Source of the DNA: Dokdonella sp.
GTDB taxonomy: Bacteria; Pseudomonadota; Gammaproteobacteria; Xanthomonadales; Rhodanobacteraceae
DNA: 50,715 nucleotides
Reading direction: 5' to 3'
Assembly (NCBI GenBank): GCA_016712865.1
Contig: JADJQH010000005.1
Location: forward strand, 1-50,715
Made by a program: the position numbers and the translations under genes. Each line of letters begins with the position of its first letter. Position 1 is the first letter of the stretch. The notes below the pieces were generated by a model. The model was not told the DNA's origin, made no database searches, and saw nothing but the letters and a program-made list of their open reading frames with translations. Of this stretch, positions 1 through 50,715 are shown one piece after another.

Positions 1-73
1 GTGGGTGGGGAGGGGTACCGTTTACCAGGCAATCAGCGGAATTCAGGAGAAATAAGAATAAAGCAGGCAAAAT

Positions 74-132
74 AAAGGGGGCGGTGATTGCGGCCGTCAG
101 CGCCCGTTATACGCGAGACCTCAGCGCGTATA
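74..132. promoter_or_regulatory. Intergenic repeat element A with hairpin
   Basis: Positions 74-120 match 43485-43531 at about 37 of 47 aligned bases, and part of it matches 9657-9690. The element contains AGGGGGCG (76-83) and GCCGTCAGCGCCCGTTA (93-109). It runs into a perfect 8-bp inverted repeat, TATACGCG (108-115) with CGCGTATA (125-132). It lies between the leftward gene ending at 219 (46003 in the right copy) and the leftward operon that begins at 45502 across the circle junction. Promoter, protein-binding site and processing site are all possible; its function is inferred only from position and recurrence. Confidence 0.5.
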
Positions 133-172
133 GCCCGTTGCAATTTTCATCTCCTCCGACGTCCGGACGCAG

Positions 173-200
173 AAAACCCCCGCGCTTGCGCGCGAGGGCT
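173..200 (-). terminator. Rho-independent terminator of the leftward gene
   Basis: On the minus strand a GC-rich stem (CCCTCGCGC pairing with GCGCGGGGG around a GCAA-like loop) is followed by TTTTC. It lies 19 bp past the stop codon of the leftward gene at 219-807, so it should end that transcript. The same structure is at 45955-45982 in the right copy. Confidence 0.8.
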
Positions 201-218
201 CCTAGGCCGGCAGTGGAC

Positions 219-807
219 TCAGGCCAGGGCGTCGAGGTTTGTATCCTCTGCACCCTTGGCCTTTTCGGCGGCTTCGGCCAGCTTGGCTTGCGCCCGCTCG
301 GACCGAATGGCTGCAACAACCGCCTGGATCTTCACATCCGCCTCGACGGCGGTGCGATATGCTTCATCTGAAGCAAGGCAAGCCTTCCAAGACGCAACCT
401 GCGCCTCATCGGGTGCCGACCATAGCCGTGAAGACGCGAATGAGCGCCTCCACATAATCGGAGGTTCGAGCCCCGACCTTGGACTCCGAACTCCACAGTC
501 CACCCGGATGACTTCCAGCCGCGCCTCAGCGTTGTCGACCATCTCCTGAACGGAGAGCCCTTTCGCCCCGACGGTGTTCGTGACCGAGGTCATGATACCG
601 TACAGAGCAACCGCTCTCTGCACCTCAGCAGAGAGGCTCGTCGAAAGCGAGGCCAACGGTGGCTCCGTTTTCAACAAAGGTTACGTCGAAACGCACGGAG
701 TCCAACTTTGCGCGCGCGGATTTCTCCCCATCTGCATTACTGAACACGCGGACAGTCTTCTCTGCCCGCTTCGAGCTGGTGCTCGCATCGTTGTCGATGT
801 GTGCCAT
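219..807 (-). pseudogene. Frameshifted left copy of a conserved phage protein
   Basis: The same gene is a single 196-codon frame at 46003-46593. In this copy an extra G near 628 ends the first frame after about 60 residues. Missing or changed bases near 506 and 419-425 shift the frame twice more. The start ATG at 805-807, the beginning and the end still match the intact copy closely. The differences are single-base indels at a contig end, so sequencing or consensus error is the simplest explanation and the gene is probably intact in the phage. For the protein itself see 46003-46593. Confidence 0.85.
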
Positions 808-863
808 TTATGTCACCCTGGTTGTCAAAAAGCAGCCGAACGGATTACCCGATCGACTCAGTG

Positions 864-892
864 AATGTAACACCACCGGCTCCCAAAGTCAA
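864..892 (-). promoter_or_regulatory. Leftward sigma70-type promoter
   Basis: On the minus strand TTGACT (887-892) and TACATT (864-869) are separated by exactly 17 bp. The start codon of the leftward gene follows about 57 bp downstream at 807. The -35 hexamer is identical to that of the rightward promoter at 1168-1196, so the two form a divergent pair. A second TTGACA lies at about 823-828, close to the start codon and without a matching -10. The promoter is also present in the right copy (46650-46678). Confidence 0.6.
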
Positions 893-1070
893 GGGGGTCC
901 GGTGCGGCAGAACGTCGCAGGGGAGCCAGGGCGGCGCCCGCGCGGGGGATGTGACAACCCAGCCACACTGTCTCGTCCCTGCGACTGTGGCAAGCTGGTG
1001 ACTGTGACTTATTTGTAGCTGTTGCATGAAAGCTGCTCTGTCTCTTTTTTCTCACGACCTTGCGGGCACC

Positions 1071-1107
1071 GGGCTGCCACCCCCTGGGGGGTCCCATCGG
1101 CTTTTTT
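1071..1107 (+). terminator. Terminator-like hairpin upstream of terS
   Basis: The inverted repeat ACCCCC/GGGGGT (1079-1092), extended by GGG (1071-1073) with CCC (1093-1095), is followed eight bases later by six Ts (1102-1107). It would stop rightward readthrough ahead of the structural operon. It lies inside the 154-bp segment missing from the right copy. The gap between stem and T-run is longer than usual, so confidence is moderate. Confidence 0.45.
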
Positions 1108-1167
1108 CTGCCTCTTGAGCCGGAACTTTTTGGGGAAAAGGTAAAACGGGCGTTATTCACTTCAGCC

Positions 1168-1196
1168 TTGACTCCCTCGCCGCCCGCGACTATTCT
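1168..1196 (+). promoter_or_regulatory. Rightward sigma70-type promoter for the packaging/structural operon
   Basis: TTGACT (1168-1173) and TATTCT (1191-1196) are spaced by exactly 17 bp. The terS ATG follows at 1224 with GAGG (1216-1219) as ribosome-binding site. No stronger promoter was seen ahead of the next ten genes, many of which overlap, so this is probably the main entry to the rightward arm. The site is absent from the right copy because of the 154-bp deletion there. Confidence 0.65.
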
Positions 1197-1223
1197 CCAC
1201 CCACGGACATCCCGCGAGGTCAA

Positions 1224-1799
1224 ATGGCTGAAGAAACTCTTCCACCCGAATCTCCGCCCCCGCCGAAAAAATTCAACCCGCGCACCGTCGCGTGGTGGCA
1301 CGAGGCGTTGGCTGATTGGCTGATTCAAAACCCCGACAAGCACGCAAAAGATGCGGCGGTCGTGTTCGACACCAGCCCGAGCTACATCTACATGCTGAAG
1401 AATTCTGACACCTTTAAGGCGTACTTCGCCGGGAGGCGAAAACAGCTGTCGGCCGGAGTCGAAGACAAAGCTGCGTCGATGTTTGGAACCCTTTCCGATA
1501 AGCTGGCCGCTCTCGCTGAAGCCTCGCTCGACGTGCTCAACGCGAGGATGGAACAGGTGGCGCTGGCCGGAAGTAATTCCTCGATGCCGAATGAGCAGCT
1601 GCTTCAGACGGCCGATATGGCATTGAAGAAGCTCGGCTACGGGCTTCCCGTTCCGGGACAGAGCTCGGCGCATATGACGCAGGTTAACGTGAACGTTTCC
1701 GCCGACCTCCTTGCGGCCGCGCGGGAAAAGATGGCGAAGCTCTACCGTACGCAGGTGGCAGAGCCGGTGTTGCTTGAGGGTGAAGGAAAGGTACTCTGA
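1224..1799 (+). CDS. terS: Terminase small subunit (putative)
   Basis: The 191-aa protein is predicted to recognise phage DNA for packaging and hand it to the large terminase. A Pro-rich N-terminus (residues 1-17) is followed by an HTH-like region around residues 20-75 (Trp-Trp-His-Glu, then a segment ending in SPSYIYMLKN). A long helical segment (about 75-140), suited to oligomerisation, comes next. The assignment rests mainly on being the first gene before the terL cluster, on size and on the DNA-binding-then-helical layout; no family-specific catalytic motif exists. GAGG at 1216-1219 supports the ATG start. The stop overlaps the next start (TGATG), which implies translational coupling. Confidence 0.7.
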   Translation: MAEETLPPESPPPPKKFNPRTVAWWHEALADWLIQNPDKHAKDAAVVFDTSPSYIYMLKNSDTFKAYFAGRRKQLSAGVEDKAASMFGTLSDKLAALAEASLDVLNARMEQVALAGSNSSMPNEQLLQTADMALKKLGYGLPVPGQSSAHMTQVNVNVSADLLAAAREKMAKLYRTQVAEPVLLEGEGKVL

Positions 1800-2320
1800 T
1801 GCAGTACACGGGAGGTGTAAGCTATGTACCAAAAACAAAAAATTCCGGTCGTAGAGAAGTTTACGGACTCACCTCCGCCAACGCAATGTTCGGTCAGTAT
1901 GACTACGCGAAAAGGTTTCCGGTTCCGAAGAAGGGTGCGAAAGGATCGGGGATCCGCTTTGAGACGAAAGTACATTCAACGTTGGCTGCACGTTATCCTG
2001 GTTATATTTCTGCTCTTCCTTTTAGGTATTCTGACGTCCGTGGGAGTCGGGTTTGTATCCCCGACGGGATCTTCATCCATGCCGGGCGGGTGGTAGTTGT
2101 TGAAATTAAACTCCGGCATTGTATTGAAGCCTGGATGCAACTACGTAAGCTGTACTTTCCTGTCGTAACATCCGCCTTCGGACAGAGTCCGCGGCTGCTT
2201 GAAGTTGTTCAGTTTTATGTGCCGGAAGTGGTCTTCCCCGAGCCCACAGTTGTTCTACCTTCTTTCGAACAGTTTCTATGTTCTGGAGCTGAAATGGGTG
2301 TGGTATTATGGGGAAGATAA
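1799..2320 (+). CDS. PD-(D/E)XK superfamily nuclease, VRR-NUC-like
   Basis: The 173-aa protein has the core of a PD-(D/E)XK endonuclease: CIPDGIF supplies the first acidic residue, and the VVVVEIK strand about 13 residues later supplies the E-X-K pair, followed by a helix with HCIEAWMQLRKLY. This is the usual order D, then E-X-K, then helix. The cell role is not determined by sequence. Lying between terS and terL suggests a part in packaging, such as cleaving DNA or resolving branched concatemers before they enter the head, as known for endonucleases near terminases in other phages. It starts at the ATG overlapping the terS stop and ends one base before the next ATG. Confidence 0.75.
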   Translation: MQYTGGVSYVPKTKNSGRREVYGLTSANAMFGQYDYAKRFPVPKKGAKGSGIRFETKVHSTLAARYPGYISALPFRYSDVRGSRVCIPDGIFIHAGRVVVVEIKLRHCIEAWMQLRKLYFPVVTSAFGQSPRLLEVVQFYVPEVVFPEPTVVLPSFEQFLCSGAEMGVVLWGR

Positions 2321-2563
2321 ATGGAAGAGGCACTGTCGATCGTTAAGTTTCTCTTCGGACAACTCGGAGTCGTAGGTGGTGTATGTTTCCTAATGGCAGG
2401 ATATCTAGCATGGCTGCATCGCGAGGAGAAGGAAGACCACAAACGAACGCGGACAATGTTGAACGAGGATCTCGAGAAGCGGCTGATCGCGCACGGAGAA
2501 TATGTGAAAGTGCTGGCGGAGATCCGGACCCTGCTCTCGGTCATGGTGGAGAGAGACCAGTGA
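2321..2563 (+). CDS. Small single-span membrane protein, possible holin or spanin
   Basis: The 80-aa protein has one hydrophobic segment at about residues 9-30 (rich in G, V, L, F) followed by a charged helical tail of about 50 residues. That topology suits an inner-membrane spanin subunit or a small holin. It directly precedes a tiny gene and a GH108-like endolysin candidate, supporting a lysis role. No family was recognised, so the function is inferred from topology and neighbours. The ATG abuts the stop of the nuclease gene, and the stop overlaps the next start (GTGA). Confidence 0.6.
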   Translation: MEEALSIVKFLFGQLGVVGGVCFLMAGYLAWLHREEKEDHKRTRTMLNEDLEKRLIAHGEYVKVLAEIRTLLSVMVERDQ

Positions 2564-2694
2564 CGGAGCTCGCAGACAAGATCGTGGCTCTGGAATCTTC
2601 ACGCGAGATCTCGGCGGAGCTGTTTTCGGAAATACGACGCTTGGCTGAACGCTACCGGACAAAGGTGAGCCGTGACTGTGGACGCGGAAAGTAG
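2560..2694 (+). CDS. 44-aa hypothetical protein
   Basis: A GTG start at 2560 overlaps the stop of the membrane-protein gene, and the frame stays open for 44 codons. The product is charged and predicted helical, with no signal peptide, lipobox or membrane segment. Its last 23 bases overlap the GTG start of the endolysin candidate. Tight overlap on both sides and an unbroken frame support a real gene, perhaps a lysis accessory. The right copy keeps a similar frame with changes near its end. Confidence 0.45.
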   Translation: MTELADKIVALESSREISAELFSEIRRLAERYRTKVSRDCGRGK

Positions 2695-3205
2695 CTTCGA
2701 AGCGGCGTATACGCGGCTGAGCCGCTACAATCAGATGCCGGAAGAAGAAGGAGTTCTTCCGGTGTTACAGTTTGGAATGGAGGAGAAGTACTTTGTCCAA
2801 ACATTTTGGGACGTGGAGAGAGGTCTTGCAGCTTGGCGTGGACTATCTCCGGTTTCGGCGCGAGAGGCTTTGCGGGGGAATGTCTGGCTTCCGCTGCGCC
2901 TTGATCTTGTATCTCCTGGGCTTGCTGGGTATATTCTTGATCTTGGTTACCGGGCTGGTCCCTCTACCGTTAGGGTCTGGCTAAAGCTGCTCGCTAATGA
3001 GCTTCCTTCGCATCCGGTTGGAGATGATACGTGGAACAGAATAAAGGCGAAACAAACGGAGCCGGAAGTGGTGACAGCCTTGTCGACGTACTACATACGC
3101 CGGATGCAGAACAGCTATCTGTGGCAGGAACGGAAGCAACGGTGGGTGAACCGCAACACGCAGGCGGTAAGAGCGGCATTGAAACAGTTGGTCTCGATGA
3201 GCTGA
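2672..3205 (+). CDS. GH108-like putative endolysin
   Basis: The 177-aa protein resembles the middle and C-terminal part of GH108 (secretion-activator/N4 gp61-type) muramidases. A segment around residues 66-110 follows the family pattern of a YW-like motif, a 'lp-glag-ilDlgyraGp' turn, a helix, and G-x-x-T. The C-terminus has a WxeRkqrWVNR segment like the family's GWlnR ending. The canonical N-terminal EGGY and GGxTxxG motifs are not seen; an EEEG lies at about residue 24. It may be a diverged enzyme or a structural relative. The start is GTG 2672. The 3' end overlaps terL by 175 bp in another frame. Confidence 0.45.
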   Translation: MTVDAESSFEAAYTRLSRYNQMPEEEGVLPVLQFGMEEKYFVQTFWDVERGLAAWRGLSPVSAREALRGNVWLPLRLDLVSPGLAGYILDLGYRAGPSTVRVWLKLLANELPSHPVGDDTWNRIKAKQTEPEVVTALSTYYIRRMQNSYLWQERKQRWVNRNTQAVRAALKQLVSMS

Positions 3206-4692
3206 TTGAACTTTGCGCCGTCGATACTGCGCTGTATGAGAAGACCTTCTTTCCCGACACCGCACGTATGGAGCCGGCACTGTTTCACGGAGAGATGATG
3301 CAGTTGCTTGATTCGCTTGAGCGGTACTGCAACTTGCAGGTCTTTCGTGGTGGTGCGAAGACGACGAAGGTGAGAGTATATACCTCGAAGCGCATCGCGT
3401 ATGGTATCTCGCGTACGATCGTGATTGTGGGTAAGAATCAGGATCATGCGATACGTTCGGTGGCTTGGATTAAGAAACAGGTTGAGGAGAATAAACTCTG
3501 GAGGGAAACCTTTGGACTTGAAAAAGGTGAAAAGTGGACCGACTCCGAAATCCACATTAGGAACCGTCGTGCGGGGACTGCTACTTGGGTTGTGGCTTTT
3601 GGTATTACTGGTAGTGTTCGTGGTGTCAACTTCGACGATTATCGTCCTGACCTTATTCTAATCGACGACGTGGTGGCGGAGGAGAACTCGCTGACCGAAG
3701 AACAGCGGGACAAGACGATGAAGTTGGTTTTCGGCGCGCTGAAGGAGTCACTGACGCCCGCGACGGAAAGCGAATTTGCAAAGATGGTGATTCTGCAAAC
3801 GCCGCAGGCTTTTGAAGACGTTAGTCAGCGTGCGATGAAAGATCTGCAATTTAAGAGCGTACAGTATGGGTGCTGGACTAAAGAGACAGAAGACTTTCCG
3901 CTAGAGCAGAGGGAAAGCAGCTGGCCTGCACGATACCCATCAGAAACGCTTAGAGCTGAAAAACGTGCAGCAATTGCGCGGAACGAGCTTTCTATCTTCT
4001 CGCGGGAGATGGAATGTAAGCTGATCAACGCGGAGCTGAGTAGATTTAAAGAAGACTGGTTACAGTATTATGGCCCGATGGAAAAGGAGCCGGAACCGGA
4101 TTGGTCGGAGATGTGGGTAGAGATGGCAATTGATCCTGTTCCACCTCCAAGTGAGAGTGCGATTGCGAAGGGGTTGAAGGGAAAGGACTACGAGGTGTTT
4201 GCGGTTGTCGGAAGGAAGGCGGGAAAATACTATCTGCTTGAAACGAGTATGAATCGTGGACACGAGCCATCGTGGACGATAGCTGAATTCTTCCGTCTCG
4301 CGAACAAGTGGAGGCCGAAAAAGACACTGATCGAAACAGTCTCGTATCAGAAGACGCTAGAGTGGCTGCTTCGACAAGCGATGAAACAAGTAGGGAGGTA
4401 TTGGGTTGTTGAAGGCTTTGATGACAAACGGCAGAAGTACCATCGAATTGTGGACGGTATTAGCGGGGTTAGTAGCAATCGTCAGCTTTTTATTCATCGT
4501 GAACGTCACATTGAATTTTGTTCTCAGTTCGTGGCTTATCCGAACGTTCCACATGATGATGTGATCGAGGCGGTGGCGGTGGCACTAACTTCTCTTTCCC
4601 GCGGGGGAATGCCGGGTGGGAAGGAAGAGTATGATGTGAAGGCTATGGAAGAACATATACCTGATTTGGACTATCAGCGAGGAGCACCTTGA
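3031..4692 (+). CDS. terL: Terminase large subunit
   Basis: The 553-aa packaging motor has ATPase and nuclease domains in the normal order. RGGAKTT (residues 106-112) is the Walker A-like P-loop and LILIDDVV (208-215) the Walker B with following acidic residues. The nuclease part has MAIDP (Asp 368), an IETVSYQ strand near 435, and the late PHDDVIEA motif near 522-529 that supplies the final metal ligand. The GTG start at 3031 has GGAG at 3020-3023, which fits initiation inside the preceding gene; an in-frame GTG at 3121 is the alternative. The stop overlaps the portal ATG (TGATG). Confidence 0.93.
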   Translation: MEQNKGETNGAGSGDSLVDVLHTPDAEQLSVAGTEATVGEPQHAGGKSGIETVGLDELIELCAVDTALYEKTFFPDTARMEPALFHGEMMQLLDSLERYCNLQVFRGGAKTTKVRVYTSKRIAYGISRTIVIVGKNQDHAIRSVAWIKKQVEENKLWRETFGLEKGEKWTDSEIHIRNRRAGTATWVVAFGITGSVRGVNFDDYRPDLILIDDVVAEENSLTEEQRDKTMKLVFGALKESLTPATESEFAKMVILQTPQAFEDVSQRAMKDLQFKSVQYGCWTKETEDFPLEQRESSWPARYPSETLRAEKRAAIARNELSIFSREMECKLINAELSRFKEDWLQYYGPMEKEPEPDWSEMWVEMAIDPVPPPSESAIAKGLKGKDYEVFAVVGRKAGKYYLLETSMNRGHEPSWTIAEFFRLANKWRPKKTLIETVSYQKTLEWLLRQAMKQVGRYWVVEGFDDKRQKYHRIVDGISGVSSNRQLFIHRERHIEFCSQFVAYPNVPHDDVIEAVAVALTSLSRGGMPGGKEEYDVKAMEEHIPDLDYQRGAP

Positions 4693-6656
4693 TGCCGAGT
4701 ATAACGCAGAACATTCCGAATAACTCGTCTCTGGCAAGGTTGATTCGTCAAGAGGTGAAGTCACGGGTGAAAGCTACACAAAGAATGATGAGTGAAAAAG
4801 AGAAGGTGTGGCGCTCGGCGGAAGAGACGGTGCTGGCTTATTTGCCTGAACGAGATGTTGACGCACTGCGGCGAGAGTCGCGCGAGGGAGGGCTGCCGCA
4901 ATATACGACGATCCAGATTCCGTATACCTATGCGGTTTTGATGTCGGCGCATACGTATTTCACCTCGGTTTTTATGGGGCGGAGTCCGGTCTTTCAGTTT
5001 TCCGCGCGGCACGGTGAGCCAGCGCAAGCGGTGCAAGCAATCGAAGCCTTGCACGATTATCAGACGCTTTGCGGACAGTTGCTCGGTCCGCTCTACACTT
5101 GGCTCTATGATGTGGGGAAGTTTGGGGTTGGTATTGTTGGGAATTATTGGGAAGATCGGTTTGAGAACATTACCCAGATTACACAGATACCTGAAATAGA
5201 CATTCTGGGTACACCGACGGGAAAGATGCTGAAGGAGCGGACGACGCAACGTGCGAAGACGTACTCGGGAAATAAGCTGTACAATATTCAACCCTGGGAC
5301 TTTATCTTCGATGTGCGCTTTCCAATTCGGGATATGCAGAAGGGTGAGTATGCGGGAGTAAGACGGAAGCTGAGTTGGAACGAGATTAAGCGGAGGGAAA
5401 GTCAAGGGTACTATATGAACCTTGAGTTTCTCAATCGATCGAACTCGTTCGATTCGCAGAGGATTGATGCGGGAAGCGATCAGCTACTTCGTCCAGAAGA
5501 CTCGACGGCGTATATGGCGACCGAGCCGACAGGGCTCGAGCTGGAGCATCCGCAAGAAGTTGAAATGTACGAGCTCTGTGTTGAGCTCATTCCGAAAGAG
5601 TGGAAGCTCGGAAAGTCGGACTATCCGGAGAAGTGGATCTTTACGGTTACGTCGGACTACTCGGTGTTAATGGGTGCGCAGCCGCATGGAGCCTATCATT
5701 GTAAGTTCCCGTATCAGGTCATTACAATGGAGCCGGAAGGCTACGGGCTGATTCCACGCGGGATTCCGCAGACCCTTGAACCGATCCAGCAAACGATTGA
5801 CTGGTTGGTGAACTCGCACTTCTACAATGTGCGTGCGGCGTTGAATAATAAGGTGCTTGTCGACCCGTCTCGTGTGGTGATGAAAGATGTACTGAATCCC
5901 CTGCCGGGTGGGGTGATTCGACTCAAGCCGGAAGCGTACGGAACAGATCCGCAGTTGGCGGTTCGTCAGCTCAACGTCATGGACGTCACTCGTACACATT
6001 TGGCTGATCTGCAGATGATGTATGGAATGGGTGAACGAACGGTCGGCGTGAACGACCAGATCATGGGAATGCTTGCGACGGGTGGACGGAAGACCGCGAC
6101 AGAAGTGCGGACGTCGACGAGCTTCGGTGTGAATCGCCTAAAGACGGTAAGTGAGTATTTTTCTGCAACGGCTTTCGACCCGTTATCGCAGATGCTACTA
6201 CAGAACACACAGCAGTACTATGACGGTGAACAGAAGTATAAGATTGCGGGAGATTTGACTAATACGGCTGGACAACAGTTCATGATGGTTAATCCGGAAA
6301 CGATTATCGGCTTTTATGATTTCGTTCCAATTGACGGGTCGCTTCCGATTGACCGGTTCGCGCAAGCGAGCTTGTGGAAAGAGTTGATGATGCAGGTGCG
6401 ACAAATGCCTGATGTCGCTCTTCAGTATGACTTTGCGCGGATGTTTGAATGGGTGGCGCAACTCGCGGGGATGAAGAATATTACACAATTTAAGGTACAG
6501 GTTGCACCGGATCAGGCGTTGTTGCAGCAAGCGAAATTGGGTAATATGGTTCCACTCGGAGGCGGACGTCCGTCGCGCAGTGCGGGACCGAGTGGAGGTT
6601 CTCCAGGTGGTGCGGTTAATCCGAAACAGACTTCAGGAATGGGACCGGTGCTATGA
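4692..6656 (+). CDS. Portal protein (podovirus type)
   Basis: The 654-aa protein is predicted to form the dodecameric portal through which DNA enters and leaves the head. It matches podoviral portals in length and in the C-terminal part, where a segment near residues 445-500 (MGERTVGVNDQIMG, then TATEV and a helix with SFGVNRLKTVSEYF) is typical. A Gly/Pro/Ser-rich tail (about 620-654) may be disordered. The ATG overlapping the terL stop is preferred to the TTG three bases earlier. The stop overlaps the next start (ATGA). Confidence 0.9.
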   Translation: MPSITQNIPNNSSLARLIRQEVKSRVKATQRMMSEKEKVWRSAEETVLAYLPERDVDALRRESREGGLPQYTTIQIPYTYAVLMSAHTYFTSVFMGRSPVFQFSARHGEPAQAVQAIEALHDYQTLCGQLLGPLYTWLYDVGKFGVGIVGNYWEDRFENITQITQIPEIDILGTPTGKMLKERTTQRAKTYSGNKLYNIQPWDFIFDVRFPIRDMQKGEYAGVRRKLSWNEIKRRESQGYYMNLEFLNRSNSFDSQRIDAGSDQLLRPEDSTAYMATEPTGLELEHPQEVEMYELCVELIPKEWKLGKSDYPEKWIFTVTSDYSVLMGAQPHGAYHCKFPYQVITMEPEGYGLIPRGIPQTLEPIQQTIDWLVNSHFYNVRAALNNKVLVDPSRVVMKDVLNPLPGGVIRLKPEAYGTDPQLAVRQLNVMDVTRTHLADLQMMYGMGERTVGVNDQIMGMLATGGRKTATEVRTSTSFGVNRLKTVSEYFSATAFDPLSQMLLQNTQQYYDGEQKYKIAGDLTNTAGQQFMMVNPETIIGFYDFVPIDGSLPIDRFAQASLWKELMMQVRQMPDVALQYDFARMFEWVAQLAGMKNITQFKVQVAPDQALLQQAKLGNMVPLGGGRPSRSAGPSGGSPGGAVNPKQTSGMGPVL

Positions 6657-6967
6657 GTGGAAGTGAAGAGACGGAAGACCGGAAAGAGCAGTATCAAGCG
6701 GCCGTTGTACAGAAGGAAGCTATCTCCGCCTTGCTACGTAGTCAGGGGTGGGATATACTCCGGGCCGTGGCGAAAGGTCAGATCGAATTGCTTCAACAGC
6801 AAGTGATGCTAGTTCCGCTCAAAGACCTCGATCACGCGTTGGAGCAAGAATTCAATAAAGGTCATGCAATGGGAGTCGCAGCGTTCCTGAAGATTCCTGA
6901 GAGTATGCTGGAAGAAGCTGAAGCGATAATCGCCAGCCTTAGCGGAAGTGAAGAGGATAACGAATGA
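6653..6967 (+). CDS. Hypothetical protein between portal and scaffold
   Basis: This 104-aa, acidic, helix-rich protein starts in an ATGA overlap with portal and ends in an ATGA overlap with the scaffold gene. A central segment (about 30-65) looks like a paired helix with LLQQQV. Small helical proteins in this slot are common in podophages and may act in head assembly. No family was recognised. Coupling on both sides makes it a confident gene of unknown function. Confidence 0.75.
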   Translation: MSGSEETEDRKEQYQAAVVQKEAISALLRSQGWDILRAVAKGQIELLQQQVMLVPLKDLDHALEQEFNKGHAMGVAAFLKIPESMLEEAEAIIASLSGSEEDNE

Positions 6968-7977
6968 GCACGCAAGCGGAAGCCCCGACCGCTACGCCCG
7001 AGACGCCGGCTGCTGCTGCGGCTGAGCCGTCTGTAGGTAATGGTCTCGCGACTGGCGAGACAGCTCCTCTTGGGAGCGTAGTGAAAGAATCTGATCGTCC
7101 GAGCGAAGATGAGTTCTCGGACGATAGCGATGAGCTTGCTCTCGCAGATATGTTTTCAACGTCGGTAGAAGGGCCGAAGGCTCCTGTTCCGGCGGCGAAA
7201 GAGGGAGAAGCGGAAGCTTCTCCTCCGGTGACGGCAGAAGGCTCTACTCCTCCGGTAGCGGCACCTGCAGCAACTGTTCCTACACCACCTCCGGTAGCAG
7301 CGCCACAGGCGACTACTCCGCAAGGCGTGGAAGGTCAACAGCCAGCGCAGACCTCCACTACACCGCAGGCTCCGAGTCAGCAGGCGCCACAGGCGACAGA
7401 AGAAGGCGACGGCTTTACTCAGCTCGACACGTTGATTGAACAGCAACGGCCGAAGGTGATCGAGGCGCTCGCACAGCAGTCGTATCAGTTGACGGAAGAT
7501 GAACTGAACGGGCTACAGGAAGATCCGGGACGGACGGTTCCGAAGCTTCTTGCTCGCGCGCATGTCAATGCGGTTCAGGGTGTCCTCCGGCATGTTGCAC
7601 AACAGCTTCCAGGCATGATGTCTGGAATGCTTCAACTACGTGAACAGAACAAACAACGTGAAGATTCGTTCTGGAACGCATGGCCGCAACTGGATCGGCA
7701 GAAGCACGCAACGCAGGTTACACAAGTGGCGCGAGTGTTTCGACAGATTAATCCGACAGCGGACATGAACACGTTCGTGCAGCATGTAGGTGCTCAAGTA
7801 ATGTTGATGAATGGTCTGCATAGAGCAGCAGCTCCCGTGCAACCTCAGGTAACACAGCCGCGTTCGGCCCCGTTTGTACCAGCTGGTGCTGGTCACGGGG
7901 GTGTTCCGAATCCTGCGGCGTTGAAACAGCCTGAAGGTTGGGAGGTGATTGCCTCTATGATGCAACAAGAGGACTAA
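6964..7977 (+). CDS. Capsid scaffolding protein (putative)
   Basis: The 337-aa protein is very rich in Ala, Pro, Glu and Gln. Residues 1-150 are low-complexity and probably disordered (repeated PxVAAP-like stretches). Residues 150-280 are helical, and the C-terminus is Pro/Gly-rich. Composition, high charge and the place directly ahead of the major capsid gene are typical of scaffolds, which template the procapsid and then leave. Assignment is by context and composition rather than motif. Confidence 0.75.
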   Translation: MSTQAEAPTATPETPAAAAAEPSVGNGLATGETAPLGSVVKESDRPSEDEFSDDSDELALADMFSTSVEGPKAPVPAAKEGEAEASPPVTAEGSTPPVAAPAATVPTPPPVAAPQATTPQGVEGQQPAQTSTTPQAPSQQAPQATEEGDGFTQLDTLIEQQRPKVIEALAQQSYQLTEDELNGLQEDPGRTVPKLLARAHVNAVQGVLRHVAQQLPGMMSGMLQLREQNKQREDSFWNAWPQLDRQKHATQVTQVARVFRQINPTADMNTFVQHVGAQVMLMNGLHRAAAPVQPQVTQPRSAPFVPAGAGHGGVPNPAALKQPEGWEVIASMMQQED

Positions 7978-7980
7978 GAA

Positions 7981-9219
7981 ATGACTGCAATTGGTGGTTT
8001 GAGGGGTAGTGGTAACTTCGGAACTGACGAGCGTCCGAAGAATTTTCGTGAGATGATTCTCTGGATGAATCCGAACGGCACGGCTCCGCTGTTCGCGCTC
8101 ACGGCGAAGGCGAAGAAGAAGACGGTTGACGATGCGGAGTATGCGTGGTGGGATGAGCCCAACACGATTTTCCGTCTTCAGGCCGCAGGCGCGGCGGCTT
8201 CGACTGATACGACGATTGTGGTCGATTCGGTCGATCCAGCGGCGGCGACCCTGTCGGCTGCTTATGGTACGGCGAGTCACTTGAAAGCGGGCGACCTGCT
8301 TATGGTCGAACCGAGTGCAGATGCTGCGGCATTCACGCCGGAGATCATCGAAGTGGTGTCGGTTGCTTCCGACACGACCTTCACGGCTAAGCGTGGTGTT
8401 GCGGGTACGACAGCTGCGACGATCGCGAACGACGCCTATCTGCTTCTGATCGGTTCGGCGTACGCGGAAGGTACTGCGGCTCCGCGCGCGGTCAGCCGGA
8501 ATCCTGTGAAGTACAACAACTATGTGCAGATCTTCAAGGATGCCTACGAGCTGTCGGGTACGACGGAAGAGACGAAGCTGCGGACGGGTTCGGCTTGGTC
8601 GAACGATAAGAAGCGCAAGATGTTTGATCACGCGCTGAAGATCGAGATGTCGATGCTCTTCGGGCAGAAGAACGAGAGCACCGGCGACAACGGCAAGCCG
8701 ATCCGGTATATGGGTGGACTTCGTCAGCAGATCCCGACGGAGACCACGACGGTGTTCAGCGCGGCCACGACGACGACCTCGTTCCTCGATGCGGTGTATA
8801 AGGTCTTCAACTGGGATAGCCCGGCGGGAGATGAGCGCATTGCGTTCGCGGGTAACGTTGCGTTGAATGAGCTGAACAAGGTGATCAAGGCTGACAGCTC
8901 TTCGCGCGTGACGTGGGGTGGAACGATCACCCAGTACGGCATGAACTTCCGTGAGTTCGTGATGCCGCAAGGACGGCTGCTGATCCGGACGCATCCGCTG
9001 CTGAATCGTCACCCGACGCTGTATGGTAAGTCGATGTGGATTGTCGACTTCTCTTCGGTGAACTATGTCACGATGAAGAATCGTGATACGAAAGTGAAGG
9101 ATGACGTGCAGAACAAGGATGAAGACGTTCGTCGCGGCTTCATCCAGACGGACTGCAGCCTGATGGTCGATCGCGGTGGTCTGACTTGCGGCTATCTCGG
9201 CAACATCAGCGCGACCTAA
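7981..9219 (+). CDS. Major capsid protein, SU10-like (DUF5309) family
   Basis: The 412-aa protein fits the SU10-like/DUF5309 capsid family (HK97 fold). It has an N-terminal arm with FREMILWMNPNGTAPLF, an inserted beta-rich domain (about 75-165), then the core with YELSGTTEETKLRTG, a spine helix with HALKIEMSMLFGQ, and a C-terminal MVDRGG-type ending. Codon use is strongly biased here, as expected for a highly expressed gene, and this creates a long antisense frame that is not a gene. It follows the scaffold gene by three bases. Confidence 0.9.
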   Translation: MTAIGGLRGSGNFGTDERPKNFREMILWMNPNGTAPLFALTAKAKKKTVDDAEYAWWDEPNTIFRLQAAGAAASTDTTIVVDSVDPAAATLSAAYGTASHLKAGDLLMVEPSADAAAFTPEIIEVVSVASDTTFTAKRGVAGTTAATIANDAYLLLIGSAYAEGTAAPRAVSRNPVKYNNYVQIFKDAYELSGTTEETKLRTGSAWSNDKKRKMFDHALKIEMSMLFGQKNESTGDNGKPIRYMGGLRQQIPTETTTVFSAATTTTSFLDAVYKVFNWDSPAGDERIAFAGNVALNELNKVIKADSSSRVTWGGTITQYGMNFREFVMPQGRLLIRTHPLLNRHPTLYGKSMWIVDFSSVNYVTMKNRDTKVKDDVQNKDEDVRRGFIQTDCSLMVDRGGLTCGYLGNISAT

Positions 9220-9246
9220 GGGTAAGCGGAAAGAAAGGAAGAGATC

Positions 9247-9606
9247 ATGTCTCGTAGTATGATCGAAGATGCAGACGTGCGTAATCCGCTTATTCATCGT
9301 GAGCGGCATACGTGGGGTGCGAAAACGTTGACGGGTACGTTGACGTTGACGGAAGAAGAGGCGGATGTGCTCGACCTTGATCCGGGTGGTGCCAGCCGTA
9401 ACGTGGTGCTGCCGGCCGACGCGGTCGGACTGCGCGGTCGGGTGTTTTACATCTACAATTCGGCCGACGCAGCGGAAAACCTGGTGATGAAACAGTCGGA
9501 CGGAAGTACGACGGTAATCACGATTGGACAAGGTAAGGCGGGCATTGTTTGGCTCAGCGGAAACGTATCTGGTACGTTTCTCTGGCGCGGACTGCTCGGC
9601 TCGTAA
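9247..9606 (+). CDS. Putative head decoration protein
   Basis: The 119-aa beta-rich protein lies 27 bp after the major capsid gene, with AGGAAG (9235-9240) as ribosome-binding site. Residues 25-115 hold alternating beta strands and a GGASRNVVLPAD motif. Similar 'S-R-T-I-T-L-P' beta motifs occur in the receptor-binding proteins at 11220 and 14686, so this may be a small fold shared among virion surface proteins. Decoration or head-fibre function is inferred from position and composition. Confidence 0.6.
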   Translation: MSRSMIEDADVRNPLIHRERHTWGAKTLTGTLTLTEEEADVLDLDPGGASRNVVLPADAVGLRGRVFYIYNSADAAENLVMKQSDGSTTVITIGQGKAGIVWLSGNVSGTFLWRGLLGS

Positions 9607-9617
9607 TAGAGGGTAGG

Positions 9618-9690
9618 TCGCAGCTAATCTTCGGGGACGGGCTGCGATCGTGTAACGGGCGTTGTTGGCCGCCGACAGCGCCCGTTACTA
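9618..9690 (+). promoter_or_regulatory. Two strong hairpins between capsid and tail genes (element C)
   Basis: The first hairpin pairs TCGCAGC (9618-9624) with GCTGCGA (9641-9647). The second pairs TAACGGGCG (9653-9661) with CGCCCGTTA (9679-9687), with an inner GT-GG/CC-AC stem. No T-run follows, so these are not classic terminators. They may attenuate readthrough or stabilise the capsid mRNA end. Part of the second hairpin matches elements A and B. A TACAAT at 9710-9715 could be a -10 box, but no good -35 was seen. Confidence 0.55.
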
Positions 9691-9733
9691 ACCGTAGGTG
9701 AAATGCGTGTACAATACAAAAGAGGTTCCGCAG

Positions 9734-10003
9734 ATGATCGAAGGCAATCGAAAGTTGTGCGCGCGCATCGATCTCGAAAAGTTCGCCGATGCGGCAGAGC
9801 TTGAGCTTGGACAAGAAGTTGAGATCGTTGTAAAAGGCAAGATTGCAAGTCTGCGCGGGCCTGAAGAGCGGATGGAGCGAGATTATTCGAGCAAGAGTGA
9901 AAAGAAGGTTAAGAAGACATATCCCGGCTCAATTGAAGTTGAGATGGGTTCGTTTAAGTTGCTTTCCTCAACTGAGTTCTCCGGGATGGAGGATGATGAA
10001 TGA
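9734..10003 (+). CDS. Hypothetical protein, 89 aa
   Basis: The ATG at 9734 has AGAGG eight bases upstream and starts MIEGNRKLCARID; an in-frame ATG at 9698 lacks such a site. The product begins with a beta-rich half (residues 5-50, EVEIVVKGKIASL) and then becomes Lys/Glu-rich. It ends in an ATGA overlap with the next gene. It lies in the head-completion region, but no family was recognised. Confidence 0.65.
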   Translation: MIEGNRKLCARIDLEKFADAAELELGQEVEIVVKGKIASLRGPEERMERDYSSKSEKKVKKTYPGSIEVEMGSFKLLSSTEFSGMEDDE

Positions 10004-10389
10004 GTGAAGAGCTAGCGTTAACGGGAAAGGTAATTGCATTACGTTACCTCCTCGGTGATCTCGCAACAACAGAAGAATTACGTATCAAGCTTTACAAAAA
10101 CGATATAACTCCTGACGACGATTCTGTTACAGGTGATTTTACAGAGGCAACCTTTACCGGTTATGCTTCTATTTTGTTGGACGACTGGACACGGACTGAT
10201 GCGAGTGCGGTGCATTCGATGCTAGAGTTTATCTGTACAACGGATCAAACAGCAGAAAATATTTACGGATACTACATTGTTCGTACTACTTCGAATGAGT
10301 TGATTGCAGCGAAGCGGTTCACCGGCGCACCTTATTCGATCTCGCTTAACGGTGATGCGATCGCGGTGACGCCAACACTGGAGCTGTAA
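10000..10389 (+). CDS. Small structural protein of the head-tail region
   Basis: The 129-aa beta-rich protein carries a pattern seen in many phage structural clusters: LRIKLYKNDITPDD, then DFTEATFTGY, then a D/N-W strand. It probably sits on the head-tail joint or tail surface; the exact part is not known. The start overlaps the stop of the preceding gene (ATGA). The AT content rises here compared with the capsid genes. Confidence 0.6.
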   Translation: MSEELALTGKVIALRYLLGDLATTEELRIKLYKNDITPDDDSVTGDFTEATFTGYASILLDDWTRTDASAVHSMLEFICTTDQTAENIYGYYIVRTTSNELIAAKRFTGAPYSISLNGDAIAVTPTLEL

Positions 10390-10391
10390 AC

Positions 10392-10586
10392 GTGGTCGAT
10401 ACATGGGATACAATTTCGACTACTTGGACGACAGAGACGCGGACGTGGCGTGAGCTGTTAAATTTTGTAGCTGAACAAGAAGATACCTTTTCTCTCACGT
10501 TTCTACTTTCAGATGTGGTACAACCAAAAGTCTGGACACCACAAACAGCTGTGAGTAATAGCTGGACACCGCAAACGGAGCTGTAA
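10392..10586 (+). CDS. Small Trp/Thr-rich protein
   Basis: The 64-aa protein begins at GTG 10392 right after the preceding stop. It is rich in Trp and Thr and ends with two near-identical WTPQT units (V/S-WTPQT-A/E). A compact repeat-bearing structural peptide is likely, but no homologous family was recognised. It lies one base from the next gene. The good gene spacing supports it despite its size. Confidence 0.5.
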   Translation: MVDTWDTISTTWTTETRTWRELLNFVAEQEDTFSLTFLLSDVVQPKVWTPQTAVSNSWTPQTEL

Positions 10587-10587
10587 G

Positions 10588-11220
10588 ATGACGCGCAATG
10601 AAGCCGTAGCGATGATACAACAACAGCTGTCGTTTCGAACGGATCAGACAGATAATATTATTGCATACATGAAGCTGGCACAACAGAGTCTTGAAAAAGG
10701 TAAGACGCTGCCGTGGTGGTTGAAGAGCGAACGGAGCTTTATCTACACCGTTGCAGACGAGCAGCGAATTCCGCTTCCAACGGATTTTTTGCGCGAGGTC
10801 GATGATAGTCAACTCGTGTATGTTCCGACGGATACGACAGAGAAGTTGGTTTTTCTGGACAAGGATACGACAGATCAGCTCGAAGCGCACTACGGAACGG
10901 ATACGGGAGAACCAGAAGCTTATTCTCTCGATGGAAAGTATTTTCGCATCTTTCCGACACCTGACGATGTTTACCAGATCCGTATGGTGTACATGAAAAA
11001 GGATACGGTTTTGACGACTAACATTGAAAATAAATGGCTGGAACATTTACCATACCTCATTATGGGTGTGACGGGGACGTTGATCGCATCTGCTCTACGT
11101 GACCAGACTGCGCAGGCGGTGTTTCAAGGCTGGGCGAAAGACGGGCTCGCGATGATGTACGCGGAAAACGAAGCTCGTGAACACACGAATATGGACTACC
11201 AAATCGGAGGGCCGCACTGA
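10588..11220 (+). CDS. Head-tail adaptor protein (P22 gp4-like family, putative)
   Basis: The 210-aa protein opens with a helical N-terminus (MTRNEAVAMIQQQLSF, then a helix ending LEKGKTLPWWL), has a central beta region with RIPLPTDFLREVD and YSLDGKYFRIFPTP, and ends with helices. This layout is that of podoviral adaptor proteins that dock under the portal. In that family the adaptor extends the portal tunnel to the tail nozzle, which is encoded here at 15904. The stop overlaps the next ATG. Confidence 0.75.
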   Translation: MTRNEAVAMIQQQLSFRTDQTDNIIAYMKLAQQSLEKGKTLPWWLKSERSFIYTVADEQRIPLPTDFLREVDDSQLVYVPTDTTEKLVFLDKDTTDQLEAHYGTDTGEPEAYSLDGKYFRIFPTPDDVYQIRMVYMKKDTVLTTNIENKWLEHLPYLIMGVTGTLIASALRDQTAQAVFQGWAKDGLAMMYAENEAREHTNMDYQIGGPH

Positions 11221-12947
11221 TGGGACTTGAAGCCGCAACCTATATTGATGACTTGGTGAGCACGAATCCGGTTGTTGGAGATAACGTCTTTGAAGGCGAC
11301 GATCATCTGCGTCTAATCAAGGCTACGTTGCAGGCCACTTTTCCATCTTTCGATCGTCCGTTTTACCACGATACGGTGACGACAGGTGCAGCAGACGTTA
11401 CCCTAGACGCGACAGATGATCGATCTGTACAAGATATTGATGCATCTGGAGGTGTACGTACGATTACTCTTCCGACGAGTCCAAGTGCGGGCTATGAAGT
11501 TACGATAAGTAAAAGTGATTCATCTTCGAATGCGGTGACGGTTGCACGAGGTGGCACAAACACTATCAATGGCACGACGACATATAGTCTGCCGCGACAA
11601 TATTCAGCTGCAAAATTTAAGTACATTGGAGCGGGTTTGTGGCTCGTTATTGCCGCGACATATATGCGCGGACCGACGACGAGTGTAGATGATGAGTTGG
11701 TGCTATTTTCCGGGACGTCTGGTGATCTACTTAAGCGTGCGTCGACGACGGGGATACTGAAAGCTGCGAGTGGTGTACTATCTGCGGCGGTTGAAGGAAC
11801 GGATTACTATGCGCCGGGTGGAACAGAGGTCGCGCTAGCGGATGGTGGCACAGGTGCGAGTCTTGTTGATCCGGGGGCAGACCGTATTCTGTTCTGGGAC
11901 GATAGTGCAGGAGGTGTTACTTGGCTAGAAGTCGGCAGTGGCTTGAGTCTTGCAGGTACTGTTCTTTCTGCGTCCGGTGGAGGTAGCGGTGATGTAGTCG
12001 GACCGGCTAGCGCTACCGACAACGCTCTAGCTCGTTTCGATACTACGACAGGAAAACTGTTGCAAGATAGTGGAGTTACGTTAAGTGACACTGCTGTATT
12101 TGCTGGGGTGTTAACAGTTGGGTTTTCGTCTGGTGGAAGTCTAAATTTCGATTCGGGTGATGTAACGGTAACACATTCTGCAAATGCGTTGACGTTTGCA
12201 GGTGCTACAAACGGTTATCTTTTTTCAAATGCTTTGCTTCCGGAAACCACAGATGGCGCCGCGCTTGGCTCAACTGCGAATATGTGGTCAGATATTTTTA
12301 TCGCTGCGGGTGGTGTAATCAATTTTGACAACGGAGATCTTACACTTACGCATGCGGCAAATAGTTTAACTATTACTGGGGGTATTCTTGTTCTAGATGC
12401 GGGAGCCACAGTAGGTGGTTCGTTAGTTAAAACAGCCGGCAAAGAGACAATCTTTGTTCCTGCTGCAGCAATGGTAACACGTACAACGAATGGTGCGGCT
12501 AGCGGTACGACAGAACTCACCACCAATGATGTGATGCTAGCTAGTTATGATTTCGACCAGACAACAGAAGAAGGAGTTGGTTTCTGGATCGCCATGCCGA
12601 AGTCGTGGGACGAGAGTACGGTGACATTTAAGCCGTTTTGGACGGCGGCGAGTGGTTCGGGTGGTGTGGTGTGGGGACTTGCAGCCTACGCCTTCTCCGA
12701 CGACGACGCGCTCGACACGGCGGTCTCCGGCCAGCAGACGAGCACGGACACACTGATCGCCACCAATGACATGCACATTGGTCCGGAAAGCTCGGCTATC
12801 ACGATCGGCGGCACGCCGGCAGAAGGCGACATGGTTTACTTCGAGATCACGCGCGAAGTTGCCAACGGATCGGATACTCTGAGCGCTGATGCCAAGCTGC
12901 TCGGTGTTCACGTCTACTTCACCACCAACGCTGCAACGGATGCTTAA
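11220..12947 (+). CDS. Receptor-binding/tail fibre protein 1
   Basis: The 575-aa protein starts with MGLEAATYIDDL and GDDHLRLIKATLQATFP (about residues 28-44), an N-terminal module that recurs at 14686 and is common on podoviral tail fibres. Residues 45-400 are beta-rich with repeated 'SGGSLNFDSGDVTVTHSAN'-type units. Residues 430-575 form a C-terminal beta domain. From about 12580 codon use changes abruptly to GC-rich third positions, as if the C-terminal domain was acquired separately. It probably determines host attachment. Confidence 0.8.
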   Translation: MGLEAATYIDDLVSTNPVVGDNVFEGDDHLRLIKATLQATFPSFDRPFYHDTVTTGAADVTLDATDDRSVQDIDASGGVRTITLPTSPSAGYEVTISKSDSSSNAVTVARGGTNTINGTTTYSLPRQYSAAKFKYIGAGLWLVIAATYMRGPTTSVDDELVLFSGTSGDLLKRASTTGILKAASGVLSAAVEGTDYYAPGGTEVALADGGTGASLVDPGADRILFWDDSAGGVTWLEVGSGLSLAGTVLSASGGGSGDVVGPASATDNALARFDTTTGKLLQDSGVTLSDTAVFAGVLTVGFSSGGSLNFDSGDVTVTHSANALTFAGATNGYLFSNALLPETTDGAALGSTANMWSDIFIAAGGVINFDNGDLTLTHAANSLTITGGILVLDAGATVGGSLVKTAGKETIFVPAAAMVTRTTNGAASGTTELTTNDVMLASYDFDQTTEEGVGFWIAMPKSWDESTVTFKPFWTAASGSGGVVWGLAAYAFSDDDALDTAVSGQQTSTDTLIATNDMHIGPESSAITIGGTPAEGDMVYFEITREVANGSDTLSADAKLLGVHVYFTTNAATDA

Positions 12948-12949
12948 AA

Positions 12950-13450
12950 ATGAAAATAGCGCGAGTTGTCAACAATGCAGTAGTTGAAACTAGAGAAGGA
13001 GATCTTTCTCTTGTTCCGATACACAAAAGAATGTATTGGCGTCTTGTTGTAGAACAGCCGCCAGTATATAGTGCTACAATAGAAAACGTGTATGCAACTG
13101 GATGGCAAATTACGGATACGGAAGCGATACGTCAATATACAGTAACACCCATTCCACGTGAACGTTTAATACAAAGAATTAAAGATGAAGCACAACGACG
13201 TATAATTATACTTTGTGGTGCTGTAGATTTCAACTCTTGTATTGTACGTCAACTGAATATGCTAAAACGCGTTGGACAGCTGAACAATAAACTAGCTAAA
13301 AGACAAACGTTAACACAAGACGAAGAAACAGAAGCTGCAAAATTGGAAGCTTTGGCGCAGAGTATAGACCATCTACGTGCAAGGTCAAATGAACTCGAAG
13401 CATTAGATCCGATCCCGGCCGACTATGCCGACGATGTGAGGTGGGCATGA
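12950..13450 (+). CDS. Tail fibre-associated protein, possible assembly chaperone
   Basis: The 166-aa protein has a beta-rich first half (residues 1-70) and a helical second half (70-160) rich in Arg, Lys and Gln. This resembles tail-fibre assembly chaperones, which often follow a fibre gene. The gene is visibly AT-richer than its neighbours until about 13,390, then turns GC-rich at its very end, so it spans a recombination border. It ends in an ATGA overlap with the LamG gene. Function is inferred from position and layout. Confidence 0.55.
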   Translation: MKIARVVNNAVVETREGDLSLVPIHKRMYWRLVVEQPPVYSATIENVYATGWQITDTEAIRQYTVTPIPRERLIQRIKDEAQRRIIILCGAVDFNSCIVRQLNMLKRVGQLNNKLAKRQTLTQDEETEAAKLEALAQSIDHLRARSNELEALDPIPADYADDVRWA

Positions 13451-14178
13451 GTTTCGCCGTCACGCATCTGATTGGGTTTGGTGGGAAGCGTGCGGCTGCG
13501 GTCGGCGGCAACGACAGCTACACCGAGCTGCTACTGCACTGTGACGGCACGGACGCGAGCACGACGTTCACCGATTCCTCGTCAAATGCCAGGAGCGTGA
13601 CCGCGGTCGGCAACGCCCAAATCGACACGTCGGATAGTAAGTTCGGCGGCGCTGCGGGACTGTTTGACGGGACGGGAGACTACTTGCAGCTTTCTAATCA
13701 TGCCGATTGGGACATCACGGGCGACTTCACAATTGATATGTGGGTCAAGACCGATACCCTTTCTGGCACGATGGGGCTAATAGGTCACGGCGGCTACAGC
13801 TCAGGCTCGGGCGGCTGGGACCTGCGACTGGTAAACCAGACGCTGGGGTTTAATTGCTACGAGACGACAGGGTTGGTGCGCGACGGAATAGCCACTGGCA
13901 ACGTCATCACGTCCACGAGCGCGTGGTATCACGTTGCTGCGGTACGGAACGGGTCAAGCGTGGTGATCTACGTGGATGGTGTCGCCGCTGTCACAGACGC
14001 TAGCTTTGCCACGATACTAGCGAACACGAATACCCTTGAGGTTGCCGCGATCAGGCACAGCTCGAACGGCGGCAACCCCGCTTTCGGGTTCGATGGATGG
14101 ATCGACGAACTTCGGCTTAGCAAAGGCATTGCTCGGTGGACATCAGCCTTCACACCACCGTCAGCCGCATACTCGTGA
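13447..14178 (+). CDS. LamG/concanavalin A-like tail protein
   Basis: The 243-aa protein is a LamG_3-type beta sandwich: LLLHCDGTDASTTFTDSS, FGGAAGLFDGTGDYL, FTIDMWVKTD, WYHVAAVRNGS, VVIYVDGV and FDGWIDELRLSKGIARW occur in family order. Such domains bind carbohydrates, so a cell-surface binding role on the tail is likely. The ATG in the ATGA overlap is preferred to the GTG at 13441. The gene is GC-richer than both neighbours, suggesting recent exchange. Confidence 0.8.
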   Translation: MSFAVTHLIGFGGKRAAAVGGNDSYTELLLHCDGTDASTTFTDSSSNARSVTAVGNAQIDTSDSKFGGAAGLFDGTGDYLQLSNHADWDITGDFTIDMWVKTDTLSGTMGLIGHGGYSSGSGGWDLRLVNQTLGFNCYETTGLVRDGIATGNVITSTSAWYHVAAVRNGSSVVIYVDGVAAVTDASFATILANTNTLEVAAIRHSSNGGNPAFGFDGWIDELRLSKGIARWTSAFTPPSAAYS

Positions 14179-14199
14179 GCGAGCCAGCGTCAGTGAGTT

Positions 14200-14343
14200 T
14201 CAGGAGGTCTCGCGTCGTCGCGGAGGCCCGCCAAGAAACCACTCGATGCCAACCAACAGCAAGAATTGTGCTGCCATCGCAAAGGCCAGAAGCCAGCCGA
14301 TCAGCGCGAACCACGTCCCGTGGCCGTCGTTCTGCGGTGACAA
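14200..14343 (-). CDS. Possible small membrane protein on the reverse strand
   Basis: A reverse frame from TTG 14341-14343 to TGA 14200-14202 encodes 47 aa with one strongly hydrophobic segment (WFALIGWLLAFAMAAQFLLL) and an Arg-rich C-terminus. No Shine-Dalgarno site precedes the TTG, and no other start is available before an upstream stop. Coding-like composition on the wrong strand between two fibre genes fits a remnant carried in with the GC-rich LamG cassette. Otherwise this 188-bp gap (14179-14366) holds only the ribosome-binding site of the next gene. Confidence 0.35.
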   Translation of the reverse strand: MSPQNDGHGTWFALIGWLLAFAMAAQFLLLVGIEWFLGGPPRRRETS

Positions 14344-14366
14344 TGAAGGTGAAAAGGTAAATAACT

Positions 14367-14675
14367 ATGAAGCTGTATCCTGCTTATGTTTTGTTAAGTC
14401 CGCAACGTAAACCGTTGATGGATGGAAAAACAGAGGTAACTGTACGCGCGCTTGTCGCACAGTTATTAGATGTACAAGAAGGTAAACCTCTTTCAGGTGA
14501 AGCCAAAATGGAACGTTTCAAACTCCAACAACGTTTGTATGAACCTAACGCTATGGAAGAAGGAATTACACTTACAGCGACGGAAGTTACATTGTTAATG
14601 CAAGTGTTGGAAAAAACACCACTTGTTACACCTAACATCTATGGACAGATCGTAACTATGCTTGAGCAAAAGTGA
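14367..14675 (+). CDS. Hypothetical protein in the receptor-binding cluster
   Basis: The 102-aa, mostly helical protein opens MKLYPAYVLLSPQRKPL and ends in MLEQK. AAAAGG at 14352-14357 supports the ATG. It is AT-rich like the gene at 12950 and unlike the LamG gene between them. A helper for the second fibre is plausible, since it lies 10 bp ahead of it. No family was recognised. Confidence 0.6.
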   Translation: MKLYPAYVLLSPQRKPLMDGKTEVTVRALVAQLLDVQEGKPLSGEAKMERFKLQQRLYEPNAMEEGITLTATEVTLLMQVLEKTPLVTPNIYGQIVTMLEQK

Positions 14676-14685
14676 GGAAAAACAA

Positions 14686-15900
14686 ATGGGGCTAGAAGCA
14701 GCGACATACATTTCTGATCTGAGTGCAAGTAATCCAGTGGCTAGTGATCTACAGTCACAAGGAGATGATCATCTGCGCCTAATTAAGGCTGTGTTGCAAA
14801 CGACGTTCCCAAACGCGAGTCGTGCATTTCGGATGCAAAGCGTAGTTGCAGTTACAGCTGGCGATATCACTGTAGTCGCCCCGACGGACGACACGAAGGT
14901 GTTTCCAGTCAATGCGACTGCAGCAGCGCGCACAGTTACAATGCCGAGCTCATCGTTGTTTTCAGGCTATTCGAACGTCGTCGTTAAGACGGATAGTTCG
15001 GCGAATGCAGTTACAGTAGCGGCCGCGGCACTGATTAATGGTGCGGCGTCGATTAAGCTGTATAATCAGTACGATGCAGCAATCCTTTGGTATTCGTCGG
15101 CAGACACTACTTGGTATGCGTTCATTGTGACGAGAAGCTGGATTCCTCCCGCGAGTGCGAGCGGGAACGTCACACTGGATAATACGTATCAGGACAAGCT
15201 GCTGACTGTTTCGGCAAGTGGAGCTAGTCGTACTATCACGTTACCGAGTACGTTGCCGGCTGGTTTTAAATGTAAGGTAAAGAAAACCGACTCGACTGCG
15301 AATACGGTTACGTTGGATGCGACGTCAGGTGGAAGCATCAACGGCGCGAACACGGTGGTGCTGAGGTTTCAGTACGAAGAGGTGGAAATTGTCTTCGACG
15401 GAACAACCTGGCACGCACCAGTCTATGACCCGTTTCCACCCGGTTCTTCTATGCTTTGGTGGACGGACACCGCACCGACAGGATGGGTGTTTCTCGAAGG
15501 ACAAGCCATTTCACGCACTACCTATCCACGACTGTTCGCGCTCTTTAGTACGACCTTCGGTGTAGGTGACGGCTCGACAACATTCAATCTACCCGACGTA
15601 CGTGGCAGGTTTCCGCGGTTTTGGGACCACGGTAAAGGGCTTGATCCTGACGCAGCTACACGTACCGCGCCGGCGGGAAGTTCGGTGACTGCAGGTGACC
15701 ATGTCGCAACGCTGCAAGATGATCAATTTGAAGCACATACACATTCCTATGATAGATCAGCTCCGAATGCCATTAATGCGGGACAAGGTAGTGGCTTCGC
15801 GGGTAATGGTGCAGCAAGCACAGCGAGCGGATCGGCTGGAAGTGGTACAGAAACCCGTCCGACGAACATGAACGTGGGTGTGATTATTAAACTGGGGTAA
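14686..15900 (+). CDS. Receptor-binding protein 2 with tail collar domain
   Basis: The 404-aa protein repeats the N-terminal module of fibre 1: MGLEAATYISDL, GDDHLRLIKAVLQTTFPN. Two beta segments with ASRTITLPST-type motifs follow (about 150-250). The C-terminus is a phage tail-collar domain: PPGSSMLWW, GWVFLEGQAISRTTYPRLFALFS, FGVGDGSTTFNLPDVRGRFPR. The shared N-terminus predicts that both fibres dock at the same tail site. ATG 14686 is chosen because it restores the shared N-terminus and has GAGG upstream; ATG 14662 is the alternative. Confidence 0.85.
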   Translation: MGLEAATYISDLSASNPVASDLQSQGDDHLRLIKAVLQTTFPNASRAFRMQSVVAVTAGDITVVAPTDDTKVFPVNATAAARTVTMPSSSLFSGYSNVVVKTDSSANAVTVAAAALINGAASIKLYNQYDAAILWYSSADTTWYAFIVTRSWIPPASASGNVTLDNTYQDKLLTVSASGASRTITLPSTLPAGFKCKVKKTDSTANTVTLDATSGGSINGANTVVLRFQYEEVEIVFDGTTWHAPVYDPFPPGSSMLWWTDTAPTGWVFLEGQAISRTTYPRLFALFSTTFGVGDGSTTFNLPDVRGRFPRFWDHGKGLDPDAATRTAPAGSSVTAGDHVATLQDDQFEAHTHSYDRSAPNAINAGQGSGFAGNGAASTASGSAGSGTETRPTNMNVGVIIKLG

Positions 15901-15903
15901 GCT

Positions 15904-17490
15904 GTGGCTGACGCGAAACCTATCGAAATTCACAATATCGGCATGTTCGGGATCAACCGCGACGTGCCGACACACCTGCTTCCACCAGAAGCTTGGAGTG
16001 ACGCGAATAACTTCCGTTTTTACAACAAGAATGCGGTGAAGAGTAAGGGCTATTCACAAGCTCTTGGCACGCCGTCAGTTGCGCCCGGATTCGGTATTAA
16101 CATTCCGAGCCCGACACAGAATTACTGGATTTACTGCAGCAAGACGAAAGCGTATGTGTATGAAGGAGGTGTACATACGAACATTACCCGACAAACAGCT
16201 AGTGTTGACGTTGACTACACTGCGGCTGAATATCGGGAGTGGCAAGGAGGTATTCTAGGAGGAATACCTATCATCAATAACGGGGTGGATATTCCACAGT
16301 TTTGGGGAACTTTGTCGTCGGCGACGAAGCTGGCAAATCTTACTAACTGGCCCAGCACGCTGCGCGCGAAGATTGTGCGTCCGTTTGGCACCTTTCTCGT
16401 CGCGCTGAACATCAACGACAATAATACGCTCTATCCGCATATGTTTTGGTGGAGTCATCCGGCAGACCCCGGCAGTATTCCGTCCAGCTGGGATTACACG
16501 GACGCGAGTAAAGATGCGGGAAGGAAAGAACTGACTGACGTCGAGGGCGGACAGATCCTCGATGCGTTGATGTTGCGGAACCAGCTGATCGTGTATAAAG
16601 AGTCGTCGACGCACTATATCCGGTTTATTGGCGGACAGGAGAAGATGGCGAATGATTTGCTCTTCCTTTCTTCAGGTATTCTTGCTCCGCGTTGTGTGAC
16701 CTTGATTGATAAAGGTCGGAAGCATTTCGTCGCGACGGCAGACGATCTGGTTTGGCATAACGGACAAGAGATACAATCTGTGCTTGATATGAAGATGCGC
16801 GATTTTCTCCGTAACGATATCGATCAGACAAATTACCTGAATGCGTTCTGTTTTCATAACCCGGCATATCAAGAAGCTTGGTTCTGTTACCCATCTGCAG
16901 GTGAAACTATGCCGGATAAAGCTATTATTTGGAACTATAGCCAAAATACACTTCAGGTGCGCGATTTCGTAGGAATCTTTGCTAATCCCGGTACGTTGCA
17001 AACGACCTCCGGTGCAGCGTGGTCAGCGTTGACAACTACCTGGTCAACAGTGACGGCGCCATGGGCTTCGGAAGGAAAACGACAGGTGCTGGTGTTTAGC
17101 CCCGACAATACGAAGATCTTTAAAAACGACGATACAGAGACCTTTGATGGAACTAACCCTATTTGTTTCCTCGAACGAACAGGACTGGCGGTTATCGGAA
17201 AAGATCGCCAAGGACAGCCGAAAGTAAACTTCAGTAACCGTAAGCTGTGTAAACGTATCTGGCCGAAAATATCTGGCACGGCGCAATGGTCAATCCGCGT
17301 GGGGGCGCAAGAAGATAGAAACGGAACCGTCACATGGGAAGCAGCGCAGACGTTCGATCCGGCTACACAAAAGTACCTGGACTTTACAGCGAATGGGAGA
17401 CTTTTGTGCGTGCGCTTCGAATCTTCGGATGGCTTGCCCGGGCAGTTGGAAGGATACGATCTGGAAATACAAGTGCTGGGGGACCATTGA
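15904..17490 (+). CDS. Tail nozzle/DNA-stabilisation protein, P22 gp10-like
   Basis: The 528-aa beta-rich protein has the layout of podoviral tail nozzle proteins (P22 gp10 family). The N-terminal part recognises the adaptor (DVPTHLLPPEAWSDANNFRF), a propeller-like middle follows (WGGIPIINNGVD-type strands; FGTFLVALNI; LRNQLIVYKESS), and the C-terminus is a beta domain. It should cap the adaptor at 10588 and form the end of the DNA channel. It starts at GTG 15904. The stop overlaps the next TTG start. Confidence 0.8.
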   Translation: MADAKPIEIHNIGMFGINRDVPTHLLPPEAWSDANNFRFYNKNAVKSKGYSQALGTPSVAPGFGINIPSPTQNYWIYCSKTKAYVYEGGVHTNITRQTASVDVDYTAAEYREWQGGILGGIPIINNGVDIPQFWGTLSSATKLANLTNWPSTLRAKIVRPFGTFLVALNINDNNTLYPHMFWWSHPADPGSIPSSWDYTDASKDAGRKELTDVEGGQILDALMLRNQLIVYKESSTHYIRFIGGQEKMANDLLFLSSGILAPRCVTLIDKGRKHFVATADDLVWHNGQEIQSVLDMKMRDFLRNDIDQTNYLNAFCFHNPAYQEAWFCYPSAGETMPDKAIIWNYSQNTLQVRDFVGIFANPGTLQTTSGAAWSALTTTWSTVTAPWASEGKRQVLVFSPDNTKIFKNDDTETFDGTNPICFLERTGLAVIGKDRQGQPKVNFSNRKLCKRIWPKISGTAQWSIRVGAQEDRNGTVTWEAAQTFDPATQKYLDFTANGRLLCVRFESSDGLPGQLEGYDLEIQVLGDH

Positions 17491-17879
17491 AACGTTTCAG
17501 CTTCTCACAGCGTTCGCAACGGGCGTTAAGTGGTGTTCATCCTGACCTGATAAAGGTGGCGTATCGGGCGTTAGAACTAACCACCATTGACTTCGTTATA
17601 GTCGAAGGAGTAAGGTCGTTAGAAACGCAAAAACGTTATGTTGCGGAGGGAAAGAGCCGAACACTTTACAGCCGACATCTTTCCGGCCACGCCATTGACT
17701 ATATTGCGTTTGTGGATGGAAAGGGGACCTACGATGTAACAGCGATGAAAACAGTAGCAGTTGCGTTTAAGCGGGCAGGAAAAGAGCTGGGAGTAGCGAT
17801 TGAATGGGGCGGAGATTGGAAAAGCTTCGTAGATACTCCGCACATTGAACTGAGCGCGAAGCAATACCCGAAACCGTGA
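17487..17879 (+). CDS. M15 (VanY-like) peptidoglycan endopeptidase, endolysin
   Basis: The 130-aa protein is an L-alanyl-D-glutamate or D-Ala-D-Ala type zinc peptidase. The motif SRHLSGHAID (62-71) gives zinc ligands His 64 and Asp 71, WGGDW lies at 107-111, and DTPH (116-119) gives the catalytic Asp 116 and zinc ligand His 119. Length matches single-domain phage endolysins, and there is no signal peptide. The start is TTG 17487, which overlaps the nozzle stop (TTGA) and has GGGGG upstream. It may be the lysis enzyme or a virion muralytic enzyme. Confidence 0.88.
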   Translation: MKRFSFSQRSQRALSGVHPDLIKVAYRALELTTIDFVIVEGVRSLETQKRYVAEGKSRTLYSRHLSGHAIDYIAFVDGKGTYDVTAMKTVAVAFKRAGKELGVAIEWGGDWKSFVDTPHIELSAKQYPKP

Positions 17880-17891
17880 AAGGGAAAGACG

Positions 17892-18269
17892 ATGTTTGAT
17901 CTTCTTAAGGTTCTCCCGCAAGCCTTTCAAACGTGGAAAGCGATCGAAGCTTGTATTAAAGGTGGAGCGACTCCGACTGAACTGCGCACCGCAGTGACGG
18001 AGTTTACTGAATTGCTTGAGACGATTCCGCCTCTGCGCGGAGTGCTCGCGATCTTTCAGACTGTCGTCTCGGTCGTGGAAAAGTTTATCCCCGGACTACT
18101 GGACGATCCGGACAAGATGCAAGAGCTCGGTCTTGATCCCGATGTGGTACAGCAGGCAGCTTCAGTTGCGACGCTGTATAATGAGGTGATGAAGAAAGCC
18201 GGACAGACCGATGGGCTGAAGCAAGACATGCTCGGCTACTCTGCCGATGATGTCAATGGGATGGTGTAA
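17892..18269 (+). CDS. Hypothetical helical protein after the endolysin
   Basis: The 125-aa protein starts 12 bp after the endopeptidase with AGGGAAAG upstream. It has a mildly hydrophobic central helix (about 50-72, IPPLRGVLAIFQTVVSVVEKFI) that may associate with membranes. Between an endolysin and a lipoprotein it could belong to the lysis set, for example as a holin-like factor, but the hydrophobic segment contains charges. No family was recognised. Confidence 0.6.
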   Translation: MFDLLKVLPQAFQTWKAIEACIKGGATPTELRTAVTEFTELLETIPPLRGVLAIFQTVVSVVEKFIPGLLDDPDKMQELGLDPDVVQQAASVATLYNEVMKKAGQTDGLKQDMLGYSADDVNGMV

Positions 18270-18270
18270 G

Positions 18271-18711
18271 ATGGTGAAAACTATCATTCTCGCTACAGTC
18301 GCATTGCTTTTGTCCGGCTGTAGTTGGATTCTCGAGCAGGAGCAAAAAGCGGTAGATTGGAAAGTGAATTTGGTACGTGCGGAAAAGCCGCTTTCTCCGC
18401 CGCAACGACTCGTGGATCAGCAAACGCGGACGGGGGTTACACCTTCGAAAATTGAAGGTAATCCGCTTCCGCCGCCGATCAGTTCTCCGCAACCGATGTC
18501 GAGCGAGGAGGTGCAGCAAACCTATTGTGACTGGGCACGTACGCAGTTCGGTCTACCTATTCTGTTCAACAAGGAGCGGAAAAATGCTGCAAATGCTCGC
18601 CTGGGCAAAGAAGAAGCCGCGCAGCTGTTCTGGCCGGTCGCGAAGGCAAATAATACATTCAGGTGCCTTTGCGGGACACCGAGTGAAAAGAAACTAGCCA
18701 AATGCGTGTGA
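18271..18711 (+). CDS. Lipoprotein, possible outer-membrane spanin
   Basis: The 146-aa protein starts at ATG 18271, one base after the previous stop, with a clear lipoprotein signal: MVKTIILATVALLLSGCSW, Cys 17 in the LLSGC lipobox. A Pro-rich stretch (about 60-80) and four later cysteines near residues 91 and 135-146 follow. Outer-membrane lipoproteins after an endolysin are usually spanins, but this one is longer than most. An alternative is a superinfection-exclusion lipoprotein. Confidence 0.7.
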   Translation: MVKTIILATVALLLSGCSWILEQEQKAVDWKVNLVRAEKPLSPPQRLVDQQTRTGVTPSKIEGNPLPPPISSPQPMSSEEVQQTYCDWARTQFGLPILFNKERKNAANARLGKEEAAQLFWPVAKANNTFRCLCGTPSEKKLAKCV

Positions 18712-18715
18712 GTGG

Positions 18716-19000
18716 ATGAAGTATATTCCATCACCAGTGCCGATGCTTTCAGAGGGACAAGGTTCCTCTGAAGGCGGTTCTGCACTGAGTGAGTTCATTA
18801 ATGGGTATTTGCGACAAGAGCTTGAAGCGATCGCGCAAACTATTCCTGCGCCGGACTTTCTTCAGCTGACGAAACTTACCGTAGAGCCGACAAAACCCCG
18901 TGACGGATTGACGGTGTATGCGGATGGGACTGAATGGGACCCTGGTAGCGGCGAAGGAGTATATACCTATTATGGAAGCGCTTGGCACAAGCTCGGTTAG
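18716..19000 (+). CDS. Small virion-cluster protein
   Basis: The 94-aa protein has a helical first half (LSEFINGYLRQELEAIAQTIP) and a C-terminal beta hairpin with VYADGTEWDPGSGEGVYTYYGSAWHKL. This second half follows the 'DGxxWnPGxGeGxYxY-g-W' pattern common in small phage structural proteins. Exact role unknown. Its end overlaps the next gene by 29 bp. Confidence 0.65.
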   Translation: MKYIPSPVPMLSEGQGSSEGGSALSEFINGYLRQELEAIAQTIPAPDFLQLTKLTVEPTKPRDGLTVYADGTEWDPGSGEGVYTYYGSAWHKLG

Positions 19001-19448
19001 AGTTGGAAAAATTGAAGGTTCGTCGCTTGCGGTATTGTTCGATACAATCCGTGCGATGGTTGAGGATCATCCGAGAGGTATTCTCGACTTCGCGACAATT
19101 GACGAGGTGATGGAAAGTATCGCGAACGGCAGTCTACAGGTGTGGGGAGCAGGAAATGCGATAGAGTTGAAGCTGCTCGCTCTCACGACTATTTCAATGT
19201 TTAAGAAAAAATCGGCGCTGTTCGTCACTTGGATTGGTGGTTCGGAATTTGCAACTTACGGACCACAGCTGCTCGATGTTGCTGAGAAGTGGTGCGCGAT
19301 GAATGGGGTGCACGAGATTCAAGCTTCTGCGACACCGGGATGGGGAAAACGTCTCGGGAAACTTGGTTTCGTCGCACCGAGAATTGAGCTGATTAAAGCA
19401 ATCTCGTATGTGAAGACGGACGATGGGCAACTTGCGAGGAAAAACTGA
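18972..19448 (+). CDS. GNAT-fold acyltransferase-like protein
   Basis: The 158-aa protein resembles the GNAT-like proteins found in podoviral tail and ejection clusters. It has an ILDFATIDEVMESIANGSLQVW segment, a central strand ALFVTWIGGSEFA, a helix LLDVAEKWCAMNGVHEIQ, and the closing PGWGKRLGKLGFVAP. The pattern of strand, acetyl-CoA-side helix and W-x-R/K-L-G-F is that of the fold. Whether it still transfers acyl groups is unclear. ATG 18972 has AAGGAG 12-17 bases upstream; the earlier ATG 18918 lies deep in the preceding gene. Confidence 0.65.
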   Translation: MEALGTSSVRVGKIEGSSLAVLFDTIRAMVEDHPRGILDFATIDEVMESIANGSLQVWGAGNAIELKLLALTTISMFKKKSALFVTWIGGSEFATYGPQLLDVAEKWCAMNGVHEIQASATPGWGKRLGKLGFVAPRIELIKAISYVKTDDGQLARKN

Positions 19449-20332
19449 TGGGAAGTAAATCACCTCCGCAACAGACTCAAACGAGTCAGGTGCAGTTGAG
19501 TCCGGAACAGCAGAAGCTGTTTCAGCTCGCACTACCCTATGCACAGCAGTATGCGAGTCAGCCGTTGACGAGTTACGGTGGACAGACTATTGCTGGGTTT
19601 AATCCGACTGAACAGACTGCGCAAGGACTGTACAAGTCGAACGCAGCGCCGGTGGGGATGGAGCTGGGAGATCTCGCGGCGGGTTCACAGAAATTTATGC
19701 TCAGCACGGATCAGCTGAATCCGGAAAGCAACCCATATCTGAGCGCGACAGCAGATCAGATTACAGGAAAGATCTCTGACCGGCTGACGCAAAACATCCT
19801 TCCGAATATTCGAGCGGAAGGGGTGCAAGCGGGAGGCATGTACAGTGGTGGCAGCTCGCGTCAACAAATGGCTGAAAACCTCGCTGGTGTGGGCGCGGTA
19901 CGTGAAATGGGTGACGCTCTTAATAACCTTTACGGCAATGCTTACACTGCTGGCCTTGGTAATATTTCTCGAGCCATTGGGCAAAACCCTACTGCACAAG
20001 CTCAACAACTGTTTGGTGCGGATGTACTGGGAGCCGTCGGTGGGCAAGAGCGAGCCATGGAGCAGGCGGGACTTGATGAAGCTTTGAAGAAGTGGGCACT
20101 AGAGCAGCAGCTGCCGTATATGAGGTCGAGTGAGATTCTCGGATTGCTGGGTGGTATGCCGGGTGCGACTGCGACGACGACAATGACAGGTGCGGCGCCG
20201 AAAGGCAATGCTTTCGCGGGTGCTGGCGGCGGTGCACTAGCCGGCGCACAGCTCGGCTCAATGGTCATGCCGGGTATCGGAACGGGTATTGGTGCTGTTC
20301 TAGGTGGCCTCGGTGGCTACTTCATGAGCTAA
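19448..20332 (+). CDS. Putative ejection (internal virion) protein 1
   Basis: The 294-aa protein is rich in Gln, Ala and Gly, with a disordered N-terminus, helical centre and a glycine-zipper end (about 255-290: GAGGGALAGAQLGSMVMPGI). Glycine zippers of this sort insert in membranes and are typical of podoviral ejection proteins that form a channel through the cell envelope. It is the first of four consecutive genes of this type. The start overlaps the stop of the GNAT gene (ATGA-like). Confidence 0.7.
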   Translation: MGSKSPPQQTQTSQVQLSPEQQKLFQLALPYAQQYASQPLTSYGGQTIAGFNPTEQTAQGLYKSNAAPVGMELGDLAAGSQKFMLSTDQLNPESNPYLSATADQITGKISDRLTQNILPNIRAEGVQAGGMYSGGSSRQQMAENLAGVGAVREMGDALNNLYGNAYTAGLGNISRAIGQNPTAQAQQLFGADVLGAVGGQERAMEQAGLDEALKKWALEQQLPYMRSSEILGLLGGMPGATATTTMTGAAPKGNAFAGAGGGALAGAQLGSMVMPGIGTGIGAVLGGLGGYFMS

Positions 20333-20344
20333 CGGAGAAAAGAT

Positions 20345-20866
20345 ATGGATCAGTTCTTGATGCAGCAACTATTACTAGCCGCGCAACAACAGCCGGGTGT
20401 GTTGGCTAAGATGTTAGCACAGACGGGAGCTGTTCCTCCTCCGATGGAGGGGATGGAAGGAATGGGCGGTATGCCGGGTGGGATGGTGCCGGGTGCTCCA
20501 GAGGTTCCCGCAATGGACCCCGGTACGGTTCCGGGTATTCCAGCCAGTATGCCTACAGTTGCGATGCCTGAAATGGCTGCGCCGATGCCGGGCGTCGGAC
20601 AGGCCCCGATGGGGAATCCAGGTGGACAACCGCCGGGAATGGCGAACCTGATGCAAATGCTCGGAACGGCGGGAAAAGCTGCTCCAGCTTCTGCCGACAC
20701 GAAACCGATTATGTCAGGTGGAATCGGTAGCGCGCAGCGGCTTGAGCCGACTAAAGTGCAAGCTGGACAATCCGCAATGTCGGCGGATATGATTGTAAAA
20801 CTGTTGACTGGTGCGAGTCAAAATCCGCTTCGTGTTCCGCAGCTGGGACAATTAATGCGAGGTTAA
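20345..20866 (+). CDS. Pro/Met/Gly-rich internal virion protein
   Basis: The 173-aa protein has a short helical N-terminus (MDQFLMQQLLLAAQQQPG), about 80 residues of Met-Pro-Gly-Ala low complexity (roughly 30-110), and a helical C-terminus (MSADMIVKLLTGASQ). It is probably disordered before assembly. Its place between ejection proteins suggests a virion role. No family was recognised. Confidence 0.6.
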   Translation: MDQFLMQQLLLAAQQQPGVLAKMLAQTGAVPPPMEGMEGMGGMPGGMVPGAPEVPAMDPGTVPGIPASMPTVAMPEMAAPMPGVGQAPMGNPGGQPPGMANLMQMLGTAGKAAPASADTKPIMSGGIGSAQRLEPTKVQAGQSAMSADMIVKLLTGASQNPLRVPQLGQLMRG

Positions 20867-20867
20867 C

Positions 20868-21833
20868 ATGAACGACCTGCTCGGACTAGGTGGCGAAATG
20901 CTTCCGCAGGCGCCGGGGAAAGATGACCCCGGCAATGCTACGCGTGAAGCGCAGTGGATGCAGTACTTTAAGAATCCGACGATCTCGGCTGCACTGTTCA
21001 ATATGGGGACAGCCATGATGCAGCCGAAATGGAATCAAGCTTCGATTCTGCCGGACGCGCTGAACGCGGGTGCGCGAACGGTTGCGGTTAACGAAGAAGA
21101 AGAGTATAAACGCGATCAGACGGATGAACAGAACAGACTGCGTCAGCAGGAAGGTACTGCTGGTCGTGCGAATCAGATGGCGATTGCAAAGCTTCAAGCG
21201 GATAGTCGTCTCGAGGTTGCACAAGAACGTATAGCTGGAATGTTGGCCGGGCAGCGGATAAAAGCGGAGCTGAAAGGTCCGCCCGGTTCGACTCAAGAAG
21301 CACAGCTATTTAACAATATGTACCGAGATGCGTTCAAGCAGCTGCAGAAAGAGAACAGTGAGGCGTGGCTGACGAAGGCTCCGCTGAAGACAGAAGACCA
21401 GATGAAACAGATTGCGCAGCAGCGAGCGCAGGAGGCATTGCAGAATTATAGGCTGCAATTTGGTGCACCTCAGCCTAGAGTTCCGGGGACGACAGTCGTG
21501 CCGGGAGTGGCCCCGGATACGGCGATTCCCGGGGAAAAAACCAGGCAAAATCCCGCGCCGGCCGGGCCGCCCGTAGGGACGCCGGGGGCTCCCGGATTAC
21601 CAAATTCTACCAGACAAAATACTCCGCCCGATAATCCCGGTTACCTCGCCAAACCGAAGCGACCTGACCAAGGTGTCCCGACGAGTGAGGCGATTAAGAA
21701 GTTAGGTGGTGCACAAGACCCACGAATTAAGCAGATTATGGAAGATGATACGTATTACAACCATCTCCGTAGTCGTGTGGCCGATCCAGAAGAACTTGAT
21801 CGTTTCCGTAGAACCTATCGTATGGTGCGTTAA
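20868..21833 (+). CDS. Putative internal virion protein 2
   Basis: The 321-aa protein has a helical, charged middle (about 60-200; NEEEEYKRDQTDEQNRLRQQ) that should form coiled coils. A Pro-rich linker follows (about 200-265) whose codons differ from the flanks, and then a helical C-terminus. The TAATG junction at 21831-21835 couples it to the giant gene. Helical, soluble-looking proteins here are usually ejected with DNA. Confidence 0.65.
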   Translation: MNDLLGLGGEMLPQAPGKDDPGNATREAQWMQYFKNPTISAALFNMGTAMMQPKWNQASILPDALNAGARTVAVNEEEEYKRDQTDEQNRLRQQEGTAGRANQMAIAKLQADSRLEVAQERIAGMLAGQRIKAELKGPPGSTQEAQLFNNMYRDAFKQLQKENSEAWLTKAPLKTEDQMKQIAQQRAQEALQNYRLQFGAPQPRVPGTTVVPGVAPDTAIPGEKTRQNPAPAGPPVGTPGAPGLPNSTRQNTPPDNPGYLAKPKRPDQGVPTSEAIKKLGGAQDPRIKQIMEDDTYYNHLRSRVADPEELDRFRRTYRMVR

Positions 21834-24800
21834 TGGCTGATGAACTGAAGCAAGAGATTGATTCATTGTTGGGTCCGGGCGTTCCGGACCCTTCAATCGT
21901 TCCGGACAAAGCACCGGGTGTTCCGGAAGATCCGTTGAAACTGTGGATTGATCAAGCGGTGCCGGCGCCGAAACAAGCTACACCTGCGCCCGCGCCGAAG
22001 CAGATAGCGCCGACGGAAAAAGTTCCGAAAGCTCCGGATAATCTGTTTTCTGAAATAGATACCGTTACTGGCAGTCCAGAACGGTTCGCAAGTCCGGAAA
22101 AGCTGACGCCGCCTGATAGTGGTATGGTTCCGGTTCTAGATGAAGGTGAGCCGAAAACACCCGAGACACGTCCGGGATACATTGAAGCTCCTTTGAGAGG
22201 TATGAGCCGTGGCGTCGATATGCTACGGAGTGCGGTGCCGACGTTGCAAGGTGTGTATAGTGAGTGGACGGGAGATATAGAAGCTGCGGCACAATATGCG
22301 GCTGAAGCGAAGGCTATTGACGACGCGGCTTATAAACCGATTGTAGGCGGGTTTTCGAATATTAAGAATGCTGAAGATGCGTTGTACTGGATGCTCGAGA
22401 CGCAAGGTGAAATGACACCAATACTCGCGGCGGTGATGATAGGTGGGTATGTGGGAGGACGAGCCGGATCGTCGATGATGGCACCCGCGCTGTTGTATAC
22501 CGCGGTGCGTGCGGGGCTTATGAGTCCGCAAGCTGCGACAGCTTGGGGTTCTACGATAGGAAGTGTACTAGGTGGAGCGCTAGTTTCGGTTCCGCTTGAA
22601 ACGGCTGATACAGCGGGAGAACTGCGTGAAGTGACGGGAAGCTTTCACCCGGAACTGTCACTTGGCTCGGGCTTGGTGAAAGGTGTGTTGGAGCTGTATA
22701 CCCCGCTCGGAATCCTTAACCGTATTACGGGTAAAGCGGCAGGAAAGAGTATCACCGGTGCGGTGGTGGGTACGGCGTTGAAAGAAGGTGTGACAGAGGC
22801 GCTGCAGGAAGAGGTGAATATTGCCGCGCGGAAATACGTCGATCCGAAATATAGCTATTTCGGAGAAGAGGCGCTGTATCGACGGCTTGATTCGTTTGCC
22901 GCAGGCGCATTGATGGGTGGGGTTGTCGGCGGGCCGACGGAGGAGCTTGGACGAAGGGTTGCACCGAAACAGGATACAGAACAATCTGTAGATGATGCTT
23001 TTGCTCCACAGTCGCCAGTGAGTGCGTTGAAGCGGGTGCTGCCGTTTTTGCAGACACAACGAGACCAGGAGCTGCTTACAGTGTTTCGGGCAAATCCGAA
23101 GCTGGATCCGCTTGAGGTGAATGTACTTCTTGACACCTTTGGAAAAGATTGGGCCGGAAGCGGAATACGGCTGAATAATGAAGAAGCATTTTATGATTGG
23201 ATGGAAGGACAAACGACACGATATGCGGTGGTCGATGAAATGGGGAAGACGACAGAGCTGTTAAATCCGACAGATCTCGAGCGTGCGTTGACGAAGTTTC
23301 CGGCGCGAGAAAGTCTGGCAGGACGGGTAGTTGAGGTCGATCAGAAGCTGCTAACCCCGGCCGGCATCACTGCGTCGATAACGGATTTGATTCAAGCGGA
23401 TGTGATGAAGCGGGTGTATTTTCTTCCGTCGGTTGACGCGGGGACGAAAAAACAGCTAATGACGGAATTTCAGGCTTTGGTCAACAGTACAGAATTTAAG
23501 CATGATGTACTGGATCATATGTTCGCGCCGAATGAAAGGGTGAAAGCGGCGTACGGTGCGTTTCTGGATAAAGGAATGCGGGTACTTCCGACCGCGGGAG
23601 CGAGCTATACCTATTCGGGAGAGTTTACTGGAAAGCTAGTTGCGAAGGTGCCGAAAACTGGAAGGTCAATAGCGGCAATTCGTCCGAACAAAACGTTGGG
23701 TAGTACGGTGCTGCATCCGGTTTCGGGTACGTTGAAACAACTGCGTGCATTTGGCATAGATACGAATAAGCTACAACCGGGTGATGCTATTTCAGACAGA
23801 CCATCGGAGTGGATTTGGCCGGCTTCACTTGATGCAAAAGATAGACAAGAACAATCAGCAGAATTTTCAGCTCTGTTGAAACAATACGGTAAAGATTCTA
23901 GTGCAGTTATTGAGCGTCTGCAAGAACTTATGGATATGGGTGTCCACGTCGACGCAACTAATGAAGTCGAGACGTTGGTGTTGAATCAAAAGGTTCTTGT
24001 TGAACAGAAGATGGTACCGACGTCGCAGACAAACGCGGAAGGGCTTGCACAAGCTAATGTATTTGCACGTGTTTTCGGTCAACGACAGTTTGTGAACAAA
24101 GTTGCTAAAGTAGAGGTGGCAGTACAACTATCACCTGAACTAAAACGTGCTGTGCACGACATGGAAAAGATTCTTGAAGCAGTTCATCCCGTATTTAAAA
24201 AACATGCTTTGCCTGGAGTAGAAAGGGTAGCATTACACATTAAGCCAGAAATAAACGCACATGTCAACCCGTCCGGACAGATTATGCTTGTTTATCCTGC
24301 AGACATGCCTTACGAACAAGCTATGTATGTTTTCATACATGAGCTGGGACATGCGGTGACCTTGGCGGCTTTTAGTAAATTGCCAACTGAACAAATTGAA
24401 CGCGTATATCAAGCCTATCGACGGAACGTTCTTGCGGACTCGTTGACGAACGCGACGTTGGCGCCGAATATGGAAAATACGGCTTGGCGTCAACAGCGAT
24501 TCGAAAAACAAGATAATATATATGCCTATTCTTTTGTTGAATATCTCGCTGAACAGTTCGGGCGCTGGATGTTCTCGCGCGGGCTCCCGACGAATTCGAC
24601 AGATGGTGTGTTTAAAGAGATCAGCAGTATTTTGCGCGAAGTCACGGAAGGGATTATAACCTGGAATATGTCTCTCGGAGACACGGTTGATGCGCGGCAG
24701 AGGTTGATGCCGGACTACACGTTCGGGCGGATGATGGATATTCTGTTTGAGCTGGAAGAAGAAACGACGATGGCGCAAAGGTCGTTTCTGGGTGGGAACA

Positions 24801-27800
24801 TACAAAAGATAGAAGAGCTGGCGCGAGCTGCGAATGATAATCCGGAACGTGGAAAAGGTTATGGCATTCCGCAGTTCCTTGCGACGTATATGAAACCGGA
24901 TGAAGGACAGTCGGTCGTACTTGAACGGGCGTATGAGATATATCGCGCGGAACAGGAAGACCCGGCAAACAGCATCCCGTATCCGCAGTTCCGGAACGAG
25001 ATCGGAAATACTGGAGTCCTTATTCAGCGCATTGCTGGCTTCGATCGTTTGATCGGGTGGCGTAAAGCTACCTATGCTGAACGTGAAGAGGCGAAAGCAG
25101 CGCAAAGTGCGGGCTCGAGCTTGCGACAGAATACACTCGAGGTAGCAGCAGCGGTCCGTCAAGGTTTCTCGATCCGTGATGCAATTCGGGTAGTGATTGA
25201 CCGCGTAAAAGGGATGCTCAATTCGTCGCCGGCGGACGGAGATGTGCTAGCGTTGCGCCTCGGACAGCTGCAGCAGATGGAACTGCAGAGTGTTAATGAT
25301 AACTTGACGGAAAGCCCTGTTTACGATAACGTTGTTTCGATGCGGGATGAAGCGGAGTTTAAGGCACAACGGCTAGAGGTACCGAGCCCGTTTCGGAACG
25401 AAGCGAGGCAAAGGAGTTTGCTGGACGAGTTCTACGACCTGTATCAAGAGAATCCAGTTTTCGACGACTTTGAAGATGCGTTTGCGGAAGCGAAACAAGC
25501 TATTGCGCCGATGTTGCCGAAAGGGTGGACGATTGAAGCAGGTGCGCCCGGTAGCGGTAACGACGCGGTGGCGAATACGAAGACTAAGACGATTGTGCTT
25601 GGGCTTGGCGCGTTGCGGCTAGGTGTGGGCGCGACGTTGGTGCACGAAACGATTCATGCGTTGCGCGCGGAAGGGCTGTTCACGCCCGAAGAGTGGAAAG
25701 CTCTCGTGCGGGAGATACGGCAAGATGCGGCGCTGTGGGGTGCAGTGCGGGCGCAATACGCGGCTGAATTGACGCGGAAGGCAGAAAAGCTCGCGCGTAC
25801 GATCGAGAATCCGGGTGAGAATTTCGTCCGAGATTGGGTGCAGGATAAGCTCGAAGAAGAAGCTGTTGCATTCGCGACAAGCATCCGTTTCGCGGGAGGA
25901 AATATAGGTCCGGTTTCGAACGGGCTGATCGACCGCATCATTGCCTTCCTTCGCGCGGTGAAAGAGAGGTTGATCGGAAAGGGGTATATCTCTCCGGGTG
26001 ATGTTCGTCGCCGCATCTTTTCGGGACAAGTGGCGGGAAGGCTAGAACAAGATGCGAAGTTCGCGAGGTGGACGAAGCGCGAGCAGGAGTTTGCGGCGCT
26101 GACTATGCCGACGAGTGAGCGAACGGAACGGGTGGCGATTATGCCAAATCCGGAGATCGTTCAACTTGATTCTGATCTGTTCATTGCGATTAAAGAGATG
26201 GGGAACAGTGCGTACGTGCGGATGTACTTTCCACCGGAGCAGCCGTTTTCTGCGAATATGTCGAACAATGCGAAGCTGATGGCACTCGGTGACTTGATCG
26301 GAGTTGTCGATCTGCAGAAGAATAAGAAAGGTTGGGAGGTTGACTGGGTTAAGGTGAATAAGAAAAGCTATGAACGTTATTCGGATAGACGTCGTCATGC
26401 AAAGTTTTCAGATCAGGTTTACGGCTATCTGTCAGAGCGTTTGGGCTTCCAGTTCCAGCCAAGTGCGACGTTGACGAAAAAGGGATACGATGCGTGGAAG
26501 TTCCGCGATCCGCAATCGGTGCGATATCATGTGTGGGTAGATGCGGAAGGGTATTATCACAGTCCGAACTATATTCGCGAAAAGGTACTTTACTGGAAGA
26601 GTCAGCTTTCTTCCCCGTACGAGGAGACGGCTGCGAAGGCGAAAGACGAACTACGTCAGTGGCAGGCGGCGTATCGTAAGGTGCCGAGAGAAGCGTGGAG
26701 TGATCCCGAGCTCGACCGTATGTTCGCGCGGACACTGACGACTGGAATGTTCGAGGCTATGCGGTTGCAGGAACAGGCGAATGCGGAGAGGTTCGTCACC
26801 GGCGTTCCGTCTCCACCGAGTGGGTTCGACCAGGTGCGGATGCAGAAGATAGAAGAATCGAAGCTGGAGAATGCACGAAGCCTCGGCATAGATCCCGCGT
26901 TGGCGATGCCGGAACAACCAGAGCTGATGGCTATGCGTGGGCTGACGCGGTGGAAGGGATTGACGCCGCAAGAACGACGAGCTCTGACAGGACTTACGCA
27001 CGAGGCGGACCGCATCACTGGATGGAGTAAACGGTGGTGGGGAATCCAGCAACTGATGTGGGCTAACAAGCACTTCACTGCGGGGCAGAAGTACGTCCAG
27101 ACGATTGAGATGTGGACAGCATTGCGTGCACGTTGGGTGGAGAAAGCGGACACGGTTGCGCGGAAGTGGGATAGATTGAAGCCGAACGGACAGAAAGAAG
27201 CTCTGGCAAAAACACTATTCTATATGACTGAAATGCAGTATCTGACGCCGCAGGAGCGGAGACAGAAGGTTATACGTCAGCCGACGCAACAAGAAACAGC
27301 TGCGGCGTTTACACAGTTCGGGCTGAACGCTGACGGACAGGCGCTATTTGCGGAGGTGAATGCGACCTTCTCTGACTTCTTGACGGAATTCGAACAGATT
27401 GCGCAGAAGTCGCTGCGGCGAGAGTTTGTAGGTAATCCGGCCGGGCTGCAGAAAGCGCAGGTAGAACTGGCTTCGGATATTGCGGCTATGCGCGCGAAGC
27501 CCTACTTCCCGTTGTCTCGTTTCGGGCAGTGGACACTGACGGTGAGGGATAGTAACAATCAGAAGGTGGAAGCATTCTACACCTTCGCCAGTGAAGCAGA
27601 ACGAAATAGGTATATTCTTATCGCGCGGCAGCAGTACCCGATGTCGGATTTGCGGGTGAGTAAGCTGCCGACGGCGATGCAAGATTACGTACAGTTGCCG
27701 GGTCCGGTGCTGAAACGGATTAAGGCGACGATGCCGGGTATTTCTCCACAGCAGAAGACGTGGCTAGATCAGCTCGAACACCAGACGGCGCCAGAGCGGA

Positions 27801-29737
27801 GCTTCCGTAAACATTGGATGACACGAGAAGGAACACCTGGCTACTCGCTCGATGCAATGCGTGCTTTCAGTACGTATTTGAATACAGGTGCAGGATATCT
27901 TGCACGTCTTGCCTATAAGGACGAAGCACAAGATGTTATTACTGCGGCGACGGCTGACGCGAAGCTGAATTTCGGTGAGTCACAAAAACGCTTCAATATG
28001 ATTTCGGAGATGCAAGAGCATCTTAACTATATGCTTGAGCCGGGAAGAGACGGAAGTAAGTTGCGGTCGTTTGCCGCGATGTGGTTTCTGGGCTTCTCTC
28101 CTGCCGCGGCGGCGATGAACCTGACACAGATTCCGGTCTTTACGGTGCCGTATTTGAGCTCGTTGTTTGAAGGTAGTGCAGTAAAACGGGCGTTGACGGC
28201 AGCGCACACCGCCCTAAAAGGAACTATAGCTGCACAGATGCATAACCCGCCATCACCGGGGTATGAGAAAGCGAGACAAGAATTGATCGCGATGGGTAAG
28301 ATCGATGCAGGACAAGCACCAGAACTAGGTGTCTATGCATCGACCGATAACCTTGCACGATCGGCTGCGGGAGAGAAGGCGCAACGACATTGGAGAAACT
28401 TCACCAAAGCTTCAATGTGGATGTTCGGTAAGACTGAACGCTTCAATCGTGAGCTGACATTCGCGATGACTTTTCAACTCGCAATGGACGCGCAAAACAG
28501 TGGAAAACAGAATAAGTATCTGGCGGAATTGTTTACGAACAATTCGCTCGAGATCCTCGATCTGATGTCGCGTACTGGTATGACGCAAGAAGAAGCTGTT
28601 GCGACGATCGCGGCGAAAGAAGCCATTGACCGTACACAGTTTACTTTCGCCCCCTGGGCACGGCCGAAGTTCATGCGAGGTAATCCAGTCGCAAGCGACC
28701 TGCTTGTCTTCTTCGGGTACATTCAATCTTCGCTCTACGCGATGAGACATAACCCGGGAAGAATTAAAACCCTCCTCACCATGTTCGCCTTATATGGCAT
28801 GATGGGGCTACCATTTGCGGCAGACATAGATAAGGTGGTGGAAGCCCTCGCACGTCAACTGTTCGGAAAAGACTGGAGTCCGCAGCAGGAAGCACGAGAG
28901 CTGATCGTCATGCTGACGAAAGAATCAGCTTTTGAAAAGGTCGGCGCAGATCTATTTCTTCATGGTATCTCTCGTTTCGGTTTCGGTCCGGGGCTGTTGC
29001 CGGAAGGTTGGGGAGCTCCACGCTTCGACGCTAGCGCAAATGGCTCGATGGGGAACATCATCCCAGTCGTGCCGGACATGATTAAATCTTGGGGACATTA
29101 TGGTAAGTGGAAAGAAATGGTCGGTGATGCGGCGCAAAAAGGAGCCGGTGCCGGTTATGGCTATATGTTCTCGCTACTACAGTTCCTTTCTTCTGATCCG
29201 CATACTGCGAACTGGAAAAAATGGGAAGCTATCATGCCTCGCGCGATGAAGGCGGCAAGTAAAGGAACAAGATACGCTGCGTATGGTGAAGAGAAATCGA
29301 GAAGTGGTGCGGTGATTGCGCAATTCGACCCGCGCGATCCTGACGATCTTTCGACAATCGTTACACAGGTTCTAGGCTTCTCGCCGCAGAAGCTTACTGT
29401 TCATTACGAAGCATTGCAGCAAAAGAAAGAAAGCGAGATGTTTTACAAAGGCTGGAGAATGTCATTGTACGTTCAATTGAATGAAGCTATTCAAGGTGGA
29501 GAACAGCCGGTCATAAATGACGTACTCGCTGGTATTGCGAAGTACAATGCTGAGGTCGTGCGTCAAGATCTGTCTCCGATGCAAATCAACACCCGTCAAG
29601 CGATCAGCTCTTTGAAGGGCCGAGCGCGTGGACGGGTGTTGGAAGAGCAGGGGCTGCCGGTGACGAAGGGAGCTATTCCGCTTTACCGTCGCATTGACGA
29701 GAGCTATCCGTTGCTGGAACGGAAGATTGTGAAGTAA
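21833..29737 (+). CDS. Giant ejection/polyvalent protein with two zinc-protease motifs
   Basis: The 2634-aa protein takes up 17% of the genome. Residues 1-110 are Pro-rich. Residues 195-330 are Gly/Ala-rich and hydrophobic, suited to membrane insertion. HELGH (836-840) and HETIH (1271-1275) are two separate zincin motifs, each after a beta strand. The C-terminal third is helical; about 2190-2330 (FNRELTFAMTFQLAM, then TQFTF-APWARPKFM and a hydrophobic helix) resembles LPD38-type domains of large polyvalent phage proteins. It is probably packaged in the head and ejected, with proteolysis of itself or host targets. It is not a virion RNA polymerase by any motif seen. Confidence 0.75.
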   Translation: MADELKQEIDSLLGPGVPDPSIVPDKAPGVPEDPLKLWIDQAVPAPKQATPAPAPKQIAPTEKVPKAPDNLFSEIDTVTGSPERFASPEKLTPPDSGMVPVLDEGEPKTPETRPGYIEAPLRGMSRGVDMLRSAVPTLQGVYSEWTGDIEAAAQYAAEAKAIDDAAYKPIVGGFSNIKNAEDALYWMLETQGEMTPILAAVMIGGYVGGRAGSSMMAPALLYTAVRAGLMSPQAATAWGSTIGSVLGGALVSVPLETADTAGELREVTGSFHPELSLGSGLVKGVLELYTPLGILNRITGKAAGKSITGAVVGTALKEGVTEALQEEVNIAARKYVDPKYSYFGEEALYRRLDSFAAGALMGGVVGGPTEELGRRVAPKQDTEQSVDDAFAPQSPVSALKRVLPFLQTQRDQELLTVFRANPKLDPLEVNVLLDTFGKDWAGSGIRLNNEEAFYDWMEGQTTRYAVVDEMGKTTELLNPTDLERALTKFPARESLAGRVVEVDQKLLTPAGITASITDLIQADVMKRVYFLPSVDAGTKKQLMTEFQALVNSTEFKHDVLDHMFAPNERVKAAYGAFLDKGMRVLPTAGASYTYSGEFTGKLVAKVPKTGRSIAAIRPNKTLGSTVLHPVSGTLKQLRAFGIDTNKLQPGDAISDRPSEWIWPASLDAKDRQEQSAEFSALLKQYGKDSSAVIERLQELMDMGVHVDATNEVETLVLNQKVLVEQKMVPTSQTNAEGLAQANVFARVFGQRQFVNKVAKVEVAVQLSPELKRAVHDMEKILEAVHPVFKKHALPGVERVALHIKPEINAHVNPSGQIMLVYPADMPYEQAMYVFIHELGHAVTLAAFSKLPTEQIERVYQAYRRNVLADSLTNATLAPNMENTAWRQQRFEKQDNIYAYSFVEYLAEQFGRWMFSRGLPTNSTDGVFKEISSILREVTEGIITWNMSLGDTVDARQRLMPDYTFGRMMDILFELEEETTMAQRSFLGGNIQKIEELARAANDNPERGKGYGIPQFLATYMKPDEGQSVVLERAYEIYRAEQEDPANSIPYPQFRNEIGNTGVLIQRIAGFDRLIGWRKATYAEREEAKAAQSAGSSLRQNTLEVAAAVRQGFSIRDAIRVVIDRVKGMLNSSPADGDVLALRLGQLQQMELQSVNDNLTESPVYDNVVSMRDEAEFKAQRLEVPSPFRNEARQRSLLDEFYDLYQENPVFDDFEDAFAEAKQAIAPMLPKGWTIEAGAPGSGNDAVANTKTKTIVLGLGALRLGVGATLVHETIHALRAEGLFTPEEWKALVREIRQDAALWGAVRAQYAAELTRKAEKLARTIENPGENFVRDWVQDKLEEEAVAFATSIRFAGGNIGPVSNGLIDRIIAFLRAVKERLIGKGYISPGDVRRRIFSGQVAGRLEQDAKFARWTKREQEFAALTMPTSERTERVAIMPNPEIVQLDSDLFIAIKEMGNSAYVRMYFPPEQPFSANMSNNAKLMALGDLIGVVDLQKNKKGWEVDWVKVNKKSYERYSDRRRHAKFSDQVYGYLSERLGFQFQPSATLTKKGYDAWKFRDPQSVRYHVWVDAEGYYHSPNYIREKVLYWKSQLSSPYEETAAKAKDELRQWQAAYRKVPREAWSDPELDRMFARTLTTGMFEAMRLQEQANAERFVTGVPSPPSGFDQVRMQKIEESKLENARSLGIDPALAMPEQPELMAMRGLTRWKGLTPQERRALTGLTHEADRITGWSKRWWGIQQLMWANKHFTAGQKYVQTIEMWTALRARWVEKADTVARKWDRLKPNGQKEALAKTLFYMTEMQYLTPQERRQKVIRQPTQQETAAAFTQFGLNADGQALFAEVNATFSDFLTEFEQIAQKSLRREFVGNPAGLQKAQVELASDIAAMRAKPYFPLSRFGQWTLTVRDSNNQKVEAFYTFASEAERNRYILIARQQYPMSDLRVSKLPTAMQDYVQLPGPVLKRIKATMPGISPQQKTWLDQLEHQTAPERSFRKHWMTREGTPGYSLDAMRAFSTYLNTGAGYLARLAYKDEAQDVITAATADAKLNFGESQKRFNMISEMQEHLNYMLEPGRDGSKLRSFAAMWFLGFSPAAAAMNLTQIPVFTVPYLSSLFEGSAVKRALTAAHTALKGTIAAQMHNPPSPGYEKARQELIAMGKIDAGQAPELGVYASTDNLARSAAGEKAQRHWRNFTKASMWMFGKTERFNRELTFAMTFQLAMDAQNSGKQNKYLAELFTNNSLEILDLMSRTGMTQEEAVATIAAKEAIDRTQFTFAPWARPKFMRGNPVASDLLVFFGYIQSSLYAMRHNPGRIKTLLTMFALYGMMGLPFAADIDKVVEALARQLFGKDWSPQQEARELIVMLTKESAFEKVGADLFLHGISRFGFGPGLLPEGWGAPRFDASANGSMGNIIPVVPDMIKSWGHYGKWKEMVGDAAQKGAGAGYGYMFSLLQFLSSDPHTANWKKWEAIMPRAMKAASKGTRYAAYGEEKSRSGAVIAQFDPRDPDDLSTIVTQVLGFSPQKLTVHYEALQQKKESEMFYKGWRMSLYVQLNEAIQGGEQPVINDVLAGIAKYNAEVVRQDLSPMQINTRQAISSLKGRARGRVLEEQGLPVTKGAIPLYRRIDESYPLLERKIVK

Positions 29738-29942
29738 GGTTGTTTACCTCTCGTTGCAAGTACCAGAGGGCCTTCTGCAAATCCTGCAGTCGGTCCTCTT
29801 TTTTACCTGCGCGGGAAATATACTTCACCGTGTTGCCGAGAAGGAAGCCGAGCTCCCATGCTTCGATAACCTTAATCGCTTCATACGGATTGTCTTTTCC
29901 TCCGTAGTGCGCAGGATGGTGGACGGGGTCGAATTTATTCAT
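29673..29942 (-). CDS. DUF3310 protein
   Basis: The 89-aa protein shows the DUF3310 pattern: DPVHHPAHYGG, EAIKVIEAWELGFLLGNTVKYISRAGKK, DLQKALWYLQREV. The family is widespread in phages and has no proven function. The ATG at 29942 has AGGA eight bases upstream; an ATG at 30032 would overlap the previous gene by 98 bp. The last 65 bp are antisense to the end of the giant gene. A hairpin with a T-run on the plus strand lies inside its coding region. Confidence 0.85.
   Translation of the reverse strand: MNKFDPVHHPAHYGGKDNPYEAIKVIEAWELGFLLGNTVKYISRAGKKEDRLQDLQKALWYLQREVNNLTSQSSVPATDSSRQCDGKAE
29765..29804 (+). terminator. Terminator of the rightward operon, embedded in an opposing gene
   Basis: AGAGGGCC (29765-29772) pairs with GGTCCTCT (29792-29799) with one G-T wobble, enclosing a second stem CTGCA/TGCAG. 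It is followed by TTTTTT (29799-29804). It starts 28 bp after the stop of the giant gene, where a terminator for the long rightward operon is expected. The same bases encode part of the DUF3310 protein on the other strand. Confidence 0.75.
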
Positions 29943-31146
29943 CTTTCGGTCCTGTGTAGACCAAGGTCTTTCGGTTTCCTTCGCGGGTATCCAATCGAAG
30001 GTACCCGGCGGAAAGTCCTGCTTGTATTGCATCGGTAAAGTCCTTTCCTGTCATTGAGGTGAAGAAGTGCCGCCACAGTGTCTGGTAATCTATTTCATGA
30101 TTAACCTTCACCATATCGACAACTTCAGAGTTCTTCTTCGCTTCGGGTGTTCCGCCGATAGTGAAGAATACCTTGACCATATTTTCTTCGAGTGAAGAGA
30201 CGAGTGCTTCAGCTTCGACTAAATCTTCCTCCTCGATCATACGGGTGGTTCTTTTCGCCGCCGCGATGACGATAGCGAGCTTGTGAATGTGTGTCTGCTT
30301 ACGTGAATAATAGCCGGAAAAGCGTTCGGATTGAAGATGTTTCGGCTTCTCTCTTGTCCAGTGCATTTCGTACCACGCCTCGCCCCAGGCTTTCGCTTGC
30401 GGAGTGAGGAAATATGGACCTGCAATGTTTGCGATGATAGTGAGGTCACGAACGAGCTTTTTTGCCTCTTCGGCATATGCGGCTTCGGGTATATGATCTC
30501 CTGGATACGCGACCAGCTGGCGCTTCTTGTCCGCGTAGACGAAAAGGATGCGAGAGGCTAGGCCGCCTGAGATGAAGATTTCAGGAAGGTTTTCTTTCAA
30601 CCACGCGGGTGTTGTACATCCGATGATGTTCAGCCATGCGTTGTGAATGACTGTTGTACCTTGTGTTTTCGTCTGGCGTTTCCATACCTCTTTCTTTCCG
30701 TCCCACATATCGACGAGAACGTCGACGAGCTCGCCGTTGTCGGCGCGGAAGAATGTGCCGAGCTCGGAAATGCCAACGGTGACGCAAGACATAATTTCTG
30801 GTTCGATCTGTCCTTTGATAACGACTGTTTCTTGAGCGGATTGAAGTACCTCCATCAGCGCTTGCCAAGTGACAGATTGTGGACCGAAGCAGATTTCAGG
30901 TATCTGTTCGAGAAGAGAAAGACCCCCACGGATAGATGTTGACTTAGCGGCAACGCCGGGAGGACCGACTAGGATGATGTAGAAGTTAGGTGTCCACTGG
31001 AACTGACGTTGATCGATCCAGACACGTCGGCGAAGGGCTCCGGCAACGGTTGAGACCCCGGTCCAGAAGTGGAAACAGTCCGGAGACTCCGAGTACCGCA
31101 TATGGTGAACGTAGGCTTTCAGCCAGTTTTCGTGTATGCGGTCCAA
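29935..31146 (-). CDS. DUF3987-like P-loop ATPase, putative helicase
   Basis: The 403-aa protein resembles DUF3987/YfjI-type phage ATPases linked to replication. It has an N-terminal FHFWTGVSTVAGALRRRVWI, a modified P-loop GPPGVAAKST (61-70), a Walker B-like ISELGTFF, and WDGKKEVWKRQTKTQG followed by INIIGCTTP-type strands. The P-loop has one extra residue and lacks the Gly before Lys, a variant known in this group. A C-terminal winged-helix-like part (about 335-400) follows. It may unwind DNA with the polymerase encoded upstream. It overlaps both neighbours slightly. Confidence 0.75.
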   Translation of the reverse strand: MDRIHENWLKAYVHHMRYSESPDCFHFWTGVSTVAGALRRRVWIDQRQFQWTPNFYIILVGPPGVAAKSTSIRGGLSLLEQIPEICFGPQSVTWQALMEVLQSAQETVVIKGQIEPEIMSCVTVGISELGTFFRADNGELVDVLVDMWDGKKEVWKRQTKTQGTTVIHNAWLNIIGCTTPAWLKENLPEIFISGGLASRILFVYADKKRQLVAYPGDHIPEAAYAEEAKKLVRDLTIIANIAGPYFLTPQAKAWGEAWYEMHWTREKPKHLQSERFSGYYSRKQTHIHKLAIVIAAAKRTTRMIEEEDLVEAEALVSSLEENMVKVFFTIGGTPEAKKNSEVVDMVKVNHEIDYQTLWRHFFTSMTGKDFTDAIQAGLSAGYLRLDTREGNRKTLVYTGPKDE

Positions 31147-31484
31147 TGATATCCCTCCTGGTCGTACATGATAGCAAGCGATTCAGGGTTGAGTTCGAGC
31201 CAGTAATCAATTTCTTGACGGACCCCCTTCGCCTTTTCCCAATCTTTCAGGTGAAGTACCCACAACTCACTTGCACGGTCGAGAAAGACTTGATTGAATT
31301 CCCACCAATAATTGGCATCAGTTGGGAGATGATGTACAGTTGCGAGATCGTGACAATAGACGATCGGAGAGAAAATAGGTTTTCGTTGCTTCAGATGACG
31401 TAAAAGAAACTTCGCCGTATGCGTCACGCGGGCTTCGACAACTTCGGGCCAAGGATGCGTATAAGGTGAAGCAAGGTAGATCAT
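31119..31484 (-). CDS. DUF1937-like protein (nucleoside deoxyribosyltransferase fold)
   Basis: The 121-aa protein opens MIYLASPYTH and has PIFSPIVYCHDL, WWEFNQVFLDRASELWVL and KGVRQEIDYW. This is the DUF1937/DUF4406 pattern, related to nucleoside 2-deoxyribosyltransferases. A role in nucleotide salvage fits its place beside polymerase and reductase genes, but catalysis is not proven. The ATG at 31484 has AGAGGA eight bases upstream; a start at 31541 would add 19 unrelated residues. It overlaps the stop of the polymerase C-part by 4 bp. Confidence 0.8.
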   Translation of the reverse strand: MIYLASPYTHPWPEVVEARVTHTAKFLLRHLKQRKPIFSPIVYCHDLATVHHLPTDANYWWEFNQVFLDRASELWVLHLKDWEKAKGVRQEIDYWLELNPESLAIMYDQEGYHWTAYTKTG

Positions 31485-32230
31485 AGCCAGTTCCTCTTTT
31501 CTACATCTCCCCAAGACTTTTCCGACACGGCTAGCCCCCAAGGGATAGTTAGCGGGTCGTCATAGGGTACGGCTACTTCTAGTGCTTTTCGGATTTCAGA
31601 CATTCCGCTCGGGCTGACTTTCGCGAAGGGTATCTGAAAGACGAGAGCGTCGTGGACTTGGAGTAGGACTTCCGCCCACGGGACTTGCTTTGCGAGTTGA
31701 ACACCTCCCTGCGCGCAGACTATTCCGACGGTGCTTTGTGGTCCCCAGGCGAGTGCTTGGGTGAAACAATTTTCCGGCCGGTCGAAATAGACAATACGGT
31801 AGCCGAATTTGTTCCGGATCGTTCGTGAGGTTGAAAGCTCGAAGTTGATTCTTTGGTGCCAGTCGCGGATTGCGGAATGAAGGTCGAACCAACGAAGTTG
31901 GAAAGTAGTAGCGAATGATATAGTCCAGCCAAGTGTAACTGCCAGAGTACGCGGTGTTGCTCCATAGTTAGTACCATGAACTGCGCGCTTAAGTTCATCA
32001 CGCATGGTGTTGTGTCGAAGCTTTTTTTCCGGGACATAATCTTCACCCCACATTGCGGTTCCATTATGGTTGTGTACGTTCAGTCCGGCTTTGAATGCCG
32101 ACTTAAGATCTTCGTCTCCTGCTTCCCAGGCGACTACTTGCGCGTCCGCGCCGGACAGGTCGCAATCGCAAATCACCATACCTGGATCGGGTACGAACAG
32201 CTTTCGGATGTTGGGTAGTACTATTCCCAT
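31481..32230 (-). CDS. polA: Family A DNA polymerase, C-terminal (palm/fingers) part
   Basis: The 249-aa protein holds the second half of a polymerase I-type catalytic domain. It begins at MGIVLPNIRKLFVPDPG, just where the N-part (34164-35921) ends. Motif A is CDCDLSGAD with Asp 24; the fingers helix has Arg 77, Lys 81, His 85, Tyr 89 and Gly 90; motif C is QVHDALVF with Asp 194. The residue equivalent to E. coli Phe 762 is His 85. ATG 32230 has GAGG six bases upstream and follows the preceding stop by one base; ATG 32245 is less likely. It cannot work alone and should pair with the N-part. Confidence 0.9.
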   Translation of the reverse strand: MGIVLPNIRKLFVPDPGMVICDCDLSGADAQVVAWEAGDEDLKSAFKAGLNVHNHNGTAMWGEDYVPEKKLRHNTMRDELKRAVHGTNYGATPRTLAVTLGWTISFATTFQLRWFDLHSAIRDWHQRINFELSTSRTIRNKFGYRIVYFDRPENCFTQALAWGPQSTVGIVCAQGGVQLAKQVPWAEVLLQVHDALVFQIPFAKVSPSGMSEIRKALEVAVPYDDPLTIPWGLAVSEKSWGDVEKRNWL

Positions 32231-32231
32231 T

Positions 32232-32348
32232 TCAGTCCTCGTCATTGTCGCTGTTAAAGAGAAGGTGAAAGAGCACCATCACGCAAGTAATGATAAGTGA
32301 AAGTGCGAAGAGTTCCGGTCGCCAGAGCCAAGAGAGTGCGTCGAGCAT
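32232..32348 (-). CDS. 38-aa membrane peptide
   Basis: The start ATG at 32346-32348 has AGGAG ten bases upstream. The product has one hydrophobic helix (PELFALSLIITCVMVLFHLL) and an acidic tail NSDNDED. It lies between the reductase and the second polymerase half and ends one base ahead of that start. A real gene is supported by the ribosome-binding site and tight packing; function unknown. Confidence 0.6.
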   Translation of the reverse strand: MLDALSWLWRPELFALSLIITCVMVLFHLLFNSDNDED

Positions 32349-32352
32349 GAGG

Positions 32353-32451
32353 TTATAACTCCTGGTCGAAGAAAAGGAAGTACAGGGCGGTGAGGCCCCC
32401 GGCACCCGCGTAGGTGCCGAGGATAATGAGAACCCAGAGCCAATCATTCAC
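32353..32451 (-). CDS. 32-aa membrane peptide
   Basis: GTG at 32449-32451 opens a 32-codon frame with one hydrophobic helix (WLWVLIILGTYAGAGGLTAL) and an aromatic end. The start overlaps the last codons of the reductase gene by 8 bp and the stop lies 4 bp before the next peptide gene. The ribosome-binding site is weak (GGA 11 bases upstream), so coupling to reductase translation is likely. Function unknown. Confidence 0.5.
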   Translation of the reverse strand: MNDWLWVLIILGTYAGAGGLTALYFLFFDQEL

Positions 32452-34162
32452 AGCTACGGATTCCGGTTACAGGATCGACTTCACAAGAGGTACCGTCAAT
32501 GGCCGGCGGCGCCGAGTCGACGTCGACGAGAACAGCTTCACGCTTGCCCCCTTTCCGGTACGTCGTGCAGCCTTTACATCCGGCTTCCCACGCATCCATG
32601 TAGAGGTTCTTGAACTGGTCCCAGTCAATGTCAGTGGGTACGTTGCAGGTCTTGCTCACTGCGGAGTCAACATGCGTTGCAGCGACTGTGAGTACATCGA
32701 GATGCTGCTTAACAGAAACTTCTTCAGTCGTACGTCCGCGAGTTGAAAGGAAGGCGACACCGTAGTCAACAAGGTCGTAGACGACGGGTCCGTCAAACTC
32801 GATAAGAGTTCGGCGAGTGTTGTGAGCAAAAACAGGTTCAATACCGGAAGAGACGTTATCGGCACAAAGGCTGATCGTGCCTGTTGGGGCGATAGAGAGT
32901 AGATGGGAATTGCGTATGCCGTGGCGATATAGGTACTCTTGGACTCCTTCACTAAGGGTCGAAACGAAGCGTCCCGAAGTGTAGGCGTCTCGTCGGTAGA
33001 GCGGAAAAGCCCCTTTTTCCCGTGCCAGATCAATTGATGCCCGGTAGGCAGTATCTCGCATATTTCCCATGATAATTCGTAGAAGCTCGATGAAGTAGGT
33101 ACTGCCATACGGGGCTCCCATAGCTTCAAGTGCGTTGGCTACGCCGGTGAGGCCAAGCCCCATACGACGTTTCATCTTCGCCTCTTCCTCCTGCTCGTGA
33201 AGCGGATATTTGGCCTTGTCGATCACATTATCCATGGCGCGGACAACATGTGGGATGTCAGAGTAGAACTGTTCCCAGTTGATCACGTAGGGTCCGAAAC
33301 GTTCGGGGCGAGAGAGGTACTTGACAAGGTTGAACGAGCCTAGAAGACAGGCGCCGTAGGGTGGAAGAGGTTGCTCTCCGCACGGGTTGGTCGCCGTAAT
33401 GGACTCACAATAGTAGAGGTTGTTCCGATCATTAATCGTGTCGATGAAGAGGACGCCCGGCTCGGCCCAATCGTAGGTGCTACGCATGAGCGTGTTCCAC
33501 AAAGTTCTTGCGTCTACCGAGCGGTAGATTTCACCTTGGAACTGTAACGGGAAGTCCGCGCCAGCTTGTACGGCTTCCATAAATTTGTCTGTAACAGCCA
33601 CGGAGATGTTGAAGCCGGTGAGCGAATGCGTATTCTGCTTCGCGCGGATGAACTCCTCAATGTCGGGATGATCGATGCGGAGAACTCCCATCTGTGCTCC
33701 GCGGCGATGCCCCGAAGAGCTAGTCGCGCGGCAGACGGCGTCAAAGATTTCCATGAACGGAAGAGGGCCACCCGAACGCGAGGAAAGCTTCTTAATAAGT
33801 GCGCCACGTGGACGGAGGGTAGAGAAGTCGTAACCAATTCCACCACCCTGGCGCATTGTCGCGGCTGCTTCGCGAGCTCGCGCCATGATAGACCCGGCGC
33901 CTTCAATGTAGGAGTCAGAGATTGTACCCGAAACGTAGCAGTTGTACGGGGTGATAGCCTTAGTGGAGCCAATGGCGGCCTGAATCCTTCCGGCCGGCAG
34001 AAACCTCTGATCCAGAAGGATATCTCGAAGTGCGTCGAAATGTTCTTTATTATCTGCCAAGGCGGAGGCAACACGTAACTGTGACTCACGGAAGGTTTCT
34101 CCTTTTGCGCGGTATTTTTCCGCGTGTAGCTTGTCAGAGAATGCTAGGCTAGGTCCCGTCAT
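32444..34162 (-). CDS. nrdJ: Class II (adenosylcobalamin-dependent) ribonucleotide reductase
   Basis: The 572-aa enzyme should reduce ribonucleotides to deoxyribonucleotides for phage DNA synthesis. Cys 75 (in NCYVSG) and Cys 272 (in GACLLGS) form the redox pair and Cys 261 (NPCGEQ) the thiyl site. GLTGVANALEAMG, LSIAPTGTISL and the Cys-rich end (GCKGC; SCE-RSCE) are typical of NrdJ. No separate small subunit is present, supporting class II. The ATG at 34162 is one base after the stop of the polymerase N-part. It lies between the two polymerase halves. Confidence 0.92.
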   Translation of the reverse strand: MTGPSLAFSDKLHAEKYRAKGETFRESQLRVASALADNKEHFDALRDILLDQRFLPAGRIQAAIGSTKAITPYNCYVSGTISDSYIEGAGSIMARAREAAATMRQGGGIGYDFSTLRPRGALIKKLSSRSGGPLPFMEIFDAVCRATSSSGHRRGAQMGVLRIDHPDIEEFIRAKQNTHSLTGFNISVAVTDKFMEAVQAGADFPLQFQGEIYRSVDARTLWNTLMRSTYDWAEPGVLFIDTINDRNNLYYCESITATNPCGEQPLPPYGACLLGSFNLVKYLSRPERFGPYVINWEQFYSDIPHVVRAMDNVIDKAKYPLHEQEEEAKMKRRMGLGLTGVANALEAMGAPYGSTYFIELLRIIMGNMRDTAYRASIDLAREKGAFPLYRRDAYTSGRFVSTLSEGVQEYLYRHGIRNSHLLSIAPTGTISLCADNVSSGIEPVFAHNTRRTLIEFDGPVVYDLVDYGVAFLSTRGRTTEEVSVKQHLDVLTVAATHVDSAVSKTCNVPTDIDWDQFKNLYMDAWEAGCKGCTTYRKGGKREAVLVDVDSAPPAIDGTSCEVDPVTGIRSCE

Positions 34163-34163
34163 G

Positions 34164-35921
34164 TTACTCGTCCCCTTTGGGTATGTTTTGAAAGTTAGTG
34201 CCTTCCCCGAAGGCATTTGCAGAAGAACTCCAGCGGAACGTTTCAGTCCCGCCAACGTTAAAGTTACATCTTAGTCTTCCGTCGGGTGAGAGGGAGATGT
34301 CGAGGAAATGAGAGTTGAAAACTCCAATCGAGCGGTATTCTTCGAGACGGAGAAGGATGGGAGAGAGCCACGGGTGACGTTTGCGGAGGGTGTCGAAGGC
34401 TTCGTAGTTGAATGTCGGTTGCTTCGTTTTCTTGTGAAGGACGGGTTGTAGGCCGAGAACGGAATAGAAGATGTACATGGAATGAATCGGAGAGGTGAAC
34501 CAATGCCCGCCAGCTTTCGTATAGCGTAGGTCTTCTGGCATTATTGCGGAGAGCCAAGCTTCGAGGTCGTAAGCGGCAGCGGTGACTTCTTTTCGTATTA
34601 CGTCTCGACGATGGCGGTCGATTGCGATACCTTTTCGCATCATCGCCGCAGCCAGTTTCCACTGTTCGCGCTGGAACGTGTATTGGGTGTCTAGTCCGAG
34701 GGTTGTGATGAGACGTTTCAATTCAAGGTGTATATCATAAGTCTCGCGCACATCTTTGCAGTTGTATTTCCACAGCTGCTCGTGTCCGCCGGTTCCGTCC
34801 CAATCTTGTGACTCGTCTTTCCAATAGACATAGTGGTCGGAATAGAGAGAGGCGAGATAGTCGAGACCTTTTGGCGTGCCGGGCCAGCAAAGGTGGTGCA
34901 TGAGCATGGTGTCGTAGGTGACGGGAGTATGTACGTGCCACTTGCGTCCGATGAACTGAAAGTCGTAGATGTAGTTTTGACCGACGATTTGTAGCTTCGG
35001 AGACGAAAGCAGCTGACGTACCAGCATCACGAGGCGGAGTTCTTGCTCGGGCTTGTACACCTCACGATAGACTCCGTTCTCGAAAAAGAAAAACGGGATG
35101 CAGAGCTCGGAAAGGTCGTCAGCGAAACCAATACAAACGATGTCTTTCTTTCGCCAGGTTTCAATGTCGACGGCAAGAGCAAGAGGTGTGTCTTGCGCCG
35201 CGCTAATCCACTTTAAGAGTTTAGCTTCCGCTTCGTGGAAGGTTGGGTTCCAGTAGGCGGTTGTTTTTCTTCCGCGTTCCCACGCGGTTTCTCCTCGCAG
35301 ATATCGTCCAGCGCGAGTGTTGAGGTCGTGTACTGTAACGTGCTTCCAAGAATATTCCCGGAGGATAGCTGCGGGATGGATAACCGGCAGAAATGGCCGG
35401 CTACCCATGTCGCTTGTGGTACGGAGCTGACTTCCCCTCCATTTGGTAACTCCACCTGGAAGTCGGTAACCTCTAATAGTTGACACTGCAGCTTTGTCTG
35501 TGAGTGCCCAGAGGGGGATGTTACCACAACCGATAATAAGGTCAGGTTTAACACTTTCAATTTGAGCTCGAAGGATGTCGACCCCGTGACGTAATGCGTC
35601 TCGAGGACGAAGACCCCGCAGATCAGGCGACTTCTCTGCGGTGGGGTGGAGGAAGTGGGTGAAGTCATTGTTCGGCGGCCTCGCTGAGATGACGTTAGTT
35701 AGAAGGCACTTGTCGCGGTCGATACCAGCAGCGAGAAGGAGCTGCTTTAACTCGTATCCGGTGCTGCCGGAAAAGGGACGTAGAGCGGCTTCTTCCTCTC
35801 GTCCCCATGCTTCACCCACAATCATTACACGAGCATCGCGTGGGCCGGAGGTAAAAGCATAGATATCGGGGGTGAAAGCTTCAGGCGAGGGTGTCAAGAT
35901 CGGAGTCTTCGTCGTTGTCAT
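34164..35921 (-). CDS. polA: UDG-like domain fused to exonuclease and N-terminal half of family A DNA polymerase
   Basis: In the 585-aa protein, residues 30-200 resemble family 4-type uracil-DNA glycosylases (GEAWGREE 36-43; HPAAILR 182-188). Residues 247-400 are a 3'-5' proofreading exonuclease with Asp 252/Glu 254, Asn 316/Asp 320 and Tyr 386/Asp 390, all present. Residues 410-585 are the thumb and first palm segment, ending TFRWSSS and NFQNIPKGDE. The gene stops just before motif A; the rest is at 31481-32230. No intein motif is visible. The start has AGAGGA nine bases upstream and overlaps the methyltransferase gene by 41 bp. Confidence 0.92.
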   Translation of the reverse strand: MTTTKTPILTPSPEAFTPDIYAFTSGPRDARVMIVGEAWGREEEAALRPFSGSTGYELKQLLLAAGIDRDKCLLTNVISARPPNNDFTHFLHPTAEKSPDLRGLRPRDALRHGVDILRAQIESVKPDLIIGCGNIPLWALTDKAAVSTIRGYRLPGGVTKWRGSQLRTTSDMGSRPFLPVIHPAAILREYSWKHVTVHDLNTRAGRYLRGETAWERGRKTTAYWNPTFHEAEAKLLKWISAAQDTPLALAVDIETWRKKDIVCIGFADDLSELCIPFFFFENGVYREVYKPEQELRLVMLVRQLLSSPKLQIVGQNYIYDFQFIGRKWHVHTPVTYDTMLMHHLCWPGTPKGLDYLASLYSDHYVYWKDESQDWDGTGGHEQLWKYNCKDVRETYDIHLELKRLITTLGLDTQYTFQREQWKLAAAMMRKGIAIDRHRRDVIRKEVTAAAYDLEAWLSAIMPEDLRYTKAGGHWFTSPIHSMYIFYSVLGLQPVLHKKTKQPTFNYEAFDTLRKRHPWLSPILLRLEEYRSIGVFNSHFLDISLSPDGRLRCNFNVGGTETFRWSSSANAFGEGTNFQNIPKGDE

Positions 35922-37254
35922 CGAGAGAATCCTCTGGAGAAGTAAGAGCTGAGATACGTGACGCGGCTACGTTATAGTAGTGTTCGTCGAGCTCAATGCC
36001 CGTGACGGTCATGCGGTGACGGTGAGCGGCAGGGAAGATCGGACCAGAGCCGCAGCAAGGATCGAGAACAAGATGGGTTTCAAGGCCGAGCATTTGAAGG
36101 AAAGAGGAGAGGAGCCAAATCGGCTTTTCCGCTGCGTGGAACTTTTTCTTTTCTTGTCTCTCGGCGCGGATAGAATGGAACATCTTCACATCGGCTCCGC
36201 CTGGAGAATAGAGTTCGCGCGCACCTTTGACTGCGAAGAGAAGGACTTCGTAGGTGCGAACGAAGCCGGATCTTCCCCACGGTGCGTGACCAGATTCACC
36301 TTTATAGTAGATAATAGGTGTCCGCCATGTTGTCCAGCCTTGCTGCGCGGCGTAGACACGTAGGTTGAAGAAGTGTTCGATATCACACCAAAGAAGCAGT
36401 GCGGCTTTCGGTTTCGTTAAACGGAAACCTTCGGATATAATCGCGTGGTAGATAGAGAAAGCGTTGTCCGGGCTGTCGTCGTAAAAGTGCTTCGAATCGC
36501 CCTTTGCGCTATCTGCATTGATACCGTAGGGTGGGTCGGAGAAGATGATGTCGAACTTTCCGTCCGGTAGCTTTTTCATCTCGTCGCGACAGTCGCCACG
36601 AATGAGGGTGTGAACGGTGTTGAGGGTCTTTGTTGCCGTTGCGAGCTTCGCACGCATCGAAGCTTCCATCTTGTCGAGAATGACCTTCTGCGCAGCGGAT
36701 GCGTCTTTCGCCTTCTGCACCGCTGGATCATCACGGTGACGGTTAATCAACACCGCGCGTTGAATATCACGAGTCTCGGGTGAATGCGACGTTACGGTCG
36801 CGGGGTCTTTTCCTTTTTTCACCGCGATCTCTTTTGCGGTCTGGACGAAAGTTTGCGTTGGGTTCTGTCCGGTACGAAGCTCATGAATACGCGCTTTGGC
36901 TCCGCATTCTTCGAGAAAAGAAAGATCGGCGCGGAGGATATTTTCTTCGAGCTCGGCCTCCATTAAGTCAGCGAGAGAAAGATCGGAAAGGGTAGCATAA
37001 GGGATGGAAAAGGAAGGTACAGCTTTACCGTTATACGTGAAAGATAATCCTTCCTCGTGCAGCTCGGTCATTGCACGGATGCGTCGCTCGCCGGCGACGA
37101 GCTTGTATCCGTCTTCGGAAAGAGAAAGGACGGGTGGGTGCATCAGTCCTTTACTAAGGATCGAGCGCTTGAGCTCGAGGAGCTCTTTTGGACTGAATTC
37201 TTTTCGTTGCCGGTCGGAGATAGTGACGGCAGAGATTTCGATGTAGTCGGCCAT
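35881..37254 (-). CDS. ParB-like/DNA methyltransferase fusion protein
   Basis: The 457-aa protein has an N-terminal ParB/Srx-type domain (about 5-125; GERRIRAM at 55-62) joined to a beta-type DNA methyltransferase: DPPYG (240-244) is the catalytic motif and DPCCGSG (398-404) binds S-adenosylmethionine, with the target-recognition region between. DPPY suggests N6-adenine methylation, though N4-cytosine is possible. Such fusions are common in phages and may protect DNA from host restriction or mark it. The start overlaps the HTH gene by 112 bp. Confidence 0.88.
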   Translation of the reverse strand: MADYIEISAVTISDRQRKEFSPKELLELKRSILSKGLMHPPVLSLSEDGYKLVAGERRIRAMTELHEEGLSFTYNGKAVPSFSIPYATLSDLSLADLMEAELEENILRADLSFLEECGAKARIHELRTGQNPTQTFVQTAKEIAVKKGKDPATVTSHSPETRDIQRAVLINRHRDDPAVQKAKDASAAQKVILDKMEASMRAKLATATKTLNTVHTLIRGDCRDEMKKLPDGKFDIIFSDPPYGINADSAKGDSKHFYDDSPDNAFSIYHAIISEGFRLTKPKAALLLWCDIEHFFNLRVYAAQQGWTTWRTPIIYYKGESGHAPWGRSGFVRTYEVLLFAVKGARELYSPGGADVKMFHSIRAERQEKKKFHAAEKPIWLLSSFLQMLGLETHLVLDPCCGSGPIFPAAHRHRMTVTGIELDEHYYNVAASRISALTSPEDSLDDNDEDSDLDTLA

Positions 37255-37526
37255 ATGTCATATCCTATAGCGTAGGCTGCGAGACAGTGGAGATTGCGAC
37301 GTTCAGTGGAGGAGAGCTGAAGCAGTCGACTAATGTCGTCGAGGACGACAGAACCGGGAATGGCCCGGTGACGTTTTTCAAACAAATAGCCGTAACAGTT
37401 TTCCGAACGTTGAGCCATCTTATTTAAAGTCCAGACGGTGATGTTACGGCTCGCGAGCAGGGAACGAAGATAGGTGCGGAAAATGATGACCCGTTCGGGA
37501 CAGTGAAAGGTCTTACGCCGTGGCAT
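37143..37526 (-). CDS. HTH (XRE-like) transcriptional regulator
   Basis: In the 127-aa protein residues about 14-75 form an XRE-like helix-turn-helix: FRTYLRSLLASRNITVWTL, KMAQRSENCYGYLFEKRH, DDISRLLQLS. The last 45 residues are Ser-rich and disordered. The ATG at 37526 has GGAG six bases upstream; ten upstream codons in frame lack one. The gene follows a terminator and heads the methyltransferase-polymerase cluster, so it may control that cluster. Its target is unknown. Confidence 0.65.
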   Translation of the reverse strand: MPRRKTFHCPERVIIFRTYLRSLLASRNITVWTLNKMAQRSENCYGYLFEKRHRAIPGSVVLDDISRLLQLSSTERRNLHCLAAYAIGYDIWPTTSKSLPSLSPTGNEKNSVQKSSSSSSARSLVKD

Positions 37527-37536
37527 GAAGAAGCTC

Positions 37537-37582
37537 CGAAAAAGAAATGGCCAGAACACAGCGCGGGGCTATGTCCTGGCCA
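37537..37582 (-). terminator. Rho-independent terminator within the replication arm
   Basis: TGGCCAG (37548-37554) pairs with CTGGCCA (37576-37582), with ACA/TGT pairing inside. On the minus strand the hairpin is followed by TTTCTTTTTC. It lies directly after the putative ssDNA-binding gene and overlaps the leader of the HTH gene, so it should separate recombination genes from the polymerase cluster. Confidence 0.75.
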
Positions 37583-37588
37583 GATCGT

Positions 37589-38044
37589 TTACGCCATCTT
37601 GGCGACACCCTTCACGTCGTTGTAGATGGTGTCGTCGTCGCCGGCGCGCGAGGTGACGCGGATCTTCGCCGGACCGGCACCGCGGAGGTTGAGCGGCGAC
37701 CACGGACGGGAAGGATCGTTCTGGCCCAAGGCGTCGCGGAGACGGCCAAGCTGAACGTTCTTGCCCTTCGCGCGATCGAGGGTACCTTGCGGGGTTAGGT
37801 CGAGGAAAACAGACTGACGGATAGTAATGCGGTCCTTGCCGAGACGGGAGGCGAGATCGGGGTCGTTGATTTCCCAAGTGACGTCAAGGATCGCGCGGCC
37901 CGATGCGGTAGTGCGGGCTTTGACAGAGTTCTCATCCGCGCCGATCATTGCGGGGTACTCACCGTCCGGAACGGGTTCGAACTTGGTCGAGAGCGCGCCG
38001 GTTTCCTGTTGGGTAAGGAAGGCTTCGGGATTGAAGACTGACAT
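37589..38044 (-). CDS. Putative ssDNA-binding or DUF669-like protein
   Basis: The 151-aa beta-rich protein has KFEPVPDGEYPAMIG, ILDVTWEINDPDLAS, ITIRQSVFLDLTP and a final AKIRVTSRAGDDD. This order of strands is like DUF669/phage ssDNA-binding-type proteins that accompany RecA-like ATPases, and the RecA-like gene is next upstream. GC-rich codons stand out, suggesting high expression. Assignment is tentative. Confidence 0.55.
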   Translation of the reverse strand: MSVFNPEAFLTQQETGALSTKFEPVPDGEYPAMIGADENSVKARTTASGRAILDVTWEINDPDLASRLGKDRITIRQSVFLDLTPQGTLDRAKGKNVQLGRLRDALGQNDPSRPWSPLNLRGAGPAKIRVTSRAGDDDTIYNDVKGVAKMA

Positions 38045-38089
38045 AGAGGTTTTCCTGATTGTTAGGTTGAAAGAGTTACGGTGAAAGTG

Positions 38090-38986
38090 TTAGACGGGGT
38101 TTTTCTGTTTCGTGGCCTCCTCTATTGCTATCAGTCGTGCGCGATATGCGTCGACAATGGGGATGAAGGAAGGTGCGATCTTGTCCGCAAGTGGCAAGGT
38201 CCGTACCTTGGTGTCGACGCCGGGAGAGATCGTGGACCAGTAGAAGTTGGGTCCATCTCGGTAGGCGTGAACGACTTCGGAGAAGAAGCGGGGGAGCTTC
38301 GGCGCGAGCTTGCGGCCGAGGGCAGAAGCCATAATGCGTGTGCCGCCGGTAATCTCGTCGACCTCGCGGTCGAGATGCGCGGTGAGAACGAAGGTGCAGC
38401 GTAGGCCGGAGGAAAGCGAATTGAGTAGCTTCTCCAATGCGCTCATCGCGATCCCCCACTCACCCTGATGCGCTGTAGGTTTATCGCCGACAGCAAGGTC
38501 CATTGCCATGAGGTTAAGCCCGGATAGACTGTCGATAACAAGAACTCGCGATGGACCGAAGCTATCGACGGCACCGTAATTAACGCCATCGCGGTCACAG
38601 GTGAAAGAGCTGAGTGTCGCCAGTAGCTGAATAAAACGTGCTTGGCTACGATTTCCTTGAGGGGGGAGCTTGGTGAGGGACTCATAGGTCATGTTTCCGA
38701 TCTTCTGCGCCATCGCCATCATGTCGGCGAAGCCGGTACGGGTGGGGGTGATCTGCTTCCAGTGAAGGCGAGAGATATCGAGCTTCTTCTTTTGCCACGT
38801 ATCGACGAGAGATTCGACGCCGGTAGGTTCGGTGACGATGGCGAAGACTTCGAGTCCGGCTTCGGCGAGAGTAGACAGCGCGTAGGTCTTGCCAACGCCG
38901 GCGGAGCCCATGAGAAGTACGGCAGGTGGTTGGAGTGTGGGTGCAGGCGCGGGAGCGGGAGTAGTCGGGGACGAAGTGGTGGTCAT
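38090..38986 (-). CDS. RecA-like P-loop ATPase (Sak4-like)
   Basis: The 298-aa protein has a Pro/Thr-rich N-terminus, Walker A GSAGVGKT (27-34), Walker B RVLVIDSLSGL near 148, and FVLTAHLDRE, the usual sensor strand of phage RecA-fold ATPases (AAA_24/Sak4). These act in recombination or strand annealing. It lies with an exonuclease and a putative ssDNA-binding protein, a standard recombination set. It overlaps the gene upstream by 4 bp (ATGA). Confidence 0.8.
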   Translation of the reverse strand: MTTTSSPTTPAPAPAPTLQPPAVLLMGSAGVGKTYALSTLAEAGLEVFAIVTEPTGVESLVDTWQKKKLDISRLHWKQITPTRTGFADMMAMAQKIGNMTYESLTKLPPQGNRSQARFIQLLATLSSFTCDRDGVNYGAVDSFGPSRVLVIDSLSGLNLMAMDLAVGDKPTAHQGEWGIAMSALEKLLNSLSSGLRCTFVLTAHLDREVDEITGGTRIMASALGRKLAPKLPRFFSEVVHAYRDGPNFYWSTISPGVDTKVRTLPLADKIAPSFIPIVDAYRARLIAIEEATKQKNPV

Positions 38987-39228
38987 TTGATCAGGTCCTC
39001 TAGCGAATTGATCGCGTCGATGATAGGGTTGAACTTGTTGCGGTAGATTTGCTTGAAGGTGACGTCAGCCCAGCCTATTTCTGTTCCGTATTGGTAGAGA
39101 GAGATACGGAAAACAGAAGGTGAATAGAGCTGGAGTATCCAGGTGTAAGCACCGGCAGTGTGGCGGTCGAGCTTTTCCTTTCCTGCGTTGATACGACGGG
39201 TGAAACGAATGTGAGGCTTCTCACGCAT
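38983..39228 (-). CDS. Hypothetical protein, 81 aa
   Basis: The basic N-terminus is followed by a strand-rich region (YTWILQLYSPSVFRISLYQYG) and a C-terminal helix. The ATG at 39228 follows the upstream stop by five bases, and its own stop overlaps the RecA-like start. No family was recognised; it is part of the recombination cluster. Confidence 0.7.
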   Translation of the reverse strand: MREKPHIRFTRRINAGKEKLDRHTAGAYTWILQLYSPSVFRISLYQYGTEIGWADVTFKQIYRNKFNPIIDAINSLEDLIK

Positions 39229-39233
39229 GGCCG

Positions 39234-39827
39234 TTATTCCTTGACGGGAGCGACGGCAGGCGGAACAGGCTCGGCAGAAACAGGCGCAGAAACGGGAAGG
39301 TCTGGCGGCGTCTCGACAGGGAGCGGAGGCATCGGGAGCTTGCGGGTGGGAGCGGAAAGGGGCTGTCCGACGTTGACAGAAGAATAAATGACTTCTTGAA
39401 TGGTAAAGTCGAGAGGGGAAAGTTCGAACATGGGCGCAATGAGCTCGAGGTGCGTTAGCGCGTCTTGCTTGTTGAAAAAGAGGTTAGGCAGCATTCGGCT
39501 CGTTTTTTGGTTAACGATTGCGAAGCCGATATAGGTTTGCTGCGCGCGACGGATATAGGTTTCGAGGTTTCGGAGAACGGACTGTAGATGTGCGATGATA
39601 TTGAGGGTAGTAGTAACAGGGTAAGTAGGAGCTGCAGTGTAGCCCAACAAATCAGTAGAGGCAGTAATGAGCGCAATGAGATCATTGCTGTACTCGCGAG
39701 CAAGATGGTTCGAGCTGACGAGCTTCAACGCGGCACGGATGTCCGCGATGAGCTTTTCCTCGTCGACGGACTTCGGCTCGTCGGTAGCCGAGCGGAGAAG
39801 AGAAGAAAATGAGGACGAAGGGTTCAT
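39234..39827 (-). CDS. Hypothetical helical protein, 197 aa
   Basis: The ATG at 39827 has AGGA eight bases upstream and overlaps the exonuclease stop (ATGA). Residues 20-120 are helical with many Leu and Ile (LNIIAHLQSVLRNLETYIRRA), a middle part is mixed, and the last 40 residues are Pro/Val/Ala-rich and disordered. No family was recognised. Location suggests a recombination or replication helper. Confidence 0.7.
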   Translation of the reverse strand: MNPSSSFSSLLRSATDEPKSVDEEKLIADIRAALKLVSSNHLAREYSNDLIALITASTDLLGYTAAPTYPVTTTLNIIAHLQSVLRNLETYIRRAQQTYIGFAIVNQKTSRMLPNLFFNKQDALTHLELIAPMFELSPLDFTIQEVIYSSVNVGQPLSAPTRKLPMPPLPVETPPDLPVSAPVSAEPVPPAVAPVKE

Positions 39828-40768
39828 AGTTCTGTTCCTTTGAGCGAGATGGGGTTCCAAACGCGGGTGACGTAGTTCCCGACCCACTCTTCGGGATCTT
39901 TCGCCGAACAGAGCATAGAGTAACTGCAGCCGCCGTAAGCGGTGCAGCCGTCAGCGAAATCGTAAACGAAATGGTCATATTTCCATGCCGAGATCATTGT
40001 CTCGACGGTGTTAACCATGGCGACGTACCAGCGGTCGATCAGGTGTTGCGGGAAGATGACCGGAACGGTCATGAAGTTGACTTTAGTCTTCAGGATGGCC
40101 GTTCCGCGCGCGACTGCAGCATGGACGGGGTGTCCGAGCTGTTGACAGGCCCAGCAGTAGCCGAGGAATTGTCCGCGGAGATCCCACTGCTTCCGCCAAG
40201 AGTCACCTAATGCGCTTGTTGTCTTTTCATCGAGGACGACGAGAAGGTCGTCCCACTTGGCCAGCATGTCGAAACGGCCAGAATAGAGCAGTGGGTCGCC
40301 CGTTTCGGGGTGGGGAATCGGCAGAGGTATAGCGAAAGAAAACTCGATCCGCGGAATGCGGTCTTCAGTAAAGGTGGGCTGAATGAAATCGGTGAGGGGG
40401 TGGTAGTCGGTGAGATAGGTCTGGAGAGCGTACCAGGTGTTGATAAAGGACTTGCCGTGGTCGAGGGCAAGGTCGAAGTTGCCCCACTCGCGCGAGAATG
40501 CGCGGAAGGCGGAGATGAAGAGTCCGTTCTCTTCAAGCGGAGGAATGGCGCGGAGCCATTCGAGCTGGTGCTCGCGAGGGGTGAAGCATTTCATTCGAGC
40601 TGCTTCCAGCCCTGCGGCGAAGGCCCCGCCGGCGACGAGGTGTATGGATTTCTCCGAAACATGGAGGTTGCGGAGGAACGAGTACTCGAACTTCTTGTGA
40701 CAGGACTTGAAGGTCGAGAGCATGGTCGAATCGATTGCGGTAGGGAAGGGGGGACGAGAAGAGGTCAT
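39824..40768 (-). CDS. Cas4/AddB-like PD-(D/E)XK exonuclease with Fe-S cysteines
   Basis: The 314-aa protein has STFKSCHKKF near the N-terminus (Cys 23), GRFDML (Asp 167), LDEK (Asp 180, Glu 181, Lys 182), and a Q-x3-Y motif (QFLGY, 200-204). These are the RecB-family nuclease motifs in order. Cys 275, Cys 281 and Cys 287 with Cys 23 could bind a 4Fe-4S cluster as in Cas4 and AddB. It probably resects DNA ends for the recombination ATPase downstream. Confidence 0.85.
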   Translation of the reverse strand: MTSSRPPFPTAIDSTMLSTFKSCHKKFEYSFLRNLHVSEKSIHLVAGGAFAAGLEAARMKCFTPREHQLEWLRAIPPLEENGLFISAFRAFSREWGNFDLALDHGKSFINTWYALQTYLTDYHPLTDFIQPTFTEDRIPRIEFSFAIPLPIPHPETGDPLLYSGRFDMLAKWDDLLVVLDEKTTSALGDSWRKQWDLRGQFLGYCWACQQLGHPVHAAVARGTAILKTKVNFMTVPVIFPQHLIDRWYVAMVNTVETMISAWKYDHFVYDFADGCTAYGGCSYSMLCSAKDPEEWVGNYVTRVWNPISLKGTEL

Positions 40769-40974
40769 TCAGGTGATCCTTCGGTTCGGAGGTAGGTGCC
40801 TGGGTCGAGGAGACAGATGAGACGGGTGAAGAGGTCGTGCGTTGAACGGGACTGTGTGTTGTCTCGGGCCTCGTGTAGTGCGGCGATTAGTTGAGGTCGG
40901 CGCGAGTAGGGGATATGAAGAGATACTTGCGAGTAACCGTGGTCGTCGGTAAGACGGAAGCCGGACATAGGCAT
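40765..40974 (-). CDS. Hypothetical protein, 69 aa
   Basis: The stop overlaps the start of the exonuclease gene (ATGA). The start is ATG 40974 or ATG 40968, both served by GGGGGA. A beta hairpin (YSQVSLHIPY) is followed by a helix with RRPQLIAALHEARD. No family was recognised. Confidence 0.6.
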   Translation of the reverse strand: MPMSGFRLTDDHGYSQVSLHIPYSRRPQLIAALHEARDNTQSRSTHDLFTRLICLLDPGTYLRTEGSPE

Positions 40975-40992
40975 TTCCCCCAGGAGATGTTT

Positions 40993-41274
40993 CTATGCAA
41001 GATCGTCGAGCGAGAGGTCATGCGAGCCTTTCTTCCCCTTCGGTTTGGCGGTTTGTTTCGGTCCCGTGTTCGTGCGGCGGATCAGGCGGACAATAGAGAT
41101 GGCTTCTTCGATCTCCGGAACGGAGATGTTGTCGCCGCGAGATTGGAGCTCGAGGAGGCGTCGCTGTGCGGAGAGGTAGTCAAGCGCGCCGTCGGGTGCG
41201 CGGAAACGATCTTCAATCGTGACCGGGGCGGAGGGAACTTCGTGAGAGGATTCGATTACAGATTTCTCGTTCAT
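40993..41274 (-). CDS. Hypothetical helical protein, 93 aa
   Basis: A disordered N-terminus precedes a helix-turn-helix of Leu/Ile-rich helices (about 30-65: LDYLSAQRRLLELQSRG, VPEIEEAISIVRLIRR) and a Lys-rich tail ending SLDDLA. The start overlaps the upstream gene stop by 4 bp. A DNA-linked adaptor is possible; no family was recognised. Confidence 0.65.
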   Translation of the reverse strand: MNEKSVIESSHEVPSAPVTIEDRFRAPDGALDYLSAQRRLLELQSRGDNISVPEIEEAISIVRLIRRTNTGPKQTAKPKGKKGSHDLSLDDLA

Positions 41275-41474
41275 GCGGGAGTCTCCAGGTTATTTGATGT
41301 TTCGGGGTTCTGTTCTAGCCACCGGATGATTAGTGCGGTGATTAGTTGGCTTCGGATGCCGTATTCGGGTTTGTTTCGGAAGTCGTTGGTTAGTCGTCGT
41401 TCGAAGGCGTAATATGTTTCTTCAGGTATGTTTATTTTCACCTCGACGCTTTTCATCTTCCTTCGTCGGCCCAT
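41271..41474 (-). CDS. Ribbon-helix-helix DNA-binding protein (putative)
   Basis: The 67-aa protein has the RHH layout: a strand MKSVEVKINIP, a first helix EETYYAFERRL, and a second helix GIRSQLITALIIRWLEQ. Proteins of this type bind operators as dimers and often repress their own operon. The start may be ATG 41474 or the in-frame ATG 41456. Near the head of the replication genes it could be a regulator of that arm. Confidence 0.65.
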   Translation of the reverse strand: MGRRRKMKSVEVKINIPEETYYAFERRLTNDFRNKPEYGIRSQLITALIIRWLEQNPETSNNLETPA

Positions 41475-41489
41475 GATAGAGGTTCCTTT

Positions 41490-41672
41490 TTAGAAACAGG
41501 TGTCGCAAGAACAGTGAGCTTTCTTGCCGCTCTCGCAATTAGGTGAGGCATCGTGCGGAGGGTGAAACTCTACCTCTGCCAAACTGTCACAGTACGAACA
41601 TTCACCGCGAGGTACTTTATGTCGACGGGCAGGCTTGTTTACCTTTTCCGGCTTTTTCTCTGTCGTAGACAT
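41490..41672 (-). CDS. Small Cys-rich, zinc-ribbon-like protein
   Basis: The 60-aa protein is Lys-rich at first, then has CSYCD (about 25-29) and an end with C-ESGKKAHCSCDTCF. Five to six cysteines and two histidines suit a zinc-binding knuckle. AAAGGA lies upstream of the ATG. It is the first gene after the hairpin locus terminator, so its promoter should lie at about 41673-41714, where none was clear. Confidence 0.6.
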   Translation of the reverse strand: MSTTEKKPEKVNKPARRHKVPRGECSYCDSLAEVEFHPPHDASPNCESGKKAHCSCDTCF

Positions 41673-41714
41673 TCTGGGGTTCCTTTGTTATCGGGAGCTT
41701 TGAGCGCTAAACGC

Positions 41715-41760
41715 AAAAAGCCCCAGGAAACAGAGAAAGGTTCTCTGTCGCCTGGGGCTT
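41715..41760 (-). terminator. Strong rho-independent terminator of the hairpin locus
   Basis: On the minus strand a perfect 10-bp stem, AAGCCCCAGG (41718-41727, plus strand) with CCTGGGGCTT (41751-41760), encloses a 7-bp stem CAGAGAA/TTCTCTG with a 3-base loop. It is followed by CTTTTTG. This ends leftward transcripts that cross the non-coding locus. Confidence 0.9.
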
Positions 41761-42074
41761 AGGTCCGTCGGGTGATGCGGGAGGACAGCCCGACGGAAGT
41801 GGCGTAGGTAGAATACAAGACCTGGAAGGGGGAGGCAAACAGGTCTTGCATGAGGGGCACCTACCTACGCAACGGAAAAGGTCGGAGTGAAGATGCGGCA
41901 GGGTGGCCGACTACTAACCAGGGGAGCTGGAACGCAAAAGGTACCCTGCCGCATCTCAGGTGGGGTTGCGGTCCCCGCCTACCGGATGGAGGTTTATCGA
42001 GCCTCTCTCTTGCTCTAGTTGCGGACGAGAGGTGCGCGTGGGAGGACGCAACACGATCTCGAACTAACGGCCTA
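41715..42074 (-). ncRNA. Tandem-hairpin non-coding RNA with C-rich (anti-Shine-Dalgarno) loops
   Basis: No gene fits this region. Instead it holds perfect stems: 41765-41772/41789-41796 (8 bp); 41802-41811/41861-41870 (10 bp) enclosing 41816-41824/41840-41848 (9 bp); 41891-41904/41943-41956 (14 bp) enclosing CCAG/CTGG; 41958-41965/41973-41980; and 42002-42007/42027-42032. On the minus strand, which the terminator shows to be transcribed, loops read UCCUCCC, CCUCCCCC and CUCCC, with UCCUCCC again at 42040-42046 and ACCUCC near 41986-41991. Such loops pair with Shine-Dalgarno sites, as in alphaproteobacterial CcsR/cuckoo RNAs. On the plus strand the loops would be GGGAGG, like CsrA-binding RNAs. 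An origin region is another possibility. Confidence 0.65.
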
Positions 42075-42119
42075 TTGTCGCACGGATAGGGGGCGCTGTC
42101 GATGCGACAAATTGTCGCA
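42075..42119 (-). promoter_or_regulatory. Operator-like palindrome and promoter region of the hairpin locus
   Basis: TGCGACAAATTGTCGCA (42103-42119) is a perfect odd palindrome. The same half-site recurs as TTGTCGCA at 42075-42082, and AGGGGGCG (42088-42095) lies between them. On the minus strand TTGTCG and TATCCG are 16 bp apart, a poor but possible promoter covered by the operator. The pattern of half-sites around a start region suggests repression, perhaps by the HTH protein at 42821 or 37143. Confidence 0.5.
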
Positions 42120-42133
42120 GGGAACATTTGTTC

Positions 42134-42376
42134 TCACTCTAGCTTCTGCTTCCGCTCGATCTCCGAGCCGTGGTAGAGGCCGGAAAGGTAGACGGCAAGG
42201 ATCGCCGCCTCGAGTGAGTGTTCGCGGACATAGGCTTGGCGGAAGATACCCTGTGCGATCCGGTTGACGCCGGACTCGAGTTGACGCCAAGCCTTTAGTT
42301 TTTCTTTGTCTCCGCTTTGTATGGCTTCCATGCGAAAGGTGGAAGGATACTTGGCATAGTCGAGGTCAGTTTTCAT
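42134..42376 (-). CDS. Hypothetical protein, 80 aa
   Basis: This is a helical protein with KEKLKAWRQLESGVNRIAQGIF and HSLEAAILAVYLSGLYHG. The start overlaps the stop of the gene upstream by 11 bp. It is the last coding gene before the hairpin locus. No family was recognised. Confidence 0.65.
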   Translation of the reverse strand: MKTDLDYAKYPSTFRMEAIQSGDKEKLKAWRQLESGVNRIAQGIFRQAYVREHSLEAAILAVYLSGLYHGSEIERKQKLE

Positions 42377-42821
42377 CCTTTTCCTTTTTGAGGTAGTCGT
42401 TGGTCAGCGTTCGCGGGATGTCGACGCGGTAGAAGTAGAAAGAAGGTGGGACCGCAGGTGGAGATGAATGAACATTAGGGGTGTCGCGTAAATGTGGGTT
42501 TTGGACGTCTTCAGCGAATAAAATAGCTATAGCGGGAGATTGTTTGTTGGCGTAGGCTACCAGTTCAAAAAGGTGTATATGGTTGATGTTTTTTACGGTA
42601 TATGCAAGAGCTTCGAAGTTTCTTCCGTCGAAGAAGTTCATAATATTTAAGCTATGCGCACGGTAATACGGATGGCTGTTTGGCCAAACTAAATTTACGT
42701 AATCTGCGATTCTGGGTTGTGGTGTATTTGCTATGAGAGCAATGTCACCTTCATGATAAACAGCAGTGTCGCAGATGGCGCGGACGAAGAGGCCAGGTGT
42801 GCGGGGAAATGTGAGAGCCAT
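42366..42821 (-). CDS. Hypothetical protein, 151 aa
   Basis: The mixed alpha/beta protein opens MALTFPRTPGLFVRAICDT, is AT-richer than its neighbours, and ends in a Lys/Glu-rich tail. A central part (LNIMNFFDGRNFEALAYTVKN) looks globular. Its start shares one base with the stop of the HTH gene. No family was recognised. Confidence 0.65.
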   Translation of the reverse strand: MALTFPRTPGLFVRAICDTAVYHEGDIALIANTPQPRIADYVNLVWPNSHPYYRAHSLNIMNFFDGRNFEALAYTVKNINHIHLFELVAYANKQSPAIAILFAEDVQNPHLRDTPNVHSSPPAVPPSFYFYRVDIPRTLTNDYLKKEKDEN

Positions 42822-43084
42822 TATTTCGTTCCTTTCTTAACGAGTTGGAATTCGAGTCCGGCAACGGCGGCGACTGCGGCGAGGGTTGAGTGTTGAGGGT
42901 GACGGGTGCCGCCGTTCTCGTATCCGCGCCGCCATGCGCGGATGGTAGAGGGACTAACCCAGGTCTGCTTCGCTATTGCATCTGCGCTTTGTCCAGTGAG
43001 GGAATGAAGGACCTCGAAGACGGTTCGGTCGTAGGCGGGGCGCTCAGGTCGGGTCCATTTGCGGCGGGCACGTCGTGCTGCCAT
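42821..43084 (-). CDS. HTH DNA-binding regulator
   Basis: The 87-aa protein has a basic N-terminal arm (ARRARRKWTRPERPA) and a helix-turn-helix at about 35-55 (ADAIAKQTWVSPSTIRAWRRG), followed by a helix ending LEFQLVKKG. This is an XRE-like fold suited to operator binding. The palindrome at 42103-42119 lies about 700 bp downstream and is a candidate target. It overlaps the small gene at 43044 by 41 bp. Confidence 0.75.
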   Translation of the reverse strand: MAARRARRKWTRPERPAYDRTVFEVLHSLTGQSADAIAKQTWVSPSTIRAWRRGYENGGTRHPQHSTLAAVAAVAGLEFQLVKKGTK

Positions 43085-43304
43085 TGTCTGTTTCCTTATA
43101 GTAGGTGTGTGCTACCCAGAGGTCGATATAGTGGTGACCGAGGAAGGCGGTTATTCGGAACTGTCGACAGGCTTTTCTGAAGGCGTAGTCGGGTTCGAGG
43201 AAGACCTCGTTCCAGTTGAGGGTACTGACGAAAGAGGTTGCAGCTTCGAGAGTTGATCGAAAAGGGGTGCGAGATATGCGTGGAGAGCTGTATCGGCGCG
43301 GCAT
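43044..43304 (-). CDS. Overlapping hypothetical protein, 86 aa
   Basis: The ATG at 43304 has AGGTGA five bases upstream but lies 154 bp inside the gene at 43151-43468. From residue 18 on, the composition looks like a folded protein (LNWNEVFLEPDYAFRKACRQF, LGHHYIDLWV), more so than the overlapping frame. It may be a true overlapping gene, or a frame change may join it to the upstream gene. Confidence 0.45.
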   Translation of the reverse strand: MPRRYSSPRISRTPFRSTLEAATSFVSTLNWNEVFLEPDYAFRKACRQFRITAFLGHHYIDLWVAHTYYKETDNGSTTCPPQMDPT

Positions 43305-43468
43305 TGATCACCTATGAAACAGAGGAAAGATGCGAGGACAAGGGGCTCGAGACAGATCCAATCGGGTTCGGATCGACCACGATCGGTGTAGAGGATGAAG
43401 TCATGGTTGCGGTAGCGGGCGTAGAGCCCGTCGCCGAGGTAGGTTTCGAGTGAGAGAGGACGTGACAT
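43151..43468 (-). CDS. Hypothetical protein with YLGDGLYA motif
   Basis: The 105-aa protein starts at ATG 43468 with GGAG six bases upstream. MSRPLSLETYLGDGLYARYRN and FILYTDRG are typical of a small phage protein family of unknown function. After about residue 60 the composition turns Ser/Thr/Pro-rich, while the overlapping frame at 43044-43304 looks more coding. An undetected frameshift near 43260-43290 is possible. Confidence 0.6.
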   Translation of the reverse strand: MSRPLSLETYLGDGLYARYRNHDFILYTDRGRSEPDWICLEPLVLASFLCFIGDQCRADTALHAYLAPLFDQLSKLQPLSSVPSTGTRSSSNPTTPSEKPVDSSE

Positions 43469-43484
43469 GGGGAGCTCCGTGTGT

Positions 43485-43531
43485 ACAGGGGGCGGTGATG
43501 GCAGCGGACAGCGGCCGATATACGGCTGACT
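43485..43531. promoter_or_regulatory. Intergenic repeat element B
   Basis: These 47 bp match element A (74-120) at about 37 positions, including ten consecutive bases GGGGGCGGTG and the TATACG core. It fills the gap between two leftward genes, 17 bp upstream of the start at 43468. A GCCG/CGGC stem flanks ATATA. Promoter or regulatory function is inferred. Confidence 0.5.
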
Positions 43532-43532
43532 G

Positions 43533-43874
43533 CTATTCTTTCTCACCTAGAATATTTTTATCTAGGTCTGGTGCTTCGGGCACGGTGATGCCGTTGGCGG
43601 AGAGAAGCTGTTCAAAGCTTTCATCTGCGATGGATGCGATCAAAGCCCAATTGGTGTCGCCGATATTACGGAGGTGGAGTGAAACGCGGTCGGCGGCTTT
43701 GCCGAGCTCATTCCCCTCTGCTTCGAGCGCTCGCCGTAGTTGATAGAGTCGATGACGTAGGGCGACTCCTTTCTTCCGGGCTTCCGGTCCCTTGCCCAGC
43801 TGCACGTGCACCGTCTCGGTTAGTGCTCGTCGCCAGACCTCGTGCATCGCCGGGCCAAATTGCGTACTTTTCAT
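43533..43874 (-). CDS. Hypothetical helical protein, 113 aa
   Basis: The basic, helical protein has VQLGKGPEARKKGVALRHRLYQLRRALE and ends with LDKNILGEKE. GAAAGG lies upstream of the ATG at 43874. It overlaps the frameshifted gene region at 43708-44152. No family was recognised. Confidence 0.65.
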   Translation of the reverse strand: MKSTQFGPAMHEVWRRALTETVHVQLGKGPEARKKGVALRHRLYQLRRALEAEGNELGKAADRVSLHLRNIGDTNWALIASIADESFEQLLSANGITVPEAPDLDKNILGEKE

Positions 43875-44152
43875 TCAGTTGCCTTTCCTGTTCCATCTTG
43901 TGGTGCAGTACTGTCTCTTCAAGGTTGCGTAGTAGCACGGGCAGTGCTGCGGGCTTGAAAAGGAGAAGTTGCGTGATCTGCTTCATCGAGGGTTCGTCGA
44001 GTGCGACTTCGAGCTCGCGGCGAGCGGCTTGCAAGGATGGCTGTGTATGCGGCAGTTTGCGCCTGGGGGTTCTCGATAGGGGCGTCGATGTTCCAGTAAC
44101 TCGGCCTCTCTCGCTCAATAGTTCCGGTGCGGACTATGGACACCGAGCGCAT
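43708..44152 (-). pseudogene. Gene with apparent frameshift near 44026
   Basis: From ATG 44152 one frame reads a plausible protein through RPSYWNIDAPIENPQAQTAA and AYTAIL, then turns Arg/Ser-rich. A second frame takes over with QAARRELEVALDEPSMKQI, LLLFKPAALPVLLRNLEETV and MEQERQLNEK. Removing one C in the CATCCTTGC run near 44026 joins them as AILQAARREL. Sequencing error, a true mutation or programmed slippage could explain it. The coding part likely ends near 43870, at the next gene start. Confidence 0.6.
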
Positions 44153-44366
44153 CCCTGATCGACTTGCGTGCTTCGTCGGCGCCGATTTCTTTCCCGATTT
44201 CAATGCCGCGCTTGAATGCCTCGACGGCCGCCACGGCTTCCGCGTGCGTGGCGAACTCGTGCCATAACCCGCCGAGATTGTCGTAGACCTTGCCGCCTTG
44301 AATGCTGTGCCCGCGCATCAGAGCCATGGTGTAGACGGCACCGTTAGGTGCAGGAAGCAATTTCAT
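44115..44366 (-). CDS. Hypothetical protein, 83 aa
   Basis: The small alpha/beta protein has YDNLGGLWHEFATHAEAVAAVEAF and GIEIGKEIGADEARKSIRDALG. The N-terminal half looks like a beta hairpin. It overlaps the next gene start by 38 bp. No family was recognised. Confidence 0.65.
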   Translation of the reverse strand: MKLLPAPNGAVYTMALMRGHSIQGGKVYDNLGGLWHEFATHAEAVAAVEAFKRGIEIGKEIGADEARKSIRDALGVHSPHRNY

Positions 44367-44380
44367 CTTCAGTCTCCGTA

Positions 44381-44421
44381 ACGAAAGAAGCCGGACGAGC
44401 GCTCGCGGCGCCGGTCCGGCT
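44381..44421 (-). terminator. Possible terminator in the early leftward operon
   Basis: AGCCGGAC (44389-44396) pairs with GTCCGGCT (44414-44421), 8 bp perfect. On the minus strand TTCTTTCGTT follows. It lies 6 bp after the stop of the gene at 44427. The T-run is interrupted, so termination may be partial. Confidence 0.5.
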
Positions 44422-44426
44422 GAAGG

Positions 44427-44924
44427 TTATTTCCGTGTGGCTTTCCACCAAGTGAACTTCTGCTGGTCATCGAAATATTCGACCTTCCACTTCGTGCTCC
44501 AGCTCGGAATACGCAAGGCGATGGTGAGCGTATACTGACGAGCCGTCTCTTTGTCCGAGTAGAGGACATAGAGGCGCCAAGCCGGCTCTGCGTCGGAGCC
44601 GAAGAAAGAGATGGTGGAGTCGGCGGGGGGACGACGCACGATCTCGAAGTTGTAGCACTTGAATGCTTCGAGAAAAGCCTCGACGGTTTCGTTCAACATG
44701 ATGGGGTCGACGGAATCGTCGAAGAAGCCGTAGAAGCCGAGGCTAGAAGACGTGACCTCAACTTCGGTGGAGTAGCAGATGTCACAGGCGGAGCCGAAGA
44801 AAGAGTTGACCGTTTCCACCACCTTCTTCATGTCTTCAAGTGCGAGCTGGGTTGTGGTGTGGTGGGTTTCGAGTGCGGTGGTGATGTTCTGGTGTTTCCA
44901 CGAGATCGGAGCTAGTTTGGTCAT
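44427..44924 (-). CDS. Hypothetical protein, 165 aa
   Basis: The mixed protein opens MTKLAPISWKHQNITTALE and has a helical part (LALEDMKKVVETVNSFFG) followed by a beta-rich part with many aromatic residues (TSSSLGFYGFFDD; WRLYVLYSDKE; TKWKVEYFDD). It looks like one folded domain. No family was recognised. Confidence 0.7.
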   Translation of the reverse strand: MTKLAPISWKHQNITTALETHHTTTQLALEDMKKVVETVNSFFGSACDICYSTEVEVTSSSLGFYGFFDDSVDPIMLNETVEAFLEAFKCYNFEIVRRPPADSTISFFGSDAEPAWRLYVLYSDKETARQYTLTIALRIPSWSTKWKVEYFDDQQKFTWWKATRK

Positions 44925-44943
44925 GTGGGGACGGGTCCTTAGG

Positions 44944-45246
44944 TTAGAGTAGGTGGTCGAGGTCGTCAGTAGCGGTTGGCTCCGCTTGTTTAGGCTTTAA
45001 AGGGACAAAGCTAATTAACGGTGTGCTGGGTGGAATACATTTGGTACAATATTGGTGCTGGCTCGTGTGTCTCGGGAGCCGTACGGAGTTGAGCCGAAGG
45101 TTCTTTTCTTCTGCGGGAAGGGGAGTTGCGCCGTAAAAGTCCATTTCGGCGCTGGTTAATGCGAGGTGAGAATGCTCCCACCTATGTCCACATGCGCAAG
45201 AATGTGAGGTGACGACGAGTTGAAGGAAGAGATGCGTACGGGACAT
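44944..45246 (-). CDS. Small zinc-binding protein (CxCGH...CxxC)
   Basis: The 100-aa protein starts at ATG 45246 and has SCACGHRWEHS (about 15-25) and QYCTKC (about 67-72), two paired-cysteine knuckles that likely bind one zinc. The frame stays open upstream as far as 45852, but that extension crosses the poly-T tract and has no coding-like composition. Early phage proteins of this kind often bind host factors; function unknown. Confidence 0.65.
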   Translation of the reverse strand: MSRTHLFLQLVVTSHSCACGHRWEHSHLALTSAEMDFYGATPLPAEEKNLRLNSVRLPRHTSQHQYCTKCIPPSTPLISFVPLKPKQAEPTATDDLDHLL

Positions 45247-45268
45247 AGGGGGAGAGCTCCAGGGCAGG

Positions 45269-45502
45269 TTAGTCGGCGATCCGACGAGAGGCTTTGCGGT
45301 TCTCGACGAGCTGGCGGAAGTAGCCGAGCGCGAAAGCGAGAGCCTCGATGGTGTTCTGGTCGACGTCCTCGAAGGCTTCGTCTTCGGAGAGATCGGCCAG
45401 ATAGTCCACCAATCGCACGTTGTTCTTGTCGTGCTCGGTCGAGGTGTTCGCAAAGACCTCAAGGATCGGGTCGAGGTCGTGGTAGCGGTATTCTTTGGAC
45501 AT
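45269..45502 (-). CDS. Acidic hypothetical protein, first gene of the leftward arm
   Basis: The 77-aa acidic, helical protein (LDPILEVFANTST; VDYLADLSEDEAFEDVDQN; ALAFALGYFRQL) has AGGAAC at the right distance from ATG 45502. As the first gene of the leftward arm it is likely expressed early. Small acidic early proteins often inhibit host enzymes, but this is only a guess. Confidence 0.7.
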   Translation of the reverse strand: MSKEYRYHDLDPILEVFANTSTEHDKNNVRLVDYLADLSEDEAFEDVDQNTIEALAFALGYFRQLVENRKASRRIAD

Positions 45503-45780
45503 TGGAGGTTCCTTGGTTTAGTGGCTGGAGTGCCCGGCGGGCGCCGGGCAGCGGGAAGTGTGGCATAGAATTGTGGCGAAATTATGGCGTTTAACAGATT
45601 TTGCCTGGCTTCTGCTCGGGGCGCCTGGAGATGGCTGGTTGGCTGGTTTAGTGGGGGGCCTGTGGCCGGGTGGATAGGGGGCGGACTATTTATGATGTGT
45701 GAGTCATGGTATGTATTTTTTTTTTTTTTTTTTTTTTTTAACTGAAATAGAAGGACCACCTCCTTTATATATTCTAGCCA
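45503..45780. promoter_or_regulatory. Leader of the leftward arm, no gene seen
   Basis: This 278-bp stretch holds a 9-bp inverted repeat with a 2-base loop (TGCCCGGCG 45531-45539, CGCCGGGCA 45542-45550), three related 8-mers AAGTGTGG, AATTGTGG and AATTATGG (45556-45587), GGATAGGGGGCG (45672-45683, also at 42084-42095), a 24-base T-run (45716-45739), and AAGGACCACCTCCTT (45751-45765). No convincing sigma70 promoter was found, although the leftward arm must start here or in the 45781-45950 region. Confidence 0.5.
45716..45739 (+). repeat. 24-base T homopolymer
   Basis: This is an uninterrupted run of 24 Ts, far longer than any other homopolymer noticed in the window. It lies 41 bp left of the point where the sequence repeats itself. 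It may be natural, or an artefact of library preparation or assembly. Confidence 0.9.
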
Positions 45781-45954
45781 GTGGGTGGGGAGGGGGGTAC
45801 CGTTTACCAGGCAATCAGCGGAATTCAGGAGAAATAAGAATAAAGCAGGCAAAATAAAGGGGGCGGTGATTGCGGCCGTCAGCGCCCGTTATACGCGAGA
45901 CCTCAGCGCGTATAGCCCGTTGCAATTTTCATCTCCTCCGACGTCCGGACGCAG

Positions 45955-45982
45955 AAAACCCCCGCGCTTGCGCGCGAGGGCT
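45955..45982 (-). terminator. Rho-independent terminator (right copy)
   Basis: This is the same GC-rich hairpin and TTTT as at 173-200, just downstream of the intact leftward gene ending at 46003. Confidence 0.8.
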
Positions 45983-46002
45983 CCTGTAGGCCGGCAGTGG
46001 AC

Positions 46003-46593
46003 TCAGGCCAGGGCGTCGAGGTTTGTATCCTCTGCACCCTTGGCCTTTTCGGCGGCTTCGGCCAGCTTGGCTTGCGCCCGCTCGGACCGAATGGCTGCAA
46101 CAGCCGCCTGGATCTTCACATCCGCCTCGACGGCGGTGCGATATGCTTCATCTGAAGCAAGGCGAGCCTTCCAAGACGCAACCTGCGCCTCATCGGGTGC
46201 CCGACCCTTAGCCGTGAAGACGCGAATGAGCGCCTCCACATAATCGGAGGTTCGAGCCCCGACCTTGGACTCCGAACTCCACAGTCCACCCCGGATGACT
46301 TCCAGCCGCGCCTCAGCGTTGTCGACCATCTCCTGAACGGAGAGCCCTTTCGCCCCGACGGTGTTCGTGACCGAGGTCATGATACCGTACAGAGCAGCCG
46401 CTCTCTGCACCTCAGCAGAGAGCTCGTCGAAAGCGAGGCCAACGGTGGCTCCGTTTTCAACAAAGGTTACGTCGAAACGCACGGAGTCCAGCTTTGCGCG
46501 CGCGGATTTCTCCCCATCTGCATTACTGAACACGCGGACAGTCTTCTCTGCCCGCTTCGAGCTGGTGCTCGCATCGTTGTCGATGTGTGCCAT
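46003..46593 (-). CDS. Conserved phage protein, intact copy, 196 aa
   Basis: The N-terminus is charged, then a beta-rich region (LDSVRFDVTFVENGATVGLAF), a helix (LSAEVQRAAALYGIMTSVTNTVG) and a long helical C-terminus rich in Ala, Glu and Lys (about 120-196). This pattern of a short beta domain, an 'LxxxVxxxxALYG' helix and an Ala-rich tail ending in acidic residues recurs in a widespread but uncharacterised phage protein group. It stands alone between its own promoter (46650-46678) and terminator (45955-45982), divergent from terS. AGGGTG supports the ATG at 46593. Its high GC and tight codon use suggest good expression. Confidence 0.85.
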   Translation of the reverse strand: MAHIDNDASTSSKRAEKTVRVFSNADGEKSARAKLDSVRFDVTFVENGATVGLAFDELSAEVQRAAALYGIMTSVTNTVGAKGLSVQEMVDNAEARLEVIRGGLWSSESKVGARTSDYVEALIRVFTAKGRAPDEAQVASWKARLASDEAYRTAVEADVKIQAAVAAIRSERAQAKLAEAAEKAKGAEDTNLDALA

Positions 46594-46649
46594 TTATGTC
46601 ACCCTGGTTGTCAAAAAGCAGCCGAACGGATTACCCGATCGACTCAGTG

Positions 46650-46678
46650 AATGTAACACCACCGGCTCCCAAAGTCAA
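46650..46678 (-). promoter_or_regulatory. Leftward promoter (right copy)
   Basis: This is the minus-strand TTGACT (46673-46678), 17 bp, TACATT (46650-46655), identical to 864-892 and 57 bp upstream of the intact leftward gene. Confidence 0.6.
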
Positions 46679-46855
46679 GGGGGTCCGGTGCGGCAGAACG
46701 TCGCAGGGGAGCCAGGGCGGCGCCCGCGCGGGGGATGTGACAACCCAGCCACACTGTCTCGTCCCTGCGACTGTGGCAAGCTGGTGACTGTGACTTATTT
46801 GTAGCTGTTGCATGAAAGCTGCTCTGTCTCTTTTTTCTCACGACCTTGCGGGCAA

Positions 46856-47424
46856 ATGGCTGAAGAAACTCTTCCACCCGAATCTCCGCCCCCGCCGAAA
46901 AAATTCAACCCGCGCACCGTCGCGTGGTGGCACGAGGCGTTGGCTGATTGGCTGATTCAAAACCCCGACAAGCACGCAAAAGATGCGGCGGTCGTGTTCG
47001 ACACCAGCCTGAGCTATATCCACATGCTGAAGAATTCTGACACCTTTAAGGCGTACTTCGCCGGGAGGCGAAACAGTTGTCGGCCGGAGTCGAAGACAAA
47101 GTTGCGTCGATGTTTGGAACCCTTCCGATAAGCTGGCCGCTCTCGCTGAAGCCTCGCTCGACGTGCTCAACGCGAGGATGGAACAGGTGGCGCTGGCCGG
47201 AAGTAATTCCTCGATGCCGAATGAGCAGCTGCTTCAGACGGCCGATATGGCATTGAAGAAGCTCGACGGGTTTCTCGTTCCGGGACAGAGCTCGGCGCAT
47301 ATGACGCAGGTTAACGTGAACGTTTCCGCGGACCCTCCTTGCGGCCGCGCGGGAAAAGATGGCGAAGCTCCTACCGTACGCAGGCAGAGCCGGTGTTGTT
47401 TGAGGAAGAAGGAAAGGTATTTGA
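46856..47424 (+). pseudogene. Broken right copy of terS
   Basis: It starts with the same ATG as 1224 but lacks the promoter and ribosome-binding site, lost with the 154-bp segment. The reading frame is first lost near 47070, where one A of AAAA is missing, and further indels follow. It is to be read as error in the right copy, not as a second gene. Confidence 0.85.
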
Positions 47425-47946
47425 TGCAGTACACGGGAGGTGAAAAGTTTATGTACCAAAAACAAAAATTCCGGTCGTAGAGAAGTTTACGGACTCACCT
47501 CCGCCAACGCAATGTTCGGTCAGTATGACTATGCGAAAAGGTTCTTCGGTTCCGAAGAAGGGGAGCGAAAGTGGTCGGGGATCCGCTTTGAGACGAAAGT
47601 ACATTCAACGTTGGCTGCACGTTATCCCTGGTTATATTTCTGCTCTGCCTTTTGGGTATTCTGACGTCCGTGGAGTCGGGTTTGTATCCCCGACGGGATC
47701 TTCATCCATGCCGGGCGGGTAGAAGTTGCTGAAATTAAACTCCGGCATTGTATTGAAGCCTGGATGCAACTACGTAAGTTGTACTTTCTTGTCGTAACAT
47801 CCGCCTTCGGACAGAGTCCGCGGTTGCTTGAAGTTGTTCAGTTTAGTGCCGGAAGTGGTCTTCCCCCGAGCCCACAGTTGTTCTACCTTCTTTCGAACAG
47901 TTCCATGTTCTGGAGCTGAAATGGTGAAGTATTATGGGGAAGATAA
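47424..47946 (+). pseudogene. Broken right copy of the PD-(D/E)XK nuclease
   Basis: It matches 1799-2320 with several indels, the first within the first 20 codons, so no full-length frame remains. The start and stop contexts are still recognisable. Confidence 0.85.
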
Positions 47947-48182
47947 ATGGAAGAGGCACTGTCGATCGTTAAGTTCTCTTCGGACAACCTGGAGTCGTAG
48001 GTAGGCGTTTCCGAATGGCAGGATATCTAGCATGGTTGCATCGCGAGGAGAAGGAAGACCACAAACGAACGCGGACAATGTTGAACGAGGATCTCGAGAA
48101 GCGGTTGATCGCGCACGGAGAATATAGAAAGTGCTGGCGGAGATCCGGACCCTGCTCTCGGTCAGCGGAGAGAGACCAGTGA
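47947..48182 (+). pseudogene. Broken right copy of the small membrane protein
   Basis: It matches 2321-2563 with indels near 47975 and 48125 that break the frame; the terminal GTGA junction to the next small gene is kept. Confidence 0.8.
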
Positions 48183-48288
48183 CGGAGCCCGCAGACAAGA
48201 TCGTGGCTCTGGAATCTTCACGCGAGATCTCGGCGGAGCTGTTTTCGGAAACACGACGCTTGGCTGAACGCTACCGGACAGCAGAGCC

Positions 48289-48823
48289 GTGACTGTGGAC
48301 GCGGAAAGCAGCTTCTGGAAGTGGCGTATACGCGGTTGAGCCGCTACAATCAGATGCCGGAAGAAGAAGGAGTTCTTCCGGTGTTACAGTTCGAATGGAG
48401 GAGAAGCATTTTGTCCAAACATTTTGGGATCGTGGAGAGAGGTCCTGCAGTTTGGCGTGGACTATCTCCGGTTTCGGCGCGAGAGGCTTGGCGGGGAATG
48501 TCTGGCTTCCGCTGCGCCTTGATCTTGTATCTCCTGGGCTTGGCAAAATATTCTTGATCTTGGTTACCGGGCTGGTCCCTCTACCGTTAGGTCTGGCTAA
48601 AGTTGCTCGCCAATGAGCTTCCTTCGCATCCGAGCTGGAGATGAGGCACGGAACAGAATAAAGGCGAAACAAACGGAGCCGGAAGTGGTGACAGCCTTGT
48701 CGACGTATTACATACGCCGGATGCAGAACAGCTTATCTGTGGCAGGAACGGAAGCAACGGTGGGAGAACCGCAACACGCAGGCGGTAAGAGCGGCATTGA
48801 AACAGTTGGTCTCGATGAGCTGA
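48289..48823 (+). pseudogene. Broken right copy of the GH108-like gene
   Basis: It matches 2672-3205; insertion of bases near 48316 and further indels break the frame. The GTG start context is kept. Confidence 0.8.
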
Positions 48824-50294
48824 TTGAACTTTGCGCCGTCGATACTGCGCTGTACGAGAAGACCTTCTTTCCCGACACCGACCTGCATGGAGCCGGAACT
48901 GTTTCACGGAGAGATGATGCAGTTGTTTGATCTGCTTGAGCGGTACTGCAACTTGCAGGTCTTTCGTGAGGGTGCGAAGACGACGAAGCAGAGAGATATA
49001 CCGAAGCGCATCGCGTATGGCATCCCGCGTACGATCTTGATTGTGGGTAAGAATCGCGGATCATGCGATACGTTCGGTGGTTTGGATTAAGAAACAGGTT
49101 GAGGAGAATAAACCTGAGGGAAACCTTTGGACTTGAAAAAAGGTGAAAAGTGGACCGACCTGAAATCCACATTAGGAACCGTCGTGCGGGGACCATACTT
49201 GGTTGTGGTTTTTGGTATTACTGGTAGGTGTTCGTGGAGTCAACTCTGACGATTATCGTCCTGACCTTATTCTAATCGACGACGTGGTGGCGGAGGAGAA
49301 CTCGCTGGACCGAAGAACAGCGGGACAAGACGATGAAGTTGGTTTTCGGGCGCTGAAGGAGTCACTGACGCCCGCGACGGAAAGCGAATTTGCAAAGATG
49401 AGATTCTGCAAACGCCGCAGGCTTTGAAGACGTTAGTCAGCGTGCGATGAAAGATCCGGAATCTAAGAGCGTACAGTATGGGTGTGGACTAAAGAGACAG
49501 AAGATTTTCCGCGGAGCAGAGGGAAAGCAGTTGGCCTGCACGATACCCATCAGAAACGCTTAGAGCTGAAAACGTGCAGCAATTGCGCGGAACGAGCTTT
49601 CTATCTTCTCGCGGGAGATGGAACGTAAGCTGATCAACGCGGAGCTGAGTAGATTTAAAGAAGACTGGTTACAGTATTATGGCCTGATGGAAAAGGAGCC
49701 GGAACCGGATTGGTCGGAGATGTGGGGGAGATGGCACTGATCCCTGTTCCACCTCCAAGTGAGAGTGCGATTGCGAAGGGGTTGAAGGGAAAGGATTATG
49801 GAGGTGTTTGCGGTTGTCGGAAGGAAGGCGGGAAAATACTATCTGTTTGAAACGAGTATGAATCGTGGACACGAGCCATCGTGGACGATAGCTGAAATTC
49901 TTCCGTCCGCGAACAAGTGGAGGCCGAAAAAGACACTGATCGAAACAGTCTCGTATCAGAAGACGCTGGAGTGGTTGCTTCTGACAAGCGATGAAACAAG
50001 TAGGGAGGAGCAGTTGTTGGAAGGCTTCGATGACAAACGGCAGAAGTACCATCGAATTGTGGACGGTATTAGCGGGTTAGTAGCAACCGTCAGCTTTTAT
50101 TCATCGTGAACGTCACATTGAATTTTGTTCTCAGTTCAGGTTTATCCGAACGTTCCAAGATGATGATGTGATCGAGGCGGCGGCGGTGGCACTAATTTTC
50201 TTTCCCGCGGGGAATGCCGGGGGGGAAGGAAGAGTATGATGAAGGCCAGGAAGAACATATACCTGATTTGGACTATCAGCGAGGAGCACCTTGA
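48648..50294 (+). pseudogene. Broken right copy of terL
   Basis: It matches 3031-4692, but the GTG start is changed to ACG and many indels break the frame. Short intact pieces, such as the Walker B region near 49265, remain readable. Confidence 0.85.
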
Positions 50295-50715
50295 TGCCGA
50301 GTATAACGCAGAACATTCCGAATAACTCTGTCTCTGGCAAGTGTTGATTCGTCAAGAGCAGGAAGTCACGGGAGAAAGCTATAACAAAGAATGATGAGTG
50401 AAAAGAGAAGAAAAGGTGCGCGGCTGAAGAGACGATGCTGGTTTATTTGCCCGAACGAGATGTTGACGCACTGCGGCGAGAGTCGCGCGAGGGAGGGTTG
50501 CCGCAATATACGACGATCCAGATTCCGTATACCGAGTGTGCGGTTTTGATGTCGGCGCATACGTATTTCACCTCGGTTTTGCGGGGGCGGAGTCCGTTTT
50601 TTCAGTTTTCCGCGCGGCACGGGGAGCCAGCGCAAGCGGTGCAAGCAATCGAAGCCTTGCACGATTATCAGACGCTTTGCGTAGACAGTTGCTCGGTCCG
50701 CTCTACACTTGGCCT
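50294..50715 (+). pseudogene. Truncated, broken right copy of portal
   Basis: It matches the first part of 4692-6656 with several indels and ends at the contig edge. Confidence 0.85.

Follow-up and report, generated by a model that had tools for sequence, protein, structure and literature searches.

The stretch of DNA analysed here (hereafter the window) is a whole contig of 50,715 bp (C5), one of eight contigs in a 3.75-Mb assembly. It carries a tailed phage, with terminase, portal and major head protein encoded on the plus strand, and with a minus-strand early module that encodes an exonuclease, a Sak4-like protein, a ParB-methyltransferase, a UDG/exonuclease-domain polymerase and a ribonucleotide reductase. 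From the shared assembly, we infer that the organism of the assembly is the host of the phage. The contig ends are direct repeats of each other (1-5103 and 45781-50713), with an identity of 98.8% over 1-1068 and of 94.1%, with many gaps, over 1214-5103, which suggests that a circular or permuted genome of ~45.8 kb was assembled with an overlap, partly in error or from a mixture. Because of this repetition, minus-strand open reading frames (ORFs) at 45.8-50.7 kb are doubtful. A 2634-aa plus-strand ORF (21833-29737) matches PHROGs in its C-terminal part, one of them named DarB-like antirestriction. Nearly everywhere in the window the minus strand is rich in C, and the sense strand of the early genes is poor in G.

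A region of tandem hairpins lies within the early module, between small genes on the same strand (42134-42376 and 41490-41672) and 0.95 kb 5' of the exonuclease gene. It has the following features:

39824-40768, minus strand: exonuclease gene (phrog_1218, E 1.9e-10), the anchor of the locus in related phages
41715-42133, minus strand: tandem-hairpin noncoding RNA (predicted transcript body)
41715-41760, minus strand: terminator-like hairpin with a GC-rich stem (20-nt inverted repeat, 90% paired, 41718-41737/41741-41760) and a minus-sense U run; tail CTTTTTGCG
41764-41797, minus strand: hairpin with a 9-bp perfect outer stem (41764-41772/41789-41797); loop region CUGUCCUCCCGCAUCA with CCUCCC, in which CCUCC (41780-41784) is unpaired with probability 0.98
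41799-41873, minus strand: two-storey hairpin with an inner 12-nt stem; apical loop UUUGCCUCCCCCUUC, CCUCC (41831-41835) unpaired 1.00
41891-41956, minus strand: 14-bp perfect stem (41891-41904/41943-41956) around a small hairpin; loop CUCCC (41922-41926) unpaired 1.00
41988-41993, minus strand: weakly structured ACCUCC, CCUCC (41988-41992) unpaired only 0.53
42036-42049, minus strand: short hairpin GCGU-CCUCCC-ACGC with a 4-bp stem in the fold; CCUCC (42041-42045) unpaired 0.92
42075-42110, minus strand: 5' hairpin with loop CGCCCC (inverted repeat, 80%)
42103-42119, unstranded: 17-bp perfect palindrome TGCGACAAATTGTCGCA, a possible operator; it has no second exact copy in the window, but a half-site again at 42075

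A first-pass annotation, made by reading the letters of the sequence, had described stem-loops presenting C-rich motifs, and its coordinates were borne out. In the minus sense, UCCUCCC is found at 41779-41785 and at 42040-42046 (the CCUCCC part of the latter forms the loop of the 4-bp stem), and CCUCCCCC at 41828-41835; CUCCC and ACCUCC were likewise located, and the 9-bp and 14-bp stems are perfect. The stems of the two-storey hairpin (41799-41811/41861-41873 and 41813-41824/41840-41851) are 12-13 nt long with one mismatch each. Both strands were folded, as the annotation had proposed: the minus strand of 41700-42130 reaches -184.3 kcal/mol, with a z-score of -10.2 against shuffles, and the plus strand of the same region a z-score of -7.7. 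The annotation also placed a near-ideal leftward terminator at the end of the region. The leftward direction agrees with both the neighbouring genes and the U-tailed hairpin, whose stem is trailed by UUUUU in the minus sense, but this hairpin is absent from the list of a consensus terminator scan, and the terminator reading is drawn from the inverted repeat and the tail sequence. The palindrome TGCGACAAATTGTCGCA lies directly 5' of the hairpin RNA. Inside the RNA there is also a 12-nt direct repeat with one mismatch (41871-41882 and 41931-41942; ACCUUUUCCGUU and ACCUUUUGCGUU in the minus sense); across the ensemble, the ACCUUUU of the two copies is paired for the most part (unpaired probability 0.25 and 0.47).

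The repetition of the motif had been called hard to explain by chance, and the controls agree. Seven of the eight CCUCC/CUCCC sites, which partly overlap, are unpaired with a probability of at least 0.8, whereas 60 dinucleotide shuffles contained a mean of 3.25 sites and a mean of 0.78 unpaired sites, with a maximum of 4 unpaired. When the region is folded as a whole, CCUCCC or CUCCC occupies four of seven terminal loops, short stems counted. A like-for-like sliding scan, which gives a weaker contrast than this count, found motif loops on stems of at least 5 bp in 2/6 hairpins of the region and 5/425 elsewhere on the minus strand (p 0.002), with corresponding figures of 2/5 and 2/280 for stems of at least 7 (p 0.0005) and 1/2 and 1/160 for stems of at least 9 (p 0.012). 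All these locus statistics concern a region that was selected after reading and a minus strand that is C-rich throughout; the shuffle and sliding-scan controls take the C-richness into account.

The locus is likely gene-free, as had been stated, even though an 88-aa ORF on the minus strand (42127-41861) and a 79-aa ORF on the plus strand overlap it. No PHROG match at E <= 1 was obtained for either, and neither has a tblastn relative at E <= 0.1 in the related loci, the sole match (L153) being the window's own stretch. A consensus promoter scan returned one minus-strand site in the region (42102-42074, 9/12), which corresponds to the chance rate (1.1 expected). No Rfam family exceeds its cut-off in the window. 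A permissive scan of 41600-42200 gave six matches up to E 10, among them ar14 on the minus strand (16.5 bits, E 0.95), which was outscored by two microRNA models whose matches are surely due to chance. At the DNA level, no similarity of the window RNA to any phage record was found, and the comparison with 16 records of relatives gave a single 15-nt match (E 0.053).

Related phages were collected as IMG/VR contigs sharing the early module, with 24-57% identity to the window in the methyltransferase or Sak4 and 37-45% in the exonuclease, and further relatives were added by ranking with the exonucleases of two other phages. The resulting survey set for loops and tags has 276 sequences (3.07 Mb), and is redundant and includes the window. 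Searches for relatives of the gene at 42366-42821, and single-sequence searches for those of the exonuclease, returned none; an exonuclease alignment recovered only the window's own gene among 398 genomes of the same order, and two MAG contigs among 25 stretches in genome_contigs.

Folds of the relatives revealed a recurring loop, (G)AAUUGARCCUCC, on unlike stems, and a hairpin with the loop AAUUGAGCCUC lies 5' of the same exonuclease gene, its stems changing freely. The UUGA in loops of this type may be a U-turn (YUNR). The hairpin stands 1.4-6.6 kb 5' of the exonuclease gene in relatives, compared to 0.95 kb for the window RNA. Of the 66 sense-strand copies of TTGARCCTC in the 276 sequences, 53 lie in a hairpin loop, compared with nine in a hairpin among the 97 antisense copies. 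This is the unbiased figure, since the tests of arm pairing used hairpins picked for having a stem. In the alignment used for those tests (A4; 30 of 31 dereplicated hairpins from 34 rows, with L198 left out), the arms share a mean identity of 29%, and cognate arms pair with a mean score of 20.0, against a mean of 8.1 and a maximum of 10.9 in 2000 permutations. A single fixed register of six pairs has a covariation score of 0.698, against 0.212 ± 0.038 for shuffled arms and 0.375 for the best slid version. Only 73% of the cells pair in this register because the loop length varies, and the number of pairs changed on both sides (six) does not exceed that in shuffles (5.8). A search of 90 of the ~275 relative sequences gave 13 matches at E <= 1, of which six were below 0.001, one of these six being antisense. 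Kept loops on covarying stems, which the annotation had proposed to look for in related phages, are seen in the lineage, but the loop kept there is AAUUGAGCCUC and not CCUCCC.

CCUCCC-type loops leave a fainter trace among the relatives. Hairpin loops with CCUCC or CUCCC are modestly enriched upstream of the exonuclease gene, where 136 intergenic gaps from 73 relatives hold 11 of them, against 5.7 ± 1.8 in shuffles and one on the antisense strand; some of the 11 are the AAUUGAGCCUC hairpin itself. Among pooled loop 5-mers from 2374 sense hairpins of the 73 relatives, CCTCC was seen 24 times (14.3 expected) and falls outside the top 25. In distant relatives, CCUCC hairpins in tandem are not conserved, and Rfam cut-offs were passed by no family, C4 included, in seven relatives' loci. 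A strict-terminator rule for finding hairpins missed the window, found hairpins in only 16 of the 276 sequences and was dropped.

The kept loop has a counterpart in the messages of the same phages: an extended Shine-Dalgarno (SD) tag, GAGGCUCAA, the exact complement of AAUUGAGCCUC, precedes several of the relatives' own early genes. The complement GAGGYTCAA has 97 sense sites, 65 of them with an ATG within 14 nt. After dereplication, an ATG follows at 48 of 68 sense sites and at one of 39 antisense sites. Nine scrambled patterns gave 4-10 sites with ATG each, out of 7 to 41; some come near the true tag in fraction (4/7, 7/13), and its excess is one of number. A weaker form, AAGG[CT]TCAA, stands before ATG in 32 of 61 cases. 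Counting also an ATG that overlaps the last A of the tag, 78 ORFs are tagged, 73 of them of at least 25 aa, with two or three tagged genes per locus in some relatives. They form 24 protein clusters (the three largest have 12, 11 and 11 members), and homologues of exonuclease, Sak4, DNA polymerase and methyltransferase are among them. As the tag is found in 24 unlike gene clusters, inheritance of one gene does not explain it. Loop and tag searched together as one pattern (20 fixed bases, one spacing range) matched seven stretches in all of IMG/VR, all in lineage contigs already known.

Some loops of other sequence also match tags at ribosome-binding sites (RBSs) of their own locus: GGAGGCAA at L226:2588 matches three tags (0.09 expected), GGAGGCTTA at L233:47 two (0.02) and GGAGGTTG at L075:1563 two (0.04). 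Further cases are L285 (3 against 0.22 expected), L265 (3 against 0.26), L287 (2 against 0.36) and L061 (2 against 0.14), and weaker ones are L239 (1 against 0.14) and L157 (1 against 0.68). Taken together, the non-canonical loops are not in excess (310 of 1755 hairpins, beside 44 canonical ones; flank-shuffled control 302). The individual variants, which are leads picked post hoc, suggest co-evolution of loop and tag.

A covariance model of the lineage hairpin (R1, built from 30 hairpins) has no match in the window RNA region up to E 10, and its best match elsewhere in the window scores 12.1 bits (E 0.19). RBS tags complementary to the loops of the RNA do not occur beyond chance in the window phage: four window hairpins have an 8-mer match to an RBS (4.8 flank-shuffled), none of the four in this RNA, and the longest perfect complement of its loops, 12 nt at +45672 before a 17-codon ORF, is equalled by 29 of 100 shuffled loop sets. 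The RBSs were compared over 26 early genes chosen from 34, leaving out the ORF over the RNA and those beyond 45780, in the end repeat. The ORFs of the relatives included both known and unknown starts. G-rich SDs precede none of the 26 genes, compared to 619 of 3562 in the relatives (p 0.015, two-sided), while AAGGA-type SDs precede 13 of 26, compared to 903 of 3562 (p 0.011, two-sided); GGAGG alone is not significantly rarer in the window's early genes (p 0.10). The absence of G-rich SDs would spare these genes from CCUCCC loops, and may itself be explained by the G-poor sense strand. Five early genes on the minus strand between 31 and 46 kb share AAGGAAC before the ATG, where 1.2 would be expected from the relatives. 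AAGGAAC is a possible tag of the window phage's own; a search for its complement turned up no strong hairpin.

We consider that the region 41715-42133 probably encodes an anti-RBS RNA of the phage, whose CCUCCC loops are generic, and assign this reading a probability of about 0.6. It is favoured because fold and unpaired motifs exceed shuffles, because the U-tailed hairpin has the same direction as the genes on either side, and because of the matched loop and tag in relatives, the SD types of the window's early genes and the C-rich-loop RNAs in the same assembly (described below). It is weakened by the missing match to the lineage model, the chance-level complementarity to the window's RBSs and the want of a convincing promoter. 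The anti-Shine-Dalgarno reading put forward in the first-pass annotation gains support from the exposed loops and from the relatives, but not from the window's own RBSs. A noncoding RNA would be transcribed leftward alongside the early genes and stop at the 41715-41760 hairpin. Its CCUCCC-type loops would pair with G-rich SD sequences and block translation initiation, with repression the more plausible outcome than activation. The most likely targets would be messages with G-rich RBSs from the host and/or late phage genes, as for sX13, and repression would be expected for messages led by GGGAGG or GGAGG and not for those led by AAAGGAAC. The RNA may be a divergent counterpart of the lineage's anti-RBS hairpin 5' of the exonuclease gene.

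A wider proposal goes further, and we hold it only tentatively. The lineage would run a translation-control code of its own, made of a fixed anti-SD loop on a changing stem and a tagged early regulon, with loop and tag co-evolving, and the window phage would have given up a private tag in favour of generic CCUCCC loops, which would leave its AAGGA-led early genes alone and act on G-rich RBSs in host or late phage messages. We lowered its probability slightly because 44 of 186 relatives are also without any GGAGG SD.

The main rival to an anti-RBS RNA acting on other messages is a cis-acting leader or attenuator, in which hairpins and terminator would govern read-through or translation of the downstream genes (from 41490-41672 on) by loops pairing within the transcript. 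The window RNA is flanked by same-strand genes, and in 11 relatives' loci a tagged gene lies downstream in the same direction, the distance from motif to tag being 88-213 nt; by our reading of the folds, a terminator-like hairpin lies between motif and tag in several of them. However, other tags lie at distances of kilobases, a single locus can have as many as three tagged genes, and the next genes in the window have AAGGAAC SDs, which CCUCCC loops match poorly. We therefore regard cis-attenuation as unlikely, though worth keeping in view. Less probable still is a DNA-level element (an origin, packaging or recombination site) or a set of insulating hairpins, with the loop motif a by-product of the C-rich strand. 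The near-continuous C-richness of the minus strand and the 17-bp palindrome at the 5' end would fit such an element, but composition-matched shuffles yield far fewer unpaired motifs, and the strand-specific loops and RBS tags of the relatives point to RNA. A replication origin at the locus was rejected, as no switch in skew is seen there in 2-kb steps.

The first-pass annotation had offered a CsrA-type decoy as its alternative, with the plus strand presenting GGGAGG loops to CsrA/RsmE. The plus strand does fold well, but the U-tailed hairpin and the flanking genes point left, relatives keep their loop on the sense strand, and no CsrB/RsmZ model matches at its cut-off on either strand of the window or is among the six region matches up to E 10; this alternative has lost nearly all its ground. 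A small protein encoded by the 88-aa ORF is equally improbable, since the frame, although open, matches neither a PHROG (E <= 1) nor a relative's locus (tblastn, E <= 0.1) and such sizes are common by chance (251 ORFs of at least 60 aa in the window).

RNA-based translation control by phages is thinly documented, and a literature search covering few subscription papers found no phage RNA with anti-SD loops that addresses many genes. The matched loop and tag of the relatives suggest a phage-made RNA switch of protein synthesis, and as such a pair can be read from sequence, phage riboregulation becomes directly testable and searchable.

Three known systems bear comparison, although model scores reject membership of the window RNA in the ar14, sX13 or AAUUGAGCCUC hairpin families. 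Like sX13 (RF02232), the window RNA has tandem stable hairpins, apical C-rich loops and a terminator hairpin, and at least three stable stems with apical C-rich loops are predicted in it. It differs in being phage-borne, in its length of ~420 nt compared to 115, in having more hairpins, and in presenting CCUCCC rather than CCCC loops, and the sX13 model (gathering score 50) has no match in 41600-42200 up to E 10. For sX13 itself, repression is reported to depend on C-rich sRNA motifs together with G-rich motifs of the target mRNA (PMC3771888). An sX13-like RNA is present in the same assembly (47.0 bits), with loop regions ACCUCC, CCUCCCC and UCCCCC in its fold; sX13 matches were found in 26 of 40 genomes of the same order, nine over the cut-off, and in one of 14 controls, which was below it.

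An ar14-like RNA is also present in the assembly (35.0 bits, cut-off 58.8), in what we take to be an ahpC/ahpD/oxyR-like region, and folds into two hairpins with loops CCCCCUCCCC and CUCCCC (L056:1501-1600, the same as G000:C2:741370-741469). Matches to ar14 were found in seven of 20 genomes, none over the cut-off, and in none of 14 controls. Together with a 16S reading, these RNAs make Xanthomonadales/Lysobacterales the most likely order of the assembly. RNAs of the ar14/cuckoo/CcsR/NfeR1 type have several hairpins with unlike stems, each showing the anti-SD motif CCUCCUCCC (PMC10746234). The likeness of the window RNA to CcsR/cuckoo RNAs, which the annotation had noted, holds for the design, an anti-SD motif shown in several unlike hairpins, and for the strand of the ar14 (RF02344) match; it is a likeness in structure only, as the score of 16.5 bits against 58.8 does not make it a member. 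Its loops carry CCUCCC, CUCCC or CCUCCCCC, and CCUCCUCCC, which ar14 RNAs show unpaired in each of three hairpins, does not occur in it. The motif is shorter than in ar14, and the assembly is most likely not alphaproteobacterial. If the anti-RBS reading is true, tandem C-rich-loop RNAs would not be confined to distant bacteria but would occur in a phage too. The closest phage precedent is the C4 antisense RNA of P1/P7, whose Rfam family has no match over the cut-off in the window. According to a review, this RNA probably uses loop sequences to block an RBS of the phage (PMC12197685). Its described target is one gene (ant), whereas in the relatives a common SD tag would put many genes within reach of the loop.
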